The position numbers and the translations under genes were made by a program. The notes under the pieces are model-generated. The model worked only from the letters and a program-made list of their open reading frames with translations, had not been told where the DNA came from and did not search any database. This document shows, piece by piece, positions 1 through 64,000 of a DNA stretch of 64,000 nt. This DNA comes from Ectocarpus siliculosus (Eukaryota > Sar > Phaeophyceae > Ectocarpales > Ectocarpaceae). Each line of letters opens with the position of its first letter. The first letter of the stretch is position 1. The DNA lies in contig FN649738.1 in the NCBI GenBank assembly GCA_000310025.1, positions 1,908,981-1,972,980 on the forward strand, written 5' to 3'.

Positions 1-194
1 CGACAGGGGAGAAATCGAGGTATTTTCGAGGCCTTGGTTGTCTTCTCCAAGGTGTTCGACCTTGTCCAGGTCTCCACAAGGGGGCGAGGGCATCCAACAT
101 TTTAGGGAAGGGGGGTCGAACTCGACGTGTGCGGTTGAAGGTGTGGCATGTCTTCGAGGCCTAACGTCACCTGCTCAATGAAATTCTCGACAAG

Positions 195-735
195 GTGCAG
201 GCGAGTCGGAATAAGCACCGAGCGTCTGCGCGTGTTGGGAGCCTGCCTGACTTTGTGGTGGGAGGCTACGTGATGGAGGCACGCGTTCACCGGCGTGGGT
301 CGACACAGAAGCTTCTCATGACCTGGACGGGGGCCGTAAACGATTGTCGCCGCTGGGAGACCGCATGTGTTCGGAGTTCAGAACATTTCTTGTTGAGAAA
401 AAGTTCGGGATGTCCACGTCGCGCGCTCGCGATTCTACCCCGATGCCACTCTCGGGATCACGGCGTTAAAGAAGCTCTTCCAGCATGCCTTCACGCAGGG
501 AGTTCGAGATGGCGGCGATCGTGGACATGTCGGAGGCGGAAGACGGGAATTGATGCGGAGGTGGAATCGGGTGTGACAAGGAAGAGAACACCTGGGAAGA
601 ACTGTCAAATGTCTGGGATGCCGCGCCGCAGTTTGTCAAATCTGAGCTGCAGCGGCTGGGTCTTCCGAGGGTCTTCGTGAAAAAAATTCAAGACGCATGG
701 GCCTACTATCGGAAATTGGGGTCCGTGGGAGGGTA
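195..735 (+). mobile_element. Decayed Ty3/gypsy-type retrotransposon, C-terminal end of pol
   Basis: Relic of the integrase C-terminus plus chromodomain-like tail. Seen: a frame opening near 195 reads DFVVGGYVMEARVHR and then QKLLMTWTGA, which resembles the integrase C-terminal beta-barrel (..F.VGD.VM.AR....KL...W.GP). After frame changes, another frame gives KKLFQHAFTQG, EFEMAAIVDMSEAEDGN and, around 590-735, TWEELSNVWDAAPQFVK followed by a stop. The TWEEL...APQFVK pattern is typical of the chromodomain tail of stramenopile gypsy elements. Several frameshifts and stops show that it is dead. The rest of pol would lie left of the window. I could not delimit an LTR. Confidence 0.7.
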
Positions 736-1087
736 GGACGTGATTATTGGGGAGCGGACTCTAATTTCTACTTCTATATATTTGCGTCAGGGGCACCGTG
801 GATAGAAAAACCTCTGCAGTAGGGGGGGTTAATGATTTATCTTCGTGAACGAAGCCCGCTACACTAATTCCTGTATATCACAGAAATCGAATTGTCCTCC
901 CGGGAAAAGGGGCGGGCTATGTGTCCGGAAAGTGTTTTCATGTAGATCCTCGAAAAAGATTGGGGGTCAGCTGAAGCAACAATACGAATTTGCTTTGCAA
1001 TCCACCGTGTGAATTGAGCCGAGGGCCGTTTTGTTCGAAAGTCGACAGAGAGAAGTGTTGAGTGTACTATGTTCAGAGGTCAACTGA
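736..1087. other. Non-coding, possibly retrotransposon 3' flank or LTR
   Basis: No reading frame with family character. It directly follows the gypsy pol relic and could include degenerate LTR, but no second LTR is visible in the window for comparison. Confidence 0.3.
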
Positions 1088-1463
1088 GGCCACCAGGATG
1101 GGACAACAAGGGGGTACCATCAGCAGTTCCAGGTACTACATATCCAAGCCCCCAACAGAGGCCGGCAAGAGGTTGTTTGGTGTAGAGGAAATAAAACGAA
1201 ACTTATTGAAGACAACGTGACAAACGAAACCTCGTCATTTCATCGATGGAACGGAGAGCCATATGCCCTCAGCTGATCCCCCAAGGCGAGGCACCAAATT
1301 GTGAGGGGGGAAGCGGAGCCACCAAACCCGCCGTAGGGTAGGGTAGAGACTAGAGACTAGAGGAAGATATTTCTACTGTTGGGTGGATAGAGGCCTCCGG
1401 ATGCAACAAGGGGGGTACCATCATCAGATCCAGATCCTACGATCGAAGCCCCCAGCAGGCTCT
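1088..1463. repeat. Diverged direct repeat pair, about 75 bp units
   Basis: The unit at 1088-1162 (GGCCACC...GGGGGTACCATCA...AAGCCCCC) recurs at 1391-1463 with substitutions and small indels. Both keep the GGGGGTACCATCA core and the AAGCCCCCA ending. The spacing is about 300 bp. The units could be parts of a decayed LTR or of a longer tandem array. Confidence 0.55.
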
Positions 1464-1815
1464 GTGAACCTCGACAAAAACATAAACCTACGCAAACTTA
1501 CCCAACCGCGGACGTTAAAAACTACACTCACCCCGGTCTTGCGACATACATAAAAACCCAGTCGTGCTAATCTGAAAATAAATGGTGCGGGTTGCATCAT
1601 GGGAAGCATCTGCATGGCGTTTGAATTTTTCCAATTGTGGCACACAGATGTTACGGGGCAGCGCCAACGAAGATTGTGGGTCGAAAGTTTCCGCACGATG
1701 GAGACACATCTCTTTCAAGCTTGGCGATAAAAATATTTCAAAGAAACAGGTGACATGAACGTCTCATTCGTGCCTTACCGACGTACCTGGTCATTCTTAC
1801 ATCCACATCCGATCG
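1464..1815. other. Non-coding, no feature recognised
   Basis: Short frames on the minus strand are not supported by splice sites or family motifs. Lies between the direct repeats and the SINE-like element. Confidence 0.4.
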
Positions 1816-2150
1816 CCCCTGTGGTCTAGTGGTATCCTCGAACACCGCTAGTCGCAAAGGTCGTAAGTTCGTATCCCCATGGGATGAAGAATTTACCAAA
1901 TTTGCGGGTGAAAGCGAAGTATAGCTGCTCTCGTGAGTATCAAACTTCGACGTTAGCAACCGTTGACGGGGGAAGGGACGGCTGGACCCTTCTCGCGATA
2001 AAAATAAAAATTCAGCACGCACCGCAGAGGAAGGTGGGGCACAAACATGATAAAAAGAAGAAAAGAGCCCTGGTCTTTTACCCCTTCCTGTGTGACCCTG
2101 GATGGTTGTAGTTGTACGAAAAAATACACAGGTGTCGTACACTACTCACC
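1816..2150 (+). mobile_element. SINE-like element with tRNA-derived head
   Basis: 1816-1886 has a Pol III promoter layout: a box A-like TGTGGTCTAGTGGT and, about 50 bp on, a box B-like AAGTTCGTATCCC. It does not fold as a clean tRNA. The body (2019-2105: GCACCGCAGAGG... then CCTTCCTGTGTGACCCTGG) is shared with the elements at 41128-41231 and 42349-42660. A tRNA-like head joined to a shared body is SINE architecture. The boundaries are approximate. Confidence 0.55.
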
Positions 2151-2375
2151 ACACACTGAAAAGTGTAGTACACGTCTCACCACAAAAAACGGGGAGACTG
2201 TCGCCATAATAAATTGTGATAGCAACTCGACGAGTATCGTCGCGTTGCCTGTCTGAAGCTTTCCAGTTTTTTAGCCGTTAATAAAGTCGAGGGCGCACAC
2301 CGCGACACGCTCGCCCACCGAGCACGACAAAGAGTTCTATATACTTCGTTTGTTCGTACTATTATGTATGATAGT

Positions 2376-2545
2376 CTGACACTTAACTTGACGCGGTCGA
2401 TTCCCGCCGTGATCACAGGCGAACTTACCCAAAAAGTTATACGAAAATAAAATGGACCCGAAGAAGGGTCCGCAAGTCAACGACAGATTAGTCTAGGACC
2501 CTCCGCTCGCTTCAATGCGCTATGCGAGGTAGTAACTATAGACTG
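2376..2545. repeat. Dispersed repeat, first copy (partner at 21945-22115)
   Basis: The segment beginning GACGCGGTCGATTCCCG, through GGGTCCGCAAGTCAA and CAACGACAGAT to GCGCTATGCGAGGTA, recurs in the same order at 21945-22115 inside a SYS1 intron, with roughly three quarters or more of bases matching by eye. GGTCGATTCCC resembles a Pol III box B, so this is probably another tRNA-derived SINE fragment. Confidence 0.6.
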
Positions 2546-3109
2546 GACAATGAAGCAAAAAATGAGCAAACGAATATTATTTTTTAGAGGCGACCTCACG
2601 CGCACCCGGAAAAACCGTCAGTCTTCGACCGGCATATCTCACTATTGCCCATCCATGCGCGTGCACTTTTTTGTGGCGAGGGACTCCATACTTTCAAGAA
2701 CCATCTCGTTGCTCTGTTTTGTTCGTTTACATACATGTAGTGCGCACGTCACATCCGAATGAAAAGGAGACCACACCCAGAACGCGCTCTTCCGCACGCA
2801 AGGAAAGAATCCGGGACTAAGTAAATGCGGACCCCAGAAGATGCGCTTTTCACAGTAATGTAGGTTTCCTCTCCGAAACGAAAGAACCGGACGGGAGAGA
2901 GGGAAAAAAGAAAGAAAAGAGGCGTAGGACGCGTTCCCCGTCATGGACATTTCATACGAGTCGTATTGTGGTAGTGGCAGGAAGCTCTCTCTGCGATCAG
3001 GCAGGTCAGAAGACCACCAGTCCCCGGAGCTCTTCTGTTGCACCCACCCATGGACGCAGCAGTAGTAGCGCATGTCCTGTAATAGAGCACTACTGCTGAA
3101 AATATTGGA
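2546..3109. other. Non-coding, no feature recognised
   Basis: The longest frame (minus strand, about 180 codons over 2642-3184) has no recognisable domain and overlaps repeat sequence at its right end. I treat it as chance. Confidence 0.4.
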
Positions 3110-6100
3110 GACCACGAATGAATCATGCCGACAGGTGGGTCGTGGGTGGGCGGGGGGCCCTAAGAAACAGTCAGATTCAGCCATTTTACATCCTCACAGT
3201 TTTTTGCAAGCAAGAACGAAGGGCGATCACGAAAGAGAGACCGCCAGCGACAGGAAACAAAGAAGAAGTAGAGGAGAGCAGAGCGAAAGAAACAAGTGAA
3301 GAAACAAGACCCCCTTGCCGCTCTGACCCACTGGAAGCTTTCCATGTACCGCAGCAAACAGCAGGGGCAGCACCCACTACCTCACATGCAGTAGCCGGAT
3401 ACATGCACGGACTGGTACGTAGTAGAAGTTCAGTCTCTTTCTCCGGCAAGAACAATAACGCCCGGGCGAACTTGAACTTGTAGTCACAAGAAATAGCGTC
3501 ATGATGACGTCATCCATTCTGCTTGCCGTGGGAGATGCGCATCGTTACGCGAGGAAGTCGTTAACGTTTCGCATAGAATAAGCTGCCGTAGACCCTATAT
3601 CCCTCAACCTCAACCACAGCTATACCCGATGCATGGTAGCATCATATCCAGCAATAGAAGAATCGAAAAAAAAAACTGTTTTCTTGGTGGCGAAGCGGAC
3701 CCTCTTTCTTGTGACTCTCCAACTGCTATTCGTGGATGGCGACGACATGGCGACACAGACAGACAAAATCTAGGGTTTGACGTCGGTCTTGTCCGCCGCA
3801 GGAGGTGGGAGCTATACTCAAAGTCGGGGAGGGGTCGTGATTTGCAATTCCCTACGGAACCGTACTTGAGGCGCCATGAGATTTGCACTGCCGTAGACGG
3901 GGTTATGGTGGAGGTTATTTGTCGGCAGGGAAACATACAAACAAAATATTCGGCGGACCGGACCCTCTTTTTTTCAACTGGCCAACTGTTGTTTGGATGG
4001 CGAGACAATTTCCGGTCTTCTTGTCCGTCACAGGAGGCCGAAGCTGATGCTCAAACTCGGGGAGGGGTCATGGTTTGCGAGTCCCTACCGAGCCATACTC
4101 GCTCGGGGCACCACGTCATGGACATGACAAGAAAAACGTCCCCCCAACGAAAACTGCTGAAATTCATGGATGGGTGGGTGAGTGGGGGACCCCAAAACAA
4201 TGAAACAGTCGCAGGGTTCGCGTTGTTCTGGGGCTCTACCGGCGAATGACACCATCGACACTCTGAACCGCTGGAAGCTGTCACACAGCACTGCATGTGC
4301 GGCGAACCGTAGGGGCCATGCGCATTGCTTGACGGAAAGAGGCGGCGCCCATTGCCTCACATGCAGCAGCCGGGTACATGGGTAGCCTCCTACTCAGCAA
4401 GACGCAAAACGATTGCCGTTGACGTTCGATGTTATTGGGGACCCTAACGGCGAAAATGCAACAGAGAGAGAGAGGTAGACTGAAGGAAGGGAGACTCGAG
4501 AAGACAAGGCATGAACTCTCGTCGAGAAGACACTCACTCTCATCCCTCTGTCCACCGCAGGCTTGAACACGTGTAACGAACGGCGACATCCGATGTGCGC
4601 TCAGCAACAACAAACACGACAAAAGAAAATAGTCGTCATTTCCGAACTGCAGCGGAGATACTGTAAGTTGGTGGAGACTTTCTTTCTTTTTCTGGTATGA
4701 AGTGGCAACAAAGAAGAACACGACTGACTATCTGTCTGTGTAGACTAGAAGCACGACGGACGAACTATTATCTCAATGCGCTTGCCGTCGCGATAGATGC
4801 GCACTGCTATCGCTATACGAACGAGCAGACTGTTGTCAAACCTGACTACGATAACCGTACGACCATTGCAGCACATTCCGACAATGACAGCAGAAATCGC
4901 AGCAGCAGCCGCAGGTAGGTGTACAATGGTCACCTAAGAACAAACGCAAAAAAAAACAAAATGTGGCGCGCAGCACGCGGGACCCTTTTTTCGCTGTTCA
5001 ACCGGCCGTTTCCATGGCGAAACAGGCAAGGAACAGTCAAGGCCGACTCTTGCCGGCCACAGGAGGCGGAAGCCGCTCAAACTCGGGGACGGCTCATGAC
5101 TTGTGATTCCACACCGAACCATGCTCGAAGCGCCACGAGATCTGCACTGTAGCTCGAGATCAGCATTTTCGACCGGGTCGGGCAGGGGTGGGGCATGCGA
5201 ATGAAACTTCCACGGATATTGAACGATGAGACTGAAGCAAAAGCTTCAAAATTCCCCAAGCCTTGGACGTGTCGGTGGGCATGGTACAATAGGATGTGGT
5301 GGTGTGTTGACAACAAGTGGAATGGACGGGGTGCGAGTAAAAAGTCCGGGGCCCAGTCATGAACATGGCAAGTAAACACCCCGCCCAACAACAATTAATG
5401 GTGGGCGGGTGGCTGGGGGACCCTAACAAACGAAGCATGAAAAATGAAAAAAGAAGATCAAAGACAAGTGAGCCAGGCGCGACAGGCTTGAGGGAGGAGG
5501 CAAAAGAAGCATAGAAAACCCATCGTGGTTGTCGCTCGCTCTGGGCCGCTGGAACATGTCACATAGCACTGCGTGTCCAGCATTAGGTAGGGTCCCAAGT
5601 TCATTGCTTGACAAAAAACAGGTAGCGCACATCGCCTGTCATGCAGCAGCCGGTGCACGGTATTATATATAGTCTCTTACTCAGCAAATCCAAAACCACT
5701 GCGGTTGACGTAGTTCGATATTGTTGGGACCCGACTGGCGAAAGGCGAGAGAGACAGGTAGACTGAAAGAAGAGAGCGGAGAGAAGACAAGGCATTCACT
5801 CTCAAGAAGACACTCACTCACTCTCGTCCCTGTGGCCCACCGTAGGCTGTCAGACATCTGTACCGAACGGCGGTATCCGAAGTGGGCTCAGCAACAACAA
5901 ACAAACACAACAACCACAAGTCGCCGAGTTGGAACTATACTAGAGTAGTGCGGACTTTCATCCTTCTGTGACGAAGTGAGAACAAAAACTGCAAAAAACA
6001 TTACCACATGGACGAACTAGTCCGTCCGTCCGCGATAGATGTGCACCGCTGCACAGAGCAGCAGACTGTTGGTTGTCATCCCTCACTTTCTGTTGTAAAT

Positions 6101-6790
6101 AAGGTTGTGCTGCCATCTACCTTACTTATCGCTCGAGTTACGACTGACTACGCAGCAGACTCAAAAAGCATCAACACCCTTATTCGATGTATGCCACCCA
6201 TGCATATGCCGCTTAGACTAATACGATGCATACCACCCATGCATATGCAGCAAGAGAGAAAAAAGGCCTGTTGTTGTCTGTCTCAACTGTTGTGCTGCTG
6301 TTGCTTTTCATGTATAACGACACAACAGGCGACAAAGCAAGCGACGCGCATCGCATACTGCGCGACGCGTGCACCCCAAAGCGACAGACACGATAGCCTT
6401 CAACCTTGTCTGAAGCAATTCAGCAACAGCAGCATGGTCACTCAGAAAGAAAAAAAAAATAGAGAATGTGGCGCGCAGCACGCAGGACCCTCTTTCGCTG
6501 TTCAACCGGCCGTTTCCATGGCGAAACAGACAAGGAACAGTCCAGGCCGAGTCGTGTCGGCCGCAGCAGGCGGAAGCTGCTGAAACTCGGGGAGGGGTAA
6601 TGGTTTGCGATTGCCCACCGAACCATACTTCGGGCGCCACGAGATTTACACTGTAGCTCGAGATCGGCATTTGAGACAGGGTCGGGGGTGGGCTGTGCGA
6701 ATAAAAGTTCCACCCACCCACGGATATTGAAAGATGAGACTGAAGCTAAAGCTTCAGAATAGGACGAAAACACACACACACACACACATC
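3110..6790. repeat. Array of long diverged tandem repeats, units about 1.0-1.5 kb
   Basis: The same ordered landmarks recur. The TTTCCATGGCGAAACAG...CTCGGGGA...CGCCACGAGAT block is at about 4990-5150 and 6500-6655, with diverged copies at 3660-3900 and 3955-4110. GGTGGG..GGGGGACCC is at about 4165 and 5405. TGGAAGC/ATGTCACA...CATGCAGCAGCCGG is at about 4270-4380 and 5545-5660, with an older copy at 3330-3410. AGAAGACACTCACTC is at about 4530 and 5800. GCGATAGATG..CACTGC/CACCGC is at about 4790 and 6030. The spacing of the best pair (4966 and 6465) is about 1,500 bp. Frames inside the array are shared by descent and carry no recognisable protein. The last copy is partial and ends in a (CA)n run near 6770. 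Confidence 0.75.
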
Positions 6791-6976
6791 TCATGCGGCA
6801 GGCACACGAAGGAGTCTTTCGTTCAGAACGGTTACACTACCGGTTAGTATCCATATGGGAGATATTGCTCACAACAAAGAATGGCAGGTTGAGTGGCGTG
6901 TCTTACATCGGCACCTGCGTCAACGAATGATGATATCTCGCTGTACGTGTCAGCTCATGCGAGCAACAAACACTCT

Positions 6977-9900
6977 TCAGTAAGATCTGGAATACGTCTT
7001 GATTTCCTTCAGTATTGCTGACGTCGAAACAAGATCTTTGCTGAATGCCGGCGGGCGCCGCCAGCCTTTCCGGATTATCTCTTGAAACCTCGTGTAGTAC
7101 AGAAGAAGCTGAGTCAGCACCTGGGACGGAGGCAGTGGCACAACGCCGTTAAAATGCATACGTGCCGACATTGATGTAAATACCCATCAACTTTGTAATA
7201 CAAGGGCGAATGAAGCAAGGCACATAGGAGAACGAAAAAAATGTAAAAATCAGCCGAGCTTAGAAATACGGTTCAAGTGTACGCTTGAGTCTGCAAGGAG
7301 TGCATTATTTCCTGATGAATTCCCCTCCATCCCTCTCCAGCTAACCATCCACAATCGACCCTGATCCACCCCGGTTGGTCGGCCTGATATCTGTAGATAT
7401 CTACAAAAAGGTTAGATGCGCAACCCATCACTTTTTCAACGAAGATCCTAAATTTTGCCGGCCAGTCGGCGGTGGTTCGTCGCGCACTGAAGGTCAAATC
7501 AAACGCACTTAGGGATGTCACGCTCAGGACTTGTTCAAAAACCGAAACAACCAGAGGATTGGCACAAGATGGCTTACATGCATTTACGCGGGGATCGGAC
7601 AGGTCGCACGGGGGCACGTTTCATTCACTCTTAGCTGGCTGTGACACATCCACTTCCGGCGTGACTTTGCGTGCTACGTGCAACTGCTTGAGGCGCCCTA
7701 CACAAACGCGATTGATCGCAGTGCTTTATTTACGTTGTGCTTCATAGTATTCAGGCATCATCTGCTGCTGCTGAATTGGCGGTGTTTAAGTCTGATGGGC
7801 AAACTGTGTCAACTTGAGCGCGCAGAAAAAAACCAGGTGCGGCAAACTCTACCGGTACATATGTACAATGCTGCTGAATCATCACCGTATTGGAAACACG
7901 TTAGCTGACAGGCGAAGTGGACTTCCGAACAGCTACCGCACAACGCCACAAACTTCCATTCCACCACGATATGACATTAAAGGGAAGCAACCGGGCTCAA
8001 CCGGGCTTGCTTCCCTCCCTTGCTGTCTAAGCACGGCACAGCAACATGGATTTGCTTCCGTGTATTCCAAAGAACGACGTATCACAGCTCGTCTCGGCGT
8101 GCGAAGAGCACACGGAGCCTGCGCATGGCAGTAAAAAGCCGGTCAAAATATATTCAGCGTCACACGGATCGCAGAGTTGGCACGGGGGTGTATTCGAAAG
8201 CAAGAAATGGTTGATTTTCATTTCTGCCCGGGGATCGGAGAGTTGACACGGATCCAACACGTTGGCACGGGGGAGCGATTAAATTCGGTGCCAACTCGCA
8301 CAATTTTATGATATATATGAGAAAAAGAGCACAGCTTGTTTTGGCCACAGCGCTGAACATCACGATCACGATGATGAAACAAGAAAGAGGGATCATCATC
8401 AGGCCAACAAGTTCGACAGAGTTTCCCATCGATGCCTCTTTCGTCGCTCATGAAACGGGTGCAATAGCACGATCACCTGCTTCAAAATCTCCATGCCATT
8501 CCTGAAGTTGCTGAAGAAAGACAACACATCCTGGTTGACTGCCTCGATGCCGCTTTTCCACGACGCCGCGAACTCCCGGACAAGACCTTCAACGATGGCT
8601 TCATCCAACTCTGCACCTTCGAAATACGAGACAAGATCGAGTGAAGCCAAGAAGAGAGAAACCCAAAATAAAAACTCGCAAGTAAAGCTTTACTGTGGAC
8701 TTGAGGAGAACGGTAACACACCGAGCACCGAACTCGGAGATACATGTTGCGAGCCTCTGTCGGGTACATAAGCATGCAAATGAACCTCCATATTAATAGA
8801 AAGCTTTGCTCCACCAGGAAAACCATGCGAGGGTCACGCCGTACAGTGGGTGATCATTTCGGCAACAAATTCGCTAAACGTGCTTCGACTCCGGGTACGT
8901 TCTCCTGACACAGCGTTGGGAATCTGCGAGAAAACGCACAAGCTTTGACAATGCACTATCGGAAAAGCAACAGTTATATCCTTCAAACTTATTTCGACTG
9001 CGAAACAGTCAGGTGCTAGGTGGCGTGCCTGTGCTACGGTAAATACCAAAACCTGTCCCTGAGAAGGTCGCAACAAAGGCATTCGCTTTAAGCTGTAGAA
9101 CACTCGTTGGGTCTGTCTGCACCTTCAACTCGCCTAGGATGACAACTCACCAGTCTCCCCTGAGCTCATGGCTGCTTCCGTTAGTTGAACGAACGATATA
9201 AGCCTCTTGTACTTTTCTTTCAGCTCCTCCTCCACAAAGAAATCTCTTTGCCGAACAAGTAGTTCTTCGAACCTAGCGGTTTCGTCGGAAATTATCCTTC
9301 GCTCCTGGAACACGCGAAGAACCTGTAGTCGACCAGCGATGGGATAGTGTAGATGGGATAGTGCAACTTTGTTTAGCAGCAATTTTCACCGTTCTCAGCA
9401 ATATGTAAGAAATCTTCACACATGACCAAGATTACGGGATATATCGAGATTTAGCCGTTGCCAGCTGTTTCCTCTCAGAAAGCCGCGGTACCCCAATCAC
9501 GTGCCATTTGTACGACGTTCTCAGAAGCAAACAACGCGAGCGCCTGCAACAAAAATGCAGTTTTCAGAATCGCCCACATGCACACGAACAAACTAGCTAG
9601 CAACTGGCCTATGAGAGCGCCCTCGACGGGAGGTTTCCATGGGCACAGTCCTGCCCCAAGCTTTGCTAGCTTGTTTCCCACGTTGGACTTCGGAAGTTTG
9701 GACGCAACATCAAACAACTAGGTCAATTCTTCGGAACATTCACCTCGTGATAGTTGTTAATGAGGAAAACCACCTGTAGCTTGTTGGATGGGAGCTGTTC
9801 TGCCATCCGCTGGACCAGCTGCACAACCTGCAGGTACAGAACAAACCGTTGACATCGCATCCGAGAACATGGGTGGTTGACCACGACAACTGGACACACT

Positions 9901-12900
9901 GAAAACACATACAAGGCTCGGCTCTCCAATGAGAAATGTTTTCTCAAGTGGAGAATCCAGAATATGGCGCGCATGTACATCTGGCACTCAGACTCAGCAA
10001 CGCTTAATTTGTCAAGTGTTCACGCACGTACAGCAAGAATAAACATCTGTCATCTGGGGCACAAACTTTCAACCAGCAGACACCCAAGGAGGCGGAGAAT
10101 CTGCGGGCAACCAGCTAGGTGTTGTGAAATACTTCTGAACGGATGTTGTGGGTACATGCGCCTCAACCTCCTCTACGCGTGAAAATGGTGCAGATCTTCG
10201 ACCTCACCTCCACCCGCAACGTCCCCAAGTCGTTCAGAAGCATCTCTTCGCCTCCGATCCCAACCGCAAGGTCATCTAGCCCACTATGTAACGCGAGTAG
10301 TGAAGCTGCGAAATGGGCGTAGCGCCGCGTCACATAGTGCGGATGTCGCTCGATCACCCCCATTCGCTTTGGGTTCGCGGCCTTGACGCTGCGATGCCAA
10401 CAAGGTCAAGCAGGTATTCAGACAACGAAGGACCGCAGATCGAGATTTAGCGGGAAAACATGGAAGCCACCTGCAACATGTACATGCTTCAATTGTTTCT
10501 ACCTTTTGAGGTTGTTGTCGAAGATGGTCTTGAAGCGCGGCCACAGCAACATATTGACTCGGTCAAAGAAGCTGTCTAGAACGGGGACCCGTCGTCGCTG
10601 CATAACCATCGAGTGCGCGTGGGTGATCTTGATCATGAGGAGAAGCCCGATGCAATCGCAGCAGCCGGAGAGGTAGCTTTCGAGATTCTCGATGCACAGG
10701 GATAGCGTCCTCGCAAAGATCCTGTTGAACGTGTCGTGAGACTGCCCCTGCGTGAAAGAGTGAGAGTTGGCAGGTAATTGCAATCACAAACATTCACGTA
10801 TTGTACCAACGGTGAGGCGGCACAGAGACACACCTTGCTGGCTTGCATGTTTGCCTATGGAGGATGCATTGGGAGCAGAAATAGCAGTTTGCGCCCAGCG
10901 TAACGTTACCTTTGACTGACATCGTAAGCTCGTTACCATGTGGTCAGTCGACGGTGTAAATTTCGGGAGTTTTCACGCCGACTGCACATTCATATTGAGG
11001 TAGATACTGACACGAGCCGAACCAGGAAGCTCAGGGACGACCTTTTCGGGCGAAGAAAACCCGTGGGTGCATATGCGAATCGTATTTTACCAAGCCTGCA
11101 TCGCGGGCAGGATCCCAAAAATACCTAATATCAGTCTTTCTACAACATGCGTGGGACAGCACTTCCTCCCCGAAACACAACACTCGGGGGTGATGGTCTC
11201 GAAATCATGTGCAAGACACGCAAGCATACCTTGAAAAACTCCATTGTGAAGAGGTATTCGCTTGTAGCACTGTCCATGAGGTGCTTGAAAACGGAGCGCA
11301 TAATGGCTTCATACGGGAATTGGCGGCCTTCTGCCAAAGCCACGTGGACGAGAATGGGTCCAGCCTCCACGGTATCCAGGATGTTGTCTCGATCTCCAAT
11401 GTTGAATCCATCCCCACGTTTGTTGGAGTCTGCTTTGGCTGAGAACATGCTCCTGGCCGCTGCATCCTGCAGGTGCAAAACGGACGAAGAAAGTAGCCCT
11501 CAGCTCCATGTATTGTGCAAACAAAGGGGTATCGCTAGACGATAAGCACTAGGCGGATGTGAGAGTATTTTGTAGCATTTCTGGTGAACATCTCGGGAAC
11601 AAAATTACAAGTTGAAGCCAAACGTGCGGGAAAAGAGATGGTTACACGATCGGTGGCGTACCACATGTGCCTAGAGTGCACGTAGGTTTGCGGCGGGGAG
11701 GGTAACTCGATTTTCATTTCGGCAGCTAGCTGCACCTGTGCCTCACAATGGGGACTGGGTACGTCGAGCACCCATGACCAAAAGGGAAACGTACTGAACA
11801 GGGAGAGGGGGGGGGGGACTCATAGTCGCGCATGCCGTAGTCGTTTGACCATTGACCTTGCATCCCGATAAAGCCGGGACGGAGCACGCCGGGTTCTCAC
11901 CGGACCAGGCTCTCACATCACCAAGCGCGAAGCGCCGCGAGGAATTCGGCGAGTCGCATGGAGGGTGCGCTGCATCCTGCTAAGGGTGTTCGGCATCTTG
12001 TGCTTCCTTGCAACGGATGACAGCTGCGGATATTTTCTGGTGCTTTCACTGCCAGAGATAGTTACAAGCACTGCTGTATAACTGCCTCGAGGGTGCTTGA
12101 CCAATTTAACACGACGTGGTGCCATCATTGGCTGTGCACGCCGTAGTCGTTAGACCATTGACCTCGCATCCCTACAAAGCCGGGTTCTCACCGGACCAGG
12201 CACTCGCATCACCAAGCGCAAAGCGCCGTTAGGTATTTCTTGAGTGGCATGGAGGGCGCGCTGCATCCTGCTTAAGGGTGTTCGACATCTTTGCTTGCTT
12301 CCTTGAATACGGGTGACAGCTGCGAAAAACTTGATCTATTTTCTGGTGCTTTCGCTTCAAGAGACAGTTGTAGGCACTGCTGTGTAACTGCCTCGAGGGC
12401 GCCTGACCAATTTAACATGAGGAAGGGGGGGGGGGGGGGTACCACGTAGAAACGGCGAAAGACGTGCCAAACCAAAAACCAAACGCGGAAACAACACCGT
12501 ACCTGAAGCGGTCCACTGACAGTTATACCTCGTTTGCATAATTTGCGTGAAACGTTGTCTGATAGAAACGATAAACTTGGCATGTCTCGTGCCTCGAATA
12601 CTCGAGCATGTGGCCCTGGCTAAAGTTCGTATGACCAGGTGAATGTGTGAGTGCCAGAGCTACGACAGTCACACCCGCGCCAACGCATCTGATCAACCTA
12701 CTGAGCAGACCCTGCGCACCTCCACAGCAATGAGGTCGTGTCGATTGGCCAACTCCAGCTCCAGCTTCATGAGTTGCGCATGGTACGCCCTGAACAACGC
12801 CGAAATTGTGCGTCCCATGCTTTCGATGTACACCACGCGAATTTCTTCGGCGGCTTCAGGAACATTGTCGTACATGAACTGCATCAGATATTTGTACCTG

Positions 12901-15900
12901 CGGGGGGGGGCGTGTACATCACACACATGACCTTCAACGTACTTAGCGCACACAGCACCAGCAAGCAAGAACTGGCTACTCAGAAGCAGAGCCTTACACC
13001 CAACCAAACACATCTCTCTCTCACTGCATGCATCCGCATTTTGTCAACACTTACTTGAGCAGGGAGTTCTTCTGGATGATTTGCACGTTGGTCTTTGGCC
13101 TTCTCAGCTCGCCAATCTTTTGTAAGAGATAGTCGCGCGCCTTGGCACAAGCCTGGAGAGATGCCCCGCCATGTCCGCACGCAAAAGCCGAGTGAGGGGG
13201 GACATGAGTCTTAAGCGCCACTACGTAAATACCGGCCTATAGTGGTGCACCTTTCGCTTCCGTGCTCCGCACTCGAACAAATCAGCCACGACGCACTCGT
13301 ACATGACACGGCTGCTCATTTTTCTTCAACCATTATACTCGAGCGTGATTCACGCTGAGGGTTACACCGCTACAATTGACTGCTATATCGCTCAGTTGCC
13401 CTACTCCCAGCACTTGACACGCTAACTTCAATACCTTTGTTTTGAGGTTCTCTAGGTGGGGCTGTACTCCTTTCGCCGCCATCGTGCTTGACGGGGGCAT
13501 TTCCAGGCTGGAACCGTCCGATGCTGGCTGGGTCTGCCTGATGTACTTGATCTGCGTGGGATGGAGGGAAAGTACGTCTTATTCCGTCAAAAGATTGCAT
13601 CGAAAAAAAGCAGCGCATCACCGCGATACCACAGTCCAACACGCGAGAGCTCGGGTGCATCGTACACACTCCATCAATAAAACACTCGATTCTTACACAT
13701 CAGGCATGTAAGTCACCTTGTTGTTGAGCTCGATGACGTACTCCAAATAAGCGTCGTTGACTTCATCCCCACATATTGAAGTAACAAGTTCCGAAGTGAC
13801 AACGACATTGCCCAGAAACTTGCCCAGATCTTCCTCCGCAGATCGCAAGTTCTTGAGTTTGATGTTCATCGATATGCTCTCGTCCTGTGGCGGGGGCGGG
13901 TACCGTTCGGGTTGGTGGGAAATTTCTTGACGAAGAAAAGGTTGCTTGTATTACATCTCAGGGCCGCGTGTACCGTGGGGCTCAAACAAAGAGTCTGTTC
14001 AACGAGATCAACATGACTATGAAGGTGAGCAAACACGATGAACTATTACCTCTACATATCTAGCTTGATCTTGTTGCGGTTGAAGCGTGCTGCTCTTTCG
14101 TGAATCCAATTTTTCTTCGGGATACACGTTTCCACCTTTTCCCGCCGTTCGAACAGGCTCCCGCACGGGGCGAATGTAGCGGGCACGTCCCGAGAGACTC
14201 GCGCCACGCGGCGCGCTGTGTCAGGAACTGCTGGCGTTGGAAAGTCGCTGGAAATCGAAGATTCGGATCTGTCGGTGATTCCGGTCGGTTCTGTTTTTTC
14301 TTTTGGTTCCTGTCTACGTCACAACCAGCTGTGGTCATAAAATGATAAGAGCGTCTGGCAGCGGTAGCAGTCTCCACCTCCCGCAACTCTCACTCTTCTT
14401 TCGTTCGTTGTTCCTGCAGCTCCCGGACGGGAATGATGTACGCAAAGTGCGCCCCGCGCGTAGCGCGCGCGCTGTGACGGACACGGACACTTTCGCCCCA
14501 ACCAGATACGAACACCTGCGTTGCAGCTCGTGGGAAAAAGGGCCTTTTTTTTGTATTCCTGACAACAAACACGATAGCACGGTGCCCCCTATACTATTTT
14601 TTGTATGGGGTTTGAGGTTATTTTGGAACAGCTCTAGCTGTACTAACGATCCAAAATCCTAGATAACGGCATCGCAATCTGTGGTGCTCAAACTACACTG
14701 GCCCCGAACGCCAGTGAGTTTCAGGTACTTTCTGCGGCTGCTGCTGTTGTCCCTGTTATTGCGGTCTCTGCTGGTTGGAACTATGTTGGACTGGTCTACC
14801 AGTTTCATGGCGATCCGCGGTCTGTGCCACTAGTACCAGTGGTGGCTAACAGGGTGACCTGGGGTGGGCTGAGCAGCAATAATTCAGAGGGGTTCCGGAA
14901 AATTGTGGAGGTACCCAGTATATTTTTGTCATTTTCCATGGGTTGCAACGCAGGTGGAAGAATGCTCTTTCTTCTTTCGGATTCGATACTTTTTTTGGGA
15001 ACGAAATTCAACTCACGTGCGTGCGAATCGGTACCGCAGCATAGCAACACATACATACTCGTTCGGATGTCTACCTTTTGTACAGCACTTACGAGATGGT
15101 ACACGAGCACTTAAAACCATGCACGGTGTGTTGTGATGGACTACTGCTGTAACAGTGCTGCTGCTGCTGTATAAAGTCAAGAGGGGAACATATCTCCAAA
15201 AAATGGGAGAACAAACAACAAACGCGGTTTGCATTCATTGCTGTAATCCCACACGGCCTTAGCGTCAACCAGAGTTACACTTACACACTGAACAGACACT
15301 TTTGGCACACACAATCAAAATCGCCGTTTCATGCCTATGTGTGTGCCCCGGGATCAGTGCTGTGCAAACAAGCGGTGTGATGACGCACTTTCAATATCAG
15401 ACTGCGAACTTTCCAACCTGGATCTATGATTCTTTCGCTCTCCCACCGTAGACAGACGTGTATCCACATGCACACAGCAGTATCCGATCCTCGATCTTTA
15501 GTCGTACAGCTCTGCATGACGTTGCCAAGTAGCATCGCATAGCCTGCCTATGTATATGGGAAGTGCAATACGACAGGACCGGGGGTTGCAGCCTGCTCAC
15601 ATCGAGTTTAATAATAGTCGTGCAGCTGTACAAAAACGTTACCGCATATAATGGGCTTTAGAATAGCAATTTTGCTCCCGGAAGGAGACTTACAGACTTA
15701 CAACAAGGTCATGGGTCTCCACGACAAGGGGGGGTTGTAAATTTCCGTCGCACAGTATGTATGCGTATCACGAATGCGAGGAACCCACGGATTCATTGCA
15801 GTACTCGGGGTTGGTTATGGTAAAGTCGTCGACACCCACTACAAAATTAAATCTACACTTGCCAATATTGTTTACAACTTCAATTACAACTTCAAACAAT

Positions 15901-18627
15901 TCCTTTTCTTTATCTTCAATTACAACTTCAAACAATTCCTTTTCTTTATCTGCGGATATTACGCGAGCCCGGCAGCCCGGTAGAGGGGCGAGCGAAGCAC
16001 CCTTGTCTTTCACTATCGTTAGTTGTCGCCACACAACGGCAGCGTGTCAATATGGAGCACTGGGGGAAACTGTCTCGACACATACGGTGGGTGTAATGTA
16101 ATGAGCCGCGGAGCGAGCGAAGCGAGCGACTTTTTTTCCCTTCGTCCCCAGGAGGGAAAAAAAGGCTTTATATCTCGGCCAAAGTTGCGCCGCGCGATAC
16201 AGGTGCCCCAAAACTTGGTTTCCGGGAAGCCTATTTAGGACACCGTTGGGACCAGAACGAGATCTACAGGGCACCGATTGGTGATCTGCTCGCTTCTGAG
16301 GAAGAAGAAAAATAGCGCGCTCTTCTCCACACCGGTTTCGTCGTGCTCCGAGAGCAGATGGCCATGCTTCACCGGCATATGTAGCCTATATTCGTAGGAT
16401 ATTTTGCTCCCCAACCCCGGGGTTCTACGCGAAAAGGCGTGCACAAAAGCGGAGATCGCGCGCGCGCGCGACTCAGACAAGGACAAGAAACACCGACAGA
16501 GACGCAAGAACACCATCAACAAACGCATCACCGCTGAGACGCTGGTCTGAGACCAGCTATAAAAGCCAGGAGGGGCCGGGCCTATACGACCTGTGCACCG
16601 TAGGTATACTGTAGGCATTCGCCATGTGTAACCTGGCGGGTATTTATTGATGTTGAGTGGGTCCAACCAATTGCTTCCAAAAGAGCAGACCGATGATCAC
16701 ACAAATCACACACCTTCCCAAGGCCAGATCACACCTACCATCATCGAGAGAATCCGTCGAGGGCGTGAGGGTCTACTACTGCTGCTGCTGTGCGTTATCA
16801 GGATGGTTCCCCGCGGGATCGGTTCAGATTGCGTACTTGCGCCGCGCTACTGACTGTCTTCGCAAAGAAAGCCGTGCCCTACATGCTGTTGTTGCTGCTG
16901 CAGGGCTGCAGCAGGGCCTCTCGGCCTCTCGCATCAAAGTCATGACGTCACATGACCATCAACGGTTTTTGTTGATTGCTTTTCGTTGTTTTTGGTTCAA
17001 GCTGGACTGCTTGCCTCACTTGGGCGGGAAACTCGGAAGGCTTGAGACGAATGTGGCGGGCAAGTTGTGAGCCTGAAGCAAAATTTGCCATCTGTCGTGT
17101 CACAATCGTATGTCTACGCTGCTGGTCGTGCTCCTCGACGGTGTGGTGTGTGATACGCTCGCCGCCAGGGGGATGCCGCATGTATGTGTGCTTCTTCCAG
17201 ATGCCCAGATGTGCGTGTTTGGGTCCGCACAGCGGGAAGACTTCATATTTTGTTTCTTCGTGCATGTGCATCAAAACGGGAAGAAACAACCGCATGAAAA
17301 GTGCAATTTTTTTAATGGTGGCCGCACATACAATCATCGTCGCTCCCGTCGCACGCCTGCTGTCCGTCCCCATGTGGTGCTGTGGTGCACGCGTAGCTGC
17401 ACCACAAACGATCCACGCTGGTGTGTGTCGGGATTCGTGCACCATCAGCATCGCAGATAAGACTACTGCAAGGTATTGAGTCGCACCACGCGGCTCAATA
17501 CCCGTGCGACTCAATACAATACCCCCCCATACCTAGTACTAAATGTTCCATTCGCAGGAATTATCCAGGAGATGACGCTGCGCTCTCCAGGAAGAAACGT
17601 TGTTTCTCTGGCCATCTCTAGTATCTCATTCACCTGCAAATGTTTGATCTCGTCGCTGATTCCTCCGAGATCCGCCTGGAAACCCAGCAGCATTTCCTGC
17701 ATACGGGCCAGAATGGCATCACAGCCTTGGATCTGTGCGACAAAAACGTGAATCAAAGGGCAGTGGTGCGTCGTGTGCTACGGAAGCGATGTACTTGCTG
17801 AATCTTGCTGAATTGGTTGGCCAATCCACTGAAGCAGGGGGACCCAGGCCCTATTTGCAATCATGTTATGGACACAAAATATCTTGTACAGCTGCCCGCA
17901 CGCAGAAAACCATACAATGGTATGACGGGATTCGAAGACATTTACAGTTTTGTAAATCACATGGCACCTACATCTTCAAAGACATATCCCGTTCCACTGT
18001 GGTCATATCTCGAACGGGTAGTCTTTCTGTGTTTGTATGTTGTATTGTTATTCCTAATGCATGTACCAGGCACGTAGGCCACGACAAGGCAAAGGTGCTC
18101 ACACACCGTCCAACATGTAGGTATCTACTGCTGTTGTATGCATAGGACAGACGCATGTGATTGGACGCCTCGCTCACCTGCTGGTGCAAAGACAGCACTT
18201 CTGCGCTCTGTACTTTGTATCCTTCGACGCTATTGTGCTCCACCTGAGGCCAGGGGCGTTATGGGTGCATGTAGCACACTTCAGTACAGGGCGCGAGCGT
18301 CCGCGAACAGAAAACGACTGCTAGGTAAGCGTCCTGGCCTTTCGCTTTTTTCACTGACTCCATTCCTTCGTAGAACATGACATCATATAGAGCAAATCTG
18401 CTGCGTACATGCACTCAAGCTACGATGTGTGTGTAGGTAAGCCACATATCGCAACAGGGAGAGTAATATCAAGTGGAAGATCTCACCTCTCGAAGCTCGA
18501 GGTCAATGTCTCTGGCATACCCTCTCAAATCGACACCATCTCTTAGAGCTTCGCGGACAATATCGTCCTGCTGAAACTGTTCCAAGTCCTCGTCAATGCC
18601 GGAGAAATCGATCTCATCGCCTTCCAT
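6977..18627 (-). CDS. VPS52: VPS52, GARP/EARP tethering complex subunit (14 exons, 687 aa)
   Basis: Subunit of the GARP (with Vps51/53/54) and EARP complexes, which tether endosome-derived vesicles at the trans-Golgi network. Exons: 18627-18487, 18243-18178, 17732-17634, 13884-13717, 13551-13435, 13152-13055, 12897-12720, 11466-11230, 10747-10503, 10388-10208, 9827-9744, 9322-9151, 8610-8477, 7120-6977. All are GT-AG, phases chain, and the sum is 2,064 nt. Family landmarks seen: DIVREALRDGVDLRGYA near the N-terminus, CDAILARMQEML coiled coil, GRQFPYEAIMRS, VPVLDSFFDRVNMLLWPRF, HPHYVTRRYAHF, QVVFLINNYHE, NQDVLSFFSNFRNG, and an ILKEIKTY end like the metazoan VELKKH end. Human VPS52 is of similar length (about 720 aa). 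The start MEGDEIDFSG is the Met nearest the conserved N-terminus. The 3.7 kb third intron and the one at 11467-12719 carry repeats. It is the last of three minus-strand genes. Confidence 0.95.
11830..12423. repeat. Intronic tandem duplication, about 306 bp period
   Basis: 11830-12118 and 12136-12423 are two copies: GCCGTAGTCGTTTGACCATTGACC at 11834 recurs (one change) at 12140. Both continue through GGGTTCTCACCGGACCAGG, GCGCTGCATCCTGC and ACTGCCTCGAGGG to CCAATTTAACA. They lie in a VPS52 intron (11467-12719). The first copy has a short insertion (GGACGGAGCACGCC). Confidence 0.85.
15878..15949. repeat. 36 bp tandem repeat, two copies, in VPS52 intron 3
   Basis: 15878-15913 and 15914-15949 are near-identical 36 bp units starting CTTCAATTACAACTTC. 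Because 36 is a multiple of 3, a minus-strand frame (16034-15768) reads KEKELFEVVIED twice. Nothing else supports coding. Confidence 0.85.
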
Positions 18628-20465
18628 CACGCTCGGATGTTGCAAAAAAAACTGAGGTGGTATTATACAGCAGTGCTCCTGCGAGAAAGTCAAGTGGGGG
18701 CAGTGAAGAGAGCTGGATGCGGCGTAGGTCGTCAGTGGGGGATTCAGCCCAGCCAGCCACTGCACTGGACTCTGTGCACGGCTGCGCTGAGGTAGGGGGG
18801 CGCCGTGGGTAATCGATTCAAACCCACACACGCATACGATTCTACGGCGCGAGAATCAAAGGTACCAAGCAAGTGGTACAACAAGTCAAAGGTGTTGCAT
18901 GGTATGCCTAGGTATATGATGGAAAAAAAGGTACATACTTCTGATACAATACCTTTTGATGACCACATGGCTATACAACGGCGCGAGAGAAGATTGCATG
19001 CGTGGAAGATACTTCATATCGGTGCAAGAGTACACACATGCATACATATATGCATGGTGCAGTGGGTGGTAGTGGGTGAGTGGGTCTGGCACAATCTGAT
19101 AACCTGCCTGCCACGAGCACATACCTGGTTTTCCACTCCCGGAAACAAGGCCCCGGGATTGTAGGTACTTTGTTCTGCCTGTGACCTGCGCTGTACAACA
19201 CACATACATACCTCTTTTGAGGAGCATCAACGAATTTCCGTGGTCATATGGATGTGTGTGTGTTCGTCCTATTTATGGCGACAGTCCCCACATTTTTCGT
19301 GGTGAGACGAGGTGTACTTGTACATTTTTCAGTGCATATAAAGTCTTAAGTAATCAATACAAGTCCCAAAAAATAGCCTTTCAGTCGCTTTGTCTCTATC
19401 GAGAGGGCTACATGTACACACCAGAGAGGAAACGAGAACCAGGCCTGTGTTTTAGGGCGTCTTGTACTAGAACCAATGTAAGTACGGTAAGAGAGTGTCC
19501 TCTAAAGTGCTCCGAGGTCTTGGTCGTTCTTGCTGTATGTACATACCTACGCCAGTGGAGACGTTTGCTTCTCCCGTGGATACGTCAACGCACTTTGGCA
19601 CGCACTAAAACTTTTAACCCTACAACAGGCCTCGAGGGCCATGTTCTTGAGTTCACTCACGCCCCGTAACCCTTGCCTCTTGTCGCGTCAGGTGTGCGGC
19701 ACGTGCTGGTCTCGCCGTAAATATTTGGGTCTCAGTCAACGGGTGCTACAGCACCGTGCGCAGTGGACAGGTCGCGGAAGGTTGCACTCTGGAAAACATT
19801 CTCTGAACAGCAGAGCAGCTCGATTGTTGACAAAAAACATCGAATCGCAAATTAACGTCTCGCTTCCAAACACTCGGGCGAGCTGCAGGACAGAGTTGAC
19901 TTCGTAGTTCAGCGGGTCCTGGTTGTAGCGTAGTTAGTTCATCAGTGGATCTACGCTCTATCGCTGTGGAGACGTCATGAGTGGCCATCAGCTAGCCGCG
20001 TACAGAACAACAAAAAACACTGGTTACAGAATATACACGATACCACTCCCACCTAGATAGAACGCGCACACAACCTAAATAAACGAAGTCATTTGGGTAC
20101 TTCCAAACACATGATGTACACGAGCCCGTCACCCTTCACCCTCAACACTATCCCCAGGCACAAGAGGTCAAACACGAAATAGTCGACATGGAACGGGACG
20201 AAATACGCCCACGAAGCGCATGAACGTTAAGGCACAAAGGCGGGAAAAAGGGGCAGCACTACTCTGTTCACAGATTTAGAGCAACCCCAAGGTATCGGCA
20301 TCCTCCAAGCCACAACTACACAATCACCAACGAAGAAGTTTTGCTGGTGTTCTCGACTCCTCACCCAACAAAAAAATCAGCACTCCTTGTCCGAGCAAGA
20401 GGATGCTCTGCCTGTGCAGCAACGAGAGTAGTGCTACGAAACACTTGCAGCCCTGCCGCGTCATG
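18628..20465. other. Intergenic, VPS52 promoter side and SYS1 3' side
   Basis: Lies between the VPS52 start codon and the SYS1 stop, both on the minus strand. I see no third gene. A weak box B-like GTGGGTTTGAATC is present on the minus strand near 18825, without a convincing box A. Confidence 0.5.
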
Positions 20466-23463
20466 TCATACTTGAGTTGGCAACGGAGAGAACAGAGGAA
20501 TATCTCGTAACTCCCGCCGGGAACAAGCATATTCACCTGGAATCCAAAAAGAGAAACAATCCCACAGGAAAGAGTAGGTGTAAAGTCAAGGGGGAGATCA
20601 ACATCACACGCGTTGGACCAAGCGAAGGGTATTTGTTTGGTTCAATCCCGGGACAAACTCAAACGGTTTCGATTGTGGGTTTGCGTTCGTACAACAATAT
20701 GAAAAAATTATGAAGTGTGTCCCGACCAACAGCAACATGTCAACGTTGTTGTGCTACGGGCACATGATGTGCACGAAAATACTTCAACCCCCACGAGGAG
20801 CGCAACCGGGCCTCACCTAAGACTACCATCAGCGCCAACGACGCCATCTGGAGTATCCACCATTCCCAATTGTGGGGGATTCCGTCATAAAAGGAGCAAA
20901 TTGCTACGTGTATTATGTACAGGGTCGAAGTGAAGTCCAAGCATTTCTTGGCCCTCTCCACGATCATAGGCAGTAGAAGTGCTCTGTGTTGCAGGCGAAA
21001 ACAGGTCAGAAAACAAAGAGGAAGCGCGGCAAAGGGTTGCTGTGTGCGAATGTCCGAACTCTGATCTGAAGATGTGAAGCACCATATTCCTTACTAAGCA
21101 ACACTGGAGACGGTAAATCCCAGGCTCCTATATACGGTACATCATTCCAAGACCCAAGCCAAGACCTGAGGTAGGTCCAATCGCGGGAAAAGTACACATG
21201 CACGTGCTTCTTGTATACTTGTAGTAGATGGCCGTCGTGTGCCACGGCTGCTTCCCGAATTGAATTTTTTGTTTCGACATCGTTTCGAAAACCCTACATG
21301 TGCGTGTTTCTTTCATTATATATCATTGTCCGCGCAAACTGGCCAACCGATGGAAAAATGTAAAAGAGTCTCAGACACCTTTGTATAAAGCGCATAAACG
21401 TACTAACGCCATGTGTTCGAAGCCGTTTGGCAGCAATGCCTGCAGGAGCAGCATACACGGGGAAGTGCACGCGCGAACATCTCGTGGCAACGGACAGAGA
21501 TTGTGGTTACAACGACCTCGAAGAGCAGGCATGTACAGGTCATTCAGAACATGCTTCCAAGTACCACTCCAAGAATGGATATCGACGGCATGGGCAAACT
21601 GAAGGGGGCGGGAGTGTACAACTGCGTGTATGGAGTTCACATGGCGATACATTGGCCTGGGGTCCATCCTAGTCTCTCATACATACGTTTCCGCAAAAAA
21701 AACTCCTCTCCTCCTAAGAGAGAGCCTCTGCTGCAACACACCCACCCGCACCACATAGTGAGCATCCTGGGGGAGGCTGTGAGTAAGACAGCGGCCTTGC
21801 TGCGCGAGTCATAATTCCAAACTATCCAGAAAATGCCAATGGGGTGTTTGATGAACTATAATTGTTGTTGTTGTTGTTGTTGTCTTCACATTAAAAACCG
21901 TTCCGATCTCTCTCTACCCAGTACCTTCGTATGTCCGTACTGATCCAACACTCGACGCGGTCGATTCCCGTGGTCACAGGTTAACTTACCCTAAAAAGGT
22001 ACACTCAAATAAACTGGCCCCGAGGGGTCCGCAAGTCAATAGAAATCAACGACAGATATTCTGGAATCCTCCACTCCCTCCTCGCGCTATGCGAGGTATC
22101 AACTGAGACTAGCAGTTACTATCTATCATGGGCCGGAGAGAAAGAGGTACACCCCCTTGGTTCAATCTTGGTACTTCACAACGCAAGCAGAGACAAGGCC
22201 ATCTGGCACAGAAAAAGAGAGAAAAAAGAGAGAAAAAAGAGAAAAAAGAGAAATACTTGCATCACAAAGCACGACACACAAGCGTGAGGGGAAGTGAGCG
22301 CTACTTATTTCATGGGTTTTTCCACGCAAGATAGGCGCTCGAGGCTACTACGAGAAGATGCGAAACGGCTAGCCACGTAGGGGGGGCGTAAAGACACCCT
22401 GCAAAGCAGTGGTACAGGGTGAGGGGTTCATGCTGCAACACATATCGCTACCGGTAGAGAAAACTACTCGGCGATGTGGAAAATCACTCCGATCTCCCAA
22501 ACCACACCACCATCGGCCATCATCCGTAACGCCTGCCCCACACGATACCTGGGTGCTACATACGTTTACGCGTCCTTTAACCTCAGTTCTAGAGCAGTAC
22601 TGCTGTAGACGGCGGGCAGCAGCGTTTGCAGAACCGAGAGAAACAAGATGTGTATCGACTGCTGTGGTTTATTCGATTGCTACTGCTGTACTGCTGTATT
22701 GTAGTCCGCTCGTCCCGCGACCTCCTTCCGGACTCGAGTAAAACTCCATTGCTCGGGCAGAACAACCAAACTCCGGGCAAGGGGGACGATCGCATCTCAT
22801 AGGTAAGAAGAAAGGTCTCATATCCAGGTGTAGAAGGCATTGTCGCTTCGAGGCGATCACGATGTGGTTGCTGGGATGCAGCAAACCCTGGATGCAGCTC
22901 GCTGAGCTCACGGTAATTCGATCGGCCGCCTGAACATTGGCAACAAGACACGCCATCTGCTACTGTACAGACAGTATGCTACTACGAACTGCGCGACACT
23001 CTTGCACAAAGAGCGAACTCCTGGAATTTTTCTGCCATCCCGCCCGCGCACGTGACCTTTGTGTACGAATTGTTGTCCTGCCTGTCTGTGTAGGTGGAGA
23101 CTCACCCTGATATCGCCGTGAGAACCTGACAGCAAATTGCTGTCCATCCTGCTGTGGTCGACAACGACACGAGCTCTCCTGAGAATATCAATCGTGTCCC
23201 CACCTGTGTCCCAAAAACAGCCCTGGCCATCAAGAGGAGGTAACGCGCTGTTAGAGTCATAGGCATCAAACGCATCGATTGAGCAACACGACGGGCGGTA
23301 CAGGTACAGAAGCAAGTGTTGAACCAACTTTTTCCGTCTCGCAGCGCACGAATGCTGTAGCTTTTCACCTGAAGCTCCCGAGAAAGACGCCCATCGCAAC
23401 ATAGTAGAAGCTTTGAAGCGCCACTATCTGGCAGACAATAAGCTTGGGATCAAATTGCGCCAT
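20466..23463 (-). CDS. SYS1: SYS1, Golgi membrane receptor for Arl3/ARFRP1 (4 exons, 149 aa)
   Basis: Small four-helix Golgi protein that recruits the N-acetylated GTPase Arl3 (yeast)/ARFRP1 (animals) to the trans-Golgi. Exons: 23463-23369, 23222-23106, 20983-20817, 20536-20466, all GT-AG, summing to 450 nt. Seen: MAQFDPKLIVCQIVALQSFYY (family: WDP.LI..QI..LQ..YY), STTAGW at the second helix, ERAKKCLDFTSTLYIIH (the most conserved family block), W-rich WEWWILQMASLALMVVL, then a GEYACSRRELRDIPL tail matching the family GEY.C...EL.EIP end. Animal and plant SYS1 are about 150-156 aa, so this is full length. Intron 2 is 2.1 kb and holds SINE-like sequence. Acceptor at 20983 chosen because the phase (GG|A) closes a Gly seen in relatives. 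Confidence 0.96.
21856..22115 (-). mobile_element. SINE-like element in SYS1 intron 2
   Basis: Read on the minus strand, the 3' end is ACGGTTTTTAATGTGAAGAC followed by (AAC)n, the same tail as 47066-47113 (+). The body 21945-22115 matches 2376-2545. A shorter relative (AAAAACCG.GCCGATCTC..ACCCAGTACC in plus orientation) lies at about 24510-24560. A shared tail ending in a trinucleotide run in different genomic contexts is typical of SINEs. Confidence 0.6.
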
Positions 23464-24253
23464 CGTCGTCCTAGCGATAGATGTTAGTAGAAAGAAACCG
23501 TACGTATTCTGTCAGCTGCAGGGTGGAGGACGCGGCAGAATTATGAAGGAAGTTCTCTTGCCGGTTCGAGTGGTTTCCGGAGTGGAGAGTGGAGGCGATC
23601 CTGATCCTTATTAGGAAACATTAAACAATCACAATCACAAAACATATATGAGACACACAAGACAGCTACCAAACTGTCTTGTTGAGCCTTTTACCCGCAG
23701 GGGAGATGTCCCTATATGCTGTCTGGGAAACCGTAGACATACAGGTACTTTCTGACGCTATGAATTCATTGCTAATCTGTCTCAGACTCTATGATAGAGA
23801 TGGATTCGTTGTGTCATACTAAGAAGAAAAAAAAAACTGATCCTGTATCTACTCCACTGCTGTATCCTGTGTGTTCCAAGGATTGCTCGTAGCACTTCTC
23901 TCTATTACGAAAAATAAAACACACACAGAAAGACTACCCGTTCGAGATATACCCATATTCGAACGGAATGTGGTGTGTAGTTGTACGTATATTATTATCA
24001 TCCCCATGTCCTCAGGTGCGGACACTTGGCGGTCTGTATGTAGCAGAAAGCTCAGACGCAAGTGCTGTAGTGGAAAGCTCAGACGCAATTCCTGATCGTT
24101 GCTAGCCTTCTCACACGGTGTGAGTGGCCTGGCTATTTCTGCATCCTCCCGGGCCAACAATAGGTGCTGTCAACTATCAGTCGCGCCCAGCAGCCTGATG
24201 AAAAGTCGCACCCAACTGGCCTGAACGAAAACGTGTTTTGTATGGCTGGTAGA
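23464..24253. other. Intergenic, SYS1 promoter side and RICTOR 3' side
   Basis: Contains the dispersed repeat 24003-24123 and a hairpin near 23939-23965 (CCGTTCGAgATAT / ATATtCGAACGG). A stretch of about 30 bp here (AGAAAGACTACCCGTTCGAGATAT) is present in reverse complement at 18005-18028. No gene seen. Confidence 0.5.
24003..24123. repeat. Dispersed repeat, copy B (copy A abuts the AP4S1 start)
   Basis: CCCCATGTCCTCAGGTGCGGACACTTG... to CCTTCTCACACGGTGTG matches 41293-41386 over nearly its whole length. This copy carries an internal duplication of GAAAGCTCAGACGCAA. It lies about 130 bp downstream of the RICTOR stop codon. Confidence 0.8.
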
Positions 24254-27200
24254 CTAATGCCTTCGTTCGGAGCACGAGCGAAGGTGAGCAGCAGCTAAAA
24301 GTGCTGCCTGGTGTAATGTGATCTCGATCTTCCCTGCTCTGCGTTCGTGTGGCACAAACGTGTCCTCAAAGGCAGTTTGGAGCAATTCGTGGTCGCATGG
24401 AAACGCCGTAATGTTGGTGCCACATGCACAACCTGGACTGGTGCAATTGCTACATACAACAACAAATGACCCCCGTTTGTAGTGCGATTGGTTGTGGTTA
24501 TGCATATCTCAACAATAAAAACCGTGCCGATCTCTACCCAGTACCTGTCTGCACTAGTCTTAACACTTCGTTGGATGCGGTTTTTAGCTTTCCTCTAAGC
24601 CTCGGAGAATCAAAGATCGAATGGTGGGCCAAAAACCGGGTGTGAGATTGTTTCCGGTTTCAAGAGCAGGTCGCGACGTCCCAAAACTTAGCCTTTCTTT
24701 GCTCACGGGTAAACGAAGAAATGCTCGAACAACTCTCGCAATATTCATCCTACATACAAACTTCAGAGAGGATACAGTGTAGACCATTTACGTTGTACAA
24801 CACAGGGAGTCAACACTACAGGTTTGCTTGATGCCCATGATACAGAATCATCCTTCCACCTTCCGCGGGCGAAGCATGCTTGTCTAGAATACGCAAGGGA
24901 TCTACATGAGGCCACGCCCAACATAAACTTGTATCCCAAGCTGCTACCACACGCAACAGAAGCGATATGATAGACTAACGGCCGGAGTCCACGTCATGGG
25001 TACAGCTCTACAGGCGGTAGACGTTGCTCATGCGACGTATGGTTCCCAGTTGAGACTGCCTGGTGCCACCTGTTCAAAGAGCTCGAAAATATATCGTCGC
25101 ATGGGCAGTGAAAAGCTGTGTGCGACCAAAATTACGGCACCCGTCAAACCGCAAGGTGGGGGAGGAGGGGGGGGAGGGGGGGGGAAGGGGGGTGGGGGGT
25201 TCACGTCAAAACCTGGTCGGATTTCCGGTAAAGAATCGCGCTAATAGCTCTGAACGCTACAAGGTACTGTACCGTTCCAGCGCTGGTACAATTCTTCCAG
25301 ACTAACCACACGGCTGCACCGATAAACAGGGCAAGACTCCTGTAGAGTACCGACGGAGGGAGGCACAAACCTGTAGTCGGCGAGGAGCTGGTGCACCAGA
25401 AGGAACACCGGGAGACTGTTCGTGAAGGATTCTTTGAAAGCCTTGTCCTTGCGCATTCGGCTGAGTTTTCTCATCGCTTCCTTCCGCGATATGTGGCTGC
25501 TCAATTTTACAACTTGATCCAGGATGTCCGCGTCTCTTGTCTGTGCAGAACAGAGCGACAGCGAACCATACTCACGATGAGGAAATGCGGCGAGCGTCTT
25601 TGTGGCAAAGCTCGAGGACCGTTAAATAACCATCGAAGATGGCTGGACTGCTAACACAAAGGGGTTGATGTTTCCACTGCCTGGCCCGGTCGGTCTCAAG
25701 CATCGCATGTTGGCACTTCCATGCACTTTCGCATCATCATCATCACAATCATGTGTCGCTTGCGTCCACCCATCATTGCCAAGCTGGGAAGAAAATCTGA
25801 TTCTATTGCCGTTCGCTTGGCGCAGACTCTGTGACTCATGCATACTTACCCGCCCCAGGTCCTTTCGCAAATTGTCGATGATAGGATCGCCTGGTTGCTG
25901 GTCCAGGCCTCGCGTTAGCGACCCTTCAAACTCCCATGGTACGGGCTGCCGCGGGAGTACAAATAAGTGGACAAACACGATACTTGGGGAACCGGCTAGA
26001 TATGCATCCACGGCCGTGCACGCACAAAATTTGATGCAATCAGTCTACGCTGCCCAGCTGAAGCATACAAACTACCAAAATCGAAGAGGTGCATGGATGG
26101 CACACAGCAACAGAGGAACAGGAGGCTGGAATTTTTTCATGGCGATTGAGGACACAGGCTACCGTCAGAGACAGAGGCCTGTGCCGTAGCAGTATTCTCC
26201 CACTGCCAAGAGTGGCTAACTTCCTCTCGTGAGATGTAACTAGGAGAGAGGTATAGAAACAGTGACGAGCAAGGGACAGAGGGAGGAAAGTCGGCTCTCC
26301 GCCTCTACTCTAGGCAAGCGGCCAGAGAACATCGAAGAGAGATCCCAACGACGTGCTTCTTGTTACTCTCCCGATGGCAAGTTACCCCGATGGATCGTAT
26401 CTTCCAATGCTTTGTATCGTTGCACAAATGGTTGGTTATACTTCCGACAGGTGTCCTCCGCATCACCCCCTCTCTATGCGCCACAAGCCCATCTGTGCCA
26501 AAGATGTGCTTTTGGCGTCTAGAGACATGAGTGGCTAATGGAGACGCATGTATCGGTTGGTTATACTTCCGACAGGACACGATACCTGGAATAAAACCGT
26601 TGGGTCCTGCGGTAAGAACGCGCTCGTGCTGGGATCCCTCGCGCTTTCCCACCCCGCCGCCCTGATCGCCGCCCGTCCCCGTGCTGTGCGTGCCACCAAA
26701 CTTACCACGCAAAACAACGTCCTGTAATTTTAACGGAAAGGCTGCAACATTAGTACCATCTCACAATATTGACAACTACACCGAACATCTTCGCGACGAC
26801 AACAACAACAACCTGAGAAGTAAGTCCACAAATCTGGATTCGTCATAGAATGGGTACGTTTAGGAGCTGTTGGAAGCATCGTCAAGTGCTGCTGTTAAGT
26901 GGAAGAGCTTGGTCACTGCGAGCATCGCTATCGGGGGGTCTTCGGAAGCAGTCGTCGAAAGCAGTCCAAACGCTATCAGTATTCCAACTTCGTTTCCGTT
27001 CTCATGTGCACCACATACAAGCTCCTAGCAGGAACGCCTTCCGCGACTGCTGTGGCAGTCTTTGCCACCATGGCTCTAGGTAGGCGAAGTCTTACCCCCA
27101 CACAGACAAGTGCGATTCCGACGTGCACATTTTGAGCAGCATGCCAACCACATCGCCCCGAAGTTCCTCAAGGAGAGCTAGACCGAGAGGCCAGCTACTG

Positions 27201-30200
27201 ACGTGCGCCTGGATTGACGAAAGGGAACAAACCAGCACAGCGCATGTGTTGAAAATCACTTTTGTTTGTTAACAAGTACTGGAACATCTGAGGGCTACAC
27301 TATAACAGGACAGTGCAGCGAGTATAACCACAAAGTGCAACAGCAACATACATGGAGCGACCTTAACTAATGGTACGACGTTTTGGGATTTGGGGGAGCA
27401 GGCACGCCTACCCTATGTGTGAAATACTCTGTTCAACAATAAGGTTTTGTTCGAGTAGCGAGCTATTATAGCTCGGCGAAGACCATTTTCGAAATCATGG
27501 CTCCAACAAGACCTAGCGCAAGTGTAATATTCCAGATGCACTCCCATATCATCGGGATCTGAGGTACGCCCGATGGGGTTCGTTGCACAGGTGAACATAT
27601 GCAACGGCGTTCGAGCAGCACACTAAATATATGGATGGGGGTTCACAGAGCGAGGCACCAAAGAAGGGATTGGCAAAGTATGCGCTAAAGCACCACAGGA
27701 AAAAGACTAAACACCAAACTTCCACGTTACCCACACACGAATCTTCGGTCGCTCACCACTGCCCACAGTGCTCCCTTGCGGTCATCTGCCGCAGCGCCAG
27801 AGTTCCTCGCAATGTGGAGCAGATTGTTGAGATCGCCATGTTTCTGCAAAAGCTCGCAGCCTCTCTCTGTTTTCGCCAACTCGCCGTACAGGTGGGGTGG
27901 AAGCAAGATGCCCGCCGGCCTGCATTCAACATTGTTCAGGCAAAAACGATCAGCGGGGACTGCAACGCAAGCAAACCCATTAAGTACACAACGGGGTGCC
28001 CTTCGATGACTCACGGCAAAGAACTCTTGCGAAGTGACCACAGAAGGAAGAAAAGTTACCCACCCACAATACCACCTTCGCGATCACGAATAGTGTTCAC
28101 CCTAAGGAAGGGTAATTCAATCTATCGTTAGGGTCTTGTCGGAATTCACTCGACTCTTTGCACCATCTCAAACGCAATGTGCAACATAAAAAACAACACA
28201 ACATTCACGACAACTCTCATTGGTGTTGGCCAAAGGAGACAGAGCTCTCGTCCTTATCGACCAGAGATCATGCCCGGGAACATACTGTTTGCTCGGTATC
28301 CTCTAATTGGCACTGCACTGCCTTGCACAAACATGTCGGAAATGCGGTCCACTTACCCCATGTCCTTCAACGAAATCGTCATCTCGACCGCCTTGAGGTA
28401 CGTGACGCTCGAATTCTCAACAACCTGGACATTTGTGGCAAGTCAGCAAAACGGGTAGCTTTGAACGGTACACTTCATCACCCGCACGGAGGACCTCTTT
28501 ACACTTTCCGGACACAATGGAGCATTCACGCTTGGCAGGGTAGCGAATATCCACTCGCCTGCGTAGAAATTGTATCCTCTGACTGGGGTTGATTGGTGAA
28601 CACCCAACGCGCCGTCTCATTCGGCACGCGCACAACGCGCTCACGCCCACACGTTGCGGATCGTGCGCTTTCTTGTAGGGTTTCCCCGTCTTCGGCCTCG
28701 GCATCGCTCTTGCCGACCGGATCAGCCCTTGCTGCCGGCAAAAAAGCCTCTTGTTCGTCCCCGTCAAGGGCCTCGTCGTGCAAGGAGTTCGATAGCGGTG
28801 ACACAGTATGCATGCCTAGCCCAGACCGGCTGTCATCCTTGCCGTTGTCGGACCCAGGGTTGACAACAAGTGGGGATGGGGGCACCCTCTGGAAGCACAG
28901 AGCACGCGGGGACGTAGGAACACGCGGGGACGTAGGAACAAAGAGACAATGTAGCATCCGATGGAAGGTAGAGCCATGGGTACCACAACAACGCATAGCA
29001 AGAAGGCTGCGTCAGACAGAGACTGATTTGCGTGGTCAAACCTGATGAGGCCGACATGTCGACCAGAACAACTGGTGTTCCATGTCTGACGGATCTTCGG
29101 GCAGTTCACGCCCAGGTCCGAAGTCCTGCATTCCTTGCACGCCGCGATACATTGTGTTGGTTCCAAACGAGCTGTGATGATCGGCTCGGCCGTGCTGCGG
29201 TGACCACTGCGACCGCGGAGGTCGGCTCGAGCGGCTCCGTCCGAACGGTGCCGTCTGATGCATGCGGGATAGAGGGGAATCCAAACGTGTGATGGTGCAC
29301 AACGAGCACAGGGAAGCAAGGTCTGCCGCTGTGGGCTGCACATGACCACTATTCAGACCTCCGTCCTGAACTTCGATACTCCGTCGTCACGACTTGACTC
29401 AAACAAGGTAAACATGAACCGTTGAAAACAAAAGGCGAGCGACTTCCACTTGTGACACAGCAAAAGCAAGCAACGTTCAGACTCAATGCATGCGAAGCAG
29501 CACCGAAGTCCAAGAATAAGGACATGGTCCATGGGTGACATTCGAACATCAAACAACACCTACCCAAACACCAATACAATTGTATAAAAAATTGAAACAA
29601 AAATTTCAACAAGCGTACAACATATTGCAAACTGAATACAGCGTCAGACCGGATATCTATATTGTCATTGCCAGTTCCTTCTACAAATTCGACATCCAAA
29701 CGGACGAGACACGACCTCCAACGACGCACGTGCTTATCCATCAGCGAGGAGGTTGGACTCCATTGTACGTTCCCCCTGCGGTCCACAGCACAAGCGCCCA
29801 CACATAGCCGTGCATGAATGGTGAGGTGCGCCTCCAATGGATGACACGTTGGTTTACCGGCCGAATCCACCAAAATGCCACGGACCACCTGTGCAGGAAT
29901 CAAAGAGTGTTTTCATGAGCTAGATCACAACACTTGAGAACTCTTGCTTGTCGACTTTCTGTTGGCGCTCGTTCACTCCTGTCTTTTTTTGCCGTTTCCA
30001 TATCGTGAAGATGAACATTGGGTCCAACGAGTTTTGCTCACATCTGGGCGGCAACATCCGCGTGTGTGTGCCAACGACGATATTTTCAACGCTTGCCATA
30101 CCTACTTTGGTCCCAGCCCACGCTTACCATTTTAGTCGCGCCTGGAGCGCCCCTGGCGGTTGCTCCCACGCTTGGAGAGTCTTCCTTTGGTAGGGTGTCA

Positions 30201-33200
30201 ACAAACGTGTCCAACCTCAGCTGCAAGCCTGACGTGGCCGTCGAATCTGTTGACAGCATGACCTCAATATTCCATGGAAGGCTCATGAGCAGCTCTACTT
30301 CAACACCGCCATCTTGCGACCTGAAACAACAACAAAAAGTTGATGATGCTGACCGCCTTGGACAACAATCAACGAGCTCTCACCCTGTGTCAGCTTGTAA
30401 GCAAGAGAATGCTGTGTCCTGTAGGTGGTAAATTAGAAACGGAAACCCGTCAAACAAAGCTGCATGCCGGTAAACGCAAGGAGGGCTTGTGCCTTCGTGC
30501 CAGATCAACAATCATAATTCGCAAGTGTCGAGCAATGGACGCTTACATGTTGCTCATCCTGATTGGGATCGCCACGCCAGAGTCGCTGATGTCGTGTTCA
30601 TGCTTTGACATCGGCTCCATGCTCAGGTGTTCCTCCACATGCTCCACGTCGTTGACATGCGTCTATTGAAAATAACAGGTGTTAGCCTCGCTGCACGGAT
30701 CGCTTCGTGGTGTTTGCTACAGACAAGCCCAGCCGATCTACACACAAAAGTGTGTGGCAGGGCGGGTTCTCCACACAACACCGGTGGATAATGTTCTCAC
30801 CTTCCACTTCATGTCGACGCTGTCGGCGTACGTCGTTGTACGGCCGCTGTCTTTCCACTCCCGTACCATTTGTTCCACCCATCCGTGTTCCTCGAGATAC
30901 ACGATACCCTCAGGTATTGACAAGAAACGCATGAGCAGATCGTTTGCTCCTGGTTTGTGGATCAAGTCCGGCTTGGCCAATACCTGTCTCGCAAAAAAAC
31001 AGATTGGTGTCCGCGGACAATGTTGAGGGCACGAAGCGATTTGGTGGAACCACTGCTATGACATGATGGAGAAACAACGTCAAATCAAATTGATTCCCTG
31101 TACCCAAGAAGTCTAGCGTACCACAACTTGCGGTGAAGGAAAGGAAAGCATCAACTCACAAGAGTTCGCAGGCAGCGCTCGTCTTGCGTGGCCTCCTCCA
31201 GCACGGAAAGAGCAGCCCGAGCAACGGCTGGGTCGTCGCCATGTACCTGAGCCACCAGCATCTCAATGCACCACTCTTCCGAACGAGCGTAGTCCGAGGG
31301 CGTGGTGCTTCCGCCGTGAGCTGTCAGTACAGGATCTCTCAGCCGACGGTTCGCCGTGCTGGAATTTCTCAACGCGATTCGCATTCTGTTGATTGAAAAC
31401 AGCCGAAGGTGGCTGAAATGCACACGACCGAAGACAGAAGGGTGGGGACGCACCTTTCGATCGTCGTCTGCTCTGAGAGTTGAACAAAAACACGGAACTC
31501 GAAACAAATGTACTTCTGGCGAGCAGAAAATACTCCCCGCAAAGCTGCCACTACTGCTGTACCTGGAGCCTGTCGTCATCCATGATTCTAGCTGATCCCG
31601 AGGAAAGCATTTTTCGGAGGCGAGGTCGATCTTCGCCAAGATAAGGCGGCTCATGTAGTCCAGCTCCGGCTGTTGATAATACGTACAGGGAAAATACGGA
31701 GGTTCATAAGCTCGTACAACACGAGTCGCTCCTTCCGTACAACTACAATATGAGATCCTCAGAGCAGGTAGTCGACTTTCTATACGCAGATAGAAATCCG
31801 CCGGTCCTTGGATGTAGACGGCGAGGCACATTCGGTGCGCCGCTGATCTAGAGATGCGTATTTGGCGGGGGGAAGGAAGATAGCTGACCTGGCTGCCCAT
31901 CCTAGCGAGATGATCCCAGAGACCCGTATCTGAAAGGAGTTGTCGCCCAGCTTCAGTTCCGGCGGCGACGCTGAACAATAGCGTGATGTAGCCTCCACTT
32001 AGATTCCGCTGGCATGAGTCCATATCGAAAACCTTCACGTCGTGACCGCAGTGACAAGATGTGGTCGGGGGGGAGGGCATCATCAAAGCTGGAAAGGGCG
32101 GAAAGACAACGAGAACTAAAGGTGCAAGGTCATCGCGATATTACACAAGAGCCACGGCGTTTGTCACGTCAAGATACTACCCATCGGAGACAACGGGGAC
32201 CACAACCATAGCCACCGCCCACACTCATCTCCCAATCACAACGACATAGTTGTGTTTCTGCCACCAGCACCAGCAAGAAGTGAGGACTGTATACATACTT
32301 CACCTTCGACGCGGCTGCAAACCTGCCCGATCCACTCCCGCTACATCTTCTTGTGACCAACGCCTGAAGCTCCTTGACCGTTTCCTGACAGCCACGGGGG
32401 AACGTTGCTCAGGGGATGGTATCCGCGCGCTTGGTTTACTGCAAACCGCGTTAAAAATTTAGCGGGATGAAACCAGCCAGGTAGCAACGCGTGCTACATT
32501 CCGACCACACTACAACAGGGTTCTGCCTTCAGCCGGGGTGAACTGGACAAGATATATGCACAGATATGTTGCGAGTCACATTAGATCACCTGCAGAACAC
32601 CTCCTCTAGCGTCTGTCTGTAGGAAGTGGAGCCCCTCTTGCTGCTGAAGCAAAAGAGAGTACAGCCGTCCAGCACAGGCGATATGGCGAATGTGGTCTGG
32701 ATCCCACCGCATATTGTGAAGTCCCCCACCTCCTCCCCTACAGTACGACAACAACAAACACACGTATCACGAAGCCGAGCCGAAGGTGGGGTCGAGACCA
32801 GCTATTCTGCGGACGGGAAAATGCTAATCCGGCCTGACTGCGTCGACGAAGCACAAAGGCACATAAGGTACGCCGGCACTCAACAATCGGAATAGCTGCA
32901 AAAACAAAACAAAACCCTGTGTCGGTTAGCTTTCAGCTCGCACATTGCCGTGTCCAAGTCAGCAGTAGACGCGCATTCACGGAGTCGAAGTAAACGAAAG
33001 ACAACAAGAACTACACGTGCAAGCCAAATTACCGTTCGGTTGAAGTGCCGCTTGCGCCTACAAAGCGGTAGAATCCCGACACGCGCTTGATCCATTTCGT
33101 GCGTAACGCGTCAACCAACCGAGGTGAGTGGGGGAGAATATCCTGCACGATGTCATCCACAACATCCCAGTCCCACTTCGTCCAGTCCTTCGTAGCCAAA

Positions 33201-36200
33201 ACCTGAAAATAGTAGATGGGATCACCAAGAGAGGGCATGGTGCAGAGAAGCAGGCGTGGGCACGTAAGCAGCAAAAGTTTGTCCACCGAAAGGGAAAATG
33301 CCATTCGCAATGCGACGGGTGCGTCTACGACAGCACGTAACGAAAACAATAGGTAGCACGCACTCGTGCGATACAAATGGGCACCGTTATATCCCACCTG
33401 GCTAGCGGTCGAAAGGGTATTGCGGTACCTTGCTTTTGTTCATCTGGGCTTCCATGACACTCTTCTCGACGCTTGACTCGATGCTGACTCGGAGCTCTTT
33501 CCGCATCTGTTCCAAGGTCCCTGTGGGCTCCCAGCCTTGGCTCTGATGCGTATCCATACCGCTGTCGATCGCTGATTCTGCCTCGTAAACCTGAAAATTC
33601 ACACCACACATAACTTGGCTCATGTATGCATAGATGTGAACAAAATGTAGAGAAGCAAGCGATAGCTGCGTGCACGGTTTTGGAACACCGTGTGTGCGCC
33701 GCAAATATACGATTGGCTAAGACGTAGCGTACCTTCTCCATAAGGCCCCCAATGGTGACCATCGGCTGCTCCGTTTGGCCCTGCTGCCCAAAATATGCGG
33801 ATACAGGGCCAACAGCTCCGGCGCCTAGGGCTCCATGCAACAACCGAACCAAGTCACTCGCCCTGTTTCACAACGCGGTGATTGCTTCAAGGTAATCGAC
33901 AAAACATGTGCACCTAGAACAAATTGTGGGTGGCACAAATCTATAGTTCTTTAGCCATCTGGCGTGCGAAAATACAAGCCTTCGGACACGCCTCGCCGTG
34001 GGCGGGCACAATTTCAAATGAGCCTTGCAATCGGCCTCGCACATAACCCTTGACGCCGGAGCGGAAACAACTAAGAGCGGACTCATCCATGACCGATTGC
34101 AGGAACAAATCGGCGTAAAAACTAGTGCCGTCCACGGTGTCATCGGTGGCACCATAGCTCGAAAAACAAAGGCAACATCGCGAAGAGCGAAACTTACAGA
34201 AATATAGCATCCATACCAAACGAGATTGCAATTCACGAACTGGCAGGGCAGTGGCTGATGTATGCATGACGTTCTGCCATACACCGGAAATGTACGCAAC
34301 AGGTCTCACCTTGACGCCCGACTACGTGTTAAGTGACAAGATCGCACTCCGCCTTCCGCAATTCCCATGCACCCTGTTAGAGACTCTGCCGCGATCTCAA
34401 CCAGGCCTGGCATCGAAAGAAGTCGCGTGCATTGATTCTGCGATAGAAGCATGGCACACAAGTGTAGCACATCCACCAGTCTGCCGACGACAATTGATCG
34501 CATGGCAGAGGCAGAAAAGGGGCGGCGTTATGAGATATGAGAAAATGTCTCACATCTAGCAAAGATAGTACGATGACGCCCTGATTTCGTGATTTGTCGC
34601 TCGGCAGGATATTCCGTCCCGATTCCATGAAAAGTACCCACTATTTATTATATAATCGTTGATGAACGGCAGCGCGCTGAGCCTACAACAATACGCTGCC
34701 TTCCGTCCGTGAACAACTCATCGCAAACAACACCAAGTGCAAAATGACAACAGAAAACGTGCTGCTGTAGACGCTTACAGTGTTGCAGCCTTGGTTCGCA
34801 GCTTCTCCGATCCAGCCGAAATACTCAGCGTAGTGAGGCTAGGAATAAGGCCGCAGTGAACGAACGCTGCGCACAACAAGGTCGCATAGCTCAGCAACAG
34901 GTTGTGTGGCTCCGAGCCTCTCCTTGTTCGCAACCCAGATCCCGCGCTCTTGTGTGGTAGTGTTGCCGACCTCCCTGCCAAAGACGTGAATGAAAGACAA
35001 GTGGCACCATCGCCCGTGTACACGGTTCACAGCCAGAACGGTGATATACGACTTGATAGAGGCTGTTAAGGGCCGACCTCATTGCCTGGGCGACGCTTTT
35101 GTTTCGAAGACCGGTTCACCAAAACGCCCGCACGAGACACCTCACCTTGTCTTACCTGGCGGGCCTGACTATAAATAGGCGTACGAAAGGAGTCTTCTGC
35201 TGTCTGGCAACGCTACAATGAGTGACCAATTCCAAGGTTGGCGGAGCTTCCGTGCCCCGCAACAGCACCTCCCAAAATAACGAACAGAGGAACAGTGAGG
35301 AATCGTTTGACCACCACCGCTAATTTACCTGCAAGAGCAGCAGGAGAGTAGCAGCAGCAGAGTGCTGCTGAGAGAGGAGAGGGAGGTCCCTACATGTTGA
35401 TATTTTGTCGATGACGTGTTGATTGTGGTGTGCGCGTCGAAAAAAACAACTTTCTGTACTACGGTTGCGTTTTGGCCCATTTTCTTGGTTCGGGCACGTG
35501 TTCATGCACTACGTGCAAGAACACAAAAATAACGTGAGGGGTGTCACAGAACTGACAAAACAACAGAAGAGTCACCCTGAAGTTCTCTGCCTATTGTCTG
35601 GTTGCCTGTTATGCGCTCTGCCGGTGCTGCTGGCTGCTCTCGGAAGAGCACGTGTGCGAAAAGATGCTCGTGCGGTACATGACACATCGGAAAAAGCGTA
35701 CAGATGCCACGCCGAAAACCAACAGCAGTAGGCTACGCCATGTACGTCTTACCCATCAACTACCAAGAGGCTGCGTCTTTTCCTATATGTGTGGTCTTGC
35801 CGAGCGTGCTGTGAGTGAGCGTCTGAGAGCGGAGTATAATCGAGACTTGCGAAACCCAGGAACACAGTAAGGCTAACCGCAAAGAACGAATGAAAGGCAA
35901 CACAACAAAGGGTCGACCACCAACGCACACAGTTGAGTATCCACCGGCGCGAGTTTCGAGCGAGAGCTACACTGTCTTCATAAGGGTGCCTTCTGAATTC
36001 TGCAGTCCTCAGCGTTTGTTGCTCTTGGGTTTGTGCAAAACGTACATTCAAATCTTGATGGCACATGCACTCTCTTTGTCGACTATTCCGTCAATTATAC
36101 CTGAGAATGGGGCGGACAGCTTGCTTTCTCGCCCCGGCTCGGCTGATGAAGTTGTCCTGTCCATGCCCACGAGAGGATCGAAGATGTCCACGATGGTCTC

Positions 36201-39200
36201 CAAAATACTCTGAGTAAGACGAGAAAGAAACGGGAGATGCCAGAGGGTTGCAGGTTGTCACGAGAGTCACGGGAGAGCCACCTCTGCGACAACACTATAC
36301 ACAGCACCTGTTTACAACGTGTGCTGCACCACATTGCAACACGGACCAGACCTAAGAAAAATGTCGGGCGCCTTTTTTGGATTTCCCGATTTCCAGTTTA
36401 TCGTATTTTCTTACGTCAACGCGCCAGCACCAAACGAGGTATCACGTCTTACTTTCGTGTTGCGATGTCATCGCAAAAGCACCCCCTCGATCAAGCGCCT
36501 CACATCTTGTAACCCTGCGTCGTCGCTGAATGACGCCGATGGGTCCCGCAAAAGCCGCATCAGCGTCACGAGCCCGCGGGAATCCGACGCCAAGAGGTGC
36601 ACGCCTGCCCAAGTGCGCATTGCTATGACCAAGGCCTTACGTGTAGCCTGAAAACGGGTAGAGGTAAACGGTTATCGTGTTTTACCGTTGCGTCCCAATA
36701 GTCTGGAATGGCTAATGAGCTACTGTATGCGGATGACTCGACGGATAAACAGATGGGCTCTCAACCATCCACAAAGACCCAAAGCTCACCTGCCACCTAT
36801 GAGCTCTCTCGGGTCCGGGAGGGGCGTCAAGATCCGTGAACCCGGTCAGCAGCTGGTGAATTTCTAGGTGAGGCCGCACGTATCGCCTCGTGGCAGGGTC
36901 CTCGATGATAGACGTCAGAGTCGTCACCAGCGGCTCCGTCAGGTCCTGCATACAGCATCGCACACAACTAACATCAGTAGTTCACGAACCCGGGGGGTAT
37001 GGCGAAACGCTAGCCGGTCAGCGCTCTCTGGTGCGGCTGTTCCCGATCCCACGCAGCGATTAAAACAACACGGTGTACGCTCGAACCTACCACATCACAT
37101 AGTAAAACACACTTGGGCCTTGTGCATACCCCACCTGGTTTGCTGGATCGATGGCAGCTGCCAACAGCACGCGGAAGCCATTGGCATGCGCAACCACGCG
37201 AGGATCAGCGACAGCCAACTCCTGCAAGGTTTCCAGGCACACCTGTAGACCCGACAGATCAAGAACATCTATCAGAGGGCTCGGCTGGCACGGTCACACT
37301 ACACAGCAACGCCGGACTGTACGCAAAAAACTTGGCGGATGCTCTCAGCCATACACACAGAGGCAGCAAACGCCGTTGACGCCTGACTTGCCCTTCGGAA
37401 GTTGTCCTCTTTGTGACCGGAGACCGCCACAACTGTGCGCACGACTTCACGAGGTAGCCGCGAAGAGTCGACCGCCATTATCTGCTTCACCAGCTTGAGC
37501 GCCTGTTTGGACGTATTCGACAAGTTAGAACAGCAGTGCTGCGACAATATTTTCTTTCGCCAACTACATGAGGAGTATAGGCTATGTTTGCGCAAATCAA
37601 CGAATGGTCAACAGAAAGACGACACGCCGGAAGTAGCACAGCCGGAGTCCCACTATGCACTACCATCCCATGCACTTTCTGCTAGCATGAGCTTGACCAA
37701 GTCAGCGCTACGGGTTAGACGTTGTGGAGATACTTTTTTCTTTCACTGATCGGCATGCGTCCATTCTCCCCTCCATCCCGTTGGATTGAATGACTGCATC
37801 TGTCCCAGCCGGTGGTCCCACTCATGCAGCAGGAGGATAAAGTGGTGTTCTCCGCTCCAGGTCTGGTATTGGGTGTGTCGACTGCTAACACCGTCTACTA
37901 CAAGTATGCCGTAAAGAAAGGGTCATAGGGTCGAGGTTTTCTGCAGTTGTGCCATGCTCGAATTAGGGTTAGATACTGATGAAAGATTTTGTCCTAATAG
38001 TACCACGTGTTTTCCGCAACAGCATGAACAAACATGGGCGGCGTTAACAGGTCACCTACCTGCATCCGTTCCCACAGCTCGTACTGATGAAAGGTTTTGT
38101 CCTATTAGTACCCCGTTTTTTCCGCAACAGCATGAACAAACATGGGCGGCGTTAACAGGTCACCTACCTGCATCCGTTCCCACAGCTCGTACTGCTCCCG
38201 CGCTAAGGCGAGGGCGATGAAGAGGCCGAAGCGCTGTCTTCGGAGGAGCTCGGCATCCTCACTCGTGCGAACCTAGGCGTTTTTCAATGATCCGATTGTC
38301 AGGTGCTGCCATCTACTGTAACTGTGTGTGTGACCGCACCCATCGGGGAGTTCGAACCTATCGGCAACCTGTCTACACCAGGCACACAACACATACCACG
38401 CAAACCTACAACCTAGTTTGATCCCAGCACTAGCCGGCAACGAGCGCTCAAGCGAAACAAAAAGCCCGGCAACAGCACGGACATGGCAACAACCAATGGG
38501 GCGGCAAGGGGGCAGCAGACGGACGAGACGGCGAAGGAAGAAAGCAAACGAGAAGAGGCGTGGTATGGTACTACAGCTAGTACTAGCAGAGGATAAAAAA
38601 AAACGACAGCAGAAAACCAGCCAACAGAAGCTGGAATACAAACTGCCATATTCTCGTCAGGGAACCACATCGGTTTTCGTCTGGCACACGCCATAACCAC
38701 ACTCGCTCCTCGAATTCTGCCGACTCTGCATTAAGGTGCATGGCGCTTGTGTGTGTGCCTTGGGCCGGGTCCTGCACAAGTAGAACTACTGTATTCTACC
38801 GTTGGAGCCGCGGTACTAATCTGTGTCGCACTCATAGGAGTAATGGCACCGGATGCCTGTATACAGCAGTGCCGTATGCATAGCACCTCTATGGCCGTCG
38901 GGGGTAGGTATCAGGATCTTCAACTACAGTGTACTAACAGCATTCCTATGGGAGTGCCTTGCAAGAGCAGTGAAACTACGGGAGTGTTGAATCCACCGGA
39001 GTACAATCGCACCGGGTGCGATTATCTTTTCAACATAAAAATTACAGCAGTTATGTAAGCTGAGGGACCCGGTGTGATACCTATACGCGTATCACGCATG
39101 ATAACGGGGAGGCCATCACCTTGTTGCCGTTACGTTTCAGCCTTGGAACATTTCGAATGGTATGTATGTTTGTAGCACGAGTTGACCCACCAGGTATCGC

Positions 39201-39917
39201 AAAGACCGAAACATTGCAGCCCTGAGGTTGCTATCCACTCTCAACATCCCTCCTCGAAAGCTCCGTATGAGCTCCAGCAATAGGTCGCCGCGCGGCTGTG
39301 GCGCCGTGTTCGCTTCCTGCTGAACAGCTTCGTCGATCTTCACCACCTGCTCGTGCGCCGGCTCTTCCCCGGCAAGTATCTCCTTCTCTTCTTGGATCGA
39401 CCCAACCTTCTCTTCTCGAATTGGCTCCGCTTGCTGTTCACCCATGCTATCATCTTGGGGCATTTCCCCTCCTGGCTGGTGGGTGGTCGTGACTGCTGTG
39501 GTCGGGGAAGCTACTGCAGGGTTTCGCTCTACACCTGGTGGGGGTTCTTCTGGGTCCGGAGCCAGTGTGACGCCCGTTGCTAACGGGTCTTCACTCCCCG
39601 TCACGGCAGCAACATGCTTGAGCCCCTTCGAAACCGGCACAAGGCACGCAAGCAAGAATAGTAGCGGCAAGGGATGGGGGTAATAAGAAATTGAGAGGCC
39701 GTGGGAGAGAGAGCGTACCACACCGGCACGCACCAGGAGGAGGAGGTGTGATTTGAAATGCGCAGCCCAGTCCACACTCAACTTGGAAGGATACTCCTTA
39801 ATCGTATTGAACGTGGACCATCCTCACCTTGGCCAAACGTACGAGATGGTCGGCAACAGCTCGTTGGTCAAGATCATCTCGCCCCAACGCATCGATAAGT
39901 CTGGAAGCGTCCACCAT
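24254..39917 (-). CDS. RICTOR: RICTOR, defining subunit of TOR complex 2 (about 30 exons, about 1,560 aa)
   Basis: HEAT/ARM scaffold of TORC2. Exons: 39917-39828, 39625-39191, 38272-38168, 37502-37392, 37242-37135, 36945-36790, 36647-36504, 36209-36101, 34974-34779, 34480-34310, 34157-33990 (tentative), 33862-33733, 33590-33429, 33202-33033, 32737-32590, 32384-32304, 32032-31889, 31669-31563, 31385-31160, 30983-30801, 30662-30547, 30320-30128, 28888-28604, 28424-28357, 27919-27757, 27208-27096, 26721-26586, 25945-25850, 25540-25351, 24432-24254; sum 4,683 nt, phases chain. Landmarks: LRAAMFRSLRYL, ALKLVKQIMAVD, KWDWDVVDDI..TKWIKRVSGFYR, WCIEMLVAQVHGDDP, LMRFLSIPEGIVYLEEHGW, PHLYGELAKTERGCELL, SSWPLGLALLEE, LSVWG|TLFCVVSLVARTARG, and the C-terminal ILDQVVKLSSHIS block. 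Human RICTOR is 1,708 aa. Intron 4 uses a GC donor (AGG|GCAAGT). An acidic 95-codon exon (28888-28604) has no counterpart I know. Possible extra exons: 29888-29858 and about 29328-29130. The start MVDASRLIDAL is the only Met of its exon. Confidence 0.92.
25156..25200. repeat. G-rich run in the last RICTOR intron
   Basis: About 45 nt made almost only of G, with single A or T interruptions on the plus strand and at least four runs of three or more G, so compatible with a G-quadruplex. On the transcribed RICTOR strand it is a C-rich tract in the intron 25350-24433. Confidence 0.7.
26430..26576. repeat. Exact 22 bp direct repeats 125 bp apart in a RICTOR intron
   Basis: The 22-mer starting GGTTGGTTATACTTCC is identical at 26430-26451 and 26555-26576. 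The right copy ends 10 bp from the 5' splice site after exon 26721-26586. It may mark a small insertion or a local duplication. Confidence 0.85.
37974..38189. repeat. 108 bp tandem duplication across a RICTOR exon-intron border
   Basis: 37974-38081 and 38082-38189 are two copies of a 108 bp unit with only a few differences (for example GAAAGATTTTGTCCTAATAG versus GAAAGGTTTTGTCCTATTAG). On the minus strand each copy contains the end of exon 3 (codons for ELWERMQ) plus the 5' splice site GTAGGTGACC, so a second intact donor lies 108 bp into intron 3. Confidence 0.92.
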
Positions 39918-41127
39918 GAGTACTCCCTGGGATGGCAAGTGTGTTTCATTGACAGCAGCAACAATAGAGCAGCTGAGGTGCGTTTTTTTTTTTTTTGCGG
40001 CGGAATAAGCGGGTGTGAGTGTGCGCTGCTGTCTAGTGAGCTCTCCCCCCCCACGCGCATACCCTTTCGTCACTCTCTCGTGTCAGCTGTCCGAGTCTCT
40101 GGGCGATTCTTACAGCTTTTCGGTGGATCTAGCAACAGTAGGCGCTCTCCCCAAACTTTCGGCAAACGGTGAGTATTTCATGCAACATTGTCAGGCACAT
40201 CGTAGACACGCCCTCTGATCACACTGATTGTTCCGCGTTGTTCCGCACTTTTTTAGCTCCGTTGCACGCGACCGTCAGCTCAAACCCTGCTACTACCGCC
40301 CGTGTACATGGGTGCTGGTTCATGCCTTTGGAGAGATTTCCAAAGGGTGTAAGCCAGAGGGAATAGTGTAAGTTTTTTCGTCCAGCGCCCTGGAGTCGCC
40401 ACGTGCAAGGTGCAGGCACACACCAGCGGTCTTTGTTCAAGTTGCTTGTAGTGTAAGCTTCCTTTACTCAAGTCCTGCACCCTCTCGATGCCGCCCAAAT
40501 CCAAAGACTGCCGCCCGCGGATTCATTAGAAGGTTTATTGTAGCAACAACGTAGTGTGGTACAGCACCGGTAGGCCACAGCAGTGGTGGTCCAAAAAGTA
40601 TAAACACCAGCATATGCCAACGGCAGCAACAAATTGACAACAAGCTTTGGGTTACATCTACAAATGCTGTAGAGGCAAAAGTACGGCAGAGCAAACATCT
40701 ACCTGGTATGGGTTGTTCTGCACTACGTAGTCTAATTTGATCAGCCCGTGTTGTAACCCCAAGACGTCCCGATTTGCGCGCGGGAGTAATCGTATTTCCC
40801 AAAGCAACAGATGATTCGGAGATTCCGATCAAGTGACAAATAATAAATTAAATTCATGTATGCATGCATATGCCTGTTTACGTCTTCCCCGCGTACGAAT
40901 CCGCCGGCTCACGTGGCAGTCATGCAAATTATTATCCCCCAGCTTAACCCCCAGCTTGGAACCCATTGACCCCTCAGCTTTGTAACCCTTTGTTGCGATG
41001 TAGAAGGGCAAGCGAGCATCCGCGACCAGAGGTACCGCGAGCTGAGGTTGAACGACTTTCTAATACTCTTGGTCAATATCTACGTGTGTCATGACGAGGA
41101 ATGCTCATATCACAGCACTTTGAAACA

Positions 41128-41231
41128 TGCACCGCAGGAGGGGTGGAGGGAGAGAACCCTTCTGTGTGACCATGGGTTGGAGCAAACGACACAATTTCTG
41201 TGAGCGCTAATTTGAAGTGAAGACAAAAAAA
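41128..41231 (+). mobile_element. SINE body fragment
   Basis: GCACCGCAGGAGGGG...ACCCTTCTGTGTGACCATGGGTTGG...TGTGAGCGCTAATTTGAAGTGAAGAC matches the body and tail of the element at 42540-42660. It lacks a tRNA-like head. A-rich end (ACAAAAAAATG). Confidence 0.65.
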
Positions 41232-41292
41232 TGTAATGCCATCCGAAAGACACCGCTTCTCCCTATCTAGTCTCTTCTGTATACTGTCACCC

Positions 41293-41386
41293 CCATGCCC
41301 TCAGGTGCGGACACTTGCTGGACTCGGGTGCTAGCAGAAAGCTCAGACGCAAGTCCTGATCGCTGCTTGCCTTCTCACACGGTGTG
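41293..41386. repeat. Dispersed repeat, copy A, forms the AP4S1 upstream flank
   Basis: CCCCATGCCCTCAGGTGCGGACACTTGCTGG... to CCTTCTCACACGGTGTG matches 24003-24123. It ends 5 bp before the AP4S1 ATG, so it probably supplies 5' UTR sequence. Confidence 0.8.
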
Positions 41387-41391
41387 GAGCC

Positions 41392-43884
41392 ATGATCAAG
41401 TTTGTGCTGATGGTCAACAAAATGGGGCAGACACGTGTGTCGTCGTACTACGACTGGATGCCTATTCCAGAGAGAGTAGCCCTAGAAGCAGAGGTTGTTC
41501 GACGGTGTTTCTCCCGATCAGAGCTGCAGTGTTCGTTCTTCGAGTTTCGGGGCTATAAAATCATCTACCGACGGGTGAGTTGCATGTCCGACTTGTGTAT
41601 GATGTTCATGCTCATTTGCCGTATGTTGTGAAGGCAAATGGATTTATTTTTCACCATTTTATGGCGAAAAGGATTCAGCTGTCCCTCTCCGTCGGGGGCT
41701 GTGGAAGCAAATTTCGGTGTACAAGGCGTGTTTAGCTGTGCTCTTTGCTTGGCACGTGGAACGTGCTATCGCTCTCCCTTTTTATTGGTGTCGATGTCGC
41801 TGTTAACCAGCGCAGACATTTCCCGCTGCCGCCCCCCCCAAAAAACTTCGGATGTGGTACCCCACCCGTGCGACCACGGCTTGTGCGTTCAGAATGGATG
41901 TCGGATTACAACACATGATGTAGTTCATGTATCCGGTTCATCGCTTGGCGCAAAACCATTTCATCATGTCTCTAAAAAATTGCCCACTTTCGTTTCGGTT
42001 TGCCGGTGCCGTTCACGTCATCGCCGTCCAGTACGCGTCGCTGTTTTTCATCGTTGGTGTGGGTGTTGACAGCGACGACGAGAACGAGCTTGGTGTGCTG
42101 GAATTCATCCACTGTCTCGTGGAGACCCTTGACAAGGTGCGGCTGCCACTCACCGTCGTACTGGGGAGGCATTATTTCCGTGCAGAACATTACGCCATGT
42201 ATTTGTACGAAAAAGTGACAAAATACAGTTAGCGCCCGCACTTTCGAACCTTGGAGTTACAAAACTCAGGCTCAAACATAGGAACGTTAAGAACTTGGCC
42301 ATAAGAACACGTACTCAGTCAATAATTCTTACTCTAGAACCTATGTAGTCCCGGTGGTCGAGTTGGTGTCCCCCAAACCTTCTAGAGGGCAGGTCAGGGG
42401 TTCGAATCCCGGCGTAAGCGAGCTTTTCTTGCAAAGTGAGACATTATCTCGCTTTCGCTTCTGGCCGAGTGGATAGCGCTAGTTCGTGTGTACACAGAGG
42501 GAAGAGAGTGCTGAACTCTTCTCGCATTAAAAATCGAAGGCAAAGTACCGCAGAAGGGGAGGGTAGAGAGGAGCTCTTCTGTGTGACCACGGGTTTGGAA
42601 TAAACGGCACTAATAGTGCTGTGAGCGCTGATTTGGAGCGAAGAAAAAAAAAAAAAAAAGTAGTCGCTGCTGGGGTATCCGATACAGAAAATAAGAATTC
42701 AGCTTTCCCCGAATTAGGTGGTTCTTAACCCTCCTATGTAGTACCCAGTCCCTCCGCAGAATAAAATGTCGCAAAAATGTTTGTCAGTCATTGGTCGAGG
42801 GGCTACAGTCCCTCCAAAGAATCTGAGCTCCTTGCCAGACAACCTTGCCAGACAAAGGGTGACTTGGCTTCAGTATAAAAAGTGTCCCCAAACACATGAA
42901 AAGTGTCCCTGAACACATGGGGACACTTTTCATACTGAAGCCAAGTCAGCATTTTTTTCCAGACCAAGAGATGTACAGTTTTACGTCCTAGGGGACACGC
43001 GGCTTCGGAGGTGGTGTACAGCAAGTCAGAGGCCGGGGAGAGGCATCGCAGAGCATCCCACACAGCGTACAACCTCAGCCAAGCATGATAAATCAAGGGT
43101 TCTCACATGCGTTTCACACAGCGGAGCCCAGGGTGACTACGGTGCGTTAATAGGCGTTTGAGTGCTGTGTCCCCAAAGTGTCCCCACTCGGACTTCCAGT
43201 ACTGGAGGGTCAAGTGCGGGCGCTATCTGTAGGGCACGATCACTTGTGTGAAGGCGCTCATTGGTTCATTGACTTCGCAAGGTCGCGAACATCTACTGAG
43301 TGGTGAATATAGTCAATCTTTTGAAAACGATGTCAGATCAGATCAGAAATTAACATTGACGCTCTGCGGTTGTTCACGGCCTGGACGTTTGCAAGTCGAC
43401 ATAGGCATTGAGCTCATGTTGAAACTTTTGCCGGTTAGTGATTTCGCGGGAGGCATGCCACAGATCATTCTTGCCAACGTCGCCGGGAAAAATTGTGTGT
43501 CAGGATCAGACACGGCGAGCGCAAAAATACAAGTACCTCGTGTCGGTGGTTCATTCCCACCTGTGTTAAGTGGCCAGACGGGCGCCTTCAATTCGTACAC
43601 TCCCGAAAATCAGCTTCTTGTTGCAGTCTTTGCTTTACTTCGTCATCCCCAAACCTACTCTAAACTGCCCGATGCTCCGTCTTTCATGCCCATCACAGTA
43701 CTTCCAGAGCGTGTGCGAGCTGGACATTATGTTCAACCTGGAGAAAACACACTTCATCCTCGACGAAATGGTCCTTAATGGATACATTTGTGAGGGAAAT
43801 CGCGAAAACGTGCTGAAACCGCTACTGCTGATGGACTCGTCGTCACATGCTGGCGACTCAGTTTTTGGGAGTAAATCGTCGTAA
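41392..43884 (+). CDS. AP4S1: AP-4 complex sigma subunit (3 exons, 157 aa)
   Basis: Small subunit of the AP-4 adaptor coat, which sorts cargo at the trans-Golgi network. Exons: 41392-41574, 42032-42136, 43699-43884, GT-AG and all phase 0. Seen: [15 protein letters not shown] at the N-terminus, [43 protein letters not shown], then [20 protein letters not shown] and [20 protein letters not shown]. The ILDEMVLNG...NR..VL.PLL..D ending is closer to AP-4 sigma than to AP-1/2/3 sigma. Human AP4S1 is 144 aa. The extra length is a 13-residue C-terminal tail and a small insertion (GVDSD) in the second exon. The stop TAA overlaps a perfect donor GTAAGT (43881-43886), so an alternative 3' exon is possible. 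The gene converges with the UBAC2-like gene, with 63 bp between stops. Confidence 0.95.
42349..42660 (+). mobile_element. SINE-like element with two tRNA-like heads, in AP4S1 intron 2
   Basis: 42355-42418 has box A (TGGTCGAGTTGG) and box B (GGGTTCGAATCCC). A second box A-like TGGCCGAGTGG follows at about 42472. The body has GTACCGCAGAAGGGG...CTCTTCTGTGTGACCACGGG... and TGTGAGCGCTGATTTGGAGCG, ending in A(17) near 42645. The body is shared with 41128-41231 and 1816-2150. The T-arm stem is mismatched, so not a functional tRNA gene. Confidence 0.7.
42860..42948. repeat. Near-perfect hairpin: 30 bp inverted repeats, 29 bp loop
   Basis: The left arm 42860-42889 and the reverse complement of the right arm 42919-42948 differ at one position. 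The arms start TGACTTGGCTTCAGTAT and end in GTGTCCCC. The loop contains another AAGTGTCCC. GTGTCCCC also recurs at about 43169-43186. Looks like a MITE or recent palindrome in AP4S1 intron 2. Confidence 0.9.
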
Positions 43885-43947
43885 GTCACAAGGCTCCGTA
43901 TCCAAGCGTTATTTAGTTTTTGTGGTGGTGGTGCCCCCTACGTCCAA

Positions 43948-46646
43948 TCAATGCCCAAGCAAACGATTTGCTGCTGCCTCGGTGTTGTTTCCAGACGACC
44001 TGAGAACTCTCACGACCGTTTCACGATCAAACCCAAGACCCATGAGCAGAGTGATATCTTCTTCGCTTGGCGCCGGTATCTCCATTCGCTGTCGAAGCTG
44101 TAGAGGAGAAAACAACCAATAGACATCAAGTCAATATTTAGTTAAGACGGTCAGTGGTTACGGCTGGACTCCAGCTTATCGCCCGCCCGTCGTTCTCTTC
44201 ATGCATCTTTTTTTCACATGCAGCTGTCGTCTTCACTTTAACGACACACAAGCGTCTAGCAATCGATACCATACGCTTGGAGGAGCGCGACCCAGCAGCA
44301 TGTTCGCACACTCACCCCCGTGGCAGGCCCCGCGTCTGCTCCTGCCATGCCAGCTAGCATTTGATCCGTTGGTCGTCTACGCCCCACCTGCGGCAATATC
44401 CGAAGTACTTGTCTTGGTCAAAGGGTGCTTGAAAAGGGGCTGTGCGCTTAGATCACCAATATGAGGCGTTGCTTGAGTCAAATAAAAAATTTCGTCGTAG
44501 AGCACCCATCCCCAAATCCGACACATATTAGAATGCTTGCTTTGCTGTTGGCGGAAACCAGGGCTTCGCGCACGACATGAACCTTCGAACATCGTCAACA
44601 GCAGTGGGTCGGACCCTGCATCCCATAGTGTTCGGCTTGGTTCCGCCCAGGGTTCCATTTCTTTCGTCCATTTCTTTCGTTCTTTCTTCGTCAAAAATGA
44701 AGCCACGGAAAAGCATCACACATGCACATGGTCACGCTCAGACAGCGTTGGAGAAGCACCATTTAAAACTTGCGATACTGAGCCGCAGGGGGAACCTGAA
44801 AGAACAAGTGTTTCTTAGACAACCCAAGTAAAGTCATCAGGAACTTGCTCGCGCTTAGTCATACCGTAAGATTTACTCACTCTGTTCTGGATGCGGGTTA
44901 TCTGTGCTCGCCGAGCTTCGATCTGGTTTCCTCCCGGGAAAGCGGCTCCGCACATCTGTTCGAACACAACGGTGTGGATACAGAGACTTGATCATGGTTG
45001 TAGGAGCGTGACCGTCGGGAACCTCACAAAGAGCACGGGCGACTCCAGGGAATGTTCCACAAGCCGCACGTTATCCGCATCTCACCGCAAATAACTGACG
45101 ACCCGGAATCCGGAAGCTCTGGAGCGGTGAACGATTTGACCAGTAAAGGAACGCCACCACAACACCGCACCCGGCAGACATTGCCGAGTTGTACGTGTCG
45201 TGGAAAGCCAGCTGTCATGGGACAGCAGCACGATTCAGCGTGGTGCGGGCACTATGAGAACTTGAACATCGATTTGCATCAGGGTTGATTGAGCCTGTTC
45301 CGGAGCAACCCAAGAAAATAGAAAAATCGCATGTAGCTCACCACCAGCACCGCGGCGTATGCGAAGAACTTGCCAGTCACGCGCACGTTCCCGATGGTCA
45401 AGTACGCTGGTGCAGTCGATGGTATGTAACCTGAGGTGCGTTGCGTATCGAAGGTGCATCGGGTCAAAACAAGCTTTGCAATGGTGCCCTGTCGCGTCTC
45501 TTGTCATCCGACTTGCACAGTACTGTTGAGTTTAAACCCAAGAGATGCTCACCGTAATAAGCTACCCCGACAGCACTCAGGATGGGAAGCGGACCCAGTG
45601 GTGGCCGGAAAACAGGGAACTCCACGCACAGGGCCAGCTCTATACTCTTGGACAACAACGCAGCCAGGAACAGGAAGGAACCAAACTTCGCAGATCCAAG
45701 ATGCCTGCAAGGACGAGAAAAAATCAGCGAGGCACGTGCTCAACGTGGGCTAATAGGCGGAATCGACGTGTTCACGATAGATGTGTATGTAGCATAAGCG
45801 CAATCAAGGGTATAGACGCGTGTTTACATAACCAGTACAAGGTCGGTATTCAGCAAGCTGTATGCAGAACCAGACAACACAAAGCTCCCTCCTGGTTGTC
45901 CTCCGATCGAAGCTTTTCGATCAAGTAGGCAAGACCACCGGGCAACGAGAACTGCAAGCATCAGCTACCACGAACGAAACGGGAACACGAACAAGAACAA
46001 AAATACCTCTCAAGGATCCGGAACACTCGGATAATATTGAGACACAGGATCAGCTCCCACACGCTTCCCAGTGGAAACATGCTGGTGAGAAGCCGCCACC
46101 ATTGGCCATCGTCTCCGAAAACTCTGTAGACGGGGGGGGTACCGAAATGGAGTGTCCAGGACGCATGCGGATGGTGAAGCACACACACAGATGTACATGG
46201 CATCGACGGCACAAGCCATTTTCCGTTCAGCACCAAGAAACTACACGACTCGCTACTGACCTGCGATGGTACCCTTGGTAACTTTTGTCCTTCACGGCGG
46301 TCCTACGTTGCCTAACCCTCCCCCCTATAGATTCAAAGCGCACAAGTATTTGAGGTAGCCCTAGCGTGTCTGCGGCAACGAGCAGTAGCCCTGTTCGCTT
46401 TCGTTTAGAGCATCTCGTCTACAAACGAGAATATGACAACCATGTTGCTGTATAGTCTCCATCCAAGGTTACGCTCATAACCCTATGAACATTGTCGCAC
46501 AAGGCTCACCTAACACCGATGAGCGCCGCTGTATCTTGGCTGTTGTTTTGGAGGACAACCAAGGTGGAAACGGCGGTGATGATGGCCAACGACTTGCTCA
46601 CAGGAGCTCCAGCTAAGAGATCGGCGGCAATGGAGCACAACAGCAT
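43948..46646 (-). CDS. UBAC2: UBAC2-like rhomboid-fold membrane protein with C-terminal UBA domain (8 exons, 305 aa)
   Basis: ER membrane pseudoprotease of the rhomboid/Derlin-like group; in animals it traps UBXD8 in the ER and takes part in ERAD. Exons: 46646-46510, 46123-46007, 45704-45553, 45430-45342, 45211-45086, 44955-44881, 44387-44316, 44097-43948; GT-AG, phases chain, sum 918 nt. Seen: APVSKSLAIITAVSTLV first helix, WWRLLTSMFPLGS, NIIRVFRILERHLGSAKFGSF (human: FRIFERRYGSRKFASF), transmembrane stretches, SAMSAGCGVVVAFLY, a basic Gln/Arg linker, and a UBA domain (SEEDITLLMGLGFDRETVVR...AAANRLLG, with the MGLGF loop). Human UBAC2 is 344 aa; the linker is shorter here. No rhomboid Ser-His dyad motif (GxSx) is evident. 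The start is the Met in frame with the signal-anchor region. Confidence 0.93.
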
Positions 46647-47956
46647 TAGGCATGCTTAAGCTTTGGTTCACAGCACGAGAACACGAGAGGCGGCCGAGAG
46701 GAAACTCAACGAAGATTGCGACCGGTGGCCGGCGTACTTTGCGACGTTTTTATGTCCAAAACATCAACCTCCACACTTTTAAAATCGTGTTTGTCTGAAC
46801 TTACGAATACGACAAACACCTTCCAAAGCCATGCAACGACGCTCATCACTGATCAGATTCACACCACAGTATATAAGGGAGGTTGGAGGCAAACGCTGAA
46901 CTACACCTATATATGACCTACACCTATATACCACGCCCCGGTGGTCCTGGTAACCTCATGACCAAGTCTCATAAAAACTTCTGGGTGACAGCAGTTGCGG
47001 GTTCGAATGCATTCGGAGTACACATGAATTCGCAATGAAGATCAAGCACAGCAGTAGGTACTAGGAACGGAACGGTTTTTAATGTGAAGACAAAAACAAC
47101 AACAACAACAGCATCAATAAACAAAGGGCCGCTGAACACTTCTCCCGAAAAAGTTGAAAAAAGTAGTAGCGCAGGAGGCGGAGTACGAAAATCCCTCCTG
47201 TTTGAAGCATTCCTCCTGTGGGACCGTGTGAACCCGGCTGGTACGTCAAGCATACACCGAAAGGTGTAGACTTGCTGTAAATAGAGTCTGCTGCAGATGG
47301 AAGTACTCAAGCCTGAAGTAGAGCTGAAATTGCTGGTACATACATACTGCTCGTGTAGTACGTAGCACATAATCGGATTCTCCGACGGATCGTGGCATCT
47401 TTCTTACCGACAGCAAGCCTGTCGAATCGCTTCAAGAGCCATCTACCGAAAAACAGCTCCTCTGGCGGGCGAGCAGCGCGAAACAGCCGTCGGAAATACT
47501 CCGGATGCATACCAATGTATTGCCACAATCATCAGGTCCGGTAGACCAAGGCGGACGGTGTTCTCACCAAATCCAGCAGAGCTCATACCCCACAAGTTCG
47601 ATTCTTCCACGCTCGACCAGTCTATCTTGCGCTCAAGGGATAAGAGGAAGACAGCGAGCACAACAGCAGCAGTGGGCGGTGTGTGCTGGTGAACAGCTAT
47701 GTAGCTCCAGCCAAAAGGTATTGTTGGTTCTGGGTTGTCCAGCTCCCATGTTCGGAGTACCTTTACTGACCGCTAACCACCTACTACTACTGCTGTAGTA
47801 CATTCATCTGCGGAGCCCCGTTTGGTTTGTCAACATTCACAACGCTAGCCGCACTGCTGTCTGCTGTAGTTAGTTATACAGAGTAGAGCCTGCTTAGGTC
47901 GTGATATCGCATCCAGAAGATTGACCTGGGGACCTGGGGAGCACCTTCGGATAGTG
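46647..47956. other. Divergent intergenic region between UBAC2-like gene and ETFA
   Basis: Contains presumed promoters and the SINE-like element 46935-47113. A minus-strand frame at 47528-47307 (RWLLKRFDRLAVGK...) has no recognised domain or splice support. Confidence 0.45.
46935..47113 (+). mobile_element. SINE-like element upstream of the UBAC2/ETFA promoters
   Basis: A tRNA-like head with box A-like CGGTGGTCCTGGTAACC and box B-like GGGTTCGAATGC, then the tail ACGGTTTTTAATGTGAAGAC and (AAC)n. The tail matches the reverse complement of 21856-21905. Confidence 0.6.
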
Positions 47957-50670
47957 ATGAGTGGACGACTGGCAATGATTGGATCGAGGCAACTGCTGTC
48001 ACAGGCATGCCGACGTCAACTGTCAAGCCTCGTCGTGGCTGAACACGACAACTCGCATCTGCTCTCAAGCACCCTCAGTGCGGTGACTGCAGCGGCGCAG
48101 CTAAACGGAGACATCACCATGCTTGTCCTGGGCCATGACTCCGAGGGCGTGGCGAAGCAGGTGAAAGAGAGGAAGTACGAAGTACGAAGTAGCACGGAGC
48201 GTTCTGACGATGTACTTCAAGTTCAACTTCGGTGCATCCGCTCCCTCGAGAAAAGAGAACAGTACGTGTTTACCGGGTAGAGTACAGCATAACTCCTGTA
48301 GATTCCATGACTTCGTTCGGTGCGTCAACTCGCGTGTGCGTTGTTTTCCGTCACGCGCACGGCTTGCGCAGGCAGCGCACGTTGCTGGTGTTTCGAAGGT
48401 TCTGCATGCTGACGATCCAGCATATGGAACATGGGTCGCGGAAAACGTGTCCAGGGCGGTGGCGACGGTGCAGGTAAGGGTATGCCGTTACATCGACGAA
48501 AACACTCCGCGCTACTTCTGTGCATTCTCTGTTCCCTGTCTCAGACGACAAACGTTGGCCCTGGGTGCCTTGTCTAAGAGATATTCAATCCAGATCACCC
48601 ACACAGACTTCAGTGCTTTCGCGTGCCCGTGTGTGTGTGTGCGATGGGACACCCACCGACCACTGCTGCTGCAACAGGATTGAGAGACGACGAAGGTGTA
48701 CCCAACAAAGGAGCTGCTGTCTGTATGCATAGATCAAACAAGCACACAGCAGCATGTACGGAAACGTAGCAGGACCGGAACATCACCGTGGTGCGCCGAC
48801 GCACGAGCGGGGGGCTTGTGCTTCTGTGGCTCGTGGTTTGGGTGGCTACCTAAGATATTCTTGTGTTCGTACAAACGTGCCAAGGAGCACTCTATTATGC
48901 TCACATGACAACACCGCCTTATTTTACTTCTTCGTATCTTGGATGCTCAGCGTGCCTCACTGCTGCAAAATGCGTGGTACAGCGGTAGGCAACTGTTTTT
49001 CTCTCACACCACCACCAACGTGCTTTCAAGGAGTACAGTACCTTCAAAATGTTCGCATGGTAGAGATTGTGACACTACTGTATATATTGGAGAGCTCCGT
49101 CAAGAGACCAAAGAAAGTGTACGACTCTAGGTACATCACCATTTTGCTAAAAATGGAGGCAGGCCCGCCGCAATTCTGTTATTGGTGAGAACCGACCGTA
49201 ACGACTCGCGCTGCTAGAATACAAGTAGCTGAAAAAGAGGAGCATAAGTAGAAAGGAATCTTTTGAATTGCCATGGGCGTAGTTGTTCCGAGCGGTGACC
49301 ATGCTGTGTGAACAACCGCCGAACAGGCATTCATTCTGTATCAATACACCATGGTATGCCATAGGTTTGGTTGCGATTATCCTATTTCACATCCCACGAC
49401 TCTTCTGGTCGTGTTCGCTTAAACGAGGCAGGCAAATGGGGCTTATTCTCACATCCTGGCTGTTTCCAGCATGGCCGGAAAAAACTTCGTGGGTCGGTTA
49501 GGAGCCGAGCTTGACTGTGCCCCCGTGACGGATATCCTCAAAGTAGTCGATGAGGAGACGTTTGTGCGACCGATGTACGCCGGGAATGCTGTTGCGACAG
49601 TACGTGCAGCGGGTGCTTTGAAAATTCTGACGGTCCGACCCACCTCGTTCGAGAAAGCGGAGGCCACTGGAGGCACCGCATCAGTAGAGATAGCAGTGCC
49701 CCCTGAGAGTGGCGCCGACGCTGGTCTAGCGTCTTTCGTATCTGAATCCGTAAGTGGAGGGGACCGACCGGACCTTACAACGGCGAGGGTGGTTGTGGCT
49801 GGCGGCCGTGGATTGAAGGACGGCGAGAACTTCAAAATCCTGGAGAAGTTAGCAGACAAACTTGGAGGAGCAGTAGGAGCCTCAAGAGCGGCTGTTGATG
49901 CTGGCTTTGTGGCAAACGAACTCCAGGTGAGAGATTGGGTAGGGCATGCATAAACGCTGGCGAAAATCAACGTGTTTATGTATGGAATTACGGTAGAAGT
50001 CTAGATTACTTTTTTGTGCGCGCTGAGCATGGTTGTTTCAAAACGTCTTCGTTTCTGGGAATGCTCCGGAAAACATCACACGTGTGTTCGTCGAGTGCTG
50101 ATGCGTTTGTGTGCTGATAATCTTTTATTAGCGCGAGCCGTTCTAGAAGGAGGAGGGGCTGAATGTTGCTTTACCGAAGCCGGATGCAGATACTTCTGTG
50201 AGCATACCCCATACACTGCTGTCTCCGAGTTGTGCGTAACATCTGGCGTTTCACACAGGTCGACCTTGCAGTACTTTGATCCGGAGTACTCATTCGCCAA
50301 CAATGCACAGACCCTCAAAAGTTGTATTTTATATTGGAAGCGCTTGTGTCAACCTGCGATCATGATTTCTCGAACAACTGTTGATGCACACATTTAGTGT
50401 GTAGACTGCACAAGAGGTAGGGTAGGCTTTGACTGCGACATTTGCTCGATCTCATTTTAACAGGTGGGCCAAACAGGCAAGGTGGTGGCACCCGAACTGT
50501 ACATTGGGGTTGGTATTTCTGGGGCAATTCAGCACTTGTCGGGCATGAAAGACAGCAAATGCATCGTGGCCATCAACAAGGACAAGGAGGCCCCCATATT
50601 CCAGGCGGCTGACTACGGCTTGGTCGCTGATCTTTTCGACGCCGTGCCCGAGCTAGAATCGAAAGTTTAA
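47957..50670 (+). CDS. ETFA: Electron transfer flavoprotein alpha subunit (4 exons, 335 aa)
   Basis: FAD-binding subunit of mitochondrial ETF, which passes electrons from acyl-CoA and other dehydrogenases to ETF-ubiquinone oxidoreductase. Exons: 47957-48160, 48372-48473, 49432-49926, 50464-50670; GT-AG, all phase 0, sum 1,008 nt. Seen: an Arg/Ser-rich presequence ([20 protein letters not shown]) fitting mitochondrial import, [54 protein letters not shown], and the ETF alpha FAD signature region [12 protein letters not shown]...[39 protein letters not shown] precedes the VADL end. Human ETFA is 333 aa. The start is the first in-frame Met that leaves a plausible presequence; a Met six codons on is also possible. 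Confidence 0.97.
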
Positions 50671-52068
50671 CTTCGGGGCGAAGAGAGTGGGAAAGTGCGT
50701 GGTTCCGGCGATGTAAAGGTGGTCTTAACCTTTTGCCCGTTGGGAGCCATGTCATCATTATCATACCCAGTCAGAACTGGTGTCCTACTCGCGAACTTTC
50801 CAATGAACTTTGGGGATGGTAAGCAGTGTAAATACGGAGATGTGTGGATCGTGTGTTCGCGGGGTCGTAATTGTCGAGGAGGGGTGCTATTAGGCATAGT
50901 TGCCGAAGGTCTGTTCAACAGCACTCGAGCGTAAGAGAGGTTAATAATTGACAGACGGCACGTTTTCGGCATTGGAGAGGTTCCGAGTGGATTCCCCGAG
51001 ACTCTCCATAGTAGAACTAGGTTCAAACAAGCTCCCTTGGTGCACCTGGACCCCCGTAATTATACGCCAGCGCTGGAATTGAACAGTTTTTGGGTTGTGG
51101 TTGGAGGTAGACACGAAACCAAAGCCACTAACAGGTTTCCAGCCCTCGGGCTTCACGGCGCTAGGCCTCACTATTGTTGGTCTAACCCGCCCCTAAACCC
51201 TAAACCTAACCCACACCCCAAGCTAGGTTGTTGCTCAGTGGGTAGGCCTAGGTCGCTGTACCGAGCTACTGGAGCACGCTTCGCGCTCGCGAGCCCTGTC
51301 GTATATACACCTCGGGGGTGCAGCTGCGCTGAGAGCTTAACACCAGTTCATGACGTGTTCCAAGCAGGATCAGTAAGGATTGTCGAGGTCTAGGCACATG
51401 GCCACAAAATTGAACACCGACAGTATCCATGAGTAACGTTCAACCACATCAGCGGTGCGGGTGATCGAGTAGCACAATGCGTGCAGCAGTAGCAGCAGCA
51501 TTGCGCCAGACCAAACCGCCAAACACTAACGTCAACGATTCTTTTTTGCCCCAACATGTTGTTTGGGCCCTCACGACGAAGGTGACCTATGCGGGCTTCT
51601 CGAGCTCAAAACTCCTCTTCTTATTCGAACGGTGACGTTCCGGTATGACAAGGTTGACACGGTCTACCTCGGTTCACCCATAGCCACGGCAAGTCAACTT
51701 GATTCCCACATCGGGCATGTATGTTGGTAACCGAGAGCAAGGCACTAATAACCAATTAATCTGTCGAGCGAAGCCGGGATGAAGGTGGTTGAATACATGC
51801 CCCAACCGAAAAGTGCCCTGGCGCCGCCGAGGCTCCAGTGCGGACCTCGCATCATCTCTGTTTATACCTCATACCCCTTATCATGCCGCATTTGTCGGAA
51901 AGTCCGACACAGTATTTATACCCAGCCCGTGACGCTATTGCGCGTACGGACGAGCCGGAACCGGCCATGGCACACAACACACCTACCTTTCGACAACCCA
52001 GACCCACCGGTACTCAACCCAGAAAACAACGCGGTAACAAACTAACACACCAACCTTATAACAACTGT
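50671..52068. other. Convergent intergenic region between ETFA and the ZC3H11A-like gene
   Basis: No gene recognised. Holds a short telomere-like stretch (CCCTAAACCCTAAACCTAACC near 51190). The right end carries the 3' UTR of the minus-strand zinc-finger gene. Confidence 0.5.
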
Positions 52069-55000
52069 CTAAAGCCACTCACTAAACTCATCCATATCCT
52101 CCGCGTCCAACTGCGGGGGATCACTCTGCACCGTCGGTGTCGGTGCTGGTGCCGGTAATGGCAAAGAGGGCTGCACTCCTACAGTGGTTGATACTACAGA
52201 GTTGGGTGAAGTAGGCGCTTCTTCAACAGCATCTGGCGCAGCTGGCGTTGCTGACATAGGCTTTTCCCCATTACTAGCAGAGAACGCTTGGTCCCTTTTC
52301 GTTGTGACCCTCGGCGCTGCCACCTCCGCTTTGGCCTTTCGACTCTTAATTTCATCGAGGGTAGGAATTTTGAAATCCAGTGCGCTCGATTTACGTTGCG
52401 CCACTACTGCCGGTCTAGCGATCGCCGAAGTGGAATCGCCGCCGGCACCCCGCCCACCCCCCGTGCGGCGCGTGGGCAGCGCCGAAGCCATAACCCGAGA
52501 CCTTGGAAGCGATGATGACGAAGACGGCTGCAAACCTGGGCGTTCGACCGGCGTGACGTGCGGGCGCGGCTCTTCTCGCTTCCGGGCTTGCAGAGTAGGG
52601 GCTTCGCGTCGAATCCTGGCAGGGGCAACGATCCATTCCGTCGTGGGTGCCGTGTCCGATGCCTGTGTCACTGGGCCCAAACGGTCCAGGATCGGTACGC
52701 GACCAACCGGTAGCACACCTCTGCTACCCGACGTAGGCCTGCGTTCTTGTGCTCGGCCCTGCTCTCGACCGTCTCGTTGCCGCACATTTCTGGCTTCCGC
52801 GTCTCCACGTTCATCCTTCCGCAGTTGCAGCTCTGCCGCTCTCTTGCGTGTGACAAGGCCACCATCAGGCAGAACGATTATCCCCGGTGCTTCTTGGCGC
52901 TGATCCGATGAAGAAGTAGCACGAGCTTGACCATTTCGGGCAGTCACGTATGCCTTACCGGCACTCGCCACCGCTAAGGCCGGGTCCGCCTTGGAAGCTC
53001 CGTCACCGAACGCACCGACGCGCCGAGAAAATGACCGTGCCTCCTCTCGCCCCGCACCTGAGACACGCACCGAAGCTGAGCTCTGCCCAGGAATCCCGTT
53101 TGCCTTTGTCTCTTCTCCGCGCGATGCCTCCGATGCACTAGTTTTGGTTTGCGGCACACTATCGTTCCGAGCAGCCGGCACGGGTGCGGGAGAGGAATCC
53201 ATAGCAGGTGGTTGGGGTCGCCCCTCGGGTACCGCTGCACGCTGCGGCAGGTGGTTAGCCTCGGCTGCTTGGCTGACGCCTCCTTCCGAAGGGATGGCAT
53301 GGCTAAATGGGCATGCATCGCCCTTCGTGCACTTTCCTTGCACAAAAAACACGCACGTTTGCTTGCTGCGATCCACCGTCTCCCAACCCTGTAAACGCGG
53401 GCCCCCACGACCTCCACCAAAGCCGCCACGGCCTGCAGCCATTCCGCGCCCACCTCCGAATCGACCGCCACGGCCTCCGCCCATCCCTTGTCCTCTAACC
53501 TGCGTCACGGAGGGAGGAAAGTCACATGATCAAGGTGCACTACAGTAGGGGGCGTGGCATTGTACGTCGCACCAGGCTGCAATCGCATGTACACACGTCG
53601 CTGACTCCCCGATGCACTTCCTATTGGTCGCAAGATGTGTACCCAGAGCTTCAAGCGACGAGCAAACAAGTTGTTCATGTGGACTCACCACATCCAACGA
53701 GATGTTAGGTGGGTAGATCAACTTCCTTTAATCATTCAAAACTCTTTCTGCAACCCCCAAAAAAGACGACATGAAATATTTTCAGCTTCATGATGATTGC
53801 GAGCTGAGACTTGGTGTACGGAAATCAGGTACCAGTGACAAAGGAATGAGCAACTGCTTCGGACTCAAAGTAACAGCCACGGCGTACATTGAAGCGAACT
53901 AATTTCCAAACCGACATATCAGCTATGTTGGATGCCAAGCTATCCTTGTACTAACCCCGCTTACCGGGTGTAGGAAAGGACAGTTGACGTCATCCTTGCA
54001 GAAGCCATTCTGCCAAAATCGACACACGATGCCGGATGCTCTAGCGGCTTCGCTGTGTCGAAAAAGGCAATTGTTACCCTGAGCGGCGACGAGAGTTCGC
54101 GAATAAAACAGGACGGACAAGAGGTTGCCATTAGGCCTTCTCTATAGCACCTGGCATTGCCTGGGCGGGCTCCGTGTGCGTAACAACCATTCGTCATTGA
54201 AAAATGGTCTGCCTTGAATCCTAAACAGCATTTGAACCTCGAGCTTGAGCTGAACTAGGCAGCGTACCCGTGCCTTCGTGGTTAGGCTCTCGCGAATTCA
54301 TCCGTAACCGGGTCCGGATCGTTGGTTGCTTGGATCCAGCTGTTGATTTCATCTCCGACACTAGTTGACAAGTGGGAAGGTCTAATACAAGCGGATTGCC
54401 GCGGGTGGGCACTATTTTCCTTTGCTTTTCAAGCGCAACACGGCGGTGGAGACCAATTTTCTGTGATAAATGCCCAGGTACGCTGTGCCAGTTCTTGTTC
54501 ACGAATGCAATCCAGGAAACACCTGGGTAAGTCTTCTCGCGGTTCCATGTCCGGCACAATACTTCTTCTGGGTGTGTCCTTTTAGAATCGGAGCTTCAGA
54601 GAAAGAAGGTATTGTTGGTACAGATGCATAAGATCTCTTCTGTGAAACTAAAATTTCCCGAAATGCCTGAAAATGTGGGTTTCCACTTTCCACTACTGCT
54701 TGCCGTGTATTGTATTGTGAGGCAGAGCACCCATACATCGGGGATCTTTTTTGTAAGACACGGAAGAACTTCCTACAATTCTCTATGGTGCGGCGTAGAC
54801 ATCCATCTCCCACCATCACCCGTCGATTTTGTAAGACAGTTGTAAGACAGGGACAGATGATGGGGCGATGGGCACAATGTTCTCGGGAGAATCCCCGAAG
54901 TCATGTTGCACAGCAGAACCACACACACCACGCAGACAACATACGAGACAACCAGCACAGCAGCATACGGACTGCTGTAGGCCAAGGGCAGCCAAGGCAC

Positions 55001-56506
55001 ACATCACAGAGGGCGTTGGATGTGACTCTTACAGCCTGTTGCCTGCTGTCGGCAGCACACACGAGTGACGACGCAAGTCAACCTGTGCGGTCCGTCCGCA
55101 TCATACTCAACCTACCGATCTTTGGAGCTTCTCACACAGACGCATTCCCACAACAGAGACAACGAGACGTACACACTGCTGTAGGCCAAGGCCGGCCAAA
55201 GGCACACATCATGGCTGGCGTCGGAAGCTATTTGTAGACCCCTTGGCCTGCTGCTAGAAGCGTAAGCGAGGGAGCATGCGAGTGCACACAAGTCAAATCT
55301 GTCTGCGGTCTGTCTTCGTCTGCAGGCCGATCTTTGCTTCCACCACAGAAGCACCCCCGCAAAAGCGAGACGTACACAACGCTGTAGGCCAAGGGCGGCC
55401 AAATATGCACATCGTAGGAGGCATCGGGGGCGATTTTTTGTAGCCCGTTGCCCGCTGCCAGCAGCGAAAGCGAGGAAAGCAAGTGCACACCCATCCTGCA
55501 CGGCACCAGCAACAGCAGCTACATGTAGCTGATGATTAGAATATGAGAGCTAAACGGCGCTCTCAGTCATCCCCTGACTGACTGGTGGTGTGGGGTGAGG
55601 TGTGAGCGTGTGCACTGGTGACCTGTGTCGTGGCGTAGGCTCCATCCATATGTATCTACGCTTGCTTTGATGTCTCTCTCCGCCCCTTCTTTTCGCGGGA
55701 AAATAATTTAATTATTTTTGTTGGACCCCTATGTTGGGATGTGGGCCTATTGTCAAGCTGAAGTTGTGTTGCCTACGATAGTGGAAACCCAAAAACTCAG
55801 GCGTTACGGGAATTGCTCAGCAGAGGTCTGCACGCGTGGCGCGGGGCACCCTTTTCAGGATTAATGCCTGTGAAGACGAAACAAACAAAGGTACCTACAA
55901 CCGAAGGACATGCTGGCAGCATCACGCTGCATTGGTCAGGGGATATTCAGGAAGTCGGTGACTTCTGTCCCAGGGTGTTCAGGGTGTGGACCCGAGGGTT
56001 GGTTGCTGGAAACAGCTGAAACATCAGTACAATCAACTTCGGGGTTCAAAATCATTTCGCTTTCAAAGCTTCGGGTGCGCGCAAAACAAAGGGTTACGTA
56101 TTCCATTGGTTGGTGCAGTAATCGAGTGCCAAACGGTAGCTTGTCGTTGACGGAACCATGTACGATGCACCTCTCTGTGCAGGTACAGCAGTAGTGGGGT
56201 TCGTCTGCTGCATACTCTTGCCAGCTTCGGCTGTCGTAACAAGAGAAATGAACAAACCTTGGTGCAAGTGCCTTGTAAGAAGTAGTAGCAATCTCCTGCA
56301 GCTGGAGCAGCAGCCGCAATCTTGCCAGGGTTAGGCGATGGAGCTGCGTTGGTTCCAGAGGCCTGTTGTCCAAACGGCTGGGCTGTGGACACTTGCCCTC
56401 CTGGCGTCTCTGCTGCTCCGACCGCGGGCGTTGTTTCCCTTTGACCGAAGCCTGGTGTTGGCACAAACCCTCCACCTGTTCCGAATCCTCCTCCCGTGCC
56501 GAACAT
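52069..56506 (-). CDS. ZC3H11A-like protein with three CCCH zinc fingers (3 exons, 597 aa)
   Basis: Likely nuclear RNA-binding protein related to ZC3H11A, which is associated with the TREX mRNA-export complex. Exons: 56506-56258, 54078-53965, 53499-52069; GT-AG, all phase 0, sum 1,794 nt. N-terminus: FG/GGGF repeats and a PFGQQ stretch (nucleoporin-like low complexity). Finger 1 (CX7CX5CX3H; CYYFLQGTCTK|GNNCLFRH) is split by intron 1. Finger 2 is CRFWQNGFCKDDVNCPFLH. The pair with SEAARASGIV between them closely matches the first two ZC3H11A fingers. Exon 3 opens with an RGG-type Gly/Arg tract (RGGRFGGGRG), then finger 3 (CVFFVQGKCTKGDACPFSH), then about 390 residues of disordered Pro/Ser/Arg-rich sequence ending EDMDEFSEWL. 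Placing finger 3 after an RGG box differs from the animal layout. The start Met is the first in the frame after upstream non-conserved codons. Intron 1 holds a 203 bp tandem repeat. Confidence 0.88.
54960..55505. repeat. About 203 bp tandem repeat, three imperfect copies
   Basis: The landmark GCTGTAGGCCAAGG occurs at about 54974, 55178 and 55381, each followed by GGCCAA/AGCCAA..CACATC, then CTGCTG..AGCA/GAAGCG and a ..GTGCACAC/GCAC end. The periods are about 204 and 203 bp. All copies lie in intron 1 of the zinc-finger gene. Confidence 0.8.
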
Positions 56507-56867
56507 GGTGAATTGCGCCACACACTGACACACCCGAACAGCTGTGTCTCCGGTGCTTGATGGGTGAGTACCCCAATTGCTGCTGTGCGAGCGTGCGAGC
56601 GTGCGAGCCCAAACAAGAGAGCCAAAAGCCAAACAAAAGCCGAAAGCGTTGGATTGCTACGTAGAGATATGGAGGGCTTATATTTTCGTGCGCAGATTTC
56701 CTCTGACAGACTTGTTTCGTCATGAACAGCAGTAGAACTCATACGCTGAGCAGGACCCCCCTGTTTGCTCTCTCTAGCTTGCCAGAGCGACGAACTCTCT
56801 TGCGCACGACGGAATTCTTGCGCGTAGGAACAGGAAGGTTTGCTAGTACACATCCCTCCATCTAATT
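56507..56867. promoter_or_regulatory. Short bidirectional promoter between the zinc-finger gene and cbbX
   Basis: Only 361 bp separate two divergent start codons, so both promoters and 5' UTRs must lie here unless upstream non-coding exons exist. It holds a GCGAGCGT short tandem repeat (56586-56606) and an AT-rich CTTATATTTTC at about 56678. No motif can be assigned from sequence alone. Confidence 0.5.
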
Positions 56868-59800
56868 ATGAAGGCAGCAGCGATGATTGCGCTCGCCATG
56901 TGCGGAGCTACGGGAACGGCCGCGTTCCAGATCCCGGTTTTCACTCGTCCAGCAACGGGCGCATCAAGCCGCAGCGCGCTCTCGATGGCGCAGCCCACGG
57001 TCGGGACTGGAACGGGCAAGAGTCTCGAGTACAATCCGGAGAAGTATGGCGACGAGAAGAACGCGGGAAACTACCGGAAGCTGTCCGAAGCGCTAGAGGT
57101 GTGGAAAAGTTTGTGTGTAACATGCACGTGGTATGTAACACCTCGCGGGGTGACGTTTGGCGTTTGCATCTTTGACCCGTCCGTCGTCGCCATCAGTTCC
57201 GCAGCCGTGCTGAGAACGAAAATATGTGTGGGCCTGCTCCTGGTGTGAGGTGCGGTGGTTCTGCAGGCTCTTTGATACCCCCGAAAAACATCGCACTGCA
57301 CGCCATCTCCTCAAATCAACTGCAAGTTCGAACAGGACTACAACCTGGATCTCGTTTTGCGTACGAAAGCATGACGATCAGTGTGCGTACGCAGGAAAGT
57401 CGATTCACTCGTCGGATGTATGGCGCAAGTGTGAGTACACCTAACCCTAAGGTCGCACCCTCTCCTAGACAGGCATTCGTAGCTCGATTGCGCCACAATC
57501 GAGAGGGCAGGGCTGCCGAAAAGAACGGTTTTGGAAAGATGTCGATCTCGTCGATAGCAGACCCATCGGCCGGATTTCGCACTGTCTTGGTTGGGGAACA
57601 TAGACTATAAATAGAGCGAAGCTAAAGGGCACGGCGGGTTGCATCACTCGCACAATATGGCGCGGTTCGTTGTACTGATTTCCAGGGAGCTGTTGGTGTG
57701 GAAGAACCGCGGTAGTTCCAGATGAAAGTAGATGTTCTGTTGAATTTCAACGTTTTGTTGCGCTTTCTTACAGCAAGGTGATATACTTAGGTACGACGGC
57801 GGTACGTACGAGTAGCTCTCGATGTTGTCCTCTCGATAGAGCGAAGTCGCATCCAAACTTGGTGCCCGCGCAATTTGCCAACGACGAGTAGCATGGGGGA
57901 GACAGAGAGTTGGTTTGATATCTTCTGTTGGACTTCTCTGATAAGACAAGGATTGGTTTGCTCTCTCCAGGCTGCGGATGTGGAGGCTCGCTTGGCCGAG
58001 GAGGCGGCAGACCAGAGGGCGAGGGCGGGCGAGATCCGCCGAGAAGCGAGGATGGCCAAGATTAAGTTCATGGAGGACATGCCCGACAACACCGAGGCGA
58101 GGTCATGGTTTTCACAGCAGTTGGGAGTTGATGCACGATTCGAGGATGCGAAAGTACCTGCCGCTGTCGGAAAGTGGCTTGTTTGCCCGTTTAGATGGTG
58201 GTGAGGAAAATCAGGAAAATCCTTGTCAATGAACTGAAGCCCATGAGACATTTAGGAGTGCCAGCAGCGCAGAGGAATCTGTTGCGGAATACAGCAGTCA
58301 CGCCCGCTTTACATCGCGTGCGTGCGAGTTGCATGTTGGACGACATAGGCAGGCCAAAAATGCGGAATTGATAACCCACTATATATTATTCCCCGCCGGC
58401 GCTGCAGGTGGGTACCGTTGAAGAGTTCATGTTCAAGGAGGGCGTACGGGACATCCTCGAGAAGCTGGACTCGGACCTTGTGGGGTTGATTCCCGTCAAG
58501 CTGAGAGTGCGCCAAATCGCCGCCCTGCTGGTGCTTGACAAAGTGAGATGGTGTTTGCTGCAGACTCTTGTACTCCATGGTGGCGTCCCTCTTGGGTTCA
58601 TTTGATGATGCTACCGTCGAGGCACCCCCGATGCTATCAGCTTCTCGCACCCGACAGCCAACAACTGGATGTACTGACGGATGCGGGGACTACTCGAGTT
58701 TGTTGCGCCTGGCAACTGCTAACTTACATGTTGGAAGTGCGAGCACCCTCCAGGTTGTTGTTTGCTAGTTGTGCTTGTGAGTCTGCGGCATACTACAGCA
58801 GTAGAACAGTGTCACTCACTGTAGCCGTTTGGTGTGTCCATTCGAATTCGTCGGCGTTCAGAAGCCCAGTCCGCATTACAAATAGTAAAAATGTTCCAAA
58901 GAATCCCGCCGACGGTAGATCCGTGCGCGGTCGAGAACTGCGGTCAGCATCTACCGATTATTGTATTGCTGACACTGGTGGCGTGGAGCCCAAGATGAAC
59001 CAGCCTACGTTGTCAACACGTCCAGCGGACGGACACTTCTGAGCCTCCTGTAGCTCCGCATCGTTGCAACTAATGCTGGCGATTCGCTCTGCTCCCTGCC
59101 TCGTTTTCTCTATTCGTCTTAGATGCGCGGCAAGCTGGGCTTCGACACTTCCGTGCCTTCCCTCCACATGTGCTTCACGGGCGCCCCCGGCACGGGTAAG
59201 ACCACCGTTGCTCTTCGCATGGGGCAAATCTTGCAGCGTATGGGCTACTGCCGACAGGGACACGTCGTGGTGGCAACGAGGGACGACCTGGTGGGCCAGT
59301 ACGTTGGCCACACCGCCCCCAAGACCAAGGTCCGTGCCGATATCTTGCCAAGTGGACTGCTTATTGCCATTTGTGGTTTGGTTGTCCCCCCGTCCGTCCT
59401 GTCTCCAGCGGTTTCGTGTATTTGCAAGTGCTCCACCTCGATGACATCGTGCCAGGTGCAAAATACATTAAATGCCTTAAAATCTCGATGACAAGCCAGT
59501 TTTTCTGAAACCGTTCTCACTAATTCCCCTTCCTGCAGGAAATGATCAAGAAGGCATTCGGAGGTATTCTGCTGGTCGACGAGGCGTACTACCTGTACAA
59601 CGCGGCGAACGACAAGGACTACGGTCAGGAGTCGATCGAGATCCTCCTTAACGTCATGGAGGAGCAGAAGGACGACCTCATCGTCACTCTTGCCGGGTGC
59701 GCTCATCGCCTTTTTGGGATTGCGCGAGATTCTGAGTATGGCAAAGTTGATGCAGGCATATGGCCAGACCCCGGCTCTTTCAGCACATGAATCCTGCGTA

Positions 59801-62107
59801 GCCGTTTGTGTAGCATGCCACCTCAGAGAGCATGCGATGCACATGGTGTTAGGGTGTATTGTTGGTGTTTCAAACGTGTCCCTTGGCCTTGATTGATATT
59901 GCAGATACAAGGACCGCATGGACCGCTTCTTCTCCTACATCCCGGGTATGTCGAGCCGTATCGGAAACCACATCGACTTCCCCAACTACTTGGTCGACGA
60001 GCTGGTAGAGATCGCGATGGTGATGGCCAGGGACCTCCAGTACTTCATGGACGACGCGTAAGTGTTCTGTTTCTTGCATGTTCGCTCTTGTCTTCAGCGA
60101 AGTATCATCCGTGTCAAGTCGCCTCTACGGTGCCTATTACTACTTCTCGTGGCAGTGGACGGCAACTCAGTTGGGCCTTGAGTCACTAGTGTGTTTCGTA
60201 GGTCTTTTTCGACATTCCTCGGAACAAAATGAACAAGTGCGTCGTCACGCAAATCCATATTGACCTATTATAGACGAACTTCCTGCGGATTGATTGATGG
60301 TGCACGGGCTTTCAGCATTTGCAATCTTGATGCTTGATTGCGTGTAGGGCTGTTTTTTTGCGGTTCTCCGCCTCTGGACCTCGCCTCGCGGCGAGACTTG
60401 CATCTACCGATAGCTCTGAGTTGCGAGGGCCCTCCCGCTGTGCCGCGCACTCTCGTAGCGGACATCGCGCAGCGCTATGGAGGGCAGAAGGTCTCTTCTC
60501 CGAGATCTACGACGCCTCGCCCATCAGTCCAGGCCACATTACAATACATTGCTAAGAGACTGACGTGGTATTTTTTATTGCGCTGGCTACAGTACACATG
60601 TTCACACCCTTGCCACACGCGACAACCAAGCAGCCAAGTCTCCGCATGCCCAACTGCTGTGGTGCGTTGCCCTCTCGATCCCGACGACAAGCGGGGTGGG
60701 TTGCGCCTAGTGTAGTACGCAGAGCAGTCTGGAAACTACACCTCAATACAGCGTAGTGCTTGTTACGACTGGGTGACTGGGTCGAACATGGTGGTCTCCA
60801 TGTCAGAATGCCACTTCTCAAACCCGCAGACACGTGACATCGCGCAGTACGCCGCGAAGCGCCCTTGTATTTTTTGCTTCTCCTCAATTTTTCCTCGGCA
60901 CGTAGCTGAACTCTCGTTGCTGTCGGAATTTATTCGCCCGCGTTCGCACACAGGGCCCTCGCGGTGTTCAAGGAATACATCGAGACCCGCATGAAGTTCC
61001 CTTTCTTCTCCAACGCGCGAACTGTGAGTGCTGAGCACGCTGAGAGGTGTAGGGTTGCACGCCTTGAGTTATATCTGTGGTGAAGGTTTACCCATGGAGA
61101 AAAGCTAAGTTGTTTGACGTAGTTTGCCGTTCATGGCATGTCGATTTCGAACCTTGCAGCGCGCGTCCTCTTAAAGTACCAACTAACGCGTTCGTGTTGT
61201 GTGCGCCGGTTCCTTCCACAGGTCCGTAACGCCATGGACCGTGCTCGTATGAACTCTGCGATCCGCGTTTTCAACAACGCTGTAGTGTCTGAAGGCGACG
61301 GAGGCATGGTTTCCGAGAAGGTGAGGTAACCCGTGTGGAGGTCTTACCTGCACGTGTCGAACGTGCCCTGTGTGGTAATGATTCACCTGGCGCCCAAGAC
61401 GCCTGGTCGTCCTAGCTTTATCTACCGTTAGGGGTATACATATTCTTGCAGCAGATCAACCCCCGTTGATGGACAATCTGTACAACGTATGCATAGGGAT
61501 TGATTGCTCCACGGTTTCACGCTGATGTAAGAACGTTAAATATGCGAGCACGCAAACAAAACATAAAATTCATGCTACAGCCTTTCAAAGAAGGTTGATG
61601 TGCCGCTGCCCAAGTACGATAAACATAATCCGCGGAAGTACTCTTTCGCGGTTCAGATCCCGTTTGTACACGTGCGCGGTTGGGGTGAGACCTGTAGCGT
61701 AAGGCAAGTGCTTTCGCAAGTTGCAATGCCAAATGATGACGGGCTTGACTTGGGTGTGTTCGGCTGGCTTGTGTTGTTTTAGATTTGGCTTCGTACGAAC
61801 CACTGCAGAGGCTGCCTTAGATTATGTAGCGCAAAAGATTTTGACATTTACTAGTGAAGAGAGACGCACAAAGGGGCGCTCACCCCCTTTCTGAATTTCC
61901 TCGTCCTTCTTCTTGGCGGTTGCTCGATCTGCGCTTTTTATGGTGCGTCGGCAAGCGTGCTAAATGTCTCGAACCCCCCGCCGTGCCGTGTGTGACGCTC
62001 TCCTTCTCTAGGACTTGGCTGTGATCTGCGACGCGGATTTCCAAGTTCTACTTGACGAGCTCTTGGCGTACGAGGCCGTGGGCAAGCTCGACGCTATCGT
62101 TGCCTAA
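56868..62107 (+). CDS. cbbX: CbbX, plastid-targeted red-type rubisco activase (9 exons, about 443 aa)
   Basis: AAA+ ATPase that remodels inhibited red-type (form ID) rubisco in the plastid stroma. Exons: 56868-57098, 57971-58153, 58408-58542, 59123-59329, 59539-59696, 59905-60057, 60954-61023, 61222-61320, 62012-62107; sum 1,332 nt. N-terminus: signal peptide [18 protein letters not shown], then [10 protein letters not shown], the Phe at the cleavage site typical of secondary red plastids, then a Ser/Ala/Arg transit peptide. Core: [18 protein letters not shown], Walker A GAPGTGKT, the pore-loop region [16 protein letters not shown], Walker [40 protein letters not shown] and [18 protein letters not shown]. 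The 3' end of exon 2 is uncertain: the chosen donor AAA|GTACCT keeps phase 0 but adds about 19 residues (RSWFSQQ...) not expected between MPDNTEA and VGTVEEF. The 361 bp divergent promoter is shared with the zinc-finger gene. Confidence 0.96.
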
Positions 62108-64000
62108 GATAATTAAACGTACGATGCTGCGAGCTTGTAGCGTGTGCCAGGATCAGAGTATAGCTACTGCTGTGCCTGATGCCGTATACGACAACCATAT
62201 CGTGTCCCATCTTCGATATTGTCGCGGACTAACGTTCGACACGTGTGTGTTTGGCTGAGCCTTGGGAAATTCGGGCCTCACAATTGCGAGCCCCACTACA
62301 GACGAACAACGGTTGTACCGAAAATAGTAGATCGCGGTACACCGCGAAAATATTAGGCTCATTAGAAAATGTTTTCGCCGGCTGTTCAAAATGTCGGCAA
62401 GTTTTTCGGACTTGGCATTAGTAGCCCATGTTTTTATCTGTTGGCACTTCGTCCAACTGCATGGACAATTGCAGCAAGTCTAGGTGCAATTTGAGGGAGA
62501 TGGTTTTTTAGAAGGTTGAATACCCGAGGGAGGGTGATAGCTTTGGGTTTTTTAGGTATCCGTTTTGCCACGGAAAGAACCTGCAGCCACCTACCTAGTG
62601 CTTACCGCTGGTGGCCATTGGTGGTCTCCATGTAGTAATACGTTTCTCACAGACACCAGCCCTCTCTCGGCACGTACCCAACTGTGCCATCCCAGCACCT
62701 ATCAACGGTGTTATGATGAAGACCACATCAATTGGACCACACCAACCGGTTGGTGTTTCGGGTCAGGGATGCAAAAAAACAGTCTTTTGTGTGTCAAACC
62801 ATTTCTTGGACAAAGTCGTTAAGTGCGCCTACCTATACTCAAGCGCTTCTGCGACTGACCTCCTTCCGTCGAATCGCGCTGTGCCACCATAACGTATCCT
62901 ATTGCCCTCCTACTGGTTCTACTTCGATAGTGATCAATCACGCTTGACCCGCTCTGACATTCTTTCGATGACAAGAAAATGTGTGTGCACGATCTATCAT
63001 AATTGATTCTACGCGTAAGAAAACTTCAAAAATTACACGCGTGGCCTGGGAACCTGTGTGCTCGACAGCTGCTTAAATGTCATCGCTGTGATTGAATCTT
63101 CTCCAAAAGGTGCTGCATGGTGTTTTTCATCACCGGTTGCCCCCCCCTTGTGCGTTTGGACAACAACGCGTGTTGCTTTTTCCTTTTCTTGGCTCGGCCT
63201 TCCTTCTCCGCCACTGTCATGTCTCTCTTCCGCTGCTTTTCTTCTGCCTCCTGCCTCCGTTGGTCAGCTGTCGCCTACGAAAGGGCAAGAGTAGACACCC
63301 GCACCATGAACGTAAGCGTACGCTTGCGATTCTCTCGCAAGGAAGTTTGCAAACTTCGTCAACTAATGCAACTTCCGAACTCTTTTTGAGCCACGGGAAC
63401 AAATTTCACCGCCGGCTCGCCTCAAAACATTGAACTGAGCTCTAACATCTCGTGGCTACGTACAACAATCGCGAGATGAAACGTATGTACACACCACACA
63501 GGAAGGTGGAAAACAACGACTCCGGTGTCACCCCTTGGCGTGTTCAAAAGAACCGGCTCCCCCCGAGTGTGCGGGTCCAACCCGCACCAAAGAGAAACCA
63601 AAAACCACACAAGGGAACTCTGCGGGTGATCCACGGTAAAAACGTAAAAACATGGTGCCGTTCATCAGGTGTACGCGAACAAAAATTGCTGCTGCCGCTA
63701 GTGTTGCCTTTGTATCAGTGTCCCAGGTGATGGGTCTTCGGGAGGCAGGCAAAAGCCCGTCACAACAGCAGAGCATCACGGCGTACTACAATACCTTGTT
63801 GCTTTTCGTCTACAGATGACTTGCGCATGTAGTAGCAGCAGCAGACACACGCTGGTAGGTGAAGGATTAGAACTCCTCGGAGAGACGCGATAGTAAGCCC
63901 GCCGAGCATGACGTACTCAAGGAAATGAAATACGACAGGTCCGTGGTTTAGGTTTCAAGGGTCAGATCATTAGTCTATCTTGTGGTACCTGCTCTCGCTC
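62108..64000. other. Right-end region, no gene recognised
   Basis: Begins with the cbbX 3' UTR. Frames up to about 113 codons on either strand lack family motifs and splice-linked partners. A neighbour gene may begin beyond the window. Confidence 0.5.

What the first reader, a model, noticed from the sequence alone, without database searches (positions are those of the whole stretch)
24254..39917. Intact RICTOR (TORC2) gene in a genome that also encodes plastid CbbX
Seen: about 30 phase-consistent exons covering the RICTOR N-terminal ARM repeats, middle domain, V domain (SSWPLGLALLEE...LSVWGTLFCVVSLVARTARG) and conserved C-terminal block. Established: land plants and green algae lack RICTOR and use TORC1 only. 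A photosynthetic organism with TORC2, 17 kb from a plastid carbon-fixation gene, implies that the TORC2 arm of TOR signalling survived plastid acquisition in this lineage.
Basis: partly seen in the sequence, partly recalled or inferred. Interest (0 to 1): 0.75.

Follow-up and report, generated by a model that had tools for sequence, protein, structure and literature searches.

The report
RICTOR gene in a photosynthetic alga
This is a complete, ordinary-looking gene for RICTOR, a scaffold of the growth-control complex TORC2, in an alga that also makes a plastid carbon-fixation helper; land plants, green and red algae lack it, but its presence in brown algae has already been published.

Summary
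The minus strand of 25,028-39,917 carries an intact 31-exon gene for a 1,621-residue protein. It passes the Pfam cut-offs for RICTOR_N, RICTOR_M, RasGEF_N_2 and RICTOR_V; its best solved relatives are RICTOR and TSC11. On the other strand, 17 kb away, lies an intron-containing, hence nuclear, CbbX gene with a plastid-type leader; linkage makes contamination unlikely. The same genome encodes LST8, RAPTOR, an AGC kinase with an FRGFSF motif, and a divergent SIN1 candidate with a CRIM domain but no PH domain found. The TOR kinase was not found in six searches, although the two kinase-domain queries reached ATM, ATR and more distant relatives. The held assembly has N stretches, so this does not show absence.

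The modest addition is a probable divergent SIN1. Most likely it is the ordinary TORC2 scaffold.

The parts
25028..39917 (-). RICTOR gene, ATG to stop; 31 coding exons, 1,621 aa
   Evidence: gene model with all splice phases; Pfam; PDB RICTOR/TSC11
39828..39917 (-). RICTOR exon 1 (start codon)
39191..39625 (-). RICTOR exon 2; acidic N-terminal extension and start of RICTOR_N
34373..39625 (-). exons 2-10 carrying RICTOR_N (aa 150-497): 39625-39191, 38272-38168, 37502-37392, 37242-37135, 36945-36790, 36647-36504, 36209-36101, 34974-34779, 34480-34373
   Evidence: PF14664 223.6 bits; unspliced matches at 37147-37245 and 37389-37508
32590..33862 (-). exons 11-14 (33862-33733, 33590-33429, 33202-33033, 32737-32590), linker between RICTOR_N and RICTOR_M
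   Evidence: aa 599-663 aligned to RICTOR below significance
31160..32384 (-). exons 15-18 (32384-32304, 32032-31889, 31669-31563, 31412-31160): RICTOR_M (aa 749-847) and start of RasGEF_N_2
   Evidence: PF14666 40.2 bits, PF14663 85.8 bits
30547..30983 (-). exons 19-20 (30983-30801, 30662-30547): rest of RasGEF_N_2 (aa 880-984 in all)
28357..30320 (-). exons 21-25 (30320-30128, 29888-29730, 29335-29042, 28888-28559, 28424-28357): insertion before the V domain; exons 22-25 have no Pfam match at E<=1; intron 24 is GC-AG
26586..27919 (-). exons 26-28 (27919-27757, 27208-27096, 26721-26586): RICTOR_V (aa 1413-1484)
   Evidence: PF14668 69.9 bits
25028..25945 (-). exons 29-31 (25945-25850, 25540-25371, 25115-25028): C-terminal block, stop codon
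   Evidence: aligned to residues 1591-1656 of RICTOR chain 9zbk_C, 5.3 bits on its own
56868..61329 (+). nuclear CbbX gene (Rubisco-activase AAA+), 8 predicted exons at exon penalty -10: 56868-57098, 57971-58180, 58408-58542, 59123-59329, 59539-59696, 59905-60057, 60954-61023, 61222-61329 (12 and 16 exons at lower penalties)
   Evidence: model; TIGR02880 399.3 bits; PDB CbbX E=8.7e-93

Best explanation
The gene is the single-copy orthologue of RICTOR (fungal Avo3/Tsc11/Ste20), inherited by the host cell lineage and kept after a red-type plastid was acquired. Its product most likely scaffolds TORC2: the N-terminal ARM/HEAT part and the M/RasGEF_N_2/V parts hold SIN1 and TOR together, the C-terminal block shields the rapamycin-binding face of TOR, SIN1's CRIM domain presents substrates, and TOR phosphorylates the hydrophobic motif of an AGC kinase. 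Shown here: gene, domains, orthology, co-occurrence with LST8, RAPTOR, a SIN1 candidate and an AGC kinase with an FRGFSF motif. Inferred from yeast and mammals: assembly, substrate and function. Not found: the TOR kinase gene in the held letters of this assembly.
For: Intact 31-exon frame; four RICTOR Pfam families over cut-off in the order N-M-RasGEF_N_2-V; 7 of 7 PDB sequences matched at E<=0.001 are RICTOR (6) or TSC11 (1); the only 2 RICTOR_N matches in the genome are in this gene. SIN1 candidate: CRIM over cut-off (31.8 bits against 27.2; 31.7 bits in the spliced model); 8 of 9 PDB sequences at E<=10 are SIN1/MAPKAP1, though none is significant by itself (best E 0.12). LST8: three collinear exon matches of 38-56% identity on C3, gene model. 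Raptor_N 34.4 bits against 27. AGC kinase: Pkinase_C 26.8 bits against 20.9, E 0.0018, FRGFSF read in the open frame. GC at third codon positions is 0.64 against 0.50 in introns. Published presence of RICTOR in Ectocarpus and Phaeophyceae.
Against: TOR kinase not found by FRB, mTOR_dom, two kinase-domain queries and two codon patterns. SIN1 PH domain not found. The CRIM match covers about half of the profile (positions 78-131 of 139). No transcript evidence is available. A stretch of RICTOR_N is missing from the model at intron 8. Exon joining was partly guided by my recollection of human RICTOR, so splice sites are predictions. The gene-finder model of the AGC kinase put an intron over the FRGFSF motif; the motif is read from the open frame that Pfam matched.
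Confidence: 0.9

Rival explanations
1. A decayed or unexpressed RICTOR relic: the frame is intact by chance or recent inactivation, and TORC2 is no longer used.
For: TOR kinase not detected in the assembly; SIN1 is divergent and without a found PH domain; no transcript data.
Against: 31 exons with 30 consistent GT/GC-AG junctions and no stop over 1,621 codons; partner genes SIN1-like, RAPTOR, LST8 present.
Confidence: 0.05
2. RICTOR is made but serves outside a canonical TORC2, with a lineage-specific partner in place of SIN1 or TOR.
For: SIN1 candidate matches only part of the CRIM domain and TOR was not found; the protein has a long insertion of no known Pfam family before its V domain.
Against: SIN1-like, LST8 and RAPTOR genes are present; [quoted passage not shown] 3 of 16 loci taken from this genome contain N, so a gap can explain a missing gene.
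Confidence: 0.04
3. Contamination: the RICTOR gene belongs to another organism in the sample.
Against: RICTOR and the plastid-type CbbX are 17 kb apart in one window of contig C13 with even GC (0.488-0.548 in 4-kb windows) and both are intron-rich.
Confidence: 0.01

Closest known systems
RICTOR, mTORC2 subunit (PDB 9zbk_C, 6zwm_E; human, species recalled)
   Same: Same domain order plus C-terminal block; E about 3e-56.
   Different: In the human protein the long disordered region follows the V domain (recalled); here a long insertion precedes it (aa about 1,084-1,366) and the region after V is short. No RICTOR_phospho family among the matches at E<=0.1.
TSC11/Avo3, TORC2 subunit (PDB 9rsq_C; yeast, species recalled)
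   Same: N-terminal region homologous, E=1.2e-28.
   Different: Scores lower than the six RICTOR sequences (102.5 against 189-194 bits).
RICTOR of Ectocarpus siliculosus and other Phaeophyceae (PMC9664231, PMC12467227)
   Different: No sequence of these was available to compare; whether this genome is one of the surveyed species is unknown.
CbbX, Rubisco activase of red-type plastids and proteobacteria (PDB 3zuh, 3syk)
   Same: AAA+ core, E=8.7e-93 to solved CbbX.
   Different: Nuclear, intron-containing, N-terminal leader; scores 399.3 bits, under the equivalog cut-off of 459.25.

Membership tests
RICTOR | RICTOR_N domain (PF14664) | tested here: met
   223.6 bits against cut-off 28.5
RICTOR | RICTOR_M domain (PF14666) | tested here: met
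   40.2 bits against 27
RICTOR | RasGEF_N_2 (PF14663) | tested here: met
   85.8 bits against 27
RICTOR | RICTOR_V (PF14668) | tested here: met
   69.9 bits against 27
RICTOR | conserved C-terminal block next to the FRB of TOR | tested here: inconclusive
   aligned to RICTOR residues 1591-1656 but only 5.3 bits on its own; no Pfam RICTOR model matches it alone
TORC2 | SIN1 with CRIM domain | tested here: met
   CRIM over cut-off at C18:1152116-1152256 (31.8 bits; the unspliced match runs past a predicted donor into one TGA) and in the spliced model; covers about half of the profile
TORC2 | SIN1 PH domain | tested here: inconclusive
   no match; the control genomes did not ring either, so absence is not shown
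TORC2 | LST8 | tested here: met
   C3:271149-272896, three collinear matches to human LST8, 38-56% identity; model; Pfam itself shows only WD40-type matches
TORC2 | TOR kinase | tested here: inconclusive
   not found in six searches; N stretches in the held assembly
TORC2 | physical assembly and AGC-kinase phosphorylation | not testable with these tools
   only a candidate substrate with FRGFSF motif was read
CbbX | CbbX-type AAA+ ATPase (TIGR02880) | tested here: inconclusive
   best of 4 NCBIfam matches, 399.3 bits, but under the equivalog cut-off 459.25; nearest solved structures are CbbX
CbbX | plastid location | not testable with these tools
   leader with hydrophobic stretch and GTAAFQIP; reading it as an ASAFAP-type signal is recalled, no localisation data

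The most novel reading that the evidence does not exclude
A working TORC2 in a photosynthetic alga with a pared-down SIN1: CRIM is kept for substrate choice but the membrane-binding PH domain is lost, so that TORC2 there is recruited differently from the animal and fungal complex.
Probability: 0.2. Interest if true: 0.45.

Novelty: new member of a known kind. Interest (0 to 1): 0.25.

Why it matters
Plants, green algae and red algae run on TORC1 alone in the published surveys, so algae that keep RICTOR show that photosynthesis does not by itself make TORC2 dispensable. Because the surveyed red algae lack RICTOR, the gene most likely comes from the host and not from the plastid donor. That pattern is already published for brown algae. 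The new, small contribution is a probable SIN1 in such a genome, which makes a canonical TORC2 more credible there and gives a concrete candidate to test.

Tried and rejected
Automatic gene model at a low exon penalty: over-predicted short exons (59 exons), replaced by the hand-checked 31-exon model; the same program with higher penalties was used for the other genes, and its exon numbers change with the penalty. Codon scores trained on the RICTOR model are circular for RICTOR itself and are not used as evidence; only GC3 against intron GC is.

Missing RICTOR_N piece: I read the three frames of intron 8 for an in-phase exon and saw none; left as uncertain.

TOR kinase: FRB and mTOR_dom gave nothing. 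The first kinase query gave 6 matches at E<=0.001, the second 15 at E<=10. Of these 15, 13 lie in 8 loci that I fetched: ATM-like in L008 (PDB comparison) and in L007 (94.7% DNA identity to L008); ATR in L011; DNA-PKcs in L013; TRRAP in L016; and, by eye only, PI3K-type in L012 and L015 and PI4K-type in L014. The other 2 (C23:215800 and C28:708979) were not examined. None of the 13 is TOR. Codon patterns for two TOR signatures (one mismatch allowed) gave 0 matches each, with 0 in the reversed controls; an intron inside a signature would hide it.

Species: not identified. Brown alga is the likeliest reading (189-Mb genome, introns, CbbX, RICTOR) but no call tests it; no collection of named eukaryote genomes was on hand.

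Full report
What was checked. The finding places a RICTOR gene at 24,254-39,917. The whole-genome scan with Pfam RICTOR_N, made without splicing, gives two matches at E<=0.001 in the 189-Mb assembly, 28 bits each, both flagged over the curated cut-off with their neighbours in the frame, and both in this window on the minus strand (37,147-37,245 and 37,389-37,508). I read the minus strand and joined exons by frame, splice signals and resemblance to RICTOR as I recall it. The result is 31 exons from the ATG at 39,917 to a stop ending at 25,028, 30 introns of 134-1,126 nt (28 GT-AG, 2 GC-AG), one stop codon, 1,621 residues.

Identity. hmmscan gives four Pfam families at E<=0.1, all of RICTOR: RICTOR_N 5.3e-66, RasGEF_N_2 3.2e-24, RICTOR_V 2.2e-19, RICTOR_M 3.1e-10, each over its cut-off and in the order N-M-RasGEF_N_2-V. 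All 7 PDB sequences matched at E<=0.001 are RICTOR (6) or TSC11 (1). The alignment to the best covers the N-terminal ARM repeats (aa 149-517), the RasGEF_N_2 region (881-976), the V region (1369-1489) and, at only 5.3 bits, the C-terminal block (1541-1609). The insertion before the V domain has no Pfam match at E<=1.

Weak points of the model. Exon 8 joins exon 9 in phase across 1,126 nt, but a stretch of the aligned RICTOR has no counterpart there; either the protein is shorter or an exon was missed. The acceptor of exon 16 and the junction of exons 22/23 are the least certain. GC at third codon positions is 0.64 and intron GC 0.50.

CbbX. A plus-strand gene at 56,868-61,329 is predicted to have 8 exons at the exon penalty that I prefer (12 and 16 at lower penalties); the first 421 residues were searched. 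Its best NCBIfam model is CbbX at 399.3 bits, under the equivalog cut-off of 459.25, the next being SpoVK at 241.3; its best solved relatives are CbbX, E=8.7e-93. It has introns, so it is nuclear; the leader [25 protein letters not shown] fits a stramenopile plastid presequence (motif recalled, not tested). ATG to ATG the genes are 16.95 kb apart, on one contig, so RICTOR is not a contaminant unless the contig is chimeric. GC is even across the window, 0.488-0.548 in 4-kb windows.

Partners in the same genome. SIN1: one CRIM match over cut-off, on C18; in a spliced model the CRIM match is 31.7 bits against 27.2, over profile positions 78-131 of 139, and 8 of 9 PDB sequences at E<=10 are SIN1/MAPKAP1, the best at E=0.12. 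The aligned part is the acidic loop and the end of CRIM (ADDDWDPDLDFPGLDSS). SIN1_PH was not found. LST8: three collinear exon matches on C3, 38-56% identical to human LST8, a fourth match on C11 being another place; gene model; Pfam shows WD40-type matches only among the 25 of 39 families listed. RAPTOR: Raptor_N 34.4 bits on C20. An AGC kinase on C2 matches Pkinase_C (26.8 bits, E 0.0018) and its open frame reads FRGFSF at the hydrophobic-motif position, the kind of site that TORC2 and TORC1 phosphorylate (recalled); the automatic model spliced this piece out.

TOR. Neither FRB nor mTOR_dom matched; no control genome rang for either family. Kinase-domain queries found other members of the superfamily instead: two ATM-like copies, ATR, DNA-PKcs, TRRAP, PI3K- and PI4K-type kinases; 2 of the 15 matches were not examined. 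Two TOR codon patterns gave none. One search was sensitive enough to list a TRRAP exon at 17.7 bits, so the TOR kinase domain is probably not in the letters held. Three of 16 loci taken from G000 contain N, 1,230-2,088 of them each, and the tool states that gaps and withheld stretches exist, so I read this as a gap and not a loss. It is the main result against a full TORC2 from this genome alone.

Literature. PMC9664231 (2022; passages read) states that Rictor is present in Ectocarpus siliculosus and absent from most microalgae. PMC12467227 (2025; passages read) states that TORC2 is absent from all Archaeplastida sampled, from diatoms and pelagophytes, and kept in Phaeophyceae, Parmales and Nannochloropsis; it equates RICTOR with TORC2, with or without SIN1. 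PMC5745459 (2017; passages read) puts TORC2 in four of five eukaryote clades. In the passages I saw, SIN1 in Phaeophyceae is not stated either way; figures and supplements were not available. A search for SIN1, RICTOR and Phaeophyceae found 2 papers in the held library, of which only PMC12467227 concerns evolution by its title.

Mechanism. By orthology the protein scaffolds TORC2. Shown: sequence, domains, co-occurring partners. Inferred: binding to TOR and SIN1, rapamycin shielding, AGC-kinase phosphorylation, and host (not red-algal) descent of the gene, since red algae lack it in the published survey.

Verdict. Interest is low to moderate; the divergent SIN1 candidate is the part worth following.

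Noticed in passing
window 37974-38189: A 108-nt tandem duplication (96% identical) covers the end of RICTOR exon 3 with its splice donor; the extra copy could act as a 42-nt in-frame cassette exon (38101-38060).
   Followed up: partly
window 37391 and 28558 (minus strand): Two GC-AG introns with strong consensus (AGG|gcaagt, CAG|gcgagt) among 30 introns of RICTOR.
   Followed up: no
L007 and L008 (G000 C22:178500-186500 and 213500-221500): Two ATM-like kinase genes 35 kb apart in the same direction, 94.7% identical over about 4 kb of DNA: a recent duplication of ATM, or an assembly duplicate.
   Followed up: partly
G000, whole assembly: No TOR kinase found although ATM, ATR, DNA-PKcs, TRRAP, RAPTOR, RICTOR and LST8 are there; probably a gap.
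   Followed up: partly
window about 10193-17720, minus strand: Pieces of a VPS52-like gene downstream of RICTOR: of 3 pieces tested (10193-10390, 17571-17720, 18484-18633) 1 matches Vps52_C over its cut-off (33.1 bits), 1 matches Vps52_CC below it, 1 matches nothing.
   Followed up: partly
window 49450-50661, plus strand: Two exons of electron transfer flavoprotein alpha subunit.
   Followed up: partly
window 52087-53508, minus strand: A 474-codon open stretch with a CCCH zinc finger and glycine-rich start, function unknown.
   Followed up: no
window 11867-11965; also in the gene models of L007 and L012: A similar peptide (about KAGTEHAGFSPDQALTSPSAKRREVFGESH) appears here and in two other places of the genome: probably a dispersed repeat element.
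   Followed up: no
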